This document shows, piece after piece, positions 1 to 64,000 of a stretch of DNA of 64,000 nucleotides. Source of the DNA: an uncultured Thiothrix sp. (lineage in GTDB: Bacteria > Pseudomonadota > Gammaproteobacteria > Thiotrichales > Thiotrichaceae); the NCBI RefSeq assembly GCF_937873765.1, contig NZ_CALMZC010000056.1, positions 1 to 64,000 on the forward strand. The letters are read 5' to 3'. Below the pieces are notes generated by a model. The model saw nothing but the letters and a program-made list of their open reading frames with translations. It was not told the DNA's origin and did no database searches. Both the position numbers and the translations under genes were made by a program. Each line of letters opens with the position of its first letter. Within the stretch, counting starts at the first letter, position 1.

Positions 1-54
1 ACCTGCACCTGCACCTGCACCTGCACCTGCACCTGCACCTGCACCTGCACCTGC
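1..54. repeat. Hexanucleotide tandem repeat coding a Pro-Ala linker
   Basis: Nine perfect copies of ACCTGC run from the left edge, so the true array is longer. In the frame of the cytochrome gene they encode alternating Pro-Ala. A six-base unit changes linker length without changing frame, so copy-number change would lengthen or shorten a flexible spacer rather than switch the gene off. Confidence 0.9.
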
Positions 55-496
55 AGCGCAGACTACAATGGCTCCAGCGGTTATAACAGCCCCAACTGCA
101 GCTTCTATTCAGCAAACACCTGCTGCCACTCCTACCCAAGTAGCAGTTACCCCTGCAGGTGGAAAGCCGTACGAAGGTCATGTCAAATGTGAAGGCAGTA
201 CCTGTAAAATCGATAGTTTCCTACTCAAAGGTTTTCGTACTTTTGGTCAATGCCAAGTCTGTCATGGGATTGATGGCGGCGGCAGTACCATTGCCCCTAG
301 CTTGTTGCTCAAATTACAACAACTGGATCATGCTACTTTTATAGATCGTGTGACTAATGGCTATAAAGGCCAAATTGGCGTAATGCCCACTTGGAAAGAC
401 AATCCGAACATTATGAATAATATCGAGAACCTCTATGCGTATCTGAAAGCACGTTCCGATAATGTTATTCCAGCGGGCAATCTGGAGCGTTTCTAA
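2..496 (+). CDS. c-type cytochrome of PQQ-alcohol dehydrogenase type (5' end outside window)
   Basis: The frame is open to the left edge, so this is the C-terminal part of a longer protein. It starts with a Pro-Ala repeat and a Thr/Ala/Pro-rich linker, then a single-haem cytochrome c domain. The haem site is CQVCH and the likely axial Met is in GVMPTWKDNP. Two further Cys (HVKCEGSTCK) precede the haem site, as in the four-cysteine cytochrome family linked to methanol and other PQQ-dependent alcohol oxidation. The expected role is a periplasmic electron acceptor for a quinoprotein dehydrogenase. Its stop overlaps the next start by one base (TAATG), and a pqqA gene lies just downstream. An ATG at 68 exists but would drop the in-frame repeat, so it is unlikely to be the real start. 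Confidence 0.8.
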   Translation, partial: PAPAPAPAPAPAPAPAPAAQTTMAPAVITAPTAASIQQTPAATPTQVAVTPAGGKPYEGHVKCEGSTCKIDSFLLKGFRTFGQCQVCHGIDGGGSTIAPSLLLKLQQLDHATFIDRVTNGYKGQIGVMPTWKDNPNIMNNIENLYAYLKARSDNVIPAGNLERF

Positions 497-1215
497 TGAA
501 GCTCGTTTGCCAACAGAACAAGTCGTCTAAGCTGAAATGGATCGGGTTACAACTGTTTACCTGTGCTGCGCTAGTATTGTCTTGGCCTCTCCAAGCGGAC
601 AATACTAGTGCCAGCACAGACTCTGGTGCTTTCTCACCTGCTAACACCCTATTATTTGCTACTAATCACATGCAAGCCGTGCAACCAGAGCAAACCCTAG
701 TTTATGACCTGCAACAATCGGGCAGTATGGTTGAAGCCATTAAAGACACCGTCACTATGAAATTAACTGCAAAAGATGCAAGTCATAAGGAAACCACAAT
801 TGAGTTTATGACTGGTGAGCGTAATCGTTGGGTACCACCTTTTACTGATCCCGAAGGTAATCCGGTTTTAATGCTATTTCTGCAAACGGACATTCACGAT
901 ATGGAGCGCATTAATGGGGGGCAATGGCGACATTTTCAAAAATATATCAAGTTTGCACTCGAGAAATCCGATGTAAGTGAAATGAGTTTTAACTATGCTG
1001 GCAAAACCCTAAAAGGTAAAAAAGTCAGTATTCAACCTTATCTAAATGATCCAGATAAAGGCAAATTTAATAACCAAGCTTTCGTGAATAAACATTATGA
1101 ATTTATTGTGTCTGCCGAAATACCGGGAGGCATTTATAAAATCGTGACTGATGTACCTGGCGCGAGCGCTGATCAACCCGTCGCGCATAAAGAATTATTG
1201 CTGCGTGCTCCCTAA
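496..1215 (+). CDS. Exported protein of unknown function in the PQQ-dehydrogenase cluster
   Basis: This 239-residue protein begins with a basic segment and a hydrophobic stretch (about residues 13-33), a typical Sec signal peptide, so it is probably periplasmic. I recognise no domain. The mature part is rich in charged residues and includes GERNRWVPPFTDPEGNPV and a C-terminal segment that looks like beta-strand structure. It is translationally coupled to the cytochrome gene by a TAATG overlap and precedes pqqA. An accessory role in a quinoprotein alcohol dehydrogenase system is inferred from position only. Confidence 0.6.
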   Translation: MKLVCQQNKSSKLKWIGLQLFTCAALVLSWPLQADNTSASTDSGAFSPANTLLFATNHMQAVQPEQTLVYDLQQSGSMVEAIKDTVTMKLTAKDASHKETTIEFMTGERNRWVPPFTDPEGNPVLMLFLQTDIHDMERINGGQWRHFQKYIKFALEKSDVSEMSFNYAGKTLKGKKVSIQPYLNDPDKGKFNNQAFVNKHYEFIVSAEIPGGIYKIVTDVPGASADQPVAHKELLLRAP

Positions 1216-1275
1216 GGAACAGCAATAAACCGACCTATTTAGGTCATACTTGTAAGTTAACTAGGAGAACTTGTA

Positions 1276-1353
1276 ATGAAAAAGTGGACTAAACCCAGCT
1301 ACAAAGATATGCGTTATGGCTTTGAAATCAATCTATATATTTTAAATCGTTAA
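1276..1353 (+). CDS. pqqA: PqqA, precursor peptide of the cofactor PQQ
   Basis: A 25-codon gene begins MKKWTKPSYKDMRYGFE and ends in LYILNR. This matches PqqA precursors, which share W-x-K-P-x-Y, D-x-R-x-G-F-E and a Glu-x3-Tyr pair. Here the pair is Glu17 and Tyr21, the residues that PqqE joins and that become the PQQ carbon skeleton. A strong ribosome-binding site, AGGAG, lies at 1263-1267, nine bases before the ATG. No pqqB, C, D or E is visible downstream, so the maturation genes must lie elsewhere. The gene sits among PQQ-dehydrogenase accessory genes, which supports the call. It is too short for most gene finders. Confidence 0.9.
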   Translation: MKKWTKPSYKDMRYGFEINLYILNR

Positions 1354-1409
1354 GAGAAGCTTCCACTGTCCTCCTTAAACAGGGGTAAGTTAAATTGAGA
1401 AAGATCAGC

Positions 1410-2339
1410 ATGCGCATTAGCTTAAGTTTAAAACTTTGGCTGCTTAGCTTGCTGCTCGCCTTTTGCTCTTTGCAGACGCTTAGCTTTCCTGCTAGTGCGT
1501 CTGCACCGCCTAAAATCGCGGTTCTAGAATTTGAACTGCATGATTTCACACAATTGCCTACCCCTCCTGAAGAATTGGAGCGTACTCAGGCAGCACAAAA
1601 CATCTTAGCTGAAGCCTTACAAGCTGCAGGTTATCACTTGGTAGCCACAGACAAGCAGCTACAAACCCAAGCTAATCAAGGGTTCGGTTATTTAGTTAAT
1701 CACCCCGCTAAAGCTGCCGAGCTTGGTAAAGCCTTACAAGCTGATTATGTGTTAGTGGGGCGCGTGCAAAAACCCAGCTTCTTATTTGCCTATTTAATAG
1801 TGCAAGTGATTGAGGTTAAAACCGGTAAACCATTGGTCGAATTCAGCCGTGAAGCTAAAGGCGAGACAATGGGAGCCACTCGCCGCGCTTTACTGCAAAT
1901 TGCGGCTGAAATCCCTAAAATCTTGCCTGAGGCTACCGCTACCAATCAGAAAGCATCTTTAAACTTTAGTGCACCGATTTATCAAAAAAATACGTTAAAA
2001 GACTTTGATACCGTTATTGATGATTTACTATTTGCCATTAGCCAACACAATTTTCGCTTAACCGAACAAGCCACTATTGGACAAGCGATTGCTGCGCGCG
2101 AAGAAAAAAGCTTTCCAAAACTAACTGTCCTACATTTTTGTAACCTCACTTATGCGCAAGCGCTATTGGAAAAAAATATTGCCTCACCTTTACACATGCC
2201 CTGCCGCATTAGTGTGCGCCAAATAAATAATCAAGTTGTGATTGAAACTCTATTACTACCGAATAATGCTGCCGAACAAGCTTTTGTAGATGAAATTAAC
2301 CAAATCCTGCAAGAAATTGTCAATACTGGAGCAGCCTAA
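1410..2339 (+). CDS. Exported DUF2380/DUF3280-like protein
   Basis: About 309 residues. A strong signal peptide (LKLWLLSLLLAFCSLQTLSF, then an Ala-rich cleavage region) is followed by a domain starting PKIAVLEFEL and containing ADYVLVGRVQKPSFLFAYLI, with a segment like VIEVKTGKPLVEFSREAKGE. This pattern resembles the DUF2380/DUF3280 families, some members of which accompany PQQ-dependent alcohol dehydrogenases. Function is unknown. A TTG at 1395 in the same frame has AGGGG upstream and is an alternative start. I prefer the ATG at 1410, and both give a signal peptide. It follows pqqA by 56 bases. Confidence 0.65.
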   Translation: MRISLSLKLWLLSLLLAFCSLQTLSFPASASAPPKIAVLEFELHDFTQLPTPPEELERTQAAQNILAEALQAAGYHLVATDKQLQTQANQGFGYLVNHPAKAAELGKALQADYVLVGRVQKPSFLFAYLIVQVIEVKTGKPLVEFSREAKGETMGATRRALLQIAAEIPKILPEATATNQKASLNFSAPIYQKNTLKDFDTVIDDLLFAISQHNFRLTEQATIGQAIAAREEKSFPKLTVLHFCNLTYAQALLEKNIASPLHMPCRISVRQINNQVVIETLLLPNNAAEQAFVDEINQILQEIVNTGAA

Positions 2340-2375
2340 TTCTTTTCCTGCCTTAGCCTAACAAGGAGTAAGCCA

Positions 2376-2789
2376 ATGTCATTCAGTGCTCATAAAATCC
2401 AAACAATTACTAGCCGTCTATTGGGTGCTTTAGCTTTAACTTATTGCACAGTTGGCAACTCCCTTGCAGACACCACGCCACCAGCAAATGATTATCCGAC
2501 CCAAGCACGTGTTGAATATGTGTTTGGCTGTATGAATAAATATGGCGGCGAAAATTATGATCATATGTATAGCTGTGTCTGTGCCATCGACAAAATCGCT
2601 GAGAAAATTCCTTATGCTAATTTCGTGGCTACTAGTACTTTGGCAGTTATGAGCAAAACCTCCGGCGAGCGAGCAGCGGCCTTTCGAGATGCCGGTGGTG
2701 GACGTGATGCGATTAAAGCCTTTGAGACTTTTATTGCGGATACTGAATCAAACTGCGGTTTAAAGAAGAAAAAGAAAGCTGTCAGCTAA
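2376..2789 (+). CDS. Small exported cysteine-containing protein
   Basis: A 137-residue protein with an N-terminal signal peptide ending near LAD (about residue 32). The mature part has four Cys (FGCMNKYGG, YSCVCAID, ESNCG) that could form disulfides in the periplasm, and a Lys-rich tail. AAGGAG lies seven bases upstream of the ATG. It is the last gene of the PQQ-related cluster and is followed by a strong terminator. I do not recognise a characterised family. A link to quinoprotein oxidation is inferred from position. Confidence 0.6.
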   Translation: MSFSAHKIQTITSRLLGALALTYCTVGNSLADTTPPANDYPTQARVEYVFGCMNKYGGENYDHMYSCVCAIDKIAEKIPYANFVATSTLAVMSKTSGERAAAFRDAGGGRDAIKAFETFIADTESNCGLKKKKKAVS

Positions 2790-2822
2790 ACGTTTTTAAG
2801 TACTCTAGTTCAAGTTCAAAAC

Positions 2823-2852
2823 TTGGGGCAGAGTAATAGTAATCTGCCCCAA
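2823..2852. terminator. Bidirectional stem-loop terminator
   Basis: A perfect 10-bp stem (TTGGGGCAGA paired with TCTGCCCCAA) with a 10-base loop lies between two converging genes. The flanks are moderately T-rich on the + strand and give TTTTGAAC on the minus strand. It probably ends both transcripts. Confidence 0.75.
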
Positions 2853-2867
2853 ATCCTTTAACACTAA

Positions 2868-4343
2868 TTAACGCATCGCTTTAGTTAAACTTGGAGGCCC
2901 TTGGAAGCTCTTGCGCACACCTAAGCCCCACCACAAAACCAATAAAACTAAACCTAAAGCAACAATTAGATACAACACTTTATCATTAGGCGGTTGTACA
3001 CCCACCCAAACCAGCACTAAACCACCGATAGTCGCTAGCACCGCTACAACTTTAGATAAAGCCCCTAAATTAAACGGTCCTTTATGTGTCCAAGTGCGAC
3101 CTTCTGCCCAAATACCTGCTGCGGTTGGCATGATATACGAGATATATAACAGCACCGCACAACCTGTGGCTAAAACTAAGAAAGCATCGCCATATAGCGT
3201 GGCAATAATCGCTGCAACGGCCGCCGTCCAGATCGCGTTGACTGGAGTTTTATACGTATCATGTACTTGCTTTAAGCTATTAGAAAAAGGCAAACCACCA
3301 TCACGCGCGAAGGCATAAGTCATCCGTGAAGCTGAAGTCACGCAGGCCAGACCACATAAGTAATTGCATACTAAAATACCGGTTGCCAAGATTAATTTTA
3401 ACCAATACGGCACTGAACCTAACAGAGCATCCAGAAAGCCCACACCCTGCTTCACACCATCAGCTAGGTTTGGCATCACTAATACGAAAGTGCAGACCAT
3501 GATGTAACCGAATAAGGCTGACCAAAACACAGCATTGATAATCCCTTTTGGCACATTGACAGCAGCCTGCTTCGTTTCTTCTGCGGTATGCGCAGAAGCA
3601 TCAAAGCCCGTGATGGTGTAGATAGTGAGTAATAAACCTAGCAAAAACACCACTATCACCGATTGATGTTGTGGCCAAACACTGCCTTCAGCACCCGTGA
3701 AATTAGTTAAAGTGAATAAGCGCCCGAACTCTAATGGAACCGGCGAATAGATCAACAAACTCGCAATTAGTAAGATGGCTACTACGAAAATTAAATAGCC
3801 TGAAATATCCGTTAAGCGAGTTGTCAAACGTATTCCAAAATGATTCAACAAGGCTTGCGAGAGGGTAATCGCCGCAATAAATAACGTCTGATGCCAGAAA
3901 CCAAAGCCGCTGGTATCTACACCCAGCGTGGGTAAAAACAGGGATTTAAAAAACGGGTCATAGACCCCGAAATTGACTGAAGCAGTAACAAATACCAAGC
4001 CGAGTAAATTAAACCAAGCCGCTGTCCAACCAAAGCCTTTCCCACCTAAGATCGAACCCCAATGATATAAACCACCTGCAGTGGGATAAGCAGAAGCAAT
4101 TTGCGCCATGCCTGCCGCGACTAAACCTGCGAAGCAAGCCCCCACTAACCAACCAATACCAATACTTGCGCCTCCTCCAGCCCCTAAAGCTGAAGGAAAG
4201 GCACTAATACCGCCTGCTAAAATACAAATAATTGAAAATGAAATCGCAAAATTTGAAAATGCGCTCATGCGCCGAGATAGCTCTTGCTTATAGCCGATAC
4301 TCGCTAACAGCTTGGCATCATCATCCAATCTTTCCTCACTCAT
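2868..4343 (-). CDS. APC-superfamily amino-acid permease
   Basis: A 491-residue, very hydrophobic protein with about 12 predicted membrane segments. The first helix region reads FSIICILAGGISAFPSALGAGG and is followed by ASAYPTAGGLYHW, the helix-1 to helix-3 pattern of amino acid/polyamine/organocation transporters of the GABA and amino-acid permease group. Length is normal for the family. It most likely imports an amino acid or amine across the inner membrane, but the substrate cannot be read from sequence. It stands alone on the minus strand and converges with the PQQ cluster. Confidence 0.85.
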   Translation of the reverse strand: MSEERLDDDAKLLASIGYKQELSRRMSAFSNFAISFSIICILAGGISAFPSALGAGGGASIGIGWLVGACFAGLVAAGMAQIASAYPTAGGLYHWGSILGGKGFGWTAAWFNLLGLVFVTASVNFGVYDPFFKSLFLPTLGVDTSGFGFWHQTLFIAAITLSQALLNHFGIRLTTRLTDISGYLIFVVAILLIASLLIYSPVPLEFGRLFTLTNFTGAEGSVWPQHQSVIVVFLLGLLLTIYTITGFDASAHTAEETKQAAVNVPKGIINAVFWSALFGYIMVCTFVLVMPNLADGVKQGVGFLDALLGSVPYWLKLILATGILVCNYLCGLACVTSASRMTYAFARDGGLPFSNSLKQVHDTYKTPVNAIWTAAVAAIIATLYGDAFLVLATGCAVLLYISYIMPTAAGIWAEGRTWTHKGPFNLGALSKVVAVLATIGGLVLVWVGVQPPNDKVLYLIVALGLVLLVLWWGLGVRKSFQGPPSLTKAMR

Positions 4344-4492
4344 ACTGATCTCCTAAGCCACTGTGGCAGTTTTATTCTAAACCTATCGTATTGATAAAGC
4401 TGTAAATAAACTGAGCAAATCCATAAATAAGCCTAATGAAACTCGTAAAAACCTGCTTGACTTGCAGCACTGACTCGTTCGCAATAAAAAGC

Positions 4493-5203
4493 TTAAAGAC
4501 GCTCTAAATAGGCTACACCACCTAATTGCCGCATTTGCCGCAAAATGAAGCGTTGGCGCTTTTGAATATAGCGTGAGGGCTTCACTACACTATATACTTC
4601 GGGCAAAGGCAACACTGCCGCTAATAAAGCTGCATCGGCTTCGGATAGTTTTGCAACAGGCTTTTTGAACAAGAAATCACTAGCAGCTCCTACCCCATAA
4701 TCCGCTGCACTGAATTGGGCAATATTTAGATAAACCTCAAGAATGCGATCCTTACTCCATAGGGTTTCAATGAGAACCGCTAAACCCCACTCCATGCCTT
4801 TGCGCACATAACTACGTCCACCCCAGAGAAATAAATTCTTCGCCACCTGCTGAGTGATGGTACTACCACCACCATTCGACTCACCCTCTAAAGCGGCTTG
4901 AATTGCGCGCTCGGTTGCCCCACGATCAATCCCCCAATGCTCAGGAAATAGCTGATCCTCTGCAGCCACCGCAGCGAGTGCTACTTGTGGCGGAATCTCC
5001 TCCATACTCACCCAATGATGATGCACGCTTGGCACTGAGTCATCGAACCAAGATACTACCGATTGTTGCAACATAAAAGATGAAGTGGGTACTGGGGCTA
5101 CACGAAAAATGAGCAACAGCAGGACAACGAGCAGAAACAATAAAAGTGGAATCCGCCATAACCAATGCAGATAAGTTAATTTAAAGCGAGGTAATGCCAA
5201 CAA
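4493..5203 (-). CDS. mtgA: Monofunctional peptidoglycan glycosyltransferase MtgA
   Basis: A 236-residue protein with one N-terminal membrane anchor (about residues 17-34) and a GT51 domain. The catalytic motif AAEDQLFPEHWG contains the active-site Glu82. The second conserved motif GGSTITQQVAKNLFLW and the later YLNIAQFSAADYGVGAAS are also present. It lacks a transpeptidase domain, as expected for MtgA, and polymerises lipid II into glycan strands on the periplasmic face. Length is normal. It is transcribed alone, next to the hipBA pair. Confidence 0.93.
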   Translation of the reverse strand: MLALPRFKLTYLHWLWRIPLLLFLLVVLLLLIFRVAPVPTSSFMLQQSVVSWFDDSVPSVHHHWVSMEEIPPQVALAAVAAEDQLFPEHWGIDRGATERAIQAALEGESNGGGSTITQQVAKNLFLWGGRSYVRKGMEWGLAVLIETLWSKDRILEVYLNIAQFSAADYGVGAASDFLFKKPVAKLSEADAALLAAVLPLPEVYSVVKPSRYIQKRQRFILRQMRQLGGVAYLERL

Positions 5204-5291
5204 AGCCGAAGTTTATCCTAGAAAAATAGACACTCTAACCAATTCACTGCGTGGGGACAATCGGTGCTTTTACCAAAGCTGTGTCACCACA

Positions 5292-6494
5292 CTACCGCAA
5301 AGACGTATTCAATAATAAAGCCATTTGCTCAGCGCAGGGAGCAAAATCTTGATGCTGAGTCGCAAGGTTTGATAATAAGCCGAATTGAGTTTCAATCGCT
5401 GACTCTACCTCTGAGTCGATTTGCTCAATCATTTTTAGACTCAAGCCACAATGCTGGCGAGCAAACTGGTGCAATATTTTACGCTTAGGCCAGCGCTTAG
5501 AACCTGATAATAACAGAGCCATAGAGTCTTTTGGTAAATAAGGCACTGTACTAACAATATCAAATACTGGTGCTAACTTACGCTCGACTTCAGGCAAAGT
5601 TCCAGTCTGATAATCGGCTAGTGAAGAATACAAGACGCCATAATTTTTTAAATGTGCATCCCCATTGCGTACTCGCACATTCAAATAAGTGAGTTTATAA
5701 AAATCAACTAAGGCTTGAGTTTGTTGATTAGGGGAAACAAACTGACGAATAGTGTGAGTACAAGCCTCTAAAGAACTATCATACTTAGCTCTGGTAGGCT
5801 TTCCCTGCAAAACACAAAAATCCTCAAAACCTAATGCAACACCTTCACAGGTTAAATCAAAACGCTCATTAATCAGTAATTGGGCATTATCACTCAAATA
5901 GAAATTAGAGACCTCCAAACCTGCTGCACGTGCAATGCTTAAGCACACATATTCATTGCAAGCCAAATGCGGATAATCCTCTGCCCAGGTTTTCACAATA
6001 TAATGTCTCAAAGGCAGAGTGAGATGCTGTTGCAAGGGCATGAGTACTTTAGGTTGTACCCCAGCGACCCCTGAATGCGTCGCATAACGCACAAGTAATT
6101 GCGCAAATAGATCTTCGTCCGTGCTGCTCACTAATTGATTTAAGGTGAGCGGCTGGTCTCTTGGAAAGGCCAAGGGCTGACCCGCCACACTATAAGCTAA
6201 ACGTCCAATTTGGTGACGGCCTAATAAAGCCAATAAACTTAAATCATCACTACCATAGTGCTTCGCCGTCATTTGCTCCAAAACCCAACGCAAAGCACCT
6301 TCGGGTAGATTCATTTGAAAAATGGGATGTAACTCAGGGTATTGATAACTGGCTACCCGCAAAGGCATGGTAAGTGATAGTGCATCGCTTGTGCGAGCCT
6401 GATAACTAAAGGTATGCTGGTTAGCTTCTTTTTGTAACTGTCCAATAAATGCGGGCGCGTCAGTATGCTCTAAATAGACATCAATATCCGCCAT
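5292..6494 (-). CDS. hipA: HipA-type Ser/Thr kinase toxin
   Basis: A 400-residue protein counted from the ATG at 6494, which gives the family-typical N-terminus MADIDVYLE. Kinase signatures are visible: SGVAGVQPKVLM (N-lobe loop), the catalytic loop NGDAHLKN at about 277-284, and the metal-binding FDIV at about 311-314. HipA proteins phosphorylate a translation component such as GltX in E. coli and cause growth arrest. The start lies inside hipB with a 14-base overlap, so antitoxin is made first and translation is coupled. All key residues are present, so it is probably active. The target is unknown here. Confidence 0.9.
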   Translation of the reverse strand: MADIDVYLEHTDAPAFIGQLQKEANQHTFSYQARTSDALSLTMPLRVASYQYPELHPIFQMNLPEGALRWVLEQMTAKHYGSDDLSLLALLGRHQIGRLAYSVAGQPLAFPRDQPLTLNQLVSSTDEDLFAQLLVRYATHSGVAGVQPKVLMPLQQHLTLPLRHYIVKTWAEDYPHLACNEYVCLSIARAAGLEVSNFYLSDNAQLLINERFDLTCEGVALGFEDFCVLQGKPTRAKYDSSLEACTHTIRQFVSPNQQTQALVDFYKLTYLNVRVRNGDAHLKNYGVLYSSLADYQTGTLPEVERKLAPVFDIVSTVPYLPKDSMALLLSGSKRWPKRKILHQFARQHCGLSLKMIEQIDSEVESAIETQFGLLSNLATQHQDFAPCAEQMALLLNTSLR

Positions 6495-6726
6495 ACAGAC
6501 CTCGCAACTCATCCAAGGTTGGCAAGCTTTTATCCCGATAACATAACTCTTTACCTAATACATTAAGCACCATTTCTACCTTACGAATGCCTAAATCGGA
6601 GTAGTCATTACGCTCTAAAGCTCCAATGGTAGTACGGTCTAAACCACATAAGTCGGCTAACTGCTGCTGAGTTAAACCTTGAGTACGGCGAGCTTGGCGA
6701 ATAGCTTGGCTTAGTGCTGCTAACAT
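6481..6726 (-). CDS. hipB: HipB-type Xre-family antitoxin
   Basis: About 81 residues from MLAALSQAIRQARR. A helix-turn-helix of the Xre/Cro type is clear in TQQQLADLCGLDRTTIGALE, followed by a short C-terminal part that would bind HipA. An in-frame ATG six codons upstream gives a poorer N-terminus, so the start at 6726 is preferred. It precedes and overlaps hipA. HipB proteins bind palindromes in their own promoter, and two related palindromes lie at and just upstream of the start. Confidence 0.9.
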   Translation of the reverse strand: MLAALSQAIRQARRTQGLTQQQLADLCGLDRTTIGALERNDYSDLGIRKVEMVLNVLGKELCYRDKSLPTLDELRGLYGGY

Positions 6727-6783
6727 GATGAATATAGCTATCAAAATTTAGATTTTTAGTGAAATTGATGAATATATACATCA
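6726..6783 (-). promoter_or_regulatory. Candidate HipB operator pair
   Basis: TGATGAATATATACATCA at 6766-6783 is an 18-bp inverted repeat with eight of nine base pairs matching. A weaker version with the same first ten bases, TGATGAATATAGCTATCA, lies at 6726-6743 and overlaps the hipB start. The centres are 40 bp apart, about four helical turns. Placement and symmetry fit autorepression by HipB. This is inferred, not shown. Confidence 0.55.
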
Positions 6784-7130
6784 TTGTCGTTTTTTTGTAA
6801 ATAAGCCAAAGCCTATCATTCAACCTAGATGTTCAAGCAAAACAAAATTTACAACAGCAGTTACCTCAAGAGGCTAGAGCTTCACCCCTCGCTACACTAT
6901 ACCTAGTGTGCCTAAATTATTACCTCATCGAATCGATTAATGGCTATTTTTTTAAACTCAATGATGCTTCAAATAGCCGTTGGTCATCTGTATAATCTTG
7001 AATAAATCCTAAGCATCGCCGAAAAAGCCATATGAATACAGCACCTTACCCTACAACACTAATTCCGTATAGTTTTACTATACAGAGCTTTTATGTATAA
7101 CTGGTTAGACATAGTTTCTGTCTAATAAAC

Positions 7131-7380
7131 TGTTGGTTGCGATAGCAAGACCAATTTATTGATTTGAAAGACAAATCTCAGATTATAAGAAGAAGCTGAA
7201 AAAAGCAAAAAAACATGCTATTCAGTTAAGACTAGAAATTCTTCAAAACGTAGTTATTGACAGAAATTTCTAGTCTTAACTGAATTCATGATGCTTTTGC
7301 AGCAGACTCCTTTAATTCCGATTTGTCGGTGTAGAATTCAATAAACGGAGTTCTTATAACTATCTCGCAAGCAACCAACA
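7131..7380. repeat. 250-bp near-palindromic (foldback or MITE-like) element
   Basis: The ends are perfect 10-bp inverted repeats (TGTTGGTTGC and GCAACCAACA). The centre is a perfect 21-bp inverted repeat at 7220-7240 and 7265-7285 with a 24-base loop. Between them the arms keep matching blocks in the same order: GATAG, TTTATTGA, GACAAATC, GCTG, AAAAGCA and CATG. The unit is therefore one long imperfect hairpin with arms of about 110-116 bases. No target-site duplication is evident. It could be a miniature foldback element or encode a long structured RNA. Confidence 0.6.
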
Positions 7381-7999
7381 AGTCGCTGAGTCAGAAACTG
7401 GCTATGCCAGTTCTGCTCAGCTATTTTCGTTAAGTAATGTTGCCTTTTCTTTGCTTACCGCAAAAGGGTTGTAGTGCTAGAAGCAGTGGTTATTGCTTCT
7501 TCAGCAGTGTTAAAGATGTCGTGATTAAGTCTGTTGAGATAGCTCATGAGATGCTTCACTGGAGAACAAATCCCAAAATTTGGGACATTACGAACACCTA
7601 TCCTGTTAAGTCTACTTTCATACTGATATAGCTTCAAATCTTAGCCTTAGGGCTATGTCCCATTTAATTTAGATACTTTCAAATACCACTTCGTTATACA
7701 CCTTTTGCATATCAGTTTGTTTCACTTCTAAGGTGATTTACCTTTCTTCGTAGTTCCCATTTGTGGCAATACTTCTTTTCATGTAAGAGCATTCGTAATC
7801 CCCTTCGGGTCTTACTCATAGAGCACCCTTGTCTTCATTCCGAGAGTGCTCAGTCAAAGTAAATAATAAAACTACTCGTTCATTCGCTAATCTTCGTTTC
7901 ATGTTCTCGCTATCGCTTCACATTCAACTCAGGCTCATTCACTCCCTACGCTTTATTATTGACTTCGCCTTCCGCTTCTCTACATTACGTCAAGGAGTT

Positions 8000-8086
8000 A
8001 AAGATAAGAGCATTCAACAACACACTACGTGTCTTGTTTCACAAAGATAAGAGCAGTTCAACAACACACTACGTGTATTGTTTCAC
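8000..8086. repeat. Tandem duplication, unit about 43 bp
   Basis: Units at 8000-8042 and 8043-8086 are nearly identical, differing by one inserted base and one substitution. Each contains CAACACACTACGTGT, which has an inner inverted repeat (ACAC/GTGT). No coding function is apparent. Confidence 0.75.
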
Positions 8087-8929
8087 CTAAAAGCATATCC
8101 TAGGTTGCTTTGAGCAACATGTCCCTTCGGGAAGTTATTAGTTCTTTTTACTTAGTTATATTTCCTATTGGATATAATTATTTTTCTATAGGAGTAGAAG
8201 ATGTTGTAGTTCTTTTTCTTTTTAGTAAAAGGGATACATTTCTAAAGGATGTTATTAGTTTGTTGCTAAGGCAACTAAGATACGTCTCTAAGAGCTATAA
8301 GTTTCTCTCTTCTCTTACGATTCGAGAGAGCAATACTGGGAGAAATAGACTTATTGTTTACTGGTCAGTGTCTTCTTATTGGTTGTCATTCTGGATACTT
8401 CAATATAGAACACTGGAAAATCAGTGGATGTGCATCAAGTGTGATTATAAGGAGCTTCAGAAACCCCCCAGAAATTATTTTTAATAATTCCTGTGGTGAA
8501 CCCAGTCATTAATCTCAGTCGTTTCTCTCCTTCGTTTAATTTCCTTCCCCCCTTTCAGAGGGATAAGTTTTTATAAATCTTGTCAAGAGGTAAAACAACA
8601 AGTTTCTGACGAACAGTATCAATATATCTCTTTGGAGATATAGATAGGTAGTGTCTTTATATCTCTTTAGGGATATATAAGATAATAAATGAAGTTGTTA
8701 TCTATTTTTTTAGATAAGCATTTATATGGTTTATTTATTTGTTTTCCTATAGGGAAACTCAAGGGGCGTTTTTGTTTTATTTTTTACTTAAAGTAAGAAG
8801 GTTATGGCCGTTTTTCTTATTCTGTCGATTCGACAGGAATAGAATTAGGATTCAGAACGATGTAAACCGACGAACGGTAGTATAAAAGGTAGTCTTTAGA
8901 CCTTTCTCACTTAGCTTATGGCATTATCT

Positions 8930-9100
8930 CTATGTTTGCACTCAGCTTCAAAGCCTTATGTGATATAGGTTGTAGCCCTATCGCATCTATGTTTGCACTC
9001 AGCTTCAAAGCCTTATGTGATATAGCTACTCAGATTTGAGCTGCACGGTAAGATACAACTTCTATGTGGGTGCATCAGCTTCAAAGCCTTATGTGATAAG
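8930..9100. repeat. Three 39-bp direct repeats
   Basis: Copies at 8930-8968 and 8987-9025 are identical. A third at 9062-9100 differs at a few bases near its start. All share CAGCTTCAAAGCCTTATGTG. The spacings are 57 and 75 bp. GTTGTAGCCCTAT follows copies 1 and 3 but not copy 2. Iteron-like or attachment-site roles are possible but unproven. Confidence 0.8.
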
Positions 9101-9140
9101 GGTTGTAGCCCTATAACATTGTGCACAGTGCATTAGGTGT

Positions 9141-9437
9141 CTAGAATCTGTTAACTGATAAGCTCCCTTTACTTCTAATGTAATCTGGGATTCCTGTTGC
9201 TGCTGCTAAAGCAAATCCACCGATGCCAGCTCCTATGGCTACTGTTTCTTTTAGTATCTTATTAGGAATAGGTAATTTCTTTGCTGTCGTTTAGGCCGCA
9301 TAACCTGCACCAGTTTCAATACTTGATGATATTGCTTCTCTTACTGGGCTTTTATCTTCTTTATAAGCTAAGAAGGAACTAAGTCCTATGAGTCCTAACG
9401 TTATGCCAGTAGGCTTTAGGTAATCTGGTATTTTCAT
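9141..9437 (-). pseudogene. Small membrane protein gene interrupted by an in-frame TAA
   Basis: Reading left from the ATG at 9437 gives MKIPDYLKPTGITLGLIGLS and onward to a TAA at 9291-9293 (codon 49). The same frame then continues for 49 more sense codons, including ETVAIGAGIGGFALAAATG, to a TAG at 9141. Both halves contain a hydrophobic, Gly-rich segment and look like one 98-residue membrane protein. A good ribosome site (AAAGGAAA) precedes the ATG. It is either a gene killed by one nonsense mutation, a truncated 48-residue product, or a sequencing error. The family is not recognised. Confidence 0.55.
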
Positions 9438-9459
9438 TTGGTTGTTTCCTTTCTGAAAG

Positions 9460-9492
9460 AAAAAAAAGGATAAAGCATTTTTCCCTTATCCT
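9460..9492 (-). terminator. Rho-independent terminator after the KilA-N gene
   Basis: On the minus strand AGGATAA pairs with TTATCCT around an 11-base loop and is followed directly by a run of eight T. It sits 77 bases past the KilA-N stop and just ahead of the ribosome site of the broken small gene. Confidence 0.75.
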
Positions 9493-9568
9493 ATTTTGTT
9501 TATTAGTATATAAGTGTTTCCTATTATTAGAGTTTTCTAATAGTGTAATTCTCTATATTCCGAAGCAC

Positions 9569-10276
9569 TTAAACTGTTATTTTAGTTATCGTTTTAAACA
9601 ATCCTTCTTTGCTTGTAATGACTTTAGAATCAATTAGAAATGATAGAGTATCTTGAATTTTTGTTCTTTTTTCTAACTGGTCAGCAGAAGCTGTATCCCA
9701 ATCTGATACACCTATCTTATTTGAAATAGCATTAGCAATATTGATGAAATGATAAAATCTGTAGGATTCTCCTACCATTGTTGCATATGCATGTCTCAAT
9801 TTATTCCATGCATCTGATGATTCTATCCGTTTTTCCAGAATCTTGTGTTCTAAGAATTGTGTATAGATTTCTACTTCAAGGTCTGAATCCATCCATGCTG
9901 CGAGTTTTAAGGCGATTAATGGATGTCCCCATGAGCCGCCATACCTTCCACGTTTGTTCTTTATAACAGTAAGGTTTAAGGAATCACGGTTAGCTACTAT
10001 GCCATCTATGATTTCTAATTCTGCGGAATCCGCAGAAATAGAATTAGCTAAATTTTCTTTTCTTTGAATACTTAGGAAGAATTCGTTCACTGAAGGAGAA
10101 CGTAGAAAATGTTCTAATCCTTTTTCTGGAAATCCTTTTGCTATTCTTACTTGGTTTCCCATTTCATGAATATCGTTTAGCCGAACCATATTATCTTTCC
10201 AATTTGCTGAAAGATTAAAATCTTCTGGTAAATAATTTTCTACCTTTATATTTATATTTTGGATATAATTACTCAT
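9569..10276 (-). CDS. KilA-N domain protein
   Basis: 235 residues. A KilA-N DNA-binding domain occupies about residues 25-145: VRLNDIHEMGNQVRIAKG, then LEHFLRSPSVNEFF, then the signature GRYGGSWGHPLIALKLAAWM and VEIYTQFLEHKI. The C-terminal 80 residues are helical with no recognised domain. KilA-N proteins are common in phages and their relatives, often as anti-repressors or host-takeover factors, but the role here is unknown. It is AT-rich like the rest of the island and points away from the integrase. Its presence suggests a phage or plasmid origin for this part of the island. Confidence 0.85.
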   Translation of the reverse strand: MSNYIQNINIKVENYLPEDFNLSANWKDNMVRLNDIHEMGNQVRIAKGFPEKGLEHFLRSPSVNEFFLSIQRKENLANSISADSAELEIIDGIVANRDSLNLTVIKNKRGRYGGSWGHPLIALKLAAWMDSDLEVEIYTQFLEHKILEKRIESSDAWNKLRHAYATMVGESYRFYHFINIANAISNKIGVSDWDTASADQLEKRTKIQDTLSFLIDSKVITSKEGLFKTITKITV

Positions 10277-10329
10277 TATTGTAATACCTATTGAGATTTG
10301 CTTTCTAAGGTAATCTCACTAACCTTTGT

Positions 10330-10366
10330 AAGGACTACTGATTGTTGAGCATTAGTCCTTTTTTTT
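10330..10366 (+). terminator. Rho-independent terminator with no upstream gene on its strand
   Basis: AAGGACTA (10330-10337) pairs with TAGTCCTT (10353-10360) and runs into eight T. There is no + strand gene upstream. A second stem, TGAGATT/AATCTCA, precedes it, and a TATAAT lies at 10264-10269 inside the start of the divergent KilA-N gene. The simplest reading is a small RNA of roughly 90 bases on the + strand. Confidence 0.55.
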
Positions 10367-10729
10367 ATCTATTCTTGTATTAAGTAAATAATTAAAATAA
10401 TATTTTGCTTCCTTATTCTCAACTTAAATAGAATTAATCATTTGTCAATACCCTTTTAGTCTGTTTTCTAACTTAATTTAAGAATATAGTTTTATTCTTT
10501 TAATTATTTTTTTATAGCTCCACTTACTGGGGCTTTTATCTTAAATTTAATAATTGTAAAGCCGTGAAATTCACGGTTTATAGTGCTTTTATATTCCCAT
10601 TAATACTGGGAGTTATGACTCTCATTCCACTTTTTGTCTATACACCTGGTGTGTTTATAACCCTTATGCTCCATAGGGGGTATCACTTCGTTTAGCCCCC
10701 ACCCACTTTATACTATAGGATTTATTTAA
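10367..10729. other. Gene-free region upstream of the integrase
   Basis: No coding frame is supported. It holds more short hairpins: AGCTCC/GGGGCT at 10516-10534 followed by TTTTA, the perfect palindrome CCGTGAAATTCACGG at 10562-10576, ACACC/GGTGT near 10644, and an imperfect stem near 10660-10680. A TATACTATA box about 20 bases before the integrase start is a plausible -10 element. These stems may terminate, attenuate or regulate intI transcription. Confidence 0.45.
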
Positions 10730-11926
10730 ATGAATAAAAATATTGATTCTATTGCTTTATGGAAATTAGTTGCTCATGAAGTTTACTTCTTTTCTAAGTT
10801 TGAATTACCAGAAGAATTAATTTCTAAGGGGAATAAGTTATTAGCTTCTTTAAAAAGGAGAATTATGCATATTGCTTCTGAGCATGTAGATATTCGCATA
10901 TCTGAAAAGTCAGCTTTACGAGCTGTGTTTGAATACAATCAATCTGTGAAGAAAATGACTTCAGTTCAATTAGAATCCATAGACACTATGGTAGGTAGGA
11001 TTACTACTTTTATGCGAACTAAGGGCTATTCTCGTAAGACTATAGTGGCTTACAGCTACTGGATTAGGAAATACTATTCCTTTTATGGAAAACACCCTTC
11101 TGGTTTGGATTCGTCTCACATTACTGGGTTCATTAATCATTTAGTTAATCAAGAACAGGTTTCTATTTCTACTCAGAGAGTAGCATTTAATGGAATTATG
11201 TTTCTGTATAACAAGTTTTTGAATATTGAATTAGATAAAATGGAGAATTTAAAGTTATCTTCTAAGCCGGTTAAGCTACCTACGGTTCTAAATAAAATGG
11301 AACTGAAGAATCTGTTTGCTCAACTGAGTGGAACTCATTTACTGATTACTAAACTTCTCTATGGAACAGGTATGCGCCTTATGGAGTGCATGACACTCCG
11401 TATTAGAGACCTAGACTTCGAGAGAAATGAGATTCACATACATAGTGGGAAAGGAGCAAAAGATAGAGTTGTAATGCTTCCAGCTAATATTGCTTCAGAA
11501 TTGAAGGATCAGGTGGCTGCTGTAGCACTACTTCACCTGAAGGATACGAAAATAGAGGTCTCTGTTCAGATACCCTTTTTAAAAGGTTCAAAGCTTGTCA
11601 GTAAGCAAAAGGAGTTAGGCTACAGGTATCTATGGCCTGCTTCTCGTCCATTTGTTGATAAGCAAACCGGTGGCTGTTATAGACACCATTTACATGAAAC
11701 TGTTGTTCAACGTGCTCTTCATAGTGCTGGTATCAAAGCAGGTATCAGGAAGAGTGTTTACCCCCATTGCCTGAGACATACCTTTGCTACTTCACTACTA
11801 GAGCATGGGTATGACATTAGGTCTTTACAGGAACTGATGGGTCATACTGACCTGAAGACCACTTCTGTCTATTTGCATATCGTTAATAAAGGTGCAAATG
11901 GATGCCTTTCTCCTTTAGATTTTTAA
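10730..11926 (+). CDS. intI: Integron integrase (IntI-type tyrosine recombinase)
   Basis: 398 residues with the full tyrosine-recombinase active site: R216 (TGMRLMEC), K241 (GKGAKDR), H346 and R349 (HCLRH), H372 (GHTD) and nucleophile Y381 (SVYLH). It also carries the insertion specific to integron integrases, YLWPASRP followed by GGCYRHHLHETVVQRAL, and ends in GCLSPLDF like IntI1. The N-terminal SAM-like domain (from about residue 82) is preceded by some 70 extra residues absent from IntI1. Two attC sites and an attI-like site lie downstream, confirming the role. Unusually, it is on the same strand as the cassettes. Base composition is AT-rich and foreign-looking. Confidence 0.93.
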   Translation: MNKNIDSIALWKLVAHEVYFFSKFELPEELISKGNKLLASLKRRIMHIASEHVDIRISEKSALRAVFEYNQSVKKMTSVQLESIDTMVGRITTFMRTKGYSRKTIVAYSYWIRKYYSFYGKHPSGLDSSHITGFINHLVNQEQVSISTQRVAFNGIMFLYNKFLNIELDKMENLKLSSKPVKLPTVLNKMELKNLFAQLSGTHLLITKLLYGTGMRLMECMTLRIRDLDFERNEIHIHSGKGAKDRVVMLPANIASELKDQVAAVALLHLKDTKIEVSVQIPFLKGSKLVSKQKELGYRYLWPASRPFVDKQTGGCYRHHLHETVVQRALHSAGIKAGIRKSVYPHCLRHTFATSLLEHGYDIRSLQELMGHTDLKTTSVYLHIVNKGANGCLSPLDF

Positions 11927-11947
11927 CTTTTAATAGGATTATTTTAA

Positions 11948-12403
11948 ATGAATAAATTGTATAAGTTTATGGTATCTGCTTTTACTTCTGTAAAGCAAAC
12001 CGTTGTAGCTATTGATGATTTTCTTTTTCCTTATTTTTCTAAGTATCTTTATGTACCAGTTTTAAGAACTGTAATAGTAGTCTTAGATGCCATTATTGCT
12101 ACTAACAACTGGTTTAAGAAACGCTTAGAAAGAGCACCAGCTCCTATTAGATGGCTCTATAATAATGGAGTTCTTCTTTTTATTGAGAAGACATATCTTT
12201 CATTAGTTTTTGGAACTAAAAGGAAAATTATTAAGGCCATTGTTAAATGGTTAAAATTGACCTTTGGGCTTACAAGTAGGTTTGCCTACACCTTAGTGGT
12301 TATAGTTTTACTTATGCTTCCAGTGGTCATTTGGCTGGCCTATGATTCAATGTTTAAACTTAACAAAGAGATTGCTCCAGACAACTTCGTTGCTGGAGAA
12401 TAA
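11948..12403 (+). CDS. Membrane protein between intI and the first cassette
   Basis: 151 residues, basic, with hydrophobic stretches near 35-52 and 110-132 (FAYTLVVIVLLMLPVVIWLA). I recognise no family. It begins 21 bases after intI. Its start region, 11933-11956, matches the intI start region at 22 of 24 bases, so the two genes probably form one unit. Its stop lies five bases before the attI-like site, so it belongs to the integron platform, not to a cassette with its own attC. Confidence 0.65.
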   Translation: MNKLYKFMVSAFTSVKQTVVAIDDFLFPYFSKYLYVPVLRTVIVVLDAIIATNNWFKKRLERAPAPIRWLYNNGVLLFIEKTYLSLVFGTKRKIIKAIVKWLKLTFGLTSRFAYTLVVIVLLMLPVVIWLAYDSMFKLNKEIAPDNFVAGE

Positions 12404-12408
12404 TATAC

Positions 12409-12415
12409 GTTAGAT
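12409..12415 (+). other. attI-like recombination point (first cassette boundary)
   Basis: GTTAGAT fits the integron core site GTTRRRY. Cutting between G12409 and T12410 defines the start of cassette 1. The sequence is exactly complementary to the R'' box ATCTAAC at the end of cassette 1, as expected when a circular cassette inserts here. Upstream attI binding sites were not identified. Confidence 0.75.
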
Positions 12416-13372
12416 TTTAAATCTCCCTACCCTAAACAATCATTTTGGAGACAAAGATGATTAAAATTGTTCTGAACTTCCTGTTTTTAGCTGCACTCAT
12501 TTTCTCAGAAAATATATATGCTAGCCAACTAATTGATAAGCTAAAAACAGGTGTAAATATAGCGGAAGATGCAGTTACTCTTTTTAAAGGGGTGTTAGAC
12601 TTCGTTGACAGCAAAGAAGATATATCAAAATCAATAGAATATAAAAATGACACGATTTCCGTTAAAGAGAATAATACCGAGCCACCTACCGAAAATAAAA
12701 AACTTTCTGATGATTTTAGACAATTGGCATGGGCAAAAGCAAAATCCAATGATCATATAGCTGCACTACCTGCTTACAGAAGATCATTAGAACTTGATGC
12801 TAATAATGCAAGCTCATGGCACGGCTATGGATGGAGCCTTTCCGAACTTGGTCTATATGATCAAGCTAAAAATGCTTTTTTAATATCACTAAAACTTAGA
12901 AAAAGCGATGAGTCTTGGCGTTATCTTGGCTGGAATTATGAAAGACAAGGCTTACTAAACGAAGCAAAAGAATCTTATGTTGAAGCACTGGTATTAAACA
13001 GGAATAATAAAAAAGCCCAATACGCGATTGACCATCTCAATGGAAAGCCTCAGAAAACAAATAAAACATCATGGTTTGCAATTCAAACAGCAGCATTCAC
13101 TTCCGAAAATAGTGCCCAACTTGAATTACAAAAAATAAAGACTATTTTCAATGATTCCCAAGTACTTAAAGTAAAAGACAAGCATTGTATTTTGATTGGC
13201 AATTACCCTACAAAAGGACAAGCTATTGAGGCAAAGGCCGTGCTAGAAAAAACACATCCTGAAGCTAAAGATTTTTACGTTAAAGAAATCTAACAACTCA
13301 TTCGACGACGGACGCGGTGACAACCCGCGATTCTCGACAACTTACTCCCTGCCGCGCCCGTCAGCCATGACG
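12410..13372 (+). mobile_element. Integron gene cassette 1 (963 bp)
   Basis: The cassette runs from the T after G12409 to G13372. Its first bases (TTAGAT) pair with the R'' box ATCTAAC (13288-13294) of its own attC, the diagnostic match for an inserted cassette. It carries one gene, whose stop codon lies inside the attC, in the usual orientation. Confidence 0.85.
12457..13293 (+). CDS. Exported TPR and SPOR-domain protein (cassette 1)
   Basis: 278 residues from the ATG at 12457, which has GGAG seven bases upstream. An in-frame TTG at 12445 is less likely. A signal peptide (VLNFLFLAALIFSENIYA) is followed by a charged linker. Two to three TPR units follow at about 100-190 (AALPAYRRSLELDANNAS, GLYDQAKNAFLISLKL, GLLNEAKESYVEALVL). 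A C-terminal SPOR-like domain runs from about 205 (SWFAIQTAAFTSENSAQLEL to ILIGNYPTKGQAIEAKAVLE). SPOR domains bind denuded peptidoglycan, so a periplasmic scaffold role is likely. Its TAA stop overlaps attC1. Confidence 0.8.
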   Translation: MIKIVLNFLFLAALIFSENIYASQLIDKLKTGVNIAEDAVTLFKGVLDFVDSKEDISKSIEYKNDTISVKENNTEPPTENKKLSDDFRQLAWAKAKSNDHIAALPAYRRSLELDANNASSWHGYGWSLSELGLYDQAKNAFLISLKLRKSDESWRYLGWNYERQGLLNEAKESYVEALVLNRNNKKAQYAIDHLNGKPQKTNKTSWFAIQTAAFTSENSAQLELQKIKTIFNDSQVLKVKDKHCILIGNYPTKGQAIEAKAVLEKTHPEAKDFYVKEI

Positions 13373-13378
13373 TTGGCG
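13288..13378 (+). other. attC site of cassette 1
   Basis: A 91-bp attC with R'' ATCTAAC (13288-13294) and R' GTTGGCG (13372-13378). The inner arms fold imperfectly: GACGACGGACGCGG pairs with CCGCGCCCGTCAGCC. It is closely related to the second attC: both share TCGACGACGGAYGCGGTGAC and CCGCGCCC. Confidence 0.88.
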
Positions 13379-13679
13379 GGGGCTATGACAAATAAGCGTC
13401 ACCAGATTGATAAGTTGATAAAAAATGGGTTCGTCATACGCTAACGCGGGAAATGCTGTGCCAGATTTAAACACTGAAAAATAGAACTGGTACACCGCGC
13501 TGATGCGCGGTGAGCCAAAACCGCCAACCCAATCACCGAAACATAAGAATTGATGCCAACTGAACGAAAATCTCGCCGCATAGACACGCGATGAAGGAAA
13601 ATCAGTTACTTAACCAGCGAAAAAATGAGACAGTTGTACAAAATGCGAATAAATTCCGCCCTTGATGACACTACAAAAT

Positions 13680-13689
13680 GTATATACAC
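13680..13689 (+). promoter_or_regulatory. Candidate BrnA operator
   Basis: TGTATATACA is a perfect 10-bp palindrome eight bases before the brnT start codon, overlapping the likely -10 region (a TTGATG lies about 15 bases upstream). BrnA-type antitoxins repress their own promoter by binding such sites. Assignment is by position and symmetry. Confidence 0.45.
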
Positions 13690-13697
13690 TTCAAGGC

Positions 13698-13973
13698 ATG
13701 AGATTCACATGATCAGAGACAAAACGTGCAATCAATACAAAATCACATGGGCTTGATTTTGTTGATGCGCCTCGCGTGTTTGAGGGTCTCACCCTCACTT
13801 TTGAAGATGACAGGTTCGAGTACAGCGAGCAGCGCTTTATTACTCTTGGTTTACTTACTGGTGTGGTGGTTTCCATTGTCCACACGGAAGATGAGCATGA
13901 AATTCGCATCATACCCTTCCGCAAAGACACCAAACAAGAAGAGGTGATTTATTATGACTCAATCCAATACTGA
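13698..13973 (+). pseudogene. brnT: BrnT-type RNase toxin with a stop at codon 5
   Basis: From the ATG at 13698 the frame reads MRFT, then TGA (13710-13712), then SETKRAINTKSHGLDF, APRVFEG, EQRFITLGLL, EHEIRIIPFRKDTKQEE to a normal stop. This is a complete BrnT of about 91 codons, a RelE-fold ribonuclease. BrnT normally has Trp where the TGA stands, so one base (TGG to TGA) explains the break. A GTG at 13776 could start a shortened protein lacking the first 26 residues. It overlaps brnA by 20 bases. The gene is probably inactive unless the stop is read through. Confidence 0.8.
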
Positions 13974-14214
13974 TTGGGTTCGCCTTGCGTCAGGTACTCA
14001 AGGTGAGCCAACAGAAGAACATCCCGAAGCAGAGGTTCGTCATGTTGTCCGTGGTATCGTCCGTCAAGGTTTAAAGCCTTTACCAGCTAAAGCGTCTGTT
14101 TCTTTGCGCATAGATCAGGATGTTCTGGAGTGGTTTAAAGCTCAGGGGACAGGCTATCAAACACGCATCAATAGTGTTCTGAGGGCATTCAGGGATGCAT
14201 CGGTTAATCAATAA
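13954..14214 (+). CDS. brnA: BrnA-type antitoxin
   Basis: 86 residues. The C-terminal half carries the BrnA ribbon-helix-helix signature KASVSLRIDQDVLEWFKAQG followed by TGYQTRINSVLRAF. The N-terminal half is charged and probably binds the toxin. GAGGTG upstream of the ATG serves as ribosome site. It overlaps the end of brnT by 20 bases, and the pair fills integron cassette 2. Unlike the toxin, the antitoxin is intact. Confidence 0.9.
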   Translation: MTQSNTDWVRLASGTQGEPTEEHPEAEVRHVVRGIVRQGLKPLPAKASVSLRIDQDVLEWFKAQGTGYQTRINSVLRAFRDASVNQ

Positions 14215-14235
14215 GGCTCAGATACAATATTAATG

Positions 14236-14325
14236 CGCCAACAAGTGGCTCGACGACGGATGCGGTGACAGCCCGCGATTCTTAACGACTTACTCCCCGC
14301 CGCGCCCTTCATGTTGACGTTGAGG
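14236..14325 (+). other. attC site of cassette 2, end of the array
   Basis: A 90-bp attC with R'' CGCCAAC (14236-14242) and R' GTTGAGG (14319-14325). The inner region is nearly identical to attC1 (GACGACGGATGCGGTGACAG, and CCGCCGCGCCC). No further attC was found to the right, so this appears to be the last cassette. Confidence 0.87.
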
Positions 14326-14379
14326 CTGTAAAAAAACTTCTGCGCCCTTTTTTCTACTTTGAAAATTTACTTAATCCAC

Positions 14380-14694
14380 TCACTGCGCCGGCACAATCCG
14401 CGTCTCCACTCGACAATTCCCAGCAATTGCACAAGCCTGTGTCGCCGAAAAAACCCTCAATTGCTCATCTCCTTGATTGGCATGATTCTGAACCATCTGC
14501 ATGGCTTGCATTTGTATCTGCTGCTGTAACTGCAACTGCTGCAAAATCAAGGCTTGCTGCAGTTGCTGCTCAAGTTGAGCTTGTTGCGCTGAACTTAGCG
14601 TGTTTGCAGAGATAGCCGCTTGTTTTTTCGGTTCACAAGCCTGTAAACCCCAGCACATGACTACTACTAATAAGGTTTTTAGATAAGAATACAT
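14380..14694 (-). CDS. Gln-rich lipoprotein
   Basis: 104 residues. A signal peptide ends in the lipobox LQAC at about residue 20, so the mature protein is lipid-anchored. The middle (about 38-80) is dominated by Gln and Leu (QLEQQLQQALILQQLQLQQQ) and is likely a coiled coil. A small C-terminal region has two Cys (TQACAIAGNC) that may form a disulfide. Function unknown. It lies on the opposite strand to the integron array, just outside the last attC, and is not a cassette. Confidence 0.7.
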   Translation of the reverse strand: MYSYLKTLLVVVMCWGLQACEPKKQAAISANTLSSAQQAQLEQQLQQALILQQLQLQQQIQMQAMQMVQNHANQGDEQLRVFSATQACAIAGNCRVETRIVPAQ

Positions 14695-14779
14695 GCCTTA
14701 ACTCCTTGGCCTTGGGGAAGATTTCTCAGCGGTGTGGGGATCATGCTACTATCCGCGCTCTCGCAACTGGGGAAAATCC

Positions 14780-15703
14780 ATGACAGCGGCTCTAGCAATA
14801 ACCAATTTACGCAAAACTTACGATAACGGCTTTACAGCGCTCAAAGGGATTAACTTGAGCGTACAACAAGGCGACTTCTATGCGCTATTGGGCGCGAATG
14901 GCGCAGGCAAATCCACGACGATTGGTATTATCAGCTCCTTAGTCAATAAGACGTCTGGTACTGTGAGTATCTTTGGTTATGACCTTGATACACAGCGCGA
15001 GCTGGCCAAATCCCAAATTGGTTTAGTCCCGCAAGAATTTAATTTCAATGTCTTCGAGCCAGTCGGAGAAATTCTGATTAATCAAGGTGGCTATTATGGA
15101 ATTGAGCGCCCTATTGCCACTGAACGAGCTGAAAGGCTCTTAAAGCAACTGGGGCTTTGGGAAAAACGTAAAGAACAAGCCCGTACTTTGTCCGGCGGGA
15201 TGAAGCGCCGCCTGATGATTGCCCGTGCCTTAGTGCATGAACCGCGCTTACTCATCTTAGATGAACCGACCGCAGGCGTTGATATTGAGATTCGCCGTTC
15301 GATGTGGGAATTTCTCACCGACCTGAATGCATCAGGGATCACGATTATTCTCACCACCCATTATTTAGAGGAAGCCGAAAGCTTGTGTCGGAATATTGGC
15401 ATTATTGCCCAAGGTCAATTAATCGAAAATACCAGTATGAAAAGTCTGCTAAGTCGTTTAGATACTGAAACTTATGTTTTCGATTTAGTTGAACCCATCC
15501 AGCAGATTAAAGAGATGGGGGCTTGCCATTTTGAATTGCGTGACCCCACTACACTCGAAGTGTCTTATCACAAAGAAGATTTCTCTCTGAATCAAATTTT
15601 TGCCTTCCTGAATCAGCAAGGTCTACAAGTCTTAAGTATGCGCAATAAAACCAATCGCCTCGAACAACTCTTTCTTGATTTAGTCGAGGGGAATAAAGCA
15701 TGA
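14780..15703 (+). CDS. yadG: ABC-2 type exporter ATPase, YadG-like
   Basis: 307 residues from MTAALAITNL. An upstream GTG-region start would add 16 unlikely residues. Walker A is GANGAGKST (38-46), followed by the Q-loop in LVPQEFNFN, the signature LSGGMKRRLMIA, Walker B LLILDEPTAGVD and the switch His in ILTTHYLEEAE. The whole sequence resembles E. coli YadG closely, including FGYDLDTQRELA and LSMRNKTNRLEQLF. It energises the YadH permease encoded next, with a four-base overlap. The substrate is unknown. Confidence 0.92.
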   Translation: MTAALAITNLRKTYDNGFTALKGINLSVQQGDFYALLGANGAGKSTTIGIISSLVNKTSGTVSIFGYDLDTQRELAKSQIGLVPQEFNFNVFEPVGEILINQGGYYGIERPIATERAERLLKQLGLWEKRKEQARTLSGGMKRRLMIARALVHEPRLLILDEPTAGVDIEIRRSMWEFLTDLNASGITIILTTHYLEEAESLCRNIGIIAQGQLIENTSMKSLLSRLDTETYVFDLVEPIQQIKEMGACHFELRDPTTLEVSYHKEDFSLNQIFAFLNQQGLQVLSMRNKTNRLEQLFLDLVEGNKA

Positions 15704-16473
15704 ATGCTCAACAAAAATGGACAGCCTATTACACGATTCTGATTCGCGAAATTTTGCGCTTCTCACGAATTTGGATTCAAACTATTCTGCCGCCAGTGAT
15801 CACCACCGCATTGTATTTTATTATTTTCGGGAATTTGATTGGCCCGGCAATTGGTGAAATGCATGGCTTCACTTATATGGAGTTTATCGTCCCCGGCCTG
15901 ATTATGATGGCGGTGATTACCAACTCTTATGCGAATGTCGTCTCTTCTTTTTATGGGAGTAAATTCCAAGGCAATATCGCCGAAATGCTAGTGTCGCCCG
16001 TACCAAATTGGATTATTTTAGCCGGCTTCGTGAGTGGAGGTATTGCACGCGGTATGGCGGTTGGGGCTGCAGTAACGATGGTGTCTTTGATTTTTAGTAA
16101 GCTGTATATCGAGCATCTCTTCGTGATGTTTACCATCGGCCTATTGACCTCTACCCTCTTCTCCCTCGCAGGTTTAATTAACGGTGTTTACGCCAAAAGC
16201 TTCGATGATATTTCGATTGTACCGACCTTCGTGCTCACACCCTTAACCTACTTAGGGGGTGTCTTTTACTCCATTTCCATGCTACCTGAGATTTGGCAAA
16301 AGATTTCACTGCTCAATCCGGTATTATATATGGTGAATGGCTTTCGCTATGGTGTCTTAGGCATTGCTGATATTCCGATTTGGATTAGTTACCTGATTAT
16401 TTTGGGCTTCATTGCACTCTTAGCTAGCTTTAGTATGTATCTACTCAATCGTGGGATTGGGATTAGAACTTAA
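15700..16473 (+). CDS. yadH: ABC-2 type permease, YadH-like
   Basis: 257 residues with six predicted membrane segments. The ABC-2 core is recognisable: YFIIFGNLIGPAIGEMHGF, EFIVPGLIMMAVITNSYAN, FDDISIVPTFVLTPLTYLGG and NPVLYMVNGFRYG. All are close to E. coli YadH. It overlaps yadG by four bases, so the two form one exporter unit in the inner membrane. Substrate unknown. Confidence 0.92.
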   Translation: MNAQQKWTAYYTILIREILRFSRIWIQTILPPVITTALYFIIFGNLIGPAIGEMHGFTYMEFIVPGLIMMAVITNSYANVVSSFYGSKFQGNIAEMLVSPVPNWIILAGFVSGGIARGMAVGAAVTMVSLIFSKLYIEHLFVMFTIGLLTSTLFSLAGLINGVYAKSFDDISIVPTFVLTPLTYLGGVFYSISMLPEIWQKISLLNPVLYMVNGFRYGVLGIADIPIWISYLIILGFIALLASFSMYLLNRGIGIRT

Positions 16474-16524
16474 GCTTCTTCAGGTGCAGCATGACAAGTG
16501 TTAGTCGATCAATAGGAGGCAGCG

Positions 16525-17103
16525 ATGTGGGATAGTATCTGCTCCTTACTTCTAAACTTCAGTGTTCAGCTCGCCGCTTGCCAAGTTGCTACTCCGAGTT
16601 TAAATGGCTATGTTGAAACCGAAGCCTTACACATATCCGCCACCACCAGTGGGCGCATCAAGCAAATGTATGTGAATACTGGCGACCCAGTGGCTAAAGA
16701 TCAGCCCTTATTCACCTTAGACTCTGAAGCGATTCGCTCCCCCAAAATAGCTCAAGTGGAAAAGCGTTATTACCAAGCGGAAGAATGGGTGAATGCAGGT
16801 ACGCCCGTTTTAAGCTTGATTGCCCCCGATCAATATAAAATCCGCTTTTTCTTACCAGAAATCGCTCTTGGTAGCCTTAAAGTAGGTGATCCACTCCAAT
16901 ATGAATGCGATGGCTGCCCAACGATACAACAAGCCACGATTCGCTTTATTGCTAACTCAGCCGAATACACACCGCCTGTACTTTATACTAAAGAACAACG
17001 CGCTAAATTAGTCTATCTCGTTGAAGCTAGCCCCGCAGACACCAGCCATTTGCATGCGGGACAGCCTGTGAGTATTTGGCTCACTCCTCCAGCTACTCAG
17101 TAG
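16525..17103 (+). CDS. Short HlyD/YbhG-like periplasmic adaptor lacking the coiled-coil hairpin
   Basis: 192 residues. A hydrophobic N-terminus ends in LAAC (Cys19), suggesting a lipoprotein. The first lipoyl half (GYVETEALHISATTSGRI to DPVAKDQPLFTLD) runs straight into the second half (AEEWVNAGTPVLSLIAPDQ), then a beta-barrel (KIRFFLPEIALGSLKVGD). YbhG-like relatives are about 330 residues, with a long helical hairpin between the two halves. Here that hairpin is missing, but the join is in frame and the protein looks intact. AGGAGG precedes the start. It leads the operon with the next ATPase and permease. Confidence 0.82.
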   Translation: MWDSICSLLLNFSVQLAACQVATPSLNGYVETEALHISATTSGRIKQMYVNTGDPVAKDQPLFTLDSEAIRSPKIAQVEKRYYQAEEWVNAGTPVLSLIAPDQYKIRFFLPEIALGSLKVGDPLQYECDGCPTIQQATIRFIANSAEYTPPVLYTKEQRAKLVYLVEASPADTSHLHAGQPVSIWLTPPATQ

Positions 17104-17105
17104 CC

Positions 17106-18056
17106 ATGAGCAGCTCCAGCGAATACGCGATTGAAGTTGCAAATCTCACCAAGCGCTTTGGCGATAAAGTGGTGGTTGATCAATTATCCATGCAGGTGCG
17201 TAAGGGGGAAATTTACGGATTTCTAGGCCCGAATGGCTCTGGCAAAACCACCTCGATTCGGATGATGTGTGGCTTATTAACCCCCGATGGTGGAACAGGA
17301 CAAACTTTAGGCTTAGATATTCTCTCCCAAGCCGCCGACATCAAACGCGAAGTCGGCTATATGACACAGCGCTTTGGCTTATACAGCGATTTAAGCATTC
17401 GGGAAAATTTGGACTTTGTAGCACGCGTTTATGCCATGGATCAACGCAAACAGCGGGTGAATACGGCCTTAGAACGTTTAGGCTTAGTCGCACGTCAACA
17501 GCAATTAGCCGGTAGTTTATCCGGTGGCTGGAAACAACGTTTAGCCCTCGCTGCTGCGCTTTTACATCAACCTCAATTACTGTTATTAGATGAACCAACC
17601 GCAGGGGTTGACCCACAAGCACGACGTGATTTCTGGGAACAAATTCATCAACTAGCCACTGAGGGGATTACTATTTTAGTCTCAACTCACTACATGGATG
17701 AAGCGGAGCGTTGTCATCGTTTAAGTTATATTGCCTATGGACGCTTGTTGGCAACCGGCACACCGCAGGAACTCATCGAGCAAAGTGGTTTACAAACTTG
17801 GACGGTATCAGGTGCTGCCCTGTCTGAATTGAGCAAGCAACTCCTTGCACTATCGGCTGTTGATATGCACACCCAATTTGGTAATGCCCTGCACATTAGC
17901 GGCAAAGATCCACAGGCTTTAGCCCAAGCTTTACAGCCTTTTCAAATTGCTTATCCCCACTATCAGTGGTCAGAAGGTCAGCCCACGCTTGAAGATGTGT
18001 TTATTTATCTGATGCAGCAAGCCACCGATAATTTTCAAACTGCAGGCAAGACATGA
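17106..18056 (+). CDS. ABC exporter ATPase (YhiH/YbhF type, single domain)
   Basis: 316 residues from MSSSSEYAIEV. Walker A is GPNGSGKTT, signature LSGGWKQRLALA, Walker B LLLLDEPTAGVD and switch LVSTHYMDEAER. A C-terminal regulatory part follows. The layout of adaptor, ATPase and permease matches YbhGFSR/YhiI-like exporters of drugs or cations, but this ATPase has one nucleotide-binding domain where YbhF has two. It begins two bases after the adaptor stop and overlaps the permease by four bases. Confidence 0.9.
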   Translation: MSSSSEYAIEVANLTKRFGDKVVVDQLSMQVRKGEIYGFLGPNGSGKTTSIRMMCGLLTPDGGTGQTLGLDILSQAADIKREVGYMTQRFGLYSDLSIRENLDFVARVYAMDQRKQRVNTALERLGLVARQQQLAGSLSGGWKQRLALAAALLHQPQLLLLDEPTAGVDPQARRDFWEQIHQLATEGITILVSTHYMDEAERCHRLSYIAYGRLLATGTPQELIEQSGLQTWTVSGAALSELSKQLLALSAVDMHTQFGNALHISGKDPQALAQALQPFQIAYPHYQWSEGQPTLEDVFIYLMQQATDNFQTAGKT

Positions 18057-19177
18057 GCTGGCGACGCTTATGGGCGATGATGCTCAAAGAGTTTATTCAA
18101 TTGCGCCGCGACCGACTGACTTTCGCCATGATGGTCGGAATTCCAATCATGCAATTGCTCATGTTTGGCTATGCGATTAATACCGACCCTAAGCATCTCA
18201 ACACCGTTTTAGTAGTTTACGATCAAGGCCGTTTAACGCGGAGTCTGGCGCAGGCCTTACAAAATTCCGGCTATTTTCAGATTGTCAATAATGATGCAAA
18301 TGCGCAAGTAGCGGCTGACATGCTCGCTAACGGTGAGGCGCAATTTGTTTTGACCATTCCGGCGAATTTTGAACGTGATCTCATTCGTGGCGGTTACCCC
18401 AGTTTATTACTTGAAGCTGATGCGGCTGACCCAGCGGCGACGGGCAATGCCATTGCTAGCCTCCAATCCTTAATTCAATCAGCCTTACGCCATGACCTCA
18501 ATGGAGCCTTAGGCTATTTAGCGCCTCCCACTCATAGCTTTGAATTACGGATTCACCGCTTATATAACCCTGAAGGGATCACTCAATACAATATCGTGCC
18601 GGGACTTATGGGGGTGATTCTCACCATGACTATGATTATGATGACCGCTTTAGGGATTACCCGCGAAGTCGAACAAGGCACGATGGAGAATCTCCTAGCC
18701 ACCCCAATCAAACCTCTAGAAGTGATGATTGGTAAAATCGCTCCCTATATTTTGATTGGCTATGTACAAGTAGCAGTGATTCTACTGATGGCACGGATTT
18801 TATTTAATGTGCCTTTTGTGGGCAGTTTGGGCTTATTACTATTCAGCGTAATGGTGTTTATTTTTGCGAATTTAACTATCGGCATTACCATTTCTAGTAC
18901 GGTGCGTAACCAGACTCAGGCGATGCAAATGAGCTTTTTCTTTTTGCTGCCTTCTATTTTACTATCTGGCTTCATGTTTCCGTTTCGAGGCATGCCACAC
19001 TGGGCACAAATCATTGGCGAAGTTTTGCCAAATACCCATTTTTTACGTTTAGTGCGAGGCATTATGCTTAAGGGTAATGGCTGGCAGGAAGCTTGGCCGC
19101 ATCTACTACCGCTTTGTGTATTTATTTTAGTCGTGCTGCTGATTGGGATCAAAAAATTCAGAAAGACTTTAGATTAA
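18053..19177 (+). CDS. ABC-2 type permease (YhhJ/YbhR type)
   Basis: 374 residues. An N-terminal membrane helix (FAMMVGIPIMQLLMFGYAI) is followed by a large periplasmic domain (about 45-170) and five C-terminal helices. Family motifs NIVPGLMGVILTMTMIMM, REVEQGTMENLLATPIKPLE and PSILLSGFMFPFRGMP are clear. It forms the membrane part of the exporter with the preceding ATPase and adaptor. The three genes form one tight operon. Substrate unknown. Confidence 0.9.
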   Translation: MSWRRLWAMMLKEFIQLRRDRLTFAMMVGIPIMQLLMFGYAINTDPKHLNTVLVVYDQGRLTRSLAQALQNSGYFQIVNNDANAQVAADMLANGEAQFVLTIPANFERDLIRGGYPSLLLEADAADPAATGNAIASLQSLIQSALRHDLNGALGYLAPPTHSFELRIHRLYNPEGITQYNIVPGLMGVILTMTMIMMTALGITREVEQGTMENLLATPIKPLEVMIGKIAPYILIGYVQVAVILLMARILFNVPFVGSLGLLLFSVMVFIFANLTIGITISSTVRNQTQAMQMSFFFLLPSILLSGFMFPFRGMPHWAQIIGEVLPNTHFLRLVRGIMLKGNGWQEAWPHLLPLCVFILVVLLIGIKKFRKTLD

Positions 19178-19222
19178 CAATAACAAGCCTTTCCAAAAAG
19201 TTACTGCTAAACAATTTAGGCT

Positions 19223-19321
19223 CTAAGCCACTAACCGAATCAGGCCACCCACAATCACTAACATGGCTATGATAAGAATATAAACCAACATCCGCGCACT
19301 GGCCAAGGGTTCTTTGTGCAT
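19223..19321 (-). CDS. 32-residue single-helix membrane protein
   Basis: The minus-strand frame starts MHKEPLASARMLVYILIIAM and continues through LVIVGGLIRL. It is one hydrophobic helix with charged ends. A strong ribosome site, AAGGAGG (19327-19333), lies five bases before the ATG, which is the main reason to call it. No family is recognised. It converges with the exporter operon and is followed upstream by the trailer end of the CRISPR array. Confidence 0.6.
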   Translation of the reverse strand: MHKEPLASARMLVYILIIAMLVIVGGLIRLVA

Positions 19322-19425
19322 GATAGCCTCCTTGTACTTGATGGCTATACTGAATTTTTGTAGTTCTTATTGAGGATGAGGTTTTTTAGTTGCTCCCTCT
19401 CCTGCTAATCAGTATATGCCTCGGT

Positions 19426-19444
19426 CAGTTAGAATCTCTAACTG
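19426..19444. other. Hairpin beside the distal end of the CRISPR array
   Basis: CAGTTAGA and TCTAACTG form a perfect 8-bp stem with a 3-base loop, 36 bases outside the last (degenerate) repeat. It lacks a T-run. It could mark or end the array transcript, which runs leftwards. Confidence 0.35.
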
Positions 19445-19480
19445 GCTGATGAGAGGCTAATTGACCTCCTCCCCTCCCCG

Positions 19481-22400
19481 CGATTCATCCCCACAAGCGC
19501 GGAGAACATTATCTGCACCCTAAAGCATCGAAAATCTAGCCCGGTTCATCCCCACAGGCGCGGGGAACATTGGAAGGTCATGCGCTTAAATCGACCTGAA
19601 CCCGGTTCATCCCCACAGGCGCGGGGAACATCTGGTTTGGTATTCGCCCGTGATTGCCCATTGCGGTTCATCCCCACAAGCGCGGGGAACATTTCGGTAT
19701 AACGTACCAGCTTTGCTTGTATCCCGGTTCATCCCCACAAGCGCGGGGAACATTATGCGGGTGGGAATGCGGTCATTCAAACTACCGGTTCATCCCCACA
19801 AGCGCGGGGAACATTTCGGTATAACGTACCAGCTTTGCTTGTATCCCGGTTCATCCCCACAAGCGCGGGGAACATGGACAAAGACGAAGACAGCCCTAAG
19901 CTGAGCATGGTTCATCCCCACAAGCACGGGGAACATCTCTACTGATTGACTTATTGACCCTAAGTCATCGGTTCATCCCCACAAGCGCGGGGAACATTCC
20001 GGGAAGACGAAGAGGAGCGATAAGCAGTCCGGTTCATCCCCACAAGCGCGGGGAACATAACCATTGATGAGTAATAAACTATATTTACTACGGTTCATCC
20101 CCACAAGCGCGGGGAACATTAAAAAATAGCCGCATCTCTTTTGCTGTTGATCGGTTCATCCCCACAAGCGCGGGGAACATAGCTGTGAAACCTACTACTA
20201 AACCCCAGTAAACGGTTCATCCCCACAAGCGCGGGGAACATACTCCACAGATAACCCCTGCTATCGCAAGGGTCGGTTCATCCCCACAAGCGCGGGGAAC
20301 ATGTTGATTGCTTGTCTTTCAGTGTTGATAAGCGCGGTTCATCCCCACAAGCGCGGGGAACATGAGGGATAAAACTAAACTACGTGCGGTCATTGCGGTT
20401 CATCCCCACAAGCGCGGGGAACATGTTGCAGCATCCCCTTCTCATCAAACGACCTACCGGTTCATCCCCACAAGCGCGGGGAACATCCAGTTCAATCAGC
20501 ACGGCCTTAATGCGCTCAACGGTTCATCCCCACAAGCGCGGGGAACATAGCAAAGCGGGAATTGCTGGGATTATCACCTACGGTTCATCCCCACAAGCGC
20601 GGGGAACATAAGCAGAATCAGAACAAGAGGCATGGAATCTGCGGTTCATCCCCACAAGCGCGGGGAACATGGTATTCACCCAATCTTCGAGTGAGCCGAT
20701 GCCGGTTCATCCCCACAAGCGCGGGGAACATAGCAGCATGCCCGCCACGGGTAATGGTTCGGGCGGTTCATCCCCACAAGCGCGGGGAACATTAGTGATT
20801 TCTATTAGCTTGTTCTTGGCGATGCGGTTCATCCCCACAAGCGCGGGGAACATTTGTGGTGAGACTTAGCCCTTGGTTAGCTAGGCGGTTCATCCCCACA
20901 AGCGCGGGGAACATAGTCCATAACTAGTCAATATAGCGATGAAGCGCGGTTCATCCCCACAAGCGCGGGGAACATCAGCTCAACCCCCTCTTCATGCAAG
21001 AGGCAACCGGTTCATCCCCACAAGCGCGGGGAACATCTCTAACCTTGCCATATAGTTTAGAGCCTGTGCGGTTCATCCCCACAAGCGCGGGGAACATAAA
21101 GACTGGCAAGCGCGAGGGGCTAACAGATGCGGTTCATCCCCACAAGCGCGGGGAACATGATTTTACGATTGATAGCACTGGCGCTATCAGCGGTTCATCC
21201 CCACAAGCGCGGGGAACATCGACGCACTGCAAGTTGAAGTCGACGCGGCTACGGTTCATCCCCACAAGCGCGGGGAACATGGGTCAATCAGCTTCTTCAA
21301 CCCTTACCACCGCGGTTCATCCCCACAAGCGCGGGGAACATAGCGGCGCTGATCGAGGCTCAAATCTGGACGGCGGTTCATCCCCACAAGCGCGGGGAAC
21401 ATATTTTGATTTCCTGTAGACGTGCCAGCGCATCCGGTTCATCCCCACAAGCGCGGGGAACATTCCCCTGCATCAAATGGGGGGTGTGGCATGAGCGGTT
21501 CATCCCCACAAGCGCGGGGAACATAGGAGAATTTATTGGGGTAAAGACTACATATCTGGTTCATCCCCACAAGCGCGGGGAACATAGATCAAATGCTAGA
21601 AAATTGCCCATAATGTCCGGTTCATCCCCACAAGCGCGGGGAACATATGTTGATGGAAGGTTTGACAGCGACTGGTGACGGTTCATCCCCACAAGCGCGG
21701 GGAACATCGTCAGCCAGCACATCGTAATACTTAACCCGCTGGTTCATCCCCACAAGCGCGGGGAACATAACTGCGTGACAATATCCCCAGTGTTATCGGC
21801 TGGTTCATCCCCACAAGCGCGGGGAACATCGGTTTGCTCGACTCCATCCAAAACCGCTTGGCGGTTCATCCCCACAAGCGCGGGGAACATATGGCCGCAT
21901 TCGTACCATTGCATGATGTCAACGGTTCATCCCCACAAGCGCGGGGAACATTGTAACGTGGCTTTGTACGTTACATCGCCTATCGGTTCATCCCCACAAG
22001 CGCGGGGAACATTCCATGCCAGACTCGCCACAGCTTGAACAGGTCGGTTCATCCCCACAAGCGCGGGGAACATAACCATCTTGATGAGCACTGCGTTGGA
22101 TCCAGCGGTTCATCCCCACAAGCGCGGGGAACATTTCATACATTTCCCACTCGCCGGGGGTGTTTACGGTTCATCCCCACAAGCGCGGGGAACATGGGCT
22201 GGATTTATCGTCGCGTGGGTGGTTCGGCGGTTCATCCCCACAAGCGAGGGGAACATTTATCAGTCTCTTCAGATGCCTTAAGGTCAAACGGTTCATCCCC
22301 ACAAGCGCGGGGAACATATGCCGCTATCCAAGCTTTATGAATGGTATGACGGTTCATCCCCACAAGCGCGGGGAACATCTGTATCACGACATTCATCGTG

Positions 22401-25400
22401 CCACTAGCGCCGGTTCATCCCCACAAGCGCGGGGAACATCGTTAAGATGCTAATAATTATAAATATAATCGCGGTTCATCCCCACAAGCGCGGGGAACAT
22501 ACTGTGAGAGACACGGCTCACAATATACTCGCCGGTTCATCCCCACAAGCGCGGGGAACATATCGTCTGTGAGTGTATTAGGTTGATCCATGTCGGTTCA
22601 TCCCCACAAGCGCGGGGAACATGACTGGGCGAAGCTGAAAGACCAGCAAGAGCGCGGTTCATCCCCACAAGCGCGGGGAACATAAAAGGTAAGAGCAATA
22701 ACGATGAATCTAGAGCGGTTCATCCCCACAAGCGCGGGGAACATTGCGCCAATGTAGCGATTGATCAGCAACCAAGCGGTTCATCCCCACAAGCGCGGGG
22801 AACATGTGCTGAGCTGCTCGAGCCTGTTGCTGCATCACGGTTCATCCCCACAAGCGCGGGGAACATTTGCAGTGCGTGCGACGCCCGATATTGGATCTCG
22901 GTTCATCCCCACAAGCGCGGGGAACATCTTGGCTGCTAACAGCGACAATTTTAATTTGGCGGTTCATCCCCACAAGCGCGGGGAACATTGTGTTCATTAA
23001 TATCATCTATCACAGGCATTCGGTTCATCCCCACAAGCGCGGGGAACATAAAAGAGCCAGTATGATTACCTGTGCTCAACACGGTTCATCCCCACAAGCG
23101 CGGGGAACATTTGCCAATCCTAATCGAAAGTCATAAATCTGACGGTTCATCCCCACAAGCGCGGGGAACATTCGTCGAATTGCCGTTCGGTAAATATCCC
23201 AAGCGGTTCATCCCCACAAGCGCGGGGAACATCTTGTGCGGTGATATGCCATTGTCTCGCATGGCGGTTCATCCCCACAAGCGCGGGGAACATTTACCAA
23301 CGCGATTAGCTTGATCTACTGCCTGCGGTTCATCCCCACAAGCGCGGGGAACATTGGTTAAGCAGTTGCAGGCAGAGGCTAACATGCGGTTCATCCCCAC
23401 AAGCGCGGGGAACATGGCTTATCTCTAGTACTGGTCGACTAGATCGGCGGTTCATCCCCACAAGCGCGGGGAACATTTGATATTTGTTCTAGTTCCATTT
23501 TTATTTACCGGTTCATCCCCACAAGCGCGGGGAACATACTCCTAATGATTTAACAATACTAATGACGTGCGGTTCATCCCCACAAGCGCGGGGAACATTT
23601 GGCCCTCAAGGGGTTGATGGTGTACAAGGGCGGTTCATCCCCACAAGCGCGGGGAACATCTAAACCTAATTAACACACAACACTAAACCCGCGGTTCATC
23701 CCCACAAGCGCGGGGAACATGTTAGCACAATCAATCGCCATAGAAAAATCACCGGTTCATCCCCACAAGCGCGGGGAACATCTGACCTTGCTCACCACGC
23801 TGACCTTGTGAACCGGTTCATCCCCACAAGCGCGGGGAACATGGATAGTTGAATGATTCCTAATCGGCTAAATCCGGTTCATCCCCACAAGCGCGGGGAA
23901 CATAGCGCCCATCCAACTAATCGTTAATGTTGATAAGGTTCATCCCCACAAGCGCGGGGAACATAAGTACTGCATCAGTTCTCGGTGTTGAATTTACGGT
24001 TCATCCCCACAAGCGCGGGGAACATAAAAGAGAATGGGTAAGAGTAGGGAGAAAGGGCGGTTCATCCCCACAAGCGCGGGGAACATGAAGGTAGTTAATA
24101 ATAACCCGGATATGCAAACGGTTCATCCCCACAAGCGCGGGGAACATGCAATAGCAAATAGTTGCATTTTTGTATAGGGCGGTTCATCCCCACAAGCGCG
24201 GGGAACATTTTCGTCAGGCTACGCACAATCCATTGTCGATCGGTTCATCCCCACAAGCGCGGGGAACATAACTGAGAGGGGTGTTGCATAATGAGAACTG
24301 AAGGTTCATCCCCACAAGCGCGGGGAACATATCACCGTATCGCTCGATATACAGAGCGCAGGCGGTTCATCCCCACAAGCGCGGGGAACATGCTCAATAT
24401 GGAGCATCACTGACCGGTGGAAACGGTTCATCCCCACAAGCGCGGGGAACATCTGACACTCTCGGCGCGGTCAACCTTGCTGCCCGGTTCATCCCCACAA
24501 GCGCGGGGAACATCACTAAAGCCGCATGATTTGCATTTAAGGCAGCGGTTCATCCCCACAAGCGCGGGGAACATGAATTAATTAATCGCAAACATTTATC
24601 ACTGTATGGTTCATCCCCACAAGCGCGGGGAACATCTCTACCACAGCCGCAACCACAGCACGCTCCACGGTTCATCCCCACAAGCGCGGGGAACATTGAA
24701 CAAGAGGGGCTTAAAATTCAACAAGAGTCGGTTCATCCCCACAAGCGCGGGGAACATGGCAGCGCTGCTGACCGCCCGAAAATTCGCAACGGTTCATCCC
24801 CACAAGCGCGGGGAACATTAATGCTTAGGGTTCCGCGTTCAAAAAATCGGCGGTTCATCCCCACAAGCGCGGGGAACATATTCGCAACTTACGAGTAATT
24901 ACTAACGATGCCGGTTCATCCCCACAAGCGCGGGGAACATACCGCTGTGATGCGTTCTGTTGGCAAAAACCCCGGTTCATCCCCACAAGCGCGGGGAACA
25001 TCGCCAGAAAAAACAGAATACACGGTAATAAGCCGGTTCATCCCCACAAGCGCGGGGAACATTATGGAGTTTATGCTGGTGGCGCTGTAACCATCGGTTC
25101 ATCCCCACAAGCGCGGGGAACATATACAATTTTGAGTTGCCTATAATGACGTGAGCGGTTCATCCCCACAAGCGCGGGGAACATCGAAACGCATCATCGC
25201 TCTCGCCTATCAAACGCGGTTCATCCCCACAAGCGCGGGGAACATAAAAACGGGCGGATTCGGTACCATAAAGCAGCCGGTTCATCCCCACAAGCGCGGG
25301 GAACATCGCGAGCAGGAAGCGATGCAGCAGCAGGTTATCGGTTCATCCCCACAAGCGCGGGGAACATATCTACCTCGCCTATGCAGTCGCATTTGCCTGC

Positions 25401-25611
25401 GGTTCATCCCCACAAGCGCGGGGAACATACAGTATTAGTTGGCGTTTTTCTGCGTGAACGCGGTTCATCCCCACAAGCGCGGGGAACATTCAATATCATC
25501 GAGTGTCCAAAGACCATGAGGCGGTTCATCCCCACAAGCGCGGGGAACATGCCAACTACTGATGTGGACGTAAAGCCACACGCGGTTCATCCCCACAAGC
25601 GCGGGGAACAT
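19481..25611 (-). CRISPR. Type I-E CRISPR array, 101 repeats and 100 spacers
   Basis: 29-bp repeats with core CCCCACAAGCGCGGGGAAC recur every 61 bp (32-base spacers). The start positions drift by only two bases over the array, because spacers 16 (20425-20457) and 17 (20487-20519) are 33 bases. That gives 101 repeats. In the transcribed (minus) sense the repeat begins ATGTTCCCCGCGC and ends GATGAACCG, a normal I-E repeat whose stem is cut by Cas6e. Repeats at the left end are degenerate (first with CGGAGAAC, next two with CACAGGCG), so the left end is old and the right end, next to cas2, is the leader side. Spacers at 19693-19724 and 19815-19846 are identical. Confidence 0.98.
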
Positions 25612-25693
25612 ACCAATCATAACTTATTGGTTTTAAAAAAGAAAAATGGCCACCCAAAATCTACCGATTATTTTGCCTATTTTTCCTACATTG
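25612..25693 (-). promoter_or_regulatory. CRISPR leader with IHF-like site
   Basis: This AT-rich stretch separates cas2 from the first repeat and should hold the array promoter and integration signals. Read on the minus strand, AACCAATAAGTTA (25620-25632) matches the IHF consensus WATCAANNNNTTR at all but one fixed position. It starts eight bases from the repeat, close to the E. coli I-E IHF site needed for spacer integration. ACCAAT/ATTGGT also form a small inverted repeat here. Confidence 0.65.
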
Positions 25694-25996
<303 letters not shown>

Positions 25997-26923
25997 CTAC
26001 TTACTCCTATGCCCAGCCTCTCCTAGCGACTCCGCTGGAGGAATCGCAGGGGGCACAGATTCAGGGGGCATTTCAGGCGGGGTAATCTCACCAGCCGCTA
26101 AGACCTCTTCAATCAGCGGAATGATCTTTTTTAAAATCTTTTGTTCTCGAAACACATCCCGACAGGCTAAACGCACTTGACGCTCCGCATCATGTGGATT
26201 TTGAGCGGCAATCTTAAAAGCAATCGGAACTACCGAATCAAACTTAAAAATGTCTGCAATATCATACACAAAGGATAAAGGCTTGCCCCAATGAATAAAA
26301 CCAATCGCTGGGGCATAACCTGCTGCCAACACTGCGGCCTCAGTAATCCCATATAAACAAGAAGTCGCGGCACTCATACACCGATTGGGTACATCACTCA
26401 CATCCCACGCATCCGGATCATAGTTACGCCGCTTCCAAGTCACCCCATATTTTTGCGCCAATAATTCATAAGTTTTGCGCACCCGCGCACCCTCAATCCC
26501 ACGTAGTTGTTCTACACTACGCTTGGCTGGAGCTGGCTCACCAAAGCGCAATTCATACATCTTACGTACAACCTTAAGCCGCAAATCATCATCCAAAGCT
26601 AGCTTCGCCTGATACAACAAACGATCCGACCGCGCCCCGCCCGGCTGTCCCGAAGAATACAAACGCACCCCCGACTCACCGACCCACACTAAAAGCGTTC
26701 CCACCTCTGCCGCTAACTTAATCGCCGCATGCGACACCCGTGTCCCCGGCTCTAACAAAATACAGGCAATTGACCCTACCGGAATATGCTTACGCTCGCC
26801 ACGCTCATCAATCAGTACAAAGGCATTATCTTTGACATCAATCTGCCCCATCCGCAAAAACACCATTGACATACGATCTTTCATCATTAAAGGTTTGAGG
26901 GGGAGGAAGGGAGTATCGGCCAT
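25997..26923 (-). CDS. cas1: Cas1, type I-E integrase
   Basis: 308 residues of the Cas1e type. It begins with LKPLMMKDRMSMVFLRMGQI and contains GTLLVWVGESGVRLY. The catalytic domain includes GIEGARVRKTYELLAQKYG (acidic metal ligand), IGFIHWGKPLSFVYDIAD (His and Asp ligands) and KFDSVVPIAF. It inserts new spacers at the leader end together with Cas2. Length is normal. A Pro-rich tail ends the protein. Confidence 0.96.
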   Translation of the reverse strand: MADTPFLPLKPLMMKDRMSMVFLRMGQIDVKDNAFVLIDERGERKHIPVGSIACILLEPGTRVSHAAIKLAAEVGTLLVWVGESGVRLYSSGQPGGARSDRLLYQAKLALDDDLRLKVVRKMYELRFGEPAPAKRSVEQLRGIEGARVRKTYELLAQKYGVTWKRRNYDPDAWDVSDVPNRCMSAATSCLYGITEAAVLAAGYAPAIGFIHWGKPLSFVYDIADIFKFDSVVPIAFKIAAQNPHDAERQVRLACRDVFREQKILKKIIPLIEEVLAAGEITPPEMPPESVPPAIPPAESLGEAGHRSK

Positions 26924-26934
26924 GGGTTAGGCTC

Positions 26935-27072
26935 TTAATCTACTGAAAACATATCAGTAAGAATTTGCTGAACACCGCTCAGCAATATAGGAAGCTCCTC
27001 GCCAATCACACTCCAAATAATTTGCAAATCAATACCAAAGTACTCATAAAGCTCCTGAGACTGATCAGGCAT
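26935..27072 (-). pseudogene. Internally deleted HEPN toxin
   Basis: A 45-codon frame starts MPDQSQELYEYFGIDLQIIW and continues EELPILLSGVQQIL. The part from YFGIDLQIIW matches the C-terminus of HEPN (DUF86) toxins, where it normally follows an Arg-x4-6-His active site as in RxxxxHGYFG. About 65 residues including that motif are missing, so it should not cut RNA. The start codon still overlaps the MNT stop by eight bases, as in intact MNT-HEPN pairs. Confidence 0.7.
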
Positions 27073-27358
27073 ACTGTATATCCCTTTTGACTGACTCACG
27101 AACAGAAGGTTTGAGAGTACTCTCAATGCCTAAGTCCACCGTTTTCTGCATATGGGTCTCCAGATAACGCTTCAAACCCAAAAAATTCTTCAACGATTTA
27201 CACTCTGGTAAAAACTCGACCGCAATATCAATATCCGAATCTTCACGTGCGGCATGATGTATATAACTACCAAACAAACCAACGCTAGCAACCCCAAAGG
27301 TTTCAGCCATCTCCAGCTTGTGCGTCCGCAGAAAGGACAGTATCTCATCTTTTGTCAT
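27065..27358 (-). CDS. mntA: MNT-type minimal nucleotidyltransferase antitoxin
   Basis: 97 residues. The nucleotidyltransferase signature GLFGSYIHHAAREDSDIDIAV holds the GSx(n)DxD motif with both Asp metal ligands, and a third acidic position lies in KTVDLGIE. MNT antitoxins neutralise HEPN toxins by adding AMP. The paired HEPN gene is deleted to a stub, so this antitoxin now has no visible toxin. It sits between cas6e and cas1 on the cas strand. A 60-bp duplication covers its start region. Confidence 0.87.
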   Translation of the reverse strand: MTKDEILSFLRTHKLEMAETFGVASVGLFGSYIHHAAREDSDIDIAVEFLPECKSLKNFLGLKRYLETHMQKTVDLGIESTLKPSVRESVKRDIQYA

Positions 27359-27453
27359 ACTAGCTCCTTCATGTACTAGTCACTAACAGTTTAAGGACAG
27401 TATCTCATCTTTTGTCATACTAGCTCCTTCATGTACTAGTCACTAACAGTTTA
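27333..27453. repeat. 60-bp perfect tandem duplication over the MNT start
   Basis: 27333-27392 and 27393-27452 are identical. Each unit holds the first nine codons of the MNT gene, its start codon and its ribosome-site region. The outer copy therefore presents a second start (ATG at 27418) that reads MTKDEILSLNC and stops after 11 codons. Confidence 0.95.
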
Positions 27454-27471
27454 GCGCCGCCCAACCCATAG

Positions 27472-27619
27472 TCAGTATCGCTTTACCAAGAGTAGACCAC
27501 AACCGAAGGCTTTGGAACGCTCCAAGCCTTTAAGCAAAACCTCACGAGTGAACACCTCAGCATCCGTCACTTGCGACTTACCTAGCAAATCAGCACTAGT
27601 AAAAGTACGGTGATTGGGA
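27472..27619 (-). pseudogene. 3' remnant of a second, divergent cas6e
   Basis: Beyond the stop of the intact cas6e, the minus strand in a different frame reads PNHRTFTSADLLG, VTDAEVFTREVLLKGLE and RSKAFGCGLLLVKRY, then TGA. This matches the last 40-odd residues of Cas6e, including the Gly-rich KAFGCGLL loop that also ends the neighbouring intact copy. The rest of this second gene is gone. It looks like the tail of an earlier cas6e left when the present gene was put in its place. Confidence 0.8.
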
Positions 27620-28216
27620 TCATCTAGCTAAAGATAAAAGACCACACCCAAATGCTTTAGCATGACCAATTCCATACTGGAGTAAATCCTGCAAGGCTTG
27701 CGCATTCGCCACCTGTAACACACCTTTGAATGCATAGGGCTGGATTTTTCCCGGCTTTCCACCTTTACGGAAATGCAGCGGCAACTGTTTTTCAACCTCC
27801 ACCATACTCACCAATGCAGCATCAGCCAACTTGCGTTGCAGCCATGCAACTTGCTCTGTTTCATTGATTAGGGGAACACGGCATTTTTTCACTTCGCCCT
27901 TGCTATTCAGCCTACCCTGCTCATCCACAATGGTTTTTACGGGATTGGCGATTAGCAGGAAACGCAACTGGCTACCTTCCAGCACGTTCAACTCAAACAG
28001 TTTGCTTGCCAACAAACGGGCATGTTCAGCTTCTGCTATCGGTTGCCGTTGCGACTGCATCAACACTTGCGCCTGTCGGGATGAAGATTGCTCTACCCGA
28101 AACAGGAAATCGCGTGCCTGATCCGGCGTATCTGGGAAAGCCGCCCACAAGGTACGATGAATTTCATACGGGTTATGCAATTGCTCACCCGACAACAATA
28201 ACCTACTCAGATACAT
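27620..28216 (-). CDS. cas6e: Cas6e, crRNA-processing endoribonuclease
   Basis: 198 residues from MYLSRLLLSG, the usual N-terminus. Upstream in-frame starts are less likely. Features are a RAMP fold with NPYEIHRTLWAAF (catalytic His region), RFLLIANPVKT, LPLHFRKGGKPGKIQPYAF and the terminal Gly-rich loop GIGHAKAFGCGLL. It cleaves each repeat of the array transcript and stays bound to the crRNA 3' hairpin in Cascade. It overlaps cas5 by 14 bases. Confidence 0.95.
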   Translation of the reverse strand: MYLSRLLLSGEQLHNPYEIHRTLWAAFPDTPDQARDFLFRVEQSSSRQAQVLMQSQRQPIAEAEHARLLASKLFELNVLEGSQLRFLLIANPVKTIVDEQGRLNSKGEVKKCRVPLINETEQVAWLQRKLADAALVSMVEVEKQLPLHFRKGGKPGKIQPYAFKGVLQVANAQALQDLLQYGIGHAKAFGCGLLSLAR

Positions 28217-28877
28217 GTGCATTGTCCTTCCCGTAAACGTAAACCATGCGGCTGGCAAATTGGCGCGGCTGATTGGGCAACGGCACATCACGCACCCGGT
28301 GACGCTGTTTATTTCTGCCCGCAATTACTGGCAAATCATCTTCGCTGTAAATGACACCTGCGACTGGCTCAACCAGTTTCAATGCTTCATCCGAATTGAC
28401 GGCCTGTACCCGGCAATCAAACAATGGGCGGGTAATCGGGCAACTACGTCTCCCAAGGAACGGGGTGTAATGGGGTTTGCAGACTGCGGTCTGAAGCGCA
28501 TCCAGTGAATACGCTGCACCTTCTGTGTTCCAAATAGCGACGGTAAAGGCAGCATCCAGCAGGTATTCACGTTGGGTAATGATGGTTTCATGCGATTTCA
28601 GGCCAACATAATCTTCCCGTGCATCCTTGACCGTGTGGTAGTCGGTCATTTTGATGACACTCCACCGCGTTTCATCTTGCCGCACGGCATACAGAAAACT
28701 GTCTGCCAAGGCTTGTTGCTGTTTCCGGTCATTACGATCAATACCAAGACAAGCCGCCAGCAAACCAGCCAAGGCACTACGGGTCGGGAAGTTGGTAGAG
28801 GGGCGTAAGCCTTCAAAGGTATGTTCCCCCCATGCCTGCATGACTCCCTGCAATTTCAGGATCAAATGGTCACGCAT
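28203..28877 (-). CDS. cas5e: Cas5e, Cascade crRNA 5'-handle subunit
   Basis: 224 residues. The Cas5/CasD N-terminus LKLQGVMQAWGEHTFEGLRP is followed by TRSALAGLLAACLGI, with HTVKDAREDYVGLKSHET and YTPFLGRRSCPITRPLF in the middle. It caps the 5' handle of the crRNA in Cascade. It starts two bases after the cas7 stop and overlaps cas6e. Confidence 0.95.
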   Translation of the reverse strand: MRDHLILKLQGVMQAWGEHTFEGLRPSTNFPTRSALAGLLAACLGIDRNDRKQQQALADSFLYAVRQDETRWSVIKMTDYHTVKDAREDYVGLKSHETIITQREYLLDAAFTVAIWNTEGAAYSLDALQTAVCKPHYTPFLGRRSCPITRPLFDCRVQAVNSDEALKLVEPVAGVIYSEDDLPVIAGRNKQRHRVRDVPLPNQPRQFASRMVYVYGKDNAHVSE

Positions 28878-28879
28878 GA

Positions 28880-29977
28880 TTATGCTCCGTTCTGGCGTAC
28901 CCAGTTTTTCAGTGCTTCCAATGAATCCTGCTTGGTTATACCTGCCGGAATGTCCAGATCATCCGCCAAGGTAAATTCGGCGCATTGTTCATTCAAGCTG
29001 TAACCCTTGTGGGTTTTGCTCCAATAATTGTTCAGGTATTCCAATGAAGGCTTAAGGAAACCACCACCTTTACCCAGTTTGACGGGACTTTCAAACGCAT
29101 TCGCCAATGAAACGGGCAAATCCGCGAAGGACACCAACGCCAAATCTGCCAGATTGTGGGCAGCAAAGGTTTGTTGTTTGGCGGATGGCACAACGGTTGC
29201 CAACATGTGTAAGAGATGGGCTGCTACTTCCAACGCCTGTTCACGGCTTGCGCCCCCCATGTTTTCTTGTAACTGCCCGATATTCAAGCTGGCATAACGG
29301 TAGAAAACACCGCTGGAAAACTCCTGTGTATCCAAATGCCCTGACCCCAGTTCCTGCAAATCATCTACCGCCGTGAACCAGTCAATGTCAGAATCACTGA
29401 CTTCGTGCGTAGTAATGGCGTGAGCGACAGCTAACGCGCCATCCACTTTGCCAAATTCACTCATCAAGCCGGAAGTTGCCATACGCCCAGACAAAGCAAT
29501 GTCTACACAACTAGCTAATGCTTGGCGCATCGCTTCGGTCGAATCTTTCAGTTTTTTCTTGATAGCTTTCTCATCTTCGCCTTTGTCTTGTGCCTGTTTT
29601 ACCTGTTCACAGAACCATGCAATTTCTTCCAATGCCCACGGTGCAACCGCATCACCTTTTTCGTCACCTGCATTCAAATCCTTACCGGAAATCAGGCCAA
29701 TGGTCTGAGTCACCAGCGCGGCATCGTAACGCCCGTTCAAGTATTCAATCGCCTGTTTGCTCAAATCAGCAATGTGTTTAGTGCGAATGCTGCTTTGCCC
29801 CACATTGGCTTGGTAGTAATCACTCTTACGCATAGCGCGTTTGAGGCTTTGACTGGAAACCCGTACCCGACGTTTACCGCCAAACACTGCGTTTTTCTGC
29901 ATATTCATATCGTCGCGATTCAAGCAAGATGGGCTATGGGAAATCAGTACATGAAAGTTGATAAAATTGTGTGACAT
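28880..29977 (-). CDS. cas7e: Cas7e, Cascade backbone subunit
   Basis: 365 residues of the CasC/Cse4 family. It begins [20 protein letters not shown] and contains [37 protein letters not shown] and a C-terminal region rich in conserved hydrophobic blocks. Six copies form the crRNA-binding spine of Cascade. Normal length, between cse2 and cas5. Confidence 0.95.
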
Positions 29978-29995
29978 GACAAATCCTCGAATACG

Positions 29996-30457
29996 TTAAT
30001 CTTTCTGGTTCAGAACGAAATCTTCCAACAGGCTGCGCTTTTCCCGCAGACTCCATCGCCAAAGTTGTGTAGCCATTTTTTGCCAGCTTACTTCCGGCTC
30101 TACCTGTTTCAGTAAACGGCGAAGCTGGGTAAGATCATTGGGTGAATCGGCGCGGACAATCTGAAACAAGCGTTTATCACTGATTTTGCCGGATAGAGCG
30201 AAGGCTTTTCCCAATGAGTTTTCACTCTTATCAGTCACATGATTGATGAGAAACACCAACCGCTGCCAACGCTCTTTGTCCCAAGGTTTCAAGTCAGCTT
30301 GCCAGCCAAAAGGCTCAACCAAACGGTAAAAAGCGGGCAAATCCAGCAACTCATCCATTGTGACAACCCGACGTATATCGGCAGTTGCCCCCGGTCTTTT
30401 GTTCAGTGATTCCCATGCAGCATAAAAGCCTGCAAAGTTGGGGAGTTCATTACTCAT
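29996..30457 (-). CDS. cse2: Cse2 (CasB), Cascade small subunit
   Basis: 153 residues, all helical in appearance, with RPGATADIRRVVTMDELLDL, AFYRLVEPFGW and SPNDLTQLRRLLKQVE. Two copies stabilise the target R-loop in Cascade. The start overlaps the cse1 stop by four bases (ATGA). Confidence 0.92.
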   Translation of the reverse strand: MSNELPNFAGFYAAWESLNKRPGATADIRRVVTMDELLDLPAFYRLVEPFGWQADLKPWDKERWQRLVFLINHVTDKSENSLGKAFALSGKISDKRLFQIVRADSPNDLTQLRRLLKQVEPEVSWQKMATQLWRWSLREKRSLLEDFVLNQKD

Positions 30458-32004
30458 GCTGCATCCTCAGTAGGTGGGTTGACACGAATTTCTTTGATGT
30501 GCTTTTGCAAGCTCCGACGGGTAATCGCCAATGTGCGAAACAGTTCGGGGTCATGTTCGTAAGGGGTGGTCAGCTCGGTGAAAATGGCTTCACAGATTTT
30601 TTTCAGCCCCGAATCCAGTGTGATGAAAGTCGGCAAGGTATTACTGAAATCAATATCCGCTAAGGCTTTGGTCATCAAGTCTTCCGAACGCCGATAGAAT
30701 TGCACTTCACCGACTTCCTGTAATTTCAAACCTGTACCTTTGAGCTTGCGATCTTTTTCCTTGATGCCTTCCGCACATACAAACAAGACTTTGCGTAAGG
30801 CTGTTTTGTATTTCAGGCCGTGGGCAACCAATTCATGGACTTCTTTCGCGTGGGTTTCCCAACCCTGACTCAGGGTCAAGACCTCGTGACGACGCTCGAT
30901 AATCGCTGCCTGATTATTACGATAACCACCCACCAGCAACTCAAATTTACCCGCGTGGTTGGGCAGGTACTTTTGTATTTGCCGGATAACCATCGCTGGC
31001 ATCTGCCCCTGTTCGCTCTTGCCTAGTTCTGACAAATCACGTTTAACGACGTAGCGGCTTAACTGTGTCCATGCCGGAATGGATTGGGTAAACCCAACAT
31101 AACGCGCTTCTGGTTTGCCTTGCTTGACTGTAAACACCTTCGGGGAATGCGGATGCTCCCACATGCCATCAATGGTGTAGTTGAATTTTGCCTTGTTGAA
31201 TCCGGTAAACAATTTGTCAGCCGTGTGTCCGCAACAACTGCATTGCCCTGACGTTTCGGGAGGAGACAAGGCAATATGCCCCGGTTGCCATAACAAGCCA
31301 CGCAAGAAACCGATGCTGCGGGCAGGAATCGTGGCTTTATCTTTGATCGGTTCAACCCATGTCGGCGGCTGGTTAGCCTTTGCTTTCCAATCAGGAACAT
31401 ATTCGTCCAGTGACTCCTGACTCAATATGTTTAACCAGATGGTCGAACGTAAGTCAGCCCCTTGCGCAAACGTAGAAGCAGGGCAACTGCCACGAATGCC
31501 AAACTTGAATCCACCACCAAAACTGGGTGAGTTATTGGCAAGGTTATACAAAGCAATCGCCACACAGCCGAAACACAAACCTTTTGCCAAGTCTGGCTCA
31601 TTCACAAAACGACTATTGGTAGAACTGTTCAAACCCGCCAACAGCTTGTCCATCGGCGTGGGGTCTTTGGCAGCAACTTTTTTGACCTGCATAAATGGAT
31701 AGTCAGGATGATCAAGCTGAAACCAAGCCTGATATTGCTTAACTCCAACGAGATAATCGTCCTCACTCAAGTGCTTGGTCTGTGCCAACCTCGCCCGCTC
31801 CCACCACTGCGCTCCATTCTTGGGTGCAAACAATACTTGCACGATACAGATTATTAACTGCAAAGCCGCCAACTCCATATCATCACGCGGCAATGCCAGC
31901 TCCCAACGCTCACTCCCACATAACAGCATTTGCAGGCTGATCTGTCGCGCTGCCCCACTTGCTTGTGGTCGAACAGGTATCCAGCTATCGGTCAATAAAT
32001 TCAT
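30454..32004 (-). CDS. cse1: Cse1 (CasA), Cascade large subunit
   Basis: 516 residues from MNLLTDSWIPVRP, the standard CasA N-terminus. The chosen ATG overlaps the cas3 stop by four bases. NSRFVNEPDLAKGLCFGCVAIALYN and a CxxC pair in SGQCSCCGH are visible, followed by a C-terminal four-helix bundle. It reads the PAM and recruits Cas3. Length is normal. Confidence 0.94.
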   Translation of the reverse strand: MNLLTDSWIPVRPQASGAARQISLQMLLCGSERWELALPRDDMELAALQLIICIVQVLFAPKNGAQWWERARLAQTKHLSEDDYLVGVKQYQAWFQLDHPDYPFMQVKKVAAKDPTPMDKLLAGLNSSTNSRFVNEPDLAKGLCFGCVAIALYNLANNSPSFGGGFKFGIRGSCPASTFAQGADLRSTIWLNILSQESLDEYVPDWKAKANQPPTWVEPIKDKATIPARSIGFLRGLLWQPGHIALSPPETSGQCSCCGHTADKLFTGFNKAKFNYTIDGMWEHPHSPKVFTVKQGKPEARYVGFTQSIPAWTQLSRYVVKRDLSELGKSEQGQMPAMVIRQIQKYLPNHAGKFELLVGGYRNNQAAIIERRHEVLTLSQGWETHAKEVHELVAHGLKYKTALRKVLFVCAEGIKEKDRKLKGTGLKLQEVGEVQFYRRSEDLMTKALADIDFSNTLPTFITLDSGLKKICEAIFTELTTPYEHDPELFRTLAITRRSLQKHIKEIRVNPPTEDAA

Positions 32005-34643
32005 GCAGATTTCTCCATACCCCATACGGGGTGATAGGTGAACCAAATATCTTTGCTAGAGGCTTTCCAACACTCACCATCTCGTTGCATGGCAAGCCAG
32101 ATACGCCCTTCTTCATCCGATTTGGGCAGAAGCTTTCCCCAACTTTTGGGAACACCCACGGTATTCATGGCTAACGCCTCGGCTTGTTGCCATTCATTCA
32201 AGGACTCCAGAATACTTGAATCAAGCAACTGTTTACTGCTGGCGGTTTGCAAATAGGGAATAACGCTCAAGTTGAACTCGCCATCACGAGTGACAGCACG
32301 GATTTGTTCGTCGGTATCATGCAAGGCAACATCTTTCGCCCACTTGAGCATCTGCCTCGCCAGAATGCGTTTTTCTGCCAACTTTTCTTCAAACAGAGCA
32401 AAACCAGCTTCAACTGCCTCTGGCTCACTACCCCAAGCATCTTCATTGTAAACAGGCTCAATCCAGTCACGGTATGCAGCAGGGAAAGCAATGATCTGGT
32501 CAGGACAGGTTTGCAGTTTTTGAGCAGTGCGCCACATTACGCGGGTATTGCCGTAAATCAGCCCATGCGTGCCGTAGTCATTGCCAACAGGTAATAAAAC
32601 CGTACAACGTGCTGATTCAAAACCTGTCGGGCGAGAACGTTCATGTCGATGTAAACGCCCCATGCGCTGGAACAGCAAATCGACTGGGCAAAGCTGGGTA
32701 ATCAGCCAATCGAAATCAACATCTAAAGACTGTTCAATCACTTGGGTAGCAACCAATATGCGCCCTGTGACCCGCTGACCTTCTGCGCCATAGTGACTGA
32801 GTACTGTTTGCTCTTTTTGCTGGCGGTCGTGCAAGCAATAACGGGCATGGAAAATATCCACCGGAATGCTGGTCTGCCCCTGAAGCTGCCTTGCCAATTG
32901 CTGGGCAACATCGACCAGATTACAAATGATAGCGACCTGCGCCCCTTGTTCAGCCGCCGCAATAATACGCTGGATAAGTGCCACATCCGGCAGCAAACTT
33001 TCACTCTTGTGACACTCGATTTGAACTTGACGTAAGGGCGGTTGCTCATCCTCAGACGGCACGAACGACTGAATTGCTTTACCATTTGACCATGAGATTA
33101 GCGGATAGGGTGAAGGCGAAGCATCTAGCACTGCATCGCCCCCATACGTTGCCAACAACTGGTTTTTCAAGGCTTGTGGCAAGGTTGCGGATAGCAGAAT
33201 GCTCGAACCACCCGCCTCATGCTGCACCCGCAAAACGGCCTCCAGCAAACCATACATGTAGGCATCATAAGCATGAACCTCATCCACAATCAGCACACTA
33301 CGCCCAACCCCAAAACCACGTACAAAACGGTGCTTGACTGGCAATACCGAGACCAACACCTGATCTACCGTGCAAATGCCGATTTGTCCCAGAAAAATAC
33401 GTTTACGGCTTTGCCCCAACCATTCGTTGCACTGCACCCAAGCCTCTTCATTTTCCTGTACCGTTTTCCCCGACTGCTTTATTTTCAGGAAGTTATCGTT
33501 AAAACGGGCATGACCATGCGCCAGAATCAAGTTGGGTTTATCCTCAAACAATTTTGTTGCCAGCTTTTCAAGCCGTTGCAGCATGGCATTAGCAGTCGCT
33601 TGCGTAGGCATGGCAAATACAATGCTGTCAACATGATTATCTGCCAGTAACCGCCACGCATAAGCCAGTGCCATTTCGGTTTTACCTGAACCTGTGGGTG
33701 CTTCAACGATGGTTAGCCCTGATGTAACAGGCAAATCATTGACGAGAGTTTGTAATTGACGCGGCTGATAATCCTGCTTTAACAAGGATTGCATACCAAG
33801 AAATGGCTTCGGTTTGCCATTAATTCCTGCCAAAGCCAAGACTCGCGGTGCATCTTCACGGTATTTCTGCTCAAAATACACCTGTAAGTCAGCTACTTCC
33901 TGAGCCTGATAACAGAAGTTTTCCTCATCCGAGCGCGAACCCAGCCAATCGGCAACCGAACAAAAACCAGCAAGCAAAGGAGAGGGCGGTGGCGGTGTAT
34001 TGTCAAGAGACAAACCAGCAGGTTGCAGAAACAGCCTTTCCAATTCACCCAGCCATGCCAGCCTCGCCGCTTTATCCTGTTCGGCCATTTGAATAGCAAC
34101 ATCACTACGCAAAGACCTTTCAGGCACGGGATGATCAATGGCGTAAACAAAACCATGATGCCCTGTGACCGGTTTGACCCACGCCATCCATGCTTGCTTT
34201 GAATCGTCAACGACCTCAACCAGTTCGACAATATGCATCATCCAGTCAAAATCACCGGATGAATCATCCCCAGCAGTACGATCACGCTCAAACCAGTATA
34301 ATCCAGCACTGCCGTGGTCATAGGTTTTGCAGGCTTCAATGGTTGGCAGGGACAAAGCCGTGTTAACCAAGTCCGGCTGCAAGGCAGCCCAAGCCTTCAC
34401 TGCCTTGCACTGGAAACGAATATCGAATTTGCCGTAATCATGCAGAGCAATGAAAAAGATGACCCATGCCCTCATTTGGACGGTAGACAATTCCCCTGCA
34501 TACTGCATGAAGCTCTTTTGGATAGGGGGGCTTGAATCCCACCAAACACTGGCTACCGCTGCCACATCCAACGAATGATAGGGCAGTAAATGGTAGCTAC
34601 TATCGTCTTTTGATGCCTTACCCCAATAGCAGAAATACGACAT
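32001..34643 (-). CDS. cas3: Cas3 helicase-nuclease
   Basis: 880 residues. An N-terminal HD nuclease (ALHDYGKFD with H68 and D69, later HGSAGLYWF and TGHHG) is fused to an SF2 helicase: Walker A APTGSGKTEMALA, DEVHAYD as the DEAH-type box, SILLSATLP as motif III, and ATQVIEQSLDVDFD and QRMGRLHRHER as motifs V and VI. It unwinds and degrades target DNA after Cascade binding. Both halves appear complete. AAAGGAC lies just upstream of the ATG. It is the first gene of the cas operon. Confidence 0.96.
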   Translation of the reverse strand: MSYFCYWGKASKDDSSYHLLPYHSLDVAAVASVWWDSSPPIQKSFMQYAGELSTVQMRAWVIFFIALHDYGKFDIRFQCKAVKAWAALQPDLVNTALSLPTIEACKTYDHGSAGLYWFERDRTAGDDSSGDFDWMMHIVELVEVVDDSKQAWMAWVKPVTGHHGFVYAIDHPVPERSLRSDVAIQMAEQDKAARLAWLGELERLFLQPAGLSLDNTPPPPSPLLAGFCSVADWLGSRSDEENFCYQAQEVADLQVYFEQKYREDAPRVLALAGINGKPKPFLGMQSLLKQDYQPRQLQTLVNDLPVTSGLTIVEAPTGSGKTEMALAYAWRLLADNHVDSIVFAMPTQATANAMLQRLEKLATKLFEDKPNLILAHGHARFNDNFLKIKQSGKTVQENEEAWVQCNEWLGQSRKRIFLGQIGICTVDQVLVSVLPVKHRFVRGFGVGRSVLIVDEVHAYDAYMYGLLEAVLRVQHEAGGSSILLSATLPQALKNQLLATYGGDAVLDASPSPYPLISWSNGKAIQSFVPSEDEQPPLRQVQIECHKSESLLPDVALIQRIIAAAEQGAQVAIICNLVDVAQQLARQLQGQTSIPVDIFHARYCLHDRQQKEQTVLSHYGAEGQRVTGRILVATQVIEQSLDVDFDWLITQLCPVDLLFQRMGRLHRHERSRPTGFESARCTVLLPVGNDYGTHGLIYGNTRVMWRTAQKLQTCPDQIIAFPAAYRDWIEPVYNEDAWGSEPEAVEAGFALFEEKLAEKRILARQMLKWAKDVALHDTDEQIRAVTRDGEFNLSVIPYLQTASSKQLLDSSILESLNEWQQAEALAMNTVGVPKSWGKLLPKSDEEGRIWLAMQRDGECWKASSKDIWFTYHPVWGMEKSA

Positions 34644-34830
34644 ATTTTCGTCCTTTAAATCAGAATCTACAATTTGGCACTACGACAGAAGAACTAAAGT
34701 TAATTAGCTTAAAGGGCTTAAACTAGGTATTAGTGTCTGTAGCGTTATGGATGTAAATTAATCAGACTCAATAATATAGCTTAGAAATAAGATGAGTTAG
34801 AGAAAGGAGGGGTAAATTTTACATTTTTAC
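34644..34830. promoter_or_regulatory. Upstream region of the cas operon
   Basis: Contains no gene. It is AT-rich and should hold the promoter for cas3 onwards on the minus strand. I could not pick a convincing -35/-10 pair. Confidence 0.35.
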
Positions 34831-34873
34831 AAAAAACAATCAAAGAGATACATGCAATATCAATCTCTTTGAT
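34831..34873 (-). terminator. Rho-independent terminator of the kdsB operon
   Basis: On the minus strand an 11-bp perfect stem (ATCAAAGAGAT with ATCTCTTTGAT, 13-base loop) is followed by TGTTTTTTG. It lies 26 bases past the kdsB stop and ends the exbB-kdsB operon. Confidence 0.85.
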
Positions 34874-34898
34874 CAAGGAGGTATTTTATAAGGTTAAT

Positions 34899-35651
34899 TT
34901 AAATTAAGCTTTCCACCAATTCTAAATCTGCTTCCGTATCCACCCCCGGCCCCGGAATCGTCTGGGCTATATCCACATGAATCCGATAGCCATAATACAA
35001 AGCCCGCAATTGCTCTAATTTTTCTAATTGCTCTAATAAACAAGGCTGTAAATCAGTAAAGGCTTTCAAGAATTCAGCGCGATACGCATACATTCCCACA
35101 TGCCGCAAGGCATAGTGTGAAACGGAATAAGCCCCCGCTTTTATTGCATCACGCTGAAAGGGTACTTGCGCCCGACTAAAATAAAGGGCTAGCCCATTGT
35201 TATCTTTCACCACTTTGACAATATTCGGATCTGCCAATTCATGTTCGTTTTGCAAAGGCGTAGCTAAAGTGGCAATCATCGCTTCTGGATGGGCTTGCAG
35301 ATTATTCGCGAGTTGATAGAGATTTTCGACAGGCGTTAAAGGCTCATCGCCTTGTAGATTGACCACCACTTGATCATCCGCCCAGCCATAGATTTGCACG
35401 ACTTCAGCTAAACGATCACTTCCCGTTTCATGCGCAGTTGAGGTCATGCACACGCTTGCACCAAAGCCTTCACAGACTGCTTGAATACGCTGATCATCCG
35501 TGGCAATCACGATTGTTTCAAAACGATCTTGTGCTTGAATAGCGCGCTCGTAAACATGCTGCACGAGTGGCTTGCCTTTTAATAAACGTAAGGCTTTCGC
35601 CGGTAAGCGGGTTGAGGCATAACGGGTGGGAATGACTAAAACCGGCTTCAT
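34899..35651 (-). CDS. kdsB: 3-deoxy-manno-octulosonate cytidylyltransferase
   Basis: 250 residues. The nucleotide-binding motif [20 protein letters not shown] is near the N-terminus. NLQGDEPL contains the metal-binding Asp, and later come [12 protein letters not shown] and [12 protein letters not shown]. It activates KDO with CTP for lipopolysaccharide core synthesis in the cytoplasm. It is the last gene of the envelope operon and overlaps ycaR by four bases. Confidence 0.96.
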
Positions 35652-35839
35652 TCGGCCAAACTCTCAAGCTCTTCTTGAGTCAACTCACGCGCTTCTTCTT
35701 CTAACATCACGGGGGTACCATTTTTAATCGGATAAGCCAAGCGCGCTGCTTTTGAAATGAGCTCTTGCGCATCCTTGTTATAAATTAATTTCCCTTTCGT
35801 CACCGGGCAAACCAGAATATCTAATAATTTCTTATCCAT
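35648..35839 (-). CDS. ycaR: Trm112/YcaR-like small protein
   Basis: 63 residues starting [20 protein letters not shown], with [17 protein letters not shown]. This is the Trm112p-like family found between lpxK and kdsB in many proteobacteria. The first CxxC-type zinc pair is reduced to a single Cys (CPVT). Role in the operon is not well defined. It overlaps both neighbours. Confidence 0.92.
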
Positions 35840-36839
35840 GCTGTTTTAACTCCTTGAGTCTTTGCAATAAACGCTCAGTAAATATTTTATCTAAACGCGC
35901 TTCAATCGGCAGATACCAAACTTTATTAGTCAGGTCTGCCGGAAAATTTCGACATTTTACCGCATCCTTTTCCGTCATCAGTATCGGTAAATCATCCCGA
36001 AACTTAAGATCTTCAACAGTAAAGGCATGATGATCAGGAAAAACATGCTCAATTAAAATTAAACCTGCTTGTTTTAGGCTACTAAAAAAGCGCGCTGGAT
36101 TACCAATACCTGTGACAGCGTGCACACTTCGGCCTTGAAATAAACTTAGCTCACGCTGCTCTGCACCCACCAAAGCCTGTAACTGATTGCCACCCATTTG
36201 CATGGCATATTCACCTTGCTGGGCAAGTCCATTCGTGACTACAAAATCGCATTCTTGTAAGCGTGCTGGCTTTTCACGTAAGGGGCCAGCAGGTAGGCAA
36301 TCGCCATTGCCAAAGCGCCGCACGCCATCTATGACGGCAATTTCTAAATCGCGTTTCATGCGATAATGCTGAAGACCATCGTCTGAAATGACGATATTGC
36401 AGGCAGTTTGTGCAAGTAAATAGCTTATTGCTGCATTGCGATCCCTACCAATCACTAACGGGGCTGCAGTACGTTGCACGATTAACAAAGGCTCATCCCC
36501 TACTTCAGCCGCTACATCCTGCGCTTGTACGAGTTTGACAGCCAGTTGCTTGCCACCAAAGCCACGACTCACCACGCCCGGCTGAAAACCTGCCATCCGT
36601 AATTGCTCAATCAGCCAAATCACCAATGGCGTCTTACCCGTACCGCCTACTGTGATATTTCCAACCACCATGATAGGTACTGGAAAAGGCTGTTGCTCCA
36701 AGCTCAATTTAGTACGCCGCTGCTGGGCAAGATAGCAGAAGAGATAACTCAAGGGGCTTAAGATAGTGCGAGCAAGCGGGCGGTTTTCATACCAAACCGA
36801 CTCCAACCAAGCACTTAAACGCTGCTGAGCAGCACTCAT
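35832..36839 (-). CDS. lpxK: Tetraacyldisaccharide 4'-kinase LpxK
   Basis: 335 residues. The P-loop [14 protein letters not shown] (60-73), [32 protein letters not shown] and LTEKDAVK-like [13 protein letters not shown] follow in family order. It phosphorylates the lipid A precursor at the inner membrane. Its gene overlaps msbA upstream and ycaR downstream, which couples lipid A finishing to transport. Confidence 0.96.
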
Positions 36840-38596
36840 ACCGGTGCTGACTCAGAAAACTGCATGGCATGTAAACGCGCATATTGTCCATTTAACGACA
36901 GTAATTCGGTATGCGTGCCCGATTCAATAATCTCACCGTCATGCATCACTAAAATGCAATCGGCATTTTCAATCGTGGATAAGCGATGCGCAATCATGAA
37001 AGTGGTGCGGCCTTGCAAGAGATGTTCTAAACCCGCTTTAATATGCCGCTCGGACTCCGTGTCTAAAGCGGAAGTGGCTTCATCTAAAATCAAAATCGGG
37101 GCTTCGGATAAAATTGCGCGGGCAATCGCTAACCGCTGGCGCTGCCCACCCGATAGCAAAACCCCATTATCGCCAATCACCGTATCCAAACCTTGTGGCA
37201 GTTGCTCAATAAACTCTAAAGCATGCGCCGCTTCTGCGGCTGCCCGAATTCTAGCTAAAGGCGCAGATTGCATTTCGCCATAGGCAATATTATTCCGAAT
37301 CGTGTCATTGAAAAGCACAATATCCTGCCCGACATAAGCGATTTGCCGCCGTAAATCTTGCAAACGCAGCTCTGGCAATGAAAGGCCATCTAATTCAATT
37401 TGTCCAGTTTGATAATCGTAAAAGCGCACTAATAAATTCACTAGCGTCGTTTTACCGCTACCCGAACGTCCTACTAAAGCAATTTTTTGCCCCGGATTGA
37501 CCGTGAATGAGATATTCTTTAAAACGAGTTTATCCATATTAGGATAACTAAAACCAACATTCTTAAACTCAACTCGCCCCGCACAGCCCTCTAAATGGCG
37601 CGTACCTGTATCCACCTCTGCTGGTTCATCTAAAAGCTGAAAGATACTTTCCCCGGCAGCAATGCCACGCTGTAATTGCCCATTTAATTGGGTGAGATTA
37701 CGTAAAGGGGTCAGCAGCATAATCATCGCCAAAATAAAAGACATGAAAATACCGGGTGACAAAGTTTCTAAGGTAGATTCACGGGTAGCAATATAGACAA
37801 TCGCTGCTAAAGCCACGGCTACTAAAAACTGCACTAAAGGTGTTGATAATAACTCGGTCAATAAGCGCTTCATTTCAAGCTGCATATTATGCTCATTCGC
37901 CTGTTTGAAGCGCTGGGACTCATACTGCTCGCCATTGAAAATACGCACCACTTTATAGCCTTGCACCAGTTCATTACTAATTTGGGTAACTTCGCCCATT
38001 GAGTTCTGAACATGCTGACTTAAACGGCGTAAGCGTTTGGTTGCATATAAAATCACGATAGTAATGAGTGGTAGAATAATCAATAGACCTAAACTCAATT
38101 GCCAACTGCGATAAAACATTAAGGCTAATAGGCCAATAATGGTCGCCGTCTCTTGAATGAGCACCGTAATCCCACGGGTAGCTGCAGTGGCGAGTTGATC
38201 GGTGTAAAAGGTTAAGTGAGATAGCAAACTGCCCGCACTATGCTGCTGGAAATACGGCACAGGCAAGCGTAAGAGATGATTAAACACATCACCGCGAATC
38301 TGTTGCACCACACTGCGCCCAACTAGCCCCATGAAATAACCGGAGACAAACATCGCCACACCGCGTAACAGGAAAATCCCCATAATCCCTAAAGGCAGCC
38401 AAGCAATCACCTCTGGGTCACGCTGTAAAATCGCTTTATCCAGCAAAGGCCCCATAATGTAAGCAAACATCGGCTGAGTGATGGCGCCAATTAATAAACC
38501 GAGAATGGCAAACGACAGATACGGCCAATAGCGCAGAGAATAGCTGGCTAAACGTCGATAGACTTGTAAACCAGCAATTCGAGGGGATTGAGACAT
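36836..38596 (-). CDS. msbA: Lipid A flippase MsbA
   Basis: 586 residues: six membrane helices in the first 310, then a nucleotide-binding domain with Walker A GRSGSGKTTLV, signature LSGGQRQRLAIARA, Walker B PILILDEATSALD and switch IAHRLST. This is a half-transporter that dimerises and flips lipid A-core across the inner membrane. Length fits MsbA and the operon partners support the name. Confidence 0.95.
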   Translation of the reverse strand: MSQSPRIAGLQVYRRLASYSLRYWPYLSFAILGLLIGAITQPMFAYIMGPLLDKAILQRDPEVIAWLPLGIMGIFLLRGVAMFVSGYFMGLVGRSVVQQIRGDVFNHLLRLPVPYFQQHSAGSLLSHLTFYTDQLATAATRGITVLIQETATIIGLLALMFYRSWQLSLGLLIILPLITIVILYATKRLRRLSQHVQNSMGEVTQISNELVQGYKVVRIFNGEQYESQRFKQANEHNMQLEMKRLLTELLSTPLVQFLVAVALAAIVYIATRESTLETLSPGIFMSFILAMIMLLTPLRNLTQLNGQLQRGIAAGESIFQLLDEPAEVDTGTRHLEGCAGRVEFKNVGFSYPNMDKLVLKNISFTVNPGQKIALVGRSGSGKTTLVNLLVRFYDYQTGQIELDGLSLPELRLQDLRRQIAYVGQDIVLFNDTIRNNIAYGEMQSAPLARIRAAAEAAHALEFIEQLPQGLDTVIGDNGVLLSGGQRQRLAIARAILSEAPILILDEATSALDTESERHIKAGLEHLLQGRTTFMIAHRLSTIENADCILVMHDGEIIESGTHTELLSLNGQYARLHAMQFSESAPV

Positions 38597-38601
38597 GCGC
38601 G

Positions 38602-39036
38602 CTACTTCTGCCGCTCAGCTTGGGTAGTCGCCATCGAGAAATTAGTTAAACCTAAACGCCCCGCAATATCCATCGCAGTGACCACAGCTTGATAATTGAC
38701 ATTCGCATCTGCAGAAATGACCAAGGCCGGCGTGCCCTGCATACTATTTAAGACTTCAGTCATGGCTTGGAAGAGAGTCTCAGGTTGGGTATTCAAAACT
38801 TCCCGCCCATTTACATAATAACGCCCCTGACTGTCAATCAGTAACTCGATTTTATTCTGCAGATTTTGCGTAGCTGGATTTTTGCTAGCAGTAGGCAGGG
38901 CAATTTTTAAGGCCGAATTATGATTGAAGGTCGTGGTCACCATAAAGAAAATCAGCAGTAAAAACACCACATCAATCATGGAAGTTAAATCGACATCCAC
39001 ATGACTGGTTTCGCGGGTGCGGAATTTCATGCTCAA
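38602..39036 (-). CDS. exbD: ExbD/TolR-family protein
   Basis: 144 residues with one N-terminal membrane helix holding the essential Asp22 (LTSMIDVVFLLLIFFMV), then a periplasmic domain. With ExbB it makes a proton-driven motor. In this operon position, beside msbA, the pair is often annotated ExbBD. No TonB gene is adjacent, so its client is open. Confidence 0.9.
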   Translation of the reverse strand: MSMKFRTRETSHVDVDLTSMIDVVFLLLIFFMVTTTFNHNSALKIALPTASKNPATQNLQNKIELLIDSQGRYYVNGREVLNTQPETLFQAMTEVLNSMQGTPALVISADANVNYQAVVTAMDIAGRLGLTNFSMATTQAERQK

Positions 39037-39752
39037 GCTCCACTGGCCATGCGTTGGCGGGCAGCCGCAATGGCCGCTGCGGCTTTCTCATTCGCACTCA
39101 ACTGCGCTGGATTAGTCGCAACATTGGCACTTGCTGTTGGACGGCGATTATTATGCTGATTGACAACTTCAATCAATTTAACCGCTTCCTGCTCCATGCT
39201 AATGACATAATTATCCACTTTCGCCTTCAAGAAACGATGAAAAATCACCGCTACTAAAGCGACTACTAGGCCTGCTGCGGTGGTGATCAAGGCTTCAGAA
39301 ATCCCGCCCGCAACAGCAGCGGGATCACCCGCCCCTGCTTTAGAGATTTGACTAAAGGAACTAATCATTCCAAACACCGTTCCCAATAAGCCCATCAGTG
39401 GCGAGATCGAGCCAATGGTGGCAAGTGCGGGCAAGTAGCGCTCTAAACGATGCACTGCATGCCGTCCGGCTTCTTCGACATTTTCTTTCATCACATGGCG
39501 CGGCAGATTACTACTGGCTAAGCCCGTAGCCAGCACACTGCCGACTACTGAGTTTGAGCCTAAATTATCAATGGCATTTTTTGATACCTGCCCGGCTGCA
39601 GCTAATTGACGTGCCATTTCGACATCAGCCACTGGGATGACTTTACTGCGACGTAAAGCCCAAAAGCGTTCAAAAATAATCGCCAGCGCTACAATAGAGG
39701 CGAGGATGATCGGAATCATCATCACACCGCCTGCTATAATTACTTCTAACAT
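39033..39752 (-). CDS. exbB: ExbB/TolQ/MotA-family proton channel subunit
   Basis: 239 residues with three membrane segments: the N-terminal IIAGGVMMIPIILASIVALAI, then ALATIGSISPLMGLLGTVFGM and ALITTAAGLVVALVAVIFH. The GLLGTVxGM motif is diagnostic. It pairs with ExbD, whose gene it overlaps by four bases. It is the first gene of the exbB-exbD-msbA-lpxK-ycaR-kdsB operon. Confidence 0.92.
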   Translation of the reverse strand: MLEVIIAGGVMMIPIILASIVALAIIFERFWALRRSKVIPVADVEMARQLAAAGQVSKNAIDNLGSNSVVGSVLATGLASSNLPRHVMKENVEEAGRHAVHRLERYLPALATIGSISPLMGLLGTVFGMISSFSQISKAGAGDPAAVAGGISEALITTAAGLVVALVAVIFHRFLKAKVDNYVISMEQEAVKLIEVVNQHNNRRPTASANVATNPAQLSANEKAAAAIAAARQRMASGA

Positions 39753-39845
39753 GGGTTCAGCCTCATTTACTTTTTATCAATTAGCCTAAGCATTTTAATG
39801 GCTCATTTTCCCGACCAACGGTGAAACCTTCGCTGAATGCTGGCT

Positions 39846-40868
<1,023 letters not shown>

Positions 40869-41134
40869 TCAGCCCTAAAGCAAGATAAGAGGGGCTTATT
40901 TTGCCTAAAACTACTCAAACTGACTAGGGCTTGCTGAGTTCAATCGAAGCTAGCTGACTAAACTTAGTTAAATAAGAATTAGCCGGCTTATAAGAATACT
41001 AGAATTAAAAATATCAATTTTAAATTTCACCTATTAAGTTGTTCTTAACCGTTCATCCTCGATAATTGCTGGGTTTCAGTTGAGTATTTATTATTAAAAA
41101 ACTGATTAAAACCAACAATAGAAAGGCTAACACG

Positions 41135-41743
41135 ATGACACCATTCGATGACTCTAATAATGATACTAACCTAGAGCACAATATCTTTGAAAATCATGTA
41201 TTTAATGATCAAGAATATAATAAACTACCTGAATCTATTGAAACTAAACTCCAGATCACTGAAGTTGCCGACCCTTTACTAAGACGTGTGGGTAACTCTT
41301 ATCAGATTTTAGCAGCCGCAATAATTCGTGCTACACAATCCAAACGAGAACTGCAAGCTAGAATTGCTGAAGCACAACAACAAATTGAGCATAATCAACA
41401 GCGCCTAACCCAAATTTCTGAGCAAATCATTGAAAATCAAGTAGATGTTTTACCAAAAGATGAATACTCAGCCTACCAACAGCTTGCCACTATGAATAGT
41501 TGTATCCGTGAAAAGCACTACAACAACTTAGCCAATCACCTGACAGAACTTTCACAAGCTGAACATCATAGTTTACCTACTATTATTGACTCGATGCGTG
41601 CTGAGCTTGATTTAATTGAAGCCCTCGCTCAAAAAATTAAGATTTTAGAAAATTTAAAGGAAGCCTATAAGAATCAGCGCTACTTTCAAGACTACTATCA
41701 ACAAGCTGACGAAGAATTCAAAAAACTTCTTAATCAATATTAG
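41135..41743 (+). CDS. Coiled-coil protein of unknown function
   Basis: 202 residues, acidic and rich in Gln, Glu and Leu, with long helical stretches (ELQARIAEAQQQIEHNQQRL and ELDLIEALAQKIKILENLKE) predicted as coiled coils. No signal peptide or membrane segment, so cytoplasmic. GAAAGG lies upstream of the start. It is the first of three same-strand genes of similar type. I recognise no family. Confidence 0.6.
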   Translation: MTPFDDSNNDTNLEHNIFENHVFNDQEYNKLPESIETKLQITEVADPLLRRVGNSYQILAAAIIRATQSKRELQARIAEAQQQIEHNQQRLTQISEQIIENQVDVLPKDEYSAYQQLATMNSCIREKHYNNLANHLTELSQAEHHSLPTIIDSMRAELDLIEALAQKIKILENLKEAYKNQRYFQDYYQQADEEFKKLLNQY

Positions 41744-41827
41744 TATTATTTTATATAAGAACTTATGGATTGGCCTGATAGCTTGGCTAGTTAACCAGTA
41801 ATAAGCCGCTTCTTAGTAAGCATTTAT

Positions 41828-41853
41828 GAATCCCTATAAGCCTTTAGGGATTC
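41828..41853. other. Perfect hairpin between the first two coiled-coil genes
   Basis: GAATCCCTA and TAGGGATTC form a 9-bp stem with an 8-base loop. There is no T-run on either strand, so an mRNA-stability or partial-termination role is more likely than full termination. Confidence 0.4.
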
Positions 41854-41922
41854 GAAAAATCAGTGGTAGATGAAAACCCAGCCCTAAATCCACTGAGCGT
41901 TTTATAGTTGAGTGTGAACATA

Positions 41923-42654
41923 ATGCAGTATCAAACCCATATTAATTTCATGCCCTCTTTACGTAATTTTTACCTTAAAAATGGCAACTATCGTAAAGCT
42001 GCCAATAAAGTTCTAGCCGCTTGGGCAAAAAGCCAAAATCAACATATTTTTAAAGATACTCAGGTATTTCAGGGCTTCAACTTAACTAATCATGGTGAGA
42101 ATAGAATTCAATATTGCCGTAAATATGATTTACATAATGCTAGTCGCTTAGTCACCCAACAGGGTGAGGACATCTGTACTTTTTTATTTGTAGGTACTCA
42201 TGAGGAAGTGGAGGAGTGGCTAGATACAAACCGAGGTCTTACTGAAGATAGGTTTGAGCCAGCTTTACCAGCTTTATCACTAACGACCTCTCACCTTAGT
42301 GTGAGTTTGCCTTCAAAATACACCAAGAGCTATTTGCAGCAACTTAGGACTACAATTGATACACTCAAACTAGAGTTAGCTCAGTATAAAGACTCCTTCC
42401 AAGATATAGATATCAGCTCTAAAAACTATAATGATGAAGCTAGAAAAAGTCTGGTTAATCAATTTGCTATGCAAAATGCAAGCGCTTTTAAAAATCAGCT
42501 GAGCACTATAAAACAATTAACAAAAGTTAAAAATACCACAAAAGCTATCGAGCAAGCTGAAACTTTAGAGCTATTCACTGTGTTTATAAATACAAAACTT
42601 ATATATATCAAAACTTTACAAGAGTATTTAGACGTTTCCAAAAACCTACACTAA
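41923..42654 (+). CDS. Protein with RelE-like N-terminus and coiled-coil C-terminus
   Basis: 243 residues from the ATG at 41923. A TTG five codons upstream is an alternative. The first 100 residues (MPSLRNFYLKNGNYRKAANK, RIQYCRKYDLHNASRLVTQ, TFLFVGTHEEVEEWLD) have the strand-helix pattern of RelE/ParE-type proteins. These include the basic residues before a central strand and the FLFVGTHEEVEEWL ending seen in the RelE-like heads of some UvrD-family helicases. The rest is helical. No known family is claimed. It lies between two coiled-coil genes and may work with them. Confidence 0.5.
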   Translation: MQYQTHINFMPSLRNFYLKNGNYRKAANKVLAAWAKSQNQHIFKDTQVFQGFNLTNHGENRIQYCRKYDLHNASRLVTQQGEDICTFLFVGTHEEVEEWLDTNRGLTEDRFEPALPALSLTTSHLSVSLPSKYTKSYLQQLRTTIDTLKLELAQYKDSFQDIDISSKNYNDEARKSLVNQFAMQNASAFKNQLSTIKQLTKVKNTTKAIEQAETLELFTVFINTKLIYIKTLQEYLDVSKNLH

Positions 42655-42667
42655 TAAAGGAATCCCC

Positions 42668-43231
42668 ATGACTAACCCGCAGGCTATACAACGAGCTATT
42701 GAACAACTAATAGCAAGTTCGAAAATCAATAGAGAGAATATTGAAAACGGAAAGGCAACTAGCACTCATTTACGTGATGAGATTCAAATTGCTAGCCTTG
42801 AATTAGAACGCTCTACGTTTAGCTTACAAGCCCACACTAGTGAAAAAGAAAATCTTGTACTTAGCCGAAAGGCCATCAGTGAAGATGACTGCGGCTTTTT
42901 AAACGCTTCGATTGAGACGATTAGTCAGCATGTTAAAGACCATCAGACCGATGAAGCCTTAGCACTTAGTGGTAAACTTGAAAAAAATGTTACTCTGCTG
43001 CGTAAGCGCCTCCAATATATTGCTGCCTTAGAACAACTAGTGCATGAATATGAGCAAGAAAAACAGCTTCGTGCCAAATTAAAAGCTGTTGCTGAGGTAT
43101 TAGGTCTTGATGTAAACGGTGAAGAAAAACCGATCAAATTCATACCGGCTGAAGAGGATCAAGCCTTTACTATTCCTGTGTTGGATGCATATCCACCCGA
43201 CGAACCTGCTTTTAACCCTACACTTCACTAA
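42668..43231 (+). CDS. Coiled-coil protein of unknown function
   Basis: 187 residues. Almost all of the first 145 is helical (QIASLELERSTFSLQAHTSE, LRKRLQYIAALEQLVHEYEQ). The acidic C-terminal tail is Pro-rich (DAYPPDEPAFNP). AAAGGA precedes the ATG, 13 bases after the previous stop, so it is co-transcribed with it. Cytoplasmic by appearance. Family not recognised. Confidence 0.6.
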   Translation: MTNPQAIQRAIEQLIASSKINRENIENGKATSTHLRDEIQIASLELERSTFSLQAHTSEKENLVLSRKAISEDDCGFLNASIETISQHVKDHQTDEALALSGKLEKNVTLLRKRLQYIAALEQLVHEYEQEKQLRAKLKAVAEVLGLDVNGEEKPIKFIPAEEDQAFTIPVLDAYPPDEPAFNPTLH

Positions 43232-43254
43232 GCACCTACTACTAGTCTCTAACT

Positions 43255-43283
43255 GGCAATCATTAGTTTGAATAATGATTGCC
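43255..43283 (+). terminator. Stem-loop after the coiled-coil cluster
   Basis: GGCAATCATTA pairs with TAATGATTGCC (11 bp, perfect, 7-base loop), 24 bases after the last stop. The T-run is weak, but position and stem strength suggest it separates this cluster from glcD. Confidence 0.55.
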
Positions 43284-43351
43284 TAATAACTTTGCCTGTT
43301 CCTTAATCCACGCTAAAGTACTCATACAGCCACTTTCCAGCAGCGAGTCTT

Positions 43352-44827
43352 ATGTTAAGTTCAAATTTTCAGCCCGACCGTGAGCTATTAATTGCTGCCT
43401 TACAAGCGATTCACCCTAAGCCTTTAATCTTGACTAAACCTGAAGAGCTGAAGCCTTATGAATGCGATGGTTTGAGTGCTTATCGAAAGTTACCTCTTGT
43501 CGTAGTTTTGCCAGACACACTGGAACAAGTTCAGTCTATTTTGCGAATTTGCCATGCCCAGAAAGTCCCCGTCGTTGCACGGGGTGCGGGCACAGGCTTA
43601 TCGGGGGGAGCTTTGCCGCATGAACAAGGTGTTTTATTGAGTTTGGCGAAATTCACCCAGATTCTGGAGATTAACCCAGAGCGCCGTACCGCGACCGTTC
43701 AACCCGGAGTGCGTAATCTGGCGATAACTCAAGCGGTCGATCACTTAGGGCTTTACTATGCCCCTGATCCCTCCTCACAAATCGCCTGCACGATTGGGGG
43801 AAATGTGGCGGAAAACTCCGGCGGCGTACATTGCCTAAAATACGGCTTAACGGTACATAATATTCTGCAAATTAAACTCGTGACGATTGAAGGTGAGCTG
43901 CTCACGATAGGTAGTCACAGCCTCGATGCGCCCGGCTATGATCTATTAGCCCTAATAACTGGCTCGGAAGGCATGCTGGGAGTCATTGTCGAAGTCACAG
44001 TTAAATTGCTGCCCAAACCTGAGCGCGTACAAGTGTTGCTCGCAGCTTTTGACGATGTGATTAAAGCGGGTGCTACGGTCGGAGCGATTATTTCTGCAGG
44101 GATTATTCCGGCAGGCTTAGAAATGATGGATGGCCCTGCGATTCAAGCGGCTGAAGATTTTGCGCAGGCGGGCTATCCCACCAATGCAGCCGCGATTCTC
44201 CTCTGTGAACTGGATGGGACAAATGCCGAGGTCTCTGAGCAACTCATGCGTGTTCACGATATTTTGCTCCAAAGTGCTGCGACGGAAGTGCGTACGGCTA
44301 AAGATGCTCAAGAACGCGCTACCTTTTGGAAAGGGCGCAAATCCGCCTTCCCTGCCGTGGGGCGCATTTCGCCGGATTATTACTGTATGGATGGCACAAT
44401 TCCCCGCAAACACTTGCCACAGGTATTACAGTCGATTAATGAGTTTTCCGAAGAATTTGGCTTGGCGGTTGCCAATGTGTTCCATGCTGGTGATGGCAAT
44501 CTACATCCCTTGATTCTGTTTGACGCGAATCAGCCGGGAGAACTCGAACGCGCTGAGGCCTTTGGTGGCAAGATTTTAGAGCTTTGTGTTCAGGTAGGCG
44601 GCACCATCACGGGCGAACACGGTGTTGGGATGGAAAAAATTAATCAAATGTGTGCGCAGTTTAATAATTTAGAACTCACCCAATTTCATGCAGTAAAAGC
44701 GGCCTTTGATCCTGAAGGTTTACTTAATCCCGGTAAAGCCGTACCGACTTTGCAACGCTGTGCTGAATTTGGTGCAATGCATGTGCATCAAGGACAACTG
44801 CCCCATGCTGAATTGGAGCGCTTTTAA
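43352..44827 (+). CDS. glcD: Glycolate oxidase FAD subunit GlcD
   Basis: 491 residues. The FAD-binding 4 domain (VVARGAGTGLSGGALPHEQG, CTIGGNVAENSGGVHCLKYG, LITGSEGMLGVIVEVTVKLL) is followed by the FAD-oxidase C domain (NVFHAGDGNLHPLILFD, GGTITGEHGVGMEK). It oxidises glycolate to glyoxylate and passes electrons through GlcF to the membrane. It is translationally coupled to glcE by TAATG. Confidence 0.95.
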   Translation: MLSSNFQPDRELLIAALQAIHPKPLILTKPEELKPYECDGLSAYRKLPLVVVLPDTLEQVQSILRICHAQKVPVVARGAGTGLSGGALPHEQGVLLSLAKFTQILEINPERRTATVQPGVRNLAITQAVDHLGLYYAPDPSSQIACTIGGNVAENSGGVHCLKYGLTVHNILQIKLVTIEGELLTIGSHSLDAPGYDLLALITGSEGMLGVIVEVTVKLLPKPERVQVLLAAFDDVIKAGATVGAIISAGIIPAGLEMMDGPAIQAAEDFAQAGYPTNAAAILLCELDGTNAEVSEQLMRVHDILLQSAATEVRTAKDAQERATFWKGRKSAFPAVGRISPDYYCMDGTIPRKHLPQVLQSINEFSEEFGLAVANVFHAGDGNLHPLILFDANQPGELERAEAFGGKILELCVQVGGTITGEHGVGMEKINQMCAQFNNLELTQFHAVKAAFDPEGLLNPGKAVPTLQRCAEFGAMHVHQGQLPHAELERF

Positions 44828-45903
44828 TGAAGGAGCACGATTTAAGTCCAGCTTTACAAGCGCGGGTATTAGACGCTTATGCACAAGGTAGAGCGTTAAA
44901 TATCCAAGCAGGCAATAGCAAAGCTTGGTATGGCAATCCTAGCCAAGGCGAAGTTCTCTCAGTTGCCAACCATCATGGAATTTTGAATTATGAGCCTAGC
45001 GAGCTAGTCATTACAGCACGCGCAGGCACGCCCTTAATTGAGTTAGAAACTGCTTTAGCGGCTGAAAATCAATGCTTAGCCTTTGAGCCACCGCATTTTG
45101 CTGCAACCGCTACCCTCGGCGGGACAATAGCTTGCAACTTCTCTGGTTCAGCGCGTCCCTACTTAGGAGCTGCACGCGATTTTATCTTGGGCTGCAAACT
45201 CATTAACGGTAAGGGTGAGATTCTCCAGTTTGGCGGCCAAGTCATGAAAAATGTCGCTGGCTACGATGTTTCGCGCTTAATGGCAGGCGCTCTAGGGACT
45301 TTAGGACTGCTATTGGAGATTTCTGTACGCGTATTACCTAAACCTGAAACGACACTCACTTTAATCAAAACCTTAAGTGCTAAAGACATGCTACAACAAG
45401 CCAATGCTTATGCACGCTTGCCTTTGCCACTCAGTGCTTGTGCTTATGTAGATGGACAAGCTTATATACGCTTAGCGGGGAGTGAGGGTTCGGTAAAACA
45501 AGCTGCGAAAATAATGGGCGGTGAGCCTTTGCCAGAGCATGAAAACTTCTGGTTCAAGTTGCGTGAACAGCAATTAGCTTTTTTCCAAACTGAACAAAAT
45601 CTCTGGCGTTTATCCTTACCCGCCGATACGGCTGTATTAACCCTAGAGGGTGAGCAAATTTATGACTGGGGTGGCGCTCAGCGCTGGTTGGTCAGTAATT
45701 TAGACGCAGCATCTCTTCGTGAACTAGTGACTAAAGCCGGTGGACATGCAACTTTATTTCGGCGCTCAGCTAAACCAACGCAAACGACTGCCAGCAGCTT
45801 CCAAGCTTTAAGTTCTGAGCTAATGCGCTATCATCGCCAGCTCAAGCAAGCCTTTGACCCGAGAGGTATTTTCAATCCTAATCGCTTGTATATTGGGCTT
45901 TAA
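44827..45903 (+). CDS. glcE: Glycolate oxidase subunit GlcE
   Basis: 358 residues, a shorter paralogue of GlcD with an FAD-binding domain (ELVITARAGTPLIELETALA, FEPPHFAATATLGGTIACNF, MKNVAGYDVSRLMAGALGTL) and a reduced C-terminal part ending FDPRGIFNPNRLY. It forms the oxidase with GlcD and GlcF. The start overlaps the glcD stop by one base. Confidence 0.94.
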   Translation: MKEHDLSPALQARVLDAYAQGRALNIQAGNSKAWYGNPSQGEVLSVANHHGILNYEPSELVITARAGTPLIELETALAAENQCLAFEPPHFAATATLGGTIACNFSGSARPYLGAARDFILGCKLINGKGEILQFGGQVMKNVAGYDVSRLMAGALGTLGLLLEISVRVLPKPETTLTLIKTLSAKDMLQQANAYARLPLPLSACAYVDGQAYIRLAGSEGSVKQAAKIMGGEPLPEHENFWFKLREQQLAFFQTEQNLWRLSLPADTAVLTLEGEQIYDWGGAQRWLVSNLDAASLRELVTKAGGHATLFRRSAKPTQTTASSFQALSSELMRYHRQLKQAFDPRGIFNPNRLYIGL

Positions 45904-45914
45904 AAGGGACTACG

Positions 45915-47150
45915 ATGCAAACTAAGTTAAGCGAAAAATATAAGCATAGTGCGCAAGGCCAAGAAGCCGAAGCGATTTTACGCGCTTGTGTACATTGCGG
46001 TTTTTGTACAGCCACTTGCCCGACTTATCAGCTTTTAGGGGATGAATTAGATGGCCCTCGTGGACGCATTTATCAGATTAAACAAGTCCTTGAAGGCGCT
46101 GAAGCGACTGCTACTATACGTACGCATTTAGATCGTTGTTTAACCTGTCGTTCTTGTGAGACTACCTGTCCTTCAGGGGTTCGCTATGGACGTTTAGTGG
46201 ATATTGGCCGAGAAATTATCGAGGAACAAACCGAGCGCCCTTGGCTAGAACAACTCCAACGCAAAGCACTACGCAATATTCTTCCCTACCCACAACGCTT
46301 CCGCCTGCTGTTAGCCTTAGGCTATTTAGTGAAGCCCGCCTTACCCACAAGTTTGGCGAAGAAACTCCCTGCACAACAAGGTAAGCGTTATCAATGGTCA
46401 CCGAAAACTCAGCCGCGTAAAGTGCTCGCTTTCGATGGTTGTGTGCAAACGGTGCTTACACCGTCCACCAATGCCGCCGCTGCTCGTGTCTTAGAAAAAC
46501 TAGGGATCGAATTAGTCAGTGTGCCGCAAGCGGGTTGTTGTGGCGCAGTCAGTCAGCATTTAGCAGCACCGGAAGAAGCCTTGAGCTTTATGCGCCGCAA
46601 TATTGATGCTTGGTGGCCACTGATTGAAGCAGGTGCAGAAGCGATTATGTTTAGTGCCAGTGGTTGTGGCGTAATGCTGAAAGCCTATGCGCAGCTACTC
46701 AAACACGATAGCGCTTATGCCGCTAAAGCCGAATGCGTGTCGGTTTTAGCCAAGGATCTCAGTGAACTGATCGCGGACAGTAAGTTTGGCTCGACGCATA
46801 TTCCAGCACATTTACAAAAAGTGGCCTTTCATAGTCCCTGTACTTTGCAGCATGGCTTGAAGCTCAATGGCATGGTTGAAAGCATTTTGCAAAAGGCTGG
46901 TTTTGAACTAACCCCCGTTGCCAATGCACATTTATGTTGCGGTTCAGCAGGCACTTACTCTATTTTGCAACCAGCACTTGCACAGCAATTATTAGCGAAT
47001 AAACTGGAACATTTACAGACTAATCAACCGCAAGTAATCGCCAGTGCTAATATTGGCTGTCAGATGCATTTGGCGAGTGAAGCTAAAACTCCGGTCGTGC
47101 ATTGGATTGAACTCCTCGACCAAGCTTTAGCCGACCCTATACTCAACTAA
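45915..47150 (+). CDS. glcF: Glycolate oxidase iron-sulfur subunit GlcF
   Basis: 411 residues. Two 4Fe-4S motifs, CVHCGFCTATCP and CLTCRSCETTCP, are followed by two CCG (heterodisulfide-reductase-like) domains with GCCGAVSQH and LCCGSAGTY. It carries electrons from GlcD and GlcE to the respiratory chain. It starts 11 bases after glcE, completing the glcDEF operon. No glcC regulator is adjacent. Confidence 0.95.
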   Translation: MQTKLSEKYKHSAQGQEAEAILRACVHCGFCTATCPTYQLLGDELDGPRGRIYQIKQVLEGAEATATIRTHLDRCLTCRSCETTCPSGVRYGRLVDIGREIIEEQTERPWLEQLQRKALRNILPYPQRFRLLLALGYLVKPALPTSLAKKLPAQQGKRYQWSPKTQPRKVLAFDGCVQTVLTPSTNAAAARVLEKLGIELVSVPQAGCCGAVSQHLAAPEEALSFMRRNIDAWWPLIEAGAEAIMFSASGCGVMLKAYAQLLKHDSAYAAKAECVSVLAKDLSELIADSKFGSTHIPAHLQKVAFHSPCTLQHGLKLNGMVESILQKAGFELTPVANAHLCCGSAGTYSILQPALAQQLLANKLEHLQTNQPQVIASANIGCQMHLASEAKTPVVHWIELLDQALADPILN

Positions 47151-47240
47151 ACTTGCACTAAAATTAGACTCAAGTCTTTTTTTCTGCATAAGCACCCTTA
47201 ATTTTTGCTGGTGATAAACATTTTTTAAAAGGAAACTTGT

Positions 47241-47702
47241 ATGAGTAATGAGCTGCTCAGTAAAAAGCTGGATAAATTAGCTTGGCTACTGGATAACTCC
47301 ATAAAAGTTCCAGGTACTTCTTGGAAAATTGGGTTGGATGGCATCTTAGGTTTGCTTCCGGGCATTGGTGATTTATCAGCAGGATTACTTTCTACTTATA
47401 TTTTATATCAGGCCGTTAAAATAAAAGTCCCTCGAGCTATTATTGCTCGTATGGGTTTAAATGTTTTATTGGAAAGTGTCATCGGTGTTATCCCTATATT
47501 TGGGGATTTGTTTGATTTTGCATTCAAAGCTAATCAACGTAATGTCGACTTAATGCGTAAATATGTATTAAATCCTAGAGAGACTACCAGACAAAGTACC
47601 CTGACCTTAATCGCTCTAGTTGCATTTTTCTTCGTCGTCTTAGGCTTAATGGTTTGGGGAATGTTTGCGCTGGTTGCTGCGGTGATTCAGGTGTTATTTT
47701 AA
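47241..47702 (+). CDS. DUF4112 membrane protein
   Basis: 153 residues with the DUF4112 pattern: LDKLAWLLDNSIKVPGTSWK, GLDGILGLLPGIGDLSAGLL, VIGVIPIFGDLFDFAFKANQRN, then a C-terminal membrane helix. Function of the family is unknown. AAAGGAAA precedes the start. Single gene with its own terminator. Confidence 0.88.
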   Translation: MSNELLSKKLDKLAWLLDNSIKVPGTSWKIGLDGILGLLPGIGDLSAGLLSTYILYQAVKIKVPRAIIARMGLNVLLESVIGVIPIFGDLFDFAFKANQRNVDLMRKYVLNPRETTRQSTLTLIALVAFFFVVLGLMVWGMFALVAAVIQVLF

Positions 47703-47722
47703 CCAGCCCTAATTTCAAGATG

Positions 47723-47746
47723 AAAGACCTAATAATTTAGGTCTTT
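47723..47746 (+). terminator. Terminator between converging genes
   Basis: AAAGACCTAA pairs with TTAGGTCTTT (10 bp, 4-base loop), 20 bases after the DUF4112 stop and just past the stop of the converging MocR gene. It ends in TTTT on the + strand and probably works in both directions. Confidence 0.8.
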
Positions 47747-47759
47747 TGCAGCATTTTTT

Positions 47760-49193
47760 TTATGTTCTTGTACTTAGCTTCAGCACTTGTAAGAGCTTAT
47801 TTACACAGACTTCAAGCTCATACCCCAGCAAACAAGCATGTCCTAACACAAGTTTAGTTCTAGAACTAGTATTTACCGGATTAGACTCAACATACACAGC
47901 ACAACCTAAAGCAGCCGACTTCAATGCACGACTCAGGCCAGCTACATCAACTTCAGGTATCAGCTCTAATATTAAATTCATACCACTCTGCGAGGGCACA
48001 ATTTTAAACAAACCGTTGGCGTGTTCCTGTAAATGATCAGTAGAGAATTTGCGCCGCTCATTATAAATCGCCCGAGTGCGGGCTAAATGCTGCCCTAAAT
48101 AGCCATATTGTATAAATAAAGCAAGCTGTTGCTGAATACTATAGGCAGGCTGCAAGCCCAAAGTATTGAGAGCGGCACAAACCTCCTTAGCAATAGCTTT
48201 AGGTAGAACTATCCAGCCTAGGCGCAAATCGGGCAACATTAATTTACTCATAGTACCAATATGAATGACCTGCTCAGCATGTGGATGAGTCAGTAAAGAA
48301 GGGGTGGGGTATTGTTGATAGCTATATTCAGCAGCATAATCATCTTCAATCAACCAGGTATGCTGGTGCTGACTATATTGCAGCCAAGCCTCTCGGCGCT
48401 GCATGCTCATCACCGAACCCGTGGGATATTGTGCATTTGGAGTCAGCACCGCCAGTTTCGCTTTAGTATCTTGAGGAACTAAAGCACCTTCTGCATCTAA
48501 ACGAGTATAGTGCAGATTAAGCCCTGCTTGGCGTAAAGCGCCTTCTGCACCCGCCCATCCCGGCTGCTCAACAACACCAATATCTCCGGTTTCAGTCAGC
48601 AAGCTTGCTAATAAGCTTAATGCACCTTGAGAACCGGTTGTAATCAATAAGCAGCTCAAATCATCTACTTGAATACCACGGTATTGAGCAAGAAAATTTC
48701 GCAAGCTGAGTTTTAGAGCTTTTAATCCACCGGCACGTTGATATACGCCTTGCGTTTGCTGCCAAGCTTCACGACTCAAGCTCAACCATTGTTGATGGGG
48801 GAATAAACTTAAATCAGGTAAGCCCGGGGTTAAAGGCAAAGCTGGCGCTTGCGTATATTGACGTGCTTGCGTGATGGTTTTGCCACGGGTGGATAAAGAC
48901 AAAATACGTTTGCTAGTTTTCACCAACATGGGTGGTACTTGCTGGTAACAGACCTGCGTCCCACCTTTGCCAAAACCTGCCACTAAACCGTCGATTCGTA
49001 GCATTTCATAAGCCTCTACAATCACTCCACGTGATAGTTTTAAGCTTTCAGCTAATTCACGACTAGCCGGTAAACGTTCACCATAAACTACCTCGCCGTG
49101 TATCACTTGCTGATGCAATTGCACATAGAGTTGACGGGATAAAGGTATAGTTTGGTCACGATCAAGCGAGAGTTGAGCAAGTTTAAGCGGCAT
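47760..49193 (-). CDS. MocR/PdxR-type regulator (GntR-aminotransferase fusion)
   Basis: 477 residues. An N-terminal GntR winged helix (LYVQLHQQVIHGEVVYGERL, PASRELAESLKLSRGVIVEA) is joined to a class I aminotransferase-like domain (TGSQGALSLLASLLTETGD, EDDYAAEYSYQ, and the PLP Lys in IGTMSKLMLPDLRLGW). MocR proteins sense PLP or amino compounds and control a divergent neighbour, here the flavin-barrel gene at 49282. Full length. Operator-like repeats lie in the shared upstream region. Confidence 0.92.
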   Translation of the reverse strand: MPLKLAQLSLDRDQTIPLSRQLYVQLHQQVIHGEVVYGERLPASRELAESLKLSRGVIVEAYEMLRIDGLVAGFGKGGTQVCYQQVPPMLVKTSKRILSLSTRGKTITQARQYTQAPALPLTPGLPDLSLFPHQQWLSLSREAWQQTQGVYQRAGGLKALKLSLRNFLAQYRGIQVDDLSCLLITTGSQGALSLLASLLTETGDIGVVEQPGWAGAEGALRQAGLNLHYTRLDAEGALVPQDTKAKLAVLTPNAQYPTGSVMSMQRREAWLQYSQHQHTWLIEDDYAAEYSYQQYPTPSLLTHPHAEQVIHIGTMSKLMLPDLRLGWIVLPKAIAKEVCAALNTLGLQPAYSIQQQLALFIQYGYLGQHLARTRAIYNERRKFSTDHLQEHANGLFKIVPSQSGMNLILELIPEVDVAGLSRALKSAALGCAVYVESNPVNTSSRTKLVLGHACLLGYELEVCVNKLLQVLKLSTRT

Positions 49194-49242
49194 TTATGGT
49201 CTAGCGATAGTTAGTTTATGGCTCTTTTCATTAAACCATAAA
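49193..49242. promoter_or_regulatory. Repeated MocR operator-like sites
   Basis: TTTATGG occurs at 49193-49199 (overlapping the MocR start) and 49215-49221, spaced 22 bp, two helical turns. Its inverse CCATAAA occurs at 49236-49242. Direct repeats plus an inverted copy are the style of MocR-family operators. Located between two divergent genes. Confidence 0.55.
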
Positions 49243-49281
49243 AACCTTTAGGCTAGCTGAAATTTTAATTTGGAGCACAAC

Positions 49282-49944
49282 ATGGCAAGAACTCGCGATC
49301 AAGCGCCCAGTCAGCGCGCAACCGTCAAACAGACAGCCGCTAGAGCCGATTATGAAGCAGCGACTTTATACAAGATCATTGATGAAGCTTTAGTAGGCAC
49401 TGTTTCCATCGCAGTGGATGGGCAACCCTTTGCTTTGCCAATGATGATAGCACGCATTGATGAGCATATTTATCTACACGGCTCGCGCACCTCACGCATT
49501 ATCAAACACCTTACAGCAGGCCATGAAGTTTGTATCGCTTTCACTTTGATTGATGGGATTGTGGTGGCACGTTCGGGGATGAATTGTTCAGCAAATTATC
49601 GTTCTGCAGTGGTACATGGTAGAGGGGAAGCCGTAGACGGAGCCGAAAAAGCTGAACTATTGCATCAGATCACTTATGCGCTTATTCCGGGTTCCAAAGA
49701 TGACTATCGCGAGCATCTGCCAGAAGAATTAAAAGCCACATCCTTGATTCGTATTACTTTAAATGAAGCTGCTTGCAAAGTACGTATTGGTGGCCCTAAA
49801 GATGATAAAGATGACGTGCATTTGCCATATTGGGCAGGTGTGATTCCGTTAACGCATGTGTATGGCGAACCCATACCGGCCACTGATTTACCAGCAGGGA
49901 TAGAAACACCTGAGTATGCCCTGAAATTTCCATTACGGGATTAA
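49282..49944 (+). CDS. Pyridoxamine-phosphate-oxidase-like flavin split-barrel protein
   Basis: 220 residues from MARTRDQAP, with GGAG seven bases upstream. An in-frame TTG at 49270 is less likely. The split-barrel fold shows in ADYEAATLYKIIDEALVGTV, PFALPMMIARIDEHIYLHGS and HEVCIAFTLIDGIVVARSGM. Such proteins bind FMN, PNP or F420-like ligands. Divergence from a MocR regulator suggests a link to vitamin B6 or amine metabolism. The reaction is not known. Confidence 0.85.
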   Translation: MARTRDQAPSQRATVKQTAARADYEAATLYKIIDEALVGTVSIAVDGQPFALPMMIARIDEHIYLHGSRTSRIIKHLTAGHEVCIAFTLIDGIVVARSGMNCSANYRSAVVHGRGEAVDGAEKAELLHQITYALIPGSKDDYREHLPEELKATSLIRITLNEAACKVRIGGPKDDKDDVHLPYWAGVIPLTHVYGEPIPATDLPAGIETPEYALKFPLRD

Positions 49945-50030
49945 GCTGTAAGCTCAATTCATAAGCTCATCGATCCCAGCTTGGAACTACCTAAGAACTC
50001 GGTAGCCCTAAGCCAAACCCGGGACGAGTA

Positions 50031-51536
50031 TTACTCACGCCCTTCCTGTAAGTGATAACTGCGTACCCGCCGCCCATCGGTTTCGACGGAATGTAAATGC
50101 ACATCATAACCCCACAAACGATGTACATGGCGCAGCATTTCATAGCAATCATTACTCAAAGGACGACGATTATGCATATGATGATAGAGCGTCAAAGAAC
50201 GATCCCCACGGATATTCACACTTTCGACTTGAATATCGGGTTCTTGTGAACTGAGATTGTACTGCTGCGATAAAGTCTCGCGCAGGAGACGATAACCTTC
50301 ATCATTATGAATCGCAGTGACATCAATCACATTACGCCGATCATCATCTTGCAATGCAAAGAAATGAAAATCGCGCATGATTTTCGGTGACATGAATTGC
50401 AAGATAAAACTTTCATCGCGGTAGTTACGCATGACATGATCGAGGGTGCTAATCCAATCCGAACCGGCAATATCAGGAAACCAACGCTGATCTTCATCGG
50501 TTGGGTTTTCACAAATGCGCCGAATATCCTTCATCATTGCAAAACCCAGCGCATAAGGATTAATACCCGAATAATAGCGGCTATCAAAATCAGGCTGCAT
50601 CACCACATTAGTATGCGAAGTCAGAAACTCCATCATAAAGCCTTCATTGACTAAGCCTTCATCGTACATTTCATGCAGAATCGTGTAATGCCAGAAAGTT
50701 GCCCAGCCCTCGTTCATTACTTGAGTTTGGCGCTGTGGATAGAAATACTGCGCTACTTTGCGCACAATCCGCACAATTTCCCGCTGCCAGCCCTCTAAAA
50801 GGGGAGCATTCTTTTCAATGAAGTACAGAATATTTTCTTGAGATTCAGCCGGGAATTTTTGAATTTCAATCGCTTCATCGACCTGTGCTTTACGTGGCAG
50901 AGTACGCCATAAATCGTTGATGTGTTGTTGTATATATTGCTCGCGCTCTTGCTGGCGTAAAGCTTCGGCAGCAGCAGAAATCGGGGTAGGCCGCTTATAG
51001 CGATCCACGCCATAATTCATTAGCGCATGGCAAGAATCGAGCAGCAGCTCCACATTGCGTACACCATATCGTTCCTCACAGTGTGCGATATAATTTTTGG
51101 CAAATAAAAGATAATCGACGATGGCTTCAGCATCCGTCCAACTACGGAATAAATAATTACCTTTGAAGAAAGAATTATGTCCATAGCAGGCATGTGCAAT
51201 CACCAAAGCTTGCATGGTCAAGGTATTCTCTTCCATCAAATAGGCAATACATGGGTTGGAGTTGATTACAATCTCATAAGCCAATCCCATGCGTCCACGT
51301 GAATAGTTCTGCTCTACATTGACAAAATGCTTGCCATACGACCAGTGATTATAAAAAACCGGCATGCCAATCGAAGCATAAGCATCCATCATTTGATCGG
51401 AACGAATGATTTCGATTTGATTAGGATAAGTATCTAAACGAAACTTCTCATGCGCAATGCGTGCGATTTCACGGTCATAGGCCTCGATGGTTTCAAAAGT
51501 CCATTCGGAGCTAGTTGAGAGATAATTTTTATTCAT
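50031..51536 (-). CDS. ycgB: SpoVR/YcgB family protein
   Basis: 501 residues matching the SpoVR family: MDAYASIGMPVFYNHWSYGK, AYEIVINSNPCIAYLMEENT, ACYGHNSFFKGNYLF, NEGWATFWHYTILHEMYDEG and GINPYALGFAMMKDI. These are conserved His, Glu and Asp blocks of unknown chemistry. In many bacteria the gene is in an operon with yeaH and yeaG. Here it is 3 kb away on the same strand. AGGAC precedes the start. Confidence 0.93.
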   Translation of the reverse strand: MNKNYLSTSSEWTFETIEAYDREIARIAHEKFRLDTYPNQIEIIRSDQMMDAYASIGMPVFYNHWSYGKHFVNVEQNYSRGRMGLAYEIVINSNPCIAYLMEENTLTMQALVIAHACYGHNSFFKGNYLFRSWTDAEAIVDYLLFAKNYIAHCEERYGVRNVELLLDSCHALMNYGVDRYKRPTPISAAAEALRQQEREQYIQQHINDLWRTLPRKAQVDEAIEIQKFPAESQENILYFIEKNAPLLEGWQREIVRIVRKVAQYFYPQRQTQVMNEGWATFWHYTILHEMYDEGLVNEGFMMEFLTSHTNVVMQPDFDSRYYSGINPYALGFAMMKDIRRICENPTDEDQRWFPDIAGSDWISTLDHVMRNYRDESFILQFMSPKIMRDFHFFALQDDDRRNVIDVTAIHNDEGYRLLRETLSQQYNLSSQEPDIQVESVNIRGDRSLTLYHHMHNRRPLSNDCYEMLRHVHRLWGYDVHLHSVETDGRRVRSYHLQEGRE

Positions 51537-51803
51537 CTTTTAGTCCTACAAGGTAGGGAAATTGCTGCGCATCTACCGCTAACGCAGTCTAGTTATAACT
51601 ACTCTAGCAAAGGATACTGGTCGAGAGTAGTGAAATATCAATCGGTTTTAGCTTCCTTAAATACCGCTAGCTAAGTTCTTCTTTTAGCTTATTTTTAAGC
51701 AGATGAACCTACTCTGACTATAGCTCCTTACTTGTAAATAAATTAGGGTCATATTAAGTTGTTCATTTTAGTGCCAACCCTAAAACCGGTGGGGTCCCCT
51801 CGC

Positions 51804-53618
51804 ATGCTCAAGAACATCTCAGCACGACCTCAGCTACATTCTTTATGGTTAATCGCCAGCATTTTCTGTGCCAATTTTAGCACTGCTACAGCCGATGCCT
51901 CGAGCGAACTACAACAACTCGTCCATCAAGATCCTAAGCTACAAATTACTTGGAATGACACCCACACTCAAGCCAACTATCTAAGTGGTCAACTTAGTAC
52001 TATTCAACACAAAAGCACTCAACAATTGGTTGCCGCTTTTATTCAGAAAAATCGCAGCTTACTAGGCTTAGAGTTTGCATCAAGCTTAGTTCTAAAGCAG
52101 AGTGCTGTAATCCCTAATGGACAATTACTTAGTTATCAACAAATGTATAATGGTTTAGAGGTCGTTGGCGGCAAATTAGTTGCACGCCTCCAGCACAGTC
52201 AATTACGTACCATTGCCAATCAGTTGGTCACCGATCTAAATATCTCGCCCTTACCCCAGGTTGAGAAAACAACCGCTATTCAGCTAGCAACTCAAACTTT
52301 AGAAATAGCAAACCTAAAGCCTGAGAAAATCGATTTAGTCTATTTAAACTGGGAAGAGACAGCGCATTTAGCTTGGCGCTTACGCTTTCCGCCGCAAACC
52401 CATCCTAGCGCTCAGTATCAAGTTTGGGTTGATGCACATAGCGGTGAAGTCATCCTGACCGAAAATCGTATGAGTGGCTTTGCCAAGCCCCAGCCAAACT
52501 TTCAGGTTGAGTTGGCCAAAGCTTTTAAACCCAGCACCTTACCTGCTTTTTTCAGTTTAAAAGCCGATTTAAGCCCTTTGACCGATAGTGATAGTGAAAC
52601 TGTCGAACTAGTAATTGGGGAAGGTCAAGGTTTGGATGGTAAACTCAGAAAGTTCAAAACCACTAGAAATAGCGAAGGTGTTTATGTTTTACGCAGTCAC
52701 CAAGGTAAGCATCCACAGCTGAAATATGCTACCTATGATTTTGCACGTGGTAATTACCGCCTGTTTAGAGATGCGGATAATGTTTGGCAAGATCCTAGTG
52801 CGGTGGATGCTTATACCAAAGCGATTACGACCTTAAATCTCTATCGCCGATTAGGTTCCATGGATGCTTGGTACGCCGACTCAGGCTTTGCTTTAGTAGA
52901 TGGGATACTCTCCGTAGTACATTATCAGGAAGAAATTGGCAAAGGCGTGGATAATGCCTTTTGGAGCGGCCAAGCTATGCTGTATGGGGATGGAGACCAG
53001 TTTTTTAGCCCCTTAGCGGGTTCTTTTGACGTCGTAGCACACGAGCTAACTCATGCAGTTTCCGAGGCCACCACTAACTTAATTTACTGCAATGAACCGG
53101 GGGCTATTAATGAGTCTTGGTCTGATGTCATGTCTATGTTGTTCAGCCTAAAAAAAGGTGATGCCCATCCTTATTTGCTCGCTGAAACGGTGATGAAAAT
53201 AAAAAACACTGCTGGCAAAGAAGGCTATTATGCTCTGCGCCGCATGGACGATCCGAGCTTCCGTTCAGATGAATATACTTATAACAATTATAAACTGGAA
53301 ACTGCTTTAACCGGTTGGGGACAACCCGCACATACCAATGAGCAACTGCGAGTCAGACGTTGTATGGCTGAAAACGATATGGGTGGGGTGCACATTAACT
53401 CTGGCATTCTCAACCGTGCCGCTTACTTAATCAGCCAAGATTTAGGTGCAGAGGTCACCACAAACTTATACTATCAAGCTTTATTCTATCTATCTTCAAC
53501 GGCTAGCTTTAAAGATGTCAGAAGCGCATTAAAACAAGTGGCTGTGGATTTATATGGTGCAGATAGCATAGCGGTAATGAGTGTTAAACAGGCTTTCAAT
53601 ACAGTAGGGATTCGCTAA
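51804..53618 (+). CDS. Secreted M4-family (thermolysin-like) metalloprotease
   Basis: 604 residues from the ATG at 51804. A signal peptide (LHSLWLIASIFCANFSTATA) is followed by an FTP/PepSY-type propeptide (about 35-215) and the catalytic domain. The zinc site HELTH (413-417) has third ligand E437 in NESWSD, and a second His lies in MGGVHINSGILNRAAYL. The gene is complete, with its own terminator. It is on the + strand inside the otherwise leftward SpoVR-YeaH-YeaG group. Confidence 0.92.
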   Translation: MLKNISARPQLHSLWLIASIFCANFSTATADASSELQQLVHQDPKLQITWNDTHTQANYLSGQLSTIQHKSTQQLVAAFIQKNRSLLGLEFASSLVLKQSAVIPNGQLLSYQQMYNGLEVVGGKLVARLQHSQLRTIANQLVTDLNISPLPQVEKTTAIQLATQTLEIANLKPEKIDLVYLNWEETAHLAWRLRFPPQTHPSAQYQVWVDAHSGEVILTENRMSGFAKPQPNFQVELAKAFKPSTLPAFFSLKADLSPLTDSDSETVELVIGEGQGLDGKLRKFKTTRNSEGVYVLRSHQGKHPQLKYATYDFARGNYRLFRDADNVWQDPSAVDAYTKAITTLNLYRRLGSMDAWYADSGFALVDGILSVVHYQEEIGKGVDNAFWSGQAMLYGDGDQFFSPLAGSFDVVAHELTHAVSEATTNLIYCNEPGAINESWSDVMSMLFSLKKGDAHPYLLAETVMKIKNTAGKEGYYALRRMDDPSFRSDEYTYNNYKLETALTGWGQPAHTNEQLRVRRCMAENDMGGVHINSGILNRAAYLISQDLGAEVTTNLYYQALFYLSSTASFKDVRSALKQVAVDLYGADSIAVMSVKQAFNTVGIR

Positions 53619-53633
53619 CAGTTTACGTATTAG

Positions 53634-53659
53634 AGCTGGCTAAGTTGTTCTAGCCAGCT
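53634..53659. terminator. Terminator between the protease and methyltransferase genes
   Basis: AGCTGGCTA pairs with TAGCCAGCT (9 bp, 8-base loop), 15 bases after the protease stop and 36 before the stop of the converging methyltransferase gene. Confidence 0.7.
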
Positions 53660-53694
53660 TTGTATGTATTAGGGTGCTCTAGAAAGCTGACTAC

Positions 53695-54519
53695 TTAGAT
53701 CTCCGCTGCTGGTTTTCTCGCAAATAGCTCTACTCCTGGAGCAATTTGCTGCCATAAATCAAAGTTGCTCTCTTTCTTAATTAATTGGCCTTGCACCATT
53801 GGAATGAGCTGCGAAGCTTTGCTCAAATGCATTTTTAGCTCTTGAGCAGTCGGATTTGCAGGTAGTGCGTCTGTCATTTTCCCTAAATCATCCATGATAT
53901 GACCAATTTGTGTCAGCGGGCAGTGAGGGCTAGGCATACATTTGATAATTTCAAAATCCTTGAAAATTTCTCTTAACCCCATCGTTGTCATATTAAAATA
54001 ATGATAAGGATAACCATGCATATGCTGCATAAAAGCAGTCAAAATATAAACTCTACCACCGGGTCTTAAAACACGAAATATTTCTTTCGCGGCCACCCAA
54101 GGTGCATAGAGATGCTCAAAAACAGCGAGGGAAAATACAAAATCAAAACTATTATCTTCAAAAGGCATGCAATGAGCATCAACTACATAGTCAAGTTGAC
54201 TGGAGTAAATAAAAGCATCTGTTTTGACCAAATTTGGCGCATTACATACATCGACACCTGCACCTAACTCTAGCATCAAGTCGTTTCTAGCAAATGCATT
54301 ATTGATTCGTGGTATGCCTACATTCTTACTATTAATCCGATTAAGTAGTTTTTGCCCTGAATAGTAATCTAGACGCTCATTTGCTTGAGTAGCCCTGAGA
54401 ATAGGAATACCTTCAATAGCTTTTACCTGAAAGCCACAAGCACATTGCAGCTCAATATGAAAGTTTGGCCAACCTGACTGGCAAGCAGGACACCTTAAAA
54501 CTAACTCAAAATTGCTCAA
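53695..54519 (-). CDS. SAM-dependent methyltransferase with N-terminal zinc-like ribbon
   Basis: 274 residues. The N-terminus has two Cys pairs (LRCPACQSGW and LQCACGFQV), likely zinc-binding as in Trm112-type or RlmA-like heads. A class I methyltransferase core follows: MLELGAGVDVCNAPNLVKTD, VVDAHCMPFEDNSFDFVFSL, FEHLYAPWVAAKEIFRVLRP. The substrate is unknown. SAM motif I (ELGAGVD) is slightly unusual but the acidic residue is kept. Confidence 0.85.
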   Translation of the reverse strand: MSNFELVLRCPACQSGWPNFHIELQCACGFQVKAIEGIPILRATQANERLDYYSGQKLLNRINSKNVGIPRINNAFARNDLMLELGAGVDVCNAPNLVKTDAFIYSSQLDYVVDAHCMPFEDNSFDFVFSLAVFEHLYAPWVAAKEIFRVLRPGGRVYILTAFMQHMHGYPYHYFNMTTMGLREIFKDFEIIKCMPSPHCPLTQIGHIMDDLGKMTDALPANPTAQELKMHLSKASQLIPMVQGQLIKKESNFDLWQQIAPGVELFARKPAAEI

Positions 54520-54688
54520 ATCTAACTCTCTTAGCGTTTAGTTCGGATTTAACTTAAAAGATACTTTTAAACAAATGATCTCAAACCAGCACTAAACAAG
54601 CAATCTGAACGAACTGATTTATTCCTACAAAGAGTCTTACACAGCGCTAGTTGCTAGCGCTGCTTCCTAAAAAATCATCTAGGCTAAA

Positions 54689-55969
54689 TTAATCAACCGT
54701 CATAGTTTTCTTAAATAACTCACGAAATACGGGGTAAATTTCTGAATTATCCCGCACCCGCTGAATGGCAAAGCGATCTGCATAATCGCTTTCTAGATGC
54801 TGATACAAATGCCATAAGCCTTGTGGGTCACGATCACCAATTTCAATATAAGTGAAATACTGCACATTCGGTAAAATGCCATCGACTAAGGCTTTTTGAC
54901 AGCGCTGATTGTCCTCCTGCCAGTTATCCCCATCAGAGGCTTGTGCCCCATAAATATTCCACTCATTCGGTGAATAGCGTTCGTTGATAATGTCTGACAT
55001 TAAATTCAAAGCACTAGATACCACTGTACCGCCAGTTTCACGCGAATAGAAGAAAGTTTCTTCATCCACTTCTTGCGCTTGGGTGTGATGGCGAATAAAC
55101 ACCACATCAATATGCTCATAATTCTTCTGCAAGAATAAATACAGCAAAAAGAAAAAGCGTTTCGCCGTTTCTTTTATATCCTGAGTCATCGAACCCGATA
55201 CATCCATCACGCAAAACATCACCGCTTTGGGTGACGGCTTAGGCACACGAATATGCAGATTATATTTCAGATCAAAATCATCAAGGAAAGGAACGGTATT
55301 TAAGCGAAAATTGAGGCGGCTTAGCTCTTCTTCGAGGGCTAAACGCTCCTCTTCACTTTTCGGCTCCTCTTGCTCTTCCAAATCAGCTAACTCAGCTAGC
55401 ACCTCACGCCGCCGCCGCCGCGCTTTACCACTTAAAGCAATCCGCCGTGCTTGGGCGCTACGCATGGTACGCACGATATTAATCTGATTCGGGCTGCCCA
55501 CTTCACTAAAACCAGCACGTTGGGTTTCAAATGAATCACTACCAACCAACTGGCGCTTGACCATATTCGGTAGCGCTAAATCTTCAAAGAGATACTCTAA
55601 AAATTCACTTTGGGAGATTTGGAAGACGAAATCATCCACACCCTCACCTGAGTCAGAAGCATCTCCTGAACCCGAACCACCACCGCCCCCTGCAGGCGGA
55701 CGTTGAATCCGATCACCTTGCACGAACTCCTTATTGCCGGGGTGGACAATATCACGTTGCCCACCTTGTCCATGCCGAAATACTGGCTCAGAAATATCCC
55801 GCTTAGGGATAGTGATACTATCCCCCCGCTGCATATCGGTAATATTGCGGCGACTCACAGCATCCGAGACGGCTTCACGGATTTGCTCGTGATAGCGCTT
55901 TAAAAAGCGTTGTCGGTTGACTAAGCTTTTATTTTTGCTATTTAAACGACGGTCAACAACATAGGCCAT
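54689..55969 (-). CDS. yeaH: YeaH/YhbH family (DUF444) protein
   Basis: 426 residues. The N-terminal part is basic with [20 protein letters not shown] and a Gly-rich linker ([18 protein letters not shown]). A von Willebrand A-like domain follows with the metal-binding [10 protein letters not shown] and [12 protein letters not shown]. It is the usual partner of the PrkA-type kinase YeaG in stress and stationary-phase responses. AAGGAG precedes the start, 27 bases after yeaG. Confidence 0.93.
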
Positions 55970-55996
55970 TACGGCACTCCTTTGGACAGTCCATTA

Positions 55997-57919
55997 TTAC
56001 TGTGACTTACGTACCCGCAAATACCATTCAGCCAACAAGCGCACTTGTTTCTCGGTGTAACCCCGCTTCATCATCCGATCCACAAAATTATCGTGCTTAC
56101 GTTGTTCTTCCGCCGAAGATTTAGCGCCATAAGAAATAACCGGTAACAAATCTTCAGTACTAGAGAACATCTTCATCTCAATCACTCGACGCAATTTTTC
56201 ATAGCTCGTCCAAGCGGGATTTTTGCCATTATTATTCGCCCGTGCACGCAAGACGAAATTAACAATTTCATTGCGGAAATCTTTCGGATTACTAATCCCT
56301 GCTGGCTTTTCAATTTTCTCTAGGTCTGCATTTAAAGCGGAACGGTCGAGGAAATCCCCCGTTTCAGGGTCACGATATTCTTGATCTTGAATCCAGAAAT
56401 CGGCATAAGTCACATAGCGATCAAATAGGTTTTGACCGTATTCAGAATAAGACTCTAAGTAAGCGGTCTGAATTTCCTTGCCAATGAAATCGACATAACG
56501 GGGTGACAAGTATTCCTTAATAAAACTGATATAACGTGCTTGAACTTCTGCTGGGAACTGCTCTTTCTCCACTTGCCGCTCCAGCACATACATCAAATGC
56601 ACCGGATCGGCCGCCACTTCGACCGCATCAAAGTTAAAGACCTTAGACAAAATCTTGAAGGCAAAACGAGTGGAAAGGCCAGACATACCCTCGTCCACCC
56701 CTGCCGCATCTTGATACTCTTGGATGGTTTTTGCTTTCGGATCAATATCTTTTAAGTTTTCACCATCATAGACGCGCATCTTAGAATAGCGATTGGAATT
56801 TTCTGGCTCTTTCAAACGGGATAACACAATGAATTGTGCTAACATTTTTAAAGTATCAGGGGCGCAGGCAGAAGTCGCCAGCGAGCTATTCACTAATAAC
56901 TTTTCGTAGATTTTGATCTCTTCAGTTACGCGCAAGCAGTAAGGTACTTTGACGATTGATACGCGGTCAATAAAAGCTTCATTGTTGCGATTGTTTTTGA
57001 AAGTTTGCCATTCTGACTCATTGGAGTGCGCGAGGATTACACCAGAAAAGGGAATAGCACCAATACTTTCCGTACCATTGTAATTGCCCTCTTGCGTAGC
57101 GGTCAGGAGTGGATGCAACACCTTAATCGGTGCTTTGAACATCTCCACGAACTCCATCAAGCCTTGATTGGATAAGCACAAGCCACCGGAATAACTGTAA
57201 GCATCCGCATCGTTTTGTGGGAAGTCTTCAAGTTTACGAATATCCACTTTACCAACCAAGGAAGAAATATCTTGGTTGTTTTCATCACCCGGTTCGGTTT
57301 TGGACAAGGCAATTTGGTTCAAGCGGGAAGGATAACGCTTGACGACTTTGAACTTAGTAATATCGCCGCCAAACTCTTTCAGACGCTTCACCGCCCAAGG
57401 CGACATAATGGTGCGTAGATAACGGCGCGGGATACCATAATCTTCTTCTAGAATCGCACCATCTTCATCGGGATTAAATAAACCTAAAGGTGATTCATTC
57501 ACCGGCGAGCCTTTGATGCAATAGATCGATGCTTTTTCCATGAGCGCTTTTAAACGCTCTGCTAAGGATGACTTACCGCCACCCACGGGTCCCAACAGAT
57601 ATAGGACTTGCTTACTCTCTTCTAAGCCTTGTGCAGAATGCCGCAGAAAGGAAACGATCTGCTCAATGGCATCCTCCATCCCATAAAACTCAGAAAAAGC
57701 CGGATAACGCCGGATGACCTTATTAGAAAAAATTCGACTCATGCGTGGATCACGCGAAGTATCTACCAGCTCAGGCTCACCAATCGCCCATAACAGACGC
57801 TCTGCGCCCGTAGCATAAGTCATTGGCTCTTTTTTGCAGAGTTCAAGGTATTCTTGCAGAGTGTATTCTTCTTCTTTTAAGGACTCATACCGTGACTGGT
57901 AATGACTGAAAATACTCAT
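55997..57919 (-). CDS. yeaG: PrkA/YeaG serine kinase
   Basis: 640 residues. The PrkA AAA domain is clear: P-loop LLGPVGGGKSS (108-118), ILAHSNESEWQTFKNNRNNE and FIDRVSIVKVPYCLRVTEE, then the C-terminal kinase-like region. Normal length for YeaG. It heads the yeaG-yeaH unit on the minus strand. AAGGGG lies six bases before its start. Confidence 0.95.
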   Translation of the reverse strand: MSIFSHYQSRYESLKEEEYTLQEYLELCKKEPMTYATGAERLLWAIGEPELVDTSRDPRMSRIFSNKVIRRYPAFSEFYGMEDAIEQIVSFLRHSAQGLEESKQVLYLLGPVGGGKSSLAERLKALMEKASIYCIKGSPVNESPLGLFNPDEDGAILEEDYGIPRRYLRTIMSPWAVKRLKEFGGDITKFKVVKRYPSRLNQIALSKTEPGDENNQDISSLVGKVDIRKLEDFPQNDADAYSYSGGLCLSNQGLMEFVEMFKAPIKVLHPLLTATQEGNYNGTESIGAIPFSGVILAHSNESEWQTFKNNRNNEAFIDRVSIVKVPYCLRVTEEIKIYEKLLVNSSLATSACAPDTLKMLAQFIVLSRLKEPENSNRYSKMRVYDGENLKDIDPKAKTIQEYQDAAGVDEGMSGLSTRFAFKILSKVFNFDAVEVAADPVHLMYVLERQVEKEQFPAEVQARYISFIKEYLSPRYVDFIGKEIQTAYLESYSEYGQNLFDRYVTYADFWIQDQEYRDPETGDFLDRSALNADLEKIEKPAGISNPKDFRNEIVNFVLRARANNNGKNPAWTSYEKLRRVIEMKMFSSTEDLLPVISYGAKSSAEEQRKHDNFVDRMMKRGYTEKQVRLLAEWYLRVRKSQ

Positions 57920-58294
57920 TTTTAACCCCTTCTCAGCTTAGCTGATCCGCTCACCTAGCCAGCTGACTTGATTGAAATGCAATAACAACAACTTGATGAA
58001 TTTAGACATGGGTATAAGGATTACTTTTGCATTTTTCATACCGAAAACCCAATGACCACAAAACCTATGTAAGGAAATAGTTCAGAAAATAACAAAGACA
58101 CAGTCATGTACTAAATATTAGACTACCTAAACTGCAAAAGAGTTTTATTCAAAAAGGAAATGCCCACTATGCGCCCTTGTCATATTTATTTTATTTATTG
58201 CTGACAGCGTTTGCGGCTGATCGTGGGATCCAGCTGCTGATCACAATCTACACACAAGACTATGCCGCATGAGCTAAACATGGCATGAATAAAA
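57920..58294. other. Intergenic region between yeaG and comEC
   Basis: 375 bases with no supported gene. It should contain the yeaG promoter. I looked for a sigma-54 TGGCAC-N5-TTGC box and did not find one. An 11-codon frame near 58170 has a weak ribosome site and is not called. Confidence 0.4.
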
Positions 58295-60673
58295 TCATTT
58301 ATCTAGTATAGCTGTCACTGAAGGTTCGACAGTACGTCTCCAGAAGCGTGCATACTGATTTCTATAAGAAAAAATTATCATTTCTTCTTGGCTTAGGTTT
58401 GGGAAATCAACATAAATAGCCCCAACTTCGGCTGTGTTTAATAAGTCCACACCTAAGACTTGATAGCGCTCAAGTACCCGTGGATGCGGATGATTAAACC
58501 GATTTAAATAGCCCGTACTGACTAAAGCTAACTTAGGTGCAACAGCTTGTAAAAATTGAGCAGACGATGAGGTCTTACTCCCATGATGTGGCATCAGCAC
58601 CACATCAGCTTGTAAAGCTGCACCCATATTGATTAATCCTTGTTCGGTAGCCTTTTCAATATCCGATGGTAATAATAAAGCATGTTGAGCATTGCTCACC
58701 TTTAGCACACAAGCCTGATTATTGGTTTTGGAATAGGCCAGTTTAGAATCGGGGCTTAAGACCTCAAACTTAACCTCATCCCAAATCCAAACCTGCCCTG
58801 CAGTGCATAAGGTTAAATTTGAGTTGATAGGCATTGGAAAATTCTTCAATTGACTAGTCGCAACTTGCGCTACCTGAAACTTAGCTAAGAGATAATCGGC
58901 ACCACCACGATGATCATTATCGCCATGCGAGACCATCAAGGTATCAATTTGCTGGATTTGCTGCGAATGCAACCAAGGTGCTACCACCATCTCGCCCATA
59001 TCAAAACCATAAGGGGATTTGGAACCTGTATCAAAAACTAAAACATGCTCAGCGGTTTGCACGACCGTAGCTAAACCCTGCCCCACATCTAGCACGGTCA
59101 AACGAAACTCACCAAGTTTAGGTTTACTCGGTTGCCAAATAACTAACGGCAATAGACAGACTAAACCAAGCCAACGACTCGGCAAGCCCCTTGGCAAGAG
59201 CATTAATAAAACACCCAACAAAGCTAGGACTAAGTAGTACCAAGGTAAATCTGGAAAATAGATCAGCGCATTGGGAAGTTGTGCTAAATACTCCAGCCCC
59301 CAAGCTAAAATATCTAAAGCTTGTGCAGCCAACTGCCATAAGCTGCTGGCTAAAGCAAAAGACCAAGGCAAGCACAAAATCCCCAATAAAATCAGCGGTA
59401 CGACCAGCAAAGTCACCCAAGGAATCGCCATTAAATTCGCAAGCGGTGAATACATCGGCAAGCTAGCAAAAAAGCCTATATTTAGGGGAATTAGGAAAAT
59501 CGATAAGCTTAACTGTAAGCTAAATACTTTAACCCAAACTATCTTAGACTGATGTTGGCTTAGTAAAGCTAATAAAGCTACTGAGCCGAAGGATAGCCAA
59601 AAGCCAATCGACAAAGGTGCTAATGGATCAAGTATAAGCACGACGAATAAGGCTAAGGCGAAACTATTACTAAATGCTAAGCGTTGTTTAAATAGTAACC
59701 CAAGCATGAGAATCAGCACCATGACCAAGGAACGCTGAGTCGGAATATTGAAGCCAGCGAGTAAGGCATAGACTATTGCAAACCCCGCCCCTAAAACCCC
59801 ACCCGCTAAACGCACAGGCAGATATAAATAGAGCTGTGGAAATAGACGCCAAAGCAGCAGCATCGGCAACAAACCAAAACTTGCCACCATCGCAATATGC
59901 AAACCGGAAATTGATAGCAAATGCGCAGTACCAGTAGCTTGTAGGATTTGCCATTGCTCCTTACTGATACCTGCAGTTGCAGAAACCGCTAAACCTTGAA
60001 TTAAGCTAGTGCTGGGTTGCTCACCTAAGGCTTGACGAATGGCGTCACTAATGTATTCCCGAATAGAATCAATACTTAAAGACTTTGCTGCACTCAGGCG
60101 TAGGGATTGCTCTTGCCCGCGTACATAGCCGGTCGCGAGAATCCGTTCAGCAAACAACCAGCGCTCATAATCAAAGCCCCCCGGATTACTTAAACCATGG
60201 GGGCGCTTAGCGCGTATTACCCATTGCCAACGCTCGCCTGCTTTTAGTTCAGGTAAAACCTCTCCTTTTTGTGCATACCAAGTTAAACGCACTAAACCAG
60301 TGAATGCAGGGTTTAGGTTAGTATAACCATCTACCGCCAAAACTTGCTCCACATGGAAAAGAAAGCTGTAACCGGTCGTTAGCCGTTCAGGTAGATCCCG
60401 TATACTACCGATGAGGTGTATATCCTTTCCTTCTAGAGCCTGTGGTAATTGACCTTGCAAGGCGGTATTCGCGCTCCAACAAGCATAAGAAAAACTTAGA
60501 AAAAAGCAGATTATGTAGAGTAAGTACTTGCGCCTAAAGGGCACTAGACCTAATAATCCTGAGATTAAAATCGAGATGGTCACAATGAGGAGGCACCAGC
60601 TCTGATCGGGTAGCTGAGTGAACCAAACTAATGCACAAATGCCTAAGAGGCTACTTATTGCCAGTCCGCGCAT
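58295..60673 (-). CDS. comEC: ComEC/Rec2 DNA-uptake channel
   Basis: 792 residues with an N-terminal DUF4131 region and a central Competence domain of many membrane helices (GTAHLLSISGLHIAMVASFG is the family hallmark). The C-terminal metallo-beta-lactamase-like domain carries VLDVGQGLATVVQT, SHGDNDHRGGADY and LMPHHGSKTSSS. It should pass single-stranded DNA across the inner membrane during natural transformation. Full length. Confidence 0.94.
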   Translation of the reverse strand: MRGLAISSLLGICALVWFTQLPDQSWCLLIVTISILISGLLGLVPFRRKYLLYIICFFLSFSYACWSANTALQGQLPQALEGKDIHLIGSIRDLPERLTTGYSFLFHVEQVLAVDGYTNLNPAFTGLVRLTWYAQKGEVLPELKAGERWQWVIRAKRPHGLSNPGGFDYERWLFAERILATGYVRGQEQSLRLSAAKSLSIDSIREYISDAIRQALGEQPSTSLIQGLAVSATAGISKEQWQILQATGTAHLLSISGLHIAMVASFGLLPMLLLWRLFPQLYLYLPVRLAGGVLGAGFAIVYALLAGFNIPTQRSLVMVLILMLGLLFKQRLAFSNSFALALFVVLILDPLAPLSIGFWLSFGSVALLALLSQHQSKIVWVKVFSLQLSLSIFLIPLNIGFFASLPMYSPLANLMAIPWVTLLVVPLILLGILCLPWSFALASSLWQLAAQALDILAWGLEYLAQLPNALIYFPDLPWYYLVLALLGVLLMLLPRGLPSRWLGLVCLLPLVIWQPSKPKLGEFRLTVLDVGQGLATVVQTAEHVLVFDTGSKSPYGFDMGEMVVAPWLHSQQIQQIDTLMVSHGDNDHRGGADYLLAKFQVAQVATSQLKNFPMPINSNLTLCTAGQVWIWDEVKFEVLSPDSKLAYSKTNNQACVLKVSNAQHALLLPSDIEKATEQGLINMGAALQADVVLMPHHGSKTSSSAQFLQAVAPKLALVSTGYLNRFNHPHPRVLERYQVLGVDLLNTAEVGAIYVDFPNLSQEEMIIFSYRNQYARFWRRTVEPSVTAILDK

Positions 60674-60725
60674 GTTGCAACAATCAAGGAAGATCCTTTT
60701 ATTTTTATTGGTTAGTAATTAAATA

Positions 60726-61331
60726 ATGCCAAAGCGTTTATTTAAAAAGTTTTCGCCGCACCCAGATACGATTACGCAAAACAAATACATGCGTTATTTG
60801 GGTAGTTCTTTGTTTTTGCCTGCTCTTTGGCATTTCAATCGGCATAGTGTAGCCAAAGCTTTTGCAATTGGCCTAGCTTGCATGTGGATTCCGTTTCCGG
60901 GTCAATCCATTTTTGCAGCAGCCCTAGCAATTTTGTTTCGTGCCAATATTCCTATGTCAGTGGCACTAGTCTTCGTTACTAATCCAGTCACTGGCCCCCC
61001 CATGTTTTATGGTGCTTATGTTGTGGGTGCGCGTTTGCTAGATCAGCCGCAAATTCCTCATTTTGAGATGAATATCGAATGGCTAGAGCAAACGCTCGGG
61101 CAAATCTGGGAACCTATGGTAGTGGGTTGTCTAGTAGTGGCGGTAGTTTCGGCGCTAATTGGCTATTACGGTATCCAGTTTTTTTGGCGCTTTCATGTAA
61201 ATCAAAAGCTTAGAGACCGACGTGATCGTCAAGAAAATGGTAGTTTGAAAGCCCAAACACTGATCACTCCCTCCCTCAACTCAGATAGCAATACACTAGC
61301 TGCGAAAATGAAAGATGAGCAGCGCTCTTAG
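60726..61331 (+). CDS. DUF2062 membrane protein
   Basis: 201 residues with the DUF2062 pattern: an amphipathic N-terminus, AKAFAIGLACMWIPFPGQSI, FRANIPMSVALVFVTNPVTGPPMFYGAYVVG, then a C-terminal membrane helix and a charged tail. Function unknown. It diverges from comEC and converges with lolD. Confidence 0.87.
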   Translation: MPKRLFKKFSPHPDTITQNKYMRYLGSSLFLPALWHFNRHSVAKAFAIGLACMWIPFPGQSIFAAALAILFRANIPMSVALVFVTNPVTGPPMFYGAYVVGARLLDQPQIPHFEMNIEWLEQTLGQIWEPMVVGCLVVAVVSALIGYYGIQFFWRFHVNQKLRDRRDRQENGSLKAQTLITPSLNSDSNTLAAKMKDEQRS

Positions 61332-61355
61332 CTCTAAGACACTGTTGAAAGAAAC

Positions 61356-62051
61356 CTAGGCTGCTTGCAAGCGGCCTTCCACTAAACGATAGACTGAGTC
61401 CATGCGCCGCGCTAAGCTCAAATCATGGGTAACAATCACGAAGGCGGTTTGTAGAGCCTCATTTAGATTTTGCATCTGCTCAAATACTTGCTCAGCGGTA
61501 TTCTGATCTAAATTCCCAGTTGGCTCATCCGCTAACACCGCATGTGGACGTGTCACCAAAGCACGTGCAATCGCAGCTCGCTGCCGCTCACCTCCGGATA
61601 ACTGCCCAGGTTTATGCCCTAAACGCTTACCTAAACCGACTTTACTTAGCATATCTTCGGCTTGTTCAGTAGCCTCTTTAACTTTCACACCACGAATTAA
61701 TAAAGGCATAGCGACATTTTCTAAAGCCGTAAACTCTGGCAGCAAATGGTGAAACTGATAAATAAAGCCTAAAGACTGATTGCGCAACAGACCACGATCT
61801 TTGTCTGAAAGCTGTTCCATACGTTTGCCCATAACCTCGACATGCCCAGAGCTAGGCAAATCTAAGCCACCTAATAAATGTAACAAGGTGCTCTTACCGC
61901 TACCTGAGCTACCGACGATTGCAATTCGATCTCCAGCACGCACAGTTAAATTAATACCACTTAGAACCGACACATCCAACTGGCCTTCTTGGAAGCGCTT
62001 ACTCAAATCTTGGCAGTTGATAACAGTGGTGGGGGAAATAGCATTATTCAT
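61356..62051 (-). CDS. lolD: Lipoprotein-releasing ATPase LolD
   Basis: 231 residues from [10 protein letters not shown], whose ATG overlaps the upstream lolC/E stop by eight bases. Walker A is [16 protein letters not shown], then [21 protein letters not shown] (typical LolD), signature [15 protein letters not shown], Walker [12 protein letters not shown] and switch VTHDLSLA. It drives release of outer-membrane lipoproteins to LolA. Confidence 0.95.
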
Positions 62052-63318
62052 AACGTAAAGCCTCAGCTGGCTGCACTTTAGAAGCACGCCAAGCTGGATA
62101 AAGCGTGGCAACAATCGCCATTAATAAGGAGGAAATTGCAATCACAATCACATCTGCCGGATTCACTTTAGATTGCAACTCACTAATCTGATAAGCCTCA
62201 GCCGAGATAAAATGCGTATCTAATAGACGCTCTAACCAAGGCACAATCGTCTCTAAATGACTCGCTAGCAACACACCCAGCACGACACCTAAAAGCGTTC
62301 CGATGAAGCCAATCAAGCTACCTTGCACCATAAATACCCCCATAATACGTGCAGGTGACAAGCCTAAGGTACGCAAAATAGCGATATTTGCCTCTTTATC
62401 AGTAACGACCATCACTAAGGTGGAGACTAAATTAAAGGCAGCGACTGCAATAATCAGCATGAGGATAATAAACATCACGCTCTTTTGAATCTGTAAAGCT
62501 TTAAAAAAATTACCTTGCTGACTAGTCCAATCGCCGACCCATAAATTCGGATATTCTGGTAGAAGACGATTATAAATATCATCTGCCACCTTAGGTGCAC
62601 GCCAAGCATCCCCTAAGCGTAAGCGCAAGCCGGTAATATTCTCACCCATACCTAAGGCTTGTTGGGCATCTTTTAAATTCACATAGGCAAAACCAGTATC
62701 ATAATTTTGCATATCAACCCGAAAAATCGCTTTAACGGTGAAACGCTGCAAAACCGGTAGCTCACTGGTATCTAAAATATCTTCCGTTGGACTAATTAAA
62801 GTGAGCGCATCACCTAGCTCGACTTTCAGCTCTTTGGCTAGCCCAGCACCAATTGCAATTCCATTGCTGCCTGCAACTAAGGCTTGCATATCACCTTTTT
62901 CGACATGCTTAAATACATCAGCGACTTGGCTTTCTTGCTCTGGCTCAATCGCTTGAAGTAGGACACCACGTGCCTCATCACCTTGATTGAGCATGACTGG
63001 TTTTTCAATAAAAGCCGAAATTGCTTTTACATAAGGATAAGTTTGGATAGTAGAACGTAAGGCTGGTGCTTCAATACTATCTAGTTGCGCATCATTTTGA
63101 GAAGAAATGGTTACATGTGCCAACATCCCCAACATGCGATCCCGCAAGGTCACTTCAAAACCGTTCATCACCGACAACACGGTGATCAAAACCAATACGC
63201 CAATCGCGATGCCCAACATGGAGGCCAGTGAAATAAAGGAAACAAAATGGTTTTGGCGGCGCGCACGCGTATAACGTAAGCCAATAAATAGCTCTAGCGG
63301 CAAAAACGGCTTACTCAT
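62044..63318 (-). CDS. lolE: LolC/LolE-family lipoprotein-releasing permease (second copy)
   Basis: 424 residues from [20 protein letters not shown]. It has an FtsX-type layout: one N-terminal helix ([24 protein letters not shown]), a periplasmic domain, and three C-terminal helices. [26 protein letters not shown] and ALRYE at the end are LolC/E hallmarks. It overlaps the upstream paralogue by eight bases and forms a complex with it and LolD. Confidence 0.92.
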
Positions 63319-64000
63319 AACGTAAGGACTCCGCAGGCTGTACCGCTGCAGCACGACGTGCTGGATAAATGGTGGCTAACACTGAAAAGACTAAAGCGGC
63401 GGCGGCAATCCACCACACATCGCTCCAATGCAAATCGGAGGGCACTTCACTGATATAGAAAATATCGGCTGGAAAGACTTTAAAACCAAACGTATTTTCG
63501 AGGGCAGGAACAATCGTTTCAATATTTAAGGACAATAAAACACCTAAGACTACCCCCACCAAAGTCCCGAAAATCCCAATAATACTGCCTTGAATCATAA
63601 AGATACGCATCACCCGATTCGGTTCCAGCCCAAAGGTGCGCAAGATAGCAATATCCGCTTGCTTATCATTCACCGCCATGACTAAAGAAGCGACCAAATT
63701 AAACAAAGCTACAGCGACTACTAAGAATAAAATCAAAGTCATGGCAATTTTTTCAGTTTTAACCGCACGGAAGAAATTGCCGTGCTCCTTACTCCAATCA
63801 GCGACCTCAAATTGATTACCCAGCTTGGTCTGCAATTCATGAGCCAGTGGCTGAGCTGCAAATAAATCATCGAGTTTTAAACGAATCCCGCTGACCTGTC
63901 CCGGCATCTTGAATAAACGCTCAGCATCCTCCAGATGCACAAATGCTGTCATCTTATCGAATTCCTGCATGCCGAACTGGTGAATGCCAATCACCGTAAA
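63311..64000 (-). CDS. lolC: LolC/LolE-family permease (first copy, 5' end outside window)
   Basis: About 230 C-terminal residues are visible and the frame is open to the right edge (FTVIGIHQFGM). The end of the periplasmic domain and three helices are present (LFNLVASLVMAVNDKQADIAILRTFG), ending ESLRYE. It is a close paralogue of the next gene, upstream of it in the operon. Naming lolC versus lolE is by position. Confidence 0.9.
   Translation of the reverse strand, partial: FTVIGIHQFGMQEFDKMTAFVHLEDAERLFKMPGQVSGIRLKLDDLFAAQPLAHELQTKLGNQFEVADWSKEHGNFFRAVKTEKIAMTLILFLVVAVALFNLVASLVMAVNDKQADIAILRTFGLEPNRVMRIFMIQGSIIGIFGTLVGVVLGVLLSLNIETIVPALENTFGFKVFPADIFYISEVPSDLHWSDVWWIAAAALVFSVLATIYPARRAAAVQPAESLRYE

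Follow-up and report, generated by a model that had tools for sequence, protein, structure and literature searches.

That effector genes can be replaced in situ while the adaptation module stays in place has been described before (Koonin and Makarova 2019, PMC6452270; Hudaiberdiev et al. 2017, PMC5704561), and the same two sources describe cas6 and the adaptation genes as 'attractors' of exchange. The cases published there belong to the Cas4-bearing subtypes I-A, I-B, I-D and I-U. Within type I-E, Almendros et al. (2014, mBio; via PMC4390879 and PMC12736100) described an exchange of modules in Escherichia coli; according to PMC12736100, the two variants have similar cas1-cas2, their cas3, cas7, cas5 and cas6 show 29-31% identity, and casA is similar in both. 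A further I-E locus for comparison is that of Thiothrix caldifontis (genome G009, taken as DSM 21228; locus L057).

The locus described here lies in the window, the whole stretch of 64,000 nucleotides that was analysed. It resembles the cases of PMC6452270 and PMC5704561 in that adaptation genes, and in the sister genus the flanks too, stay while effectors are replaced, also within a subtype, with boundaries at the nucleotide level; it differs from them in its subtype, in having its joins within the coding sequence of cas3 and cas6e, and in the relic left by the old cas6e. As compared to the E. coli variants, cse1 (26% identity to that of G009) has been exchanged too. The T. caldifontis locus has nearly the same cas1-cas2, the same kind of repeat and a cas6e end matching the relic, but a complete A-type interference operon where the window has a B-type one. 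The observations are best explained, with a probability of about 0.88, by a hybrid I-E locus in which a B-type cassette akin to that of G050 took the place of the interference cassette of an A-type lineage. Effector replacement as such is already described and the window is a clear new instance of it, the recurrence of the join sites being the newer part; a literature search returned no paper on cas6e-tail scars or on joins in these motifs, which is weak evidence of novelty, as most subscription papers lay outside it.

The B-type cassette and the cas6e tail behind it

The Cascades of 80 further loci, fetched by Cas1, form three groups: A, resembling G009; B, resembling the window; and C, resembling neither of them. 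Family matches identify in the window the type I-E gene set cas3-cse1-cse2-cas7-cas5-cas6e-cas1-cas2 with an adjacent array. The interference genes, all B-type and on the (-) strand, are cas3 (32001-34643; PF18019 and helicase domains; B-type from about codon 18 on; 81% identity to G050), cse1 (30454-32046; TIGR02547 and NF007247; 84% to G050 and 26% to G009; start codon uncertain, the listed ORF overlapping the cas3 end), cse2 (29996-30457; TIGR02548; 90% to G050), cas7 (28880-29977; TIGR01869, 342 bits; 95% to G050 and 33% to G009), cas5 (28203-28877; PF09704; 88% to G050) and the intact cas6e (27620-28222; TIGR01907, 176 bits; 82% to G050 and 29% to G009). The interference proteins of the window show 81-95% identity to those of G050, 40-49% to those of G055 and 24-37% to those of G009, G043 and the congener G004.

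Directly behind the intact cas6e and out of frame with it, a frame (LDDPNHRTFTSADLLGKSQVTDAEVFTREVLLKGLERSKAFGCGLLLVKRY, ending in a stop) opens at the stop codon of the gene and extends to about 27474. The fragment comprises ~45-50 codons (limits 27474/27478 to 27618, (-)), and its final codons continue into an inserted block. It is a genuine Cas6e C-terminus and not a chance frame, as evident from PF08798, the tblastn identities and the DNA alignment to G009. The PF08798 match reaches 35.4 bits (E 1.7e-8, profile 182-223 of 223), above the Pfam cut-off of 25 bits; the TIGR01907 match of 34.5 bits (E 2.6e-8) falls below the NCBI whole-protein cut-off of 45.2 bits because the tail alone remains. 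In the whole 4.0-Mb genome, PF08798 matches two places, the intact cas6e and this fragment. By tblastn, identity of the tail reaches 79% with the Cas6e end in G009 and G043, 56% with that in G004 and 43%, over 35 aa, with the intact neighbour. The C-terminal glycine-rich loop of Cas6e (KAFGCGL) is retained; as compared to a full-length Cas6e, ~45 codons are left and the N-terminal catalytic half is absent, so the fragment at 27474-27618 (-) is a relic of an A-type cas6e, not a working Cas6e, and is probably functionless. The earlier note had reported a Cas6e C-terminal fragment past the cas6e stop in another frame, divergent from its neighbour, and had suggested a search against Cas6e proteins; the profile match and the low identity to the neighbour bear this reading out, and the search places the fragment in another Cas6e lineage. 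The span given there, 27472-28216, holds for the fragment part, its remainder being mostly the intact cas6e.

A diverged partial tandem duplication of the present cas6e would accord with the position of the fragment directly behind that gene, and a 60-bp tandem duplication does lie 20 bp beyond it. Such an origin is nevertheless already contradicted by the identities (43% to the neighbour against 79% to the G009/G043 tail), on which a plain duplication of cas6e was rejected, as well as by the small decay of the fragment relative to G009 and by the repeat search, which found no repeat between the intact cas6e and the fragment; it can practically be dismissed. That the fragment encodes a short functional protein under selection is very improbable, even though ~50 codons of open frame show little decay: a start codon of its own is absent near its beginning, the N-terminal half that carries the catalytic residues is missing, and at its end it continues into the inserted block; comparable tails in the loci L116, L122 and L130 measure just 13-14 codons.

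Joins, inserted block and chromosomal setting

DNA homology between the window and G050 starts, by blastn, at 34592, at the cas3 codons for HLLPYHSLDVAAV, a motif of the Cas3 HD domain. The left join region (34551-34592, (-)) was delimited by this start and by alignment with G055, G050, G009 and G043. Before the motif the window and G050 differ and after it they agree, which makes both ends of the operon look resident. At the other end, the homology runs to 27623, the last sense codon of cas6e, and restarts at the cas1 start. For the exchanged block of the window, the right flank is shown by the relic and cas1, while the left one is indicated by the change of similarity in cas3 alone; none of the relatives carried the locus at this site.

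At the right join (27612-27623, (-)), G009 has GGTGATCCCAATC and the window AGATGATCCCAATC. The B-type cas6e ends in a TGA that overlaps TGATCCC of its A-type counterpart, TGAT being common to G050; the TGA of the new gene is the TGA within TGATCCCAATC of the old one, at which place G050 has CCTGATTTT. As read from these alignments, the right join appears to be a splice by short microhomology at the stop codon of the incoming gene, not a homologous crossover inside cas6e, and the TGAT match, merely 4 nt, could have been used for it. The crossover near the cas6e end proposed in the earlier note stands as regards its position, and gives way to such a splice as regards homologous recombination inside cas6e.

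For the lineage of the window itself, we infer the following direction and course of events. The ancestor would have had an A-type operon of the T. caldifontis kind, with cas1-cas2-array behind cas3 to cas6e, and an incoming B-type cassette related to that of G050 would have replaced cas3 to cas6e. The left join would have formed near the cas3 start, at the codons of the HD-domain motif, and the right join at the incoming cas6e stop, spliced into the old cas6e perhaps via TGAT, leaving the last ~45 codons of the old gene as a dead scar before cas1. Either before the swap or after it, an MntA/HepT module would have entered between the scar and cas1.

This inserted block of ~550 bp, recognised by family matches, occupies 26936-27484 (-), limits approximate. 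It holds an MntA antitoxin gene (27065-27358, (-); NTP_transf_2, with MntA NF047752 below cut-off) and a HepT stub consisting of the toxin C-terminus only (26935-27072, (-); HepT-like match); the homologous MntA/HepT pairs of G002 and G033 keep a full-length HepT. A perfect 60-bp tandem duplication, found by repeat search, spans the MntA gene start (27333-27452, (-)). Joined to the cas1 start are the codons AGA GCC TAA (26919-26936, (-)), on a short match probably the last codons of the A-type cas6e. The window has AGAGCCTAACCCATGG before cas1, resembling the A-type cas6e ends AGAGCGTAATCATGG of G009 and AGAGCCTAACTCATG of G026; this match, short as it is, is suggestive of an insertion inside the old cas6e tail. 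The ends of the insert, searched for a target-site duplication, are alike and too diverged to call.

Beyond the insert lie the resident-lineage cas1 (25997-26923, (-); TIGR03638, 380 bits), 87% identical to those of G009, G043, G050 and G055 alike, and cas2 (25694-25996, (-); PF09707), 84-85% identical to those of the same four. In the relatives G009 and G043, the cas6e stop is 2-3 bp before their cas1. Equal likeness of cas1-cas2 to all four genomes, together with Cascades that are unlike, indicates that one cas1-cas2 lineage carries different interference modules. The array (19607-25650, limits approximate, (-)), delimited by repeat analysis and repeat-derived frames, has ~101 repeats of the consensus ATGTTCCCCGCGCTTGTGGGGATGAACCG. 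All cas genes of the hybrid locus are open, and the system presumably works. Type I-E repeats being nearly interchangeable, the resident array could be served by the new Cascade.

The congener G002 lacks such a system, and there 22 bp separate kdsB from the counterpart of the ABC permease gene at 15700-16473 of the window; relative to G002, 16474-34898 is an 18.4-kb insertion between the ABC permease gene and kdsB, containing ABC exporter genes, the array and the cas genes. The swap may therefore have occurred elsewhere. An intact A-type operon at this site was found in no genome of the window's genus, the genomes representing one per species, and since the site is empty in G002, the replacement at this place and its direction are read from the sister genus. 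The window also encodes an integron integrase at 10730-11926 (TIGR02249, 348 bits; cut-off 265).

In situ replacement in the sister genus and discordant histories

In the sister genus (G009, G043, G050 and G055), the interference cassette has been replaced in situ, and the sequence flanking the exchanged block is conserved on either side. The upstream flank is homologous in all four genomes (93-95% identity between G050 and G055, 74-79% from these to G009 or G043); they share 94-97% identity over cas1-cas2 and one identical repeat, GTGTTCCCCGCGTCTGTGGGGATGAACCG, whereas Cascade DNA shows little or no similarity among them. The shared sequence enters cas3 for ~38 codons and ends at HLLP(Y/F)HSLDVAAV. 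The cas6e of G055 is chimeric at KAFGCGL: the DNA of its last 10 codons is 93% identical to G009 and 53% to G050, and upstream of them the identity to G009 is 33-67%. A common array lineage, sought through shared spacers, was not recovered, the four arrays having no spacer in common. Since the identical repeat stands beside three unlike Cascades, one and the same repeat evidently suits Cascades from different lineages; natural hybrids of this kind reveal compatible pairs of Cascade and Cas1-Cas2-repeat.

The A-type operon of G009 is complete, with two extra genes between cas3 and cse1 (L048 4306-6059), one of 387 aa that is OLD-family ATPase-like by eye and one of ~200 aa. No A-type scar was found in the cas6e-cas1 gap of G050 (L046 10896-11344), which holds a 149-aa frame with no Pfam or PADLOC match.

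The histories of the adaptation and effector genes are in conflict. On a quick Cas1 tree of 86 loci, Cascade types change at least 20 times, and 9 changes of the A label are required even when only well-supported branches are counted. Careful trees were built from 27 loci. There the B loci group together on Cas7 (100/100); on Cas1, a single clade of B-type Cascades is rejected (AU p 5e-52), as is a single clade of the six Thiothrix-clade loci on Cas7 (AU p 8e-5). The narrow constraint making the window and G050 sisters on Cas1 was not rejected (p 0.154). Near-identical adaptation genes with unrelated effector modules (among G009/G043, G050 and G055, and in the window as compared to G009) are thus found together with incongruent trees. 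The comparison of Cas1 and Cascade trees had been proposed in the earlier note, which took the cas3-to-cas6e block to come from another I-E system and to form a hybrid with resident cas1-cas2-array; identities and trees support this, and of the outcomes named there as contrary, neither agreeing trees nor a fragment from the same cas6e lineage was found. Codon use of the two blocks, also proposed there and compared as GC and GC3, shows no difference between interference and adaptation genes, so that composition is silent.

Relative to G009, the relic, cas1 and cas2 have pS values of 0.64, 0.69 and 0.63, and the relic a pN of 0.11; relative to G050, pS is 0.46-0.63 for the Cascade genes and 0.68 for cas1. 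A pS of the relic like that of cas1 and cas2, together with its low pN, points to constraint during most of the divergence; over 45 codons, this gives an indication that the swap may be recent when set against the separation of the two genera.

In the reverse direction, a resident B-type locus would have received the A-lineage cas6e tail, cas1, cas2 and array. The fragment itself shows only that the tail and cas1 belong together, and, as the locus belongs to the 18.4-kb stretch inserted relative to G002, neither part can be shown to be native. Against this stand the sister genus, where flank, first ~38 cas3 codons, cas1-cas2 and repeat are kept and the cassette changes, the boundary of the window and G050 at the cas3 motif, which makes both operon ends look resident, and the A-type tails found behind B or C genes, never the opposite; the reverse direction is therefore considered unlikely. 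For the replacement of an A-type cassette by a B-type one, evasion of anti-CRISPR proteins, which PMC6452270 proposes for exchanges of this kind, would be a likely advantage. The locus gives a base-resolution view of a change in the part attacked by anti-CRISPR proteins while adaptation genes and array stay.

Recurrence of tails and joins in other loci

A search of 47 cas6e-cas1 intervals with a Cas6e-tail profile revealed second tails in the window (E 5e-14), L084 (6.5e-9), L130 of Methylolobus aquaticus (1.6e-5), L122 (1.6e-4) and, weakly, L116 (0.045). In L084, L130 and L122 the tails are A-type and lie behind non-A cas6e genes; the interval of L122 also contains cas7, and its gene order differs. 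Both joins recur in a second lineage: between L064 (A) and L072 (B), homology stops at the same cas3 motif and returns at the cas6e end, and L065 and L069 agree with this pair at the cas3 end. In Stutzerimonas/Pseudomonas pairs whose Cascades differ, the point where homology sets in lies no more than about 60 bp from the cas1 start. Swaps can be counted and dated by a searchable signature, namely an additional cas6e tail in front of cas1 or a chimeric end of cas3 or cas6e.

A VRR-like motif ends 49 of 50 A-type cas6e genes and an S-x-A motif 33 of 37 B/C-type genes, counts that describe and do not test, since the motif classes were defined after the sequences had been viewed. Three B-type cas6e genes (G055, L070 and L084) carry A-type ends, and the reverse was seen in none. 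When 36-nt windows are ranked by DNA identity between A and B, the cas3 motif is among the best 2% and the cas6e motif among the best 5%, but cas3 itself contains windows that rank higher, so that selection for swaps of whole modules may equally explain joins at the ends. It is tentatively proposed that I-E interference operons may behave as exchangeable cassettes, with preferred crossovers at HLLPYH[SC]LDVAAV in cas3 and at cas6e KAFGCGL/cas1 start, which would serve as short homology handles between modules of ~30% identity and leave chimeric cas3/cas6e genes or tail scars.

The cas6e-cas1 interval often contains toxin-antitoxin-like genes (MntA, PIN, GNAT, ParE, Phd, HTH), as in L056, L053, L079, L101, L121, L128, L133, L131, L116, L122 and L084; a GNAT gene is common to L128 and L133 despite their differing Cascades. 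A KilA-N domain protein, on which a literature search returned no paper for its position before cas1, precedes cas1 in 21 loci, e.g. L062, L064, L069, L072 and L112. As it occurs with Cascades of all three types, this protein travels with the adaptation side.
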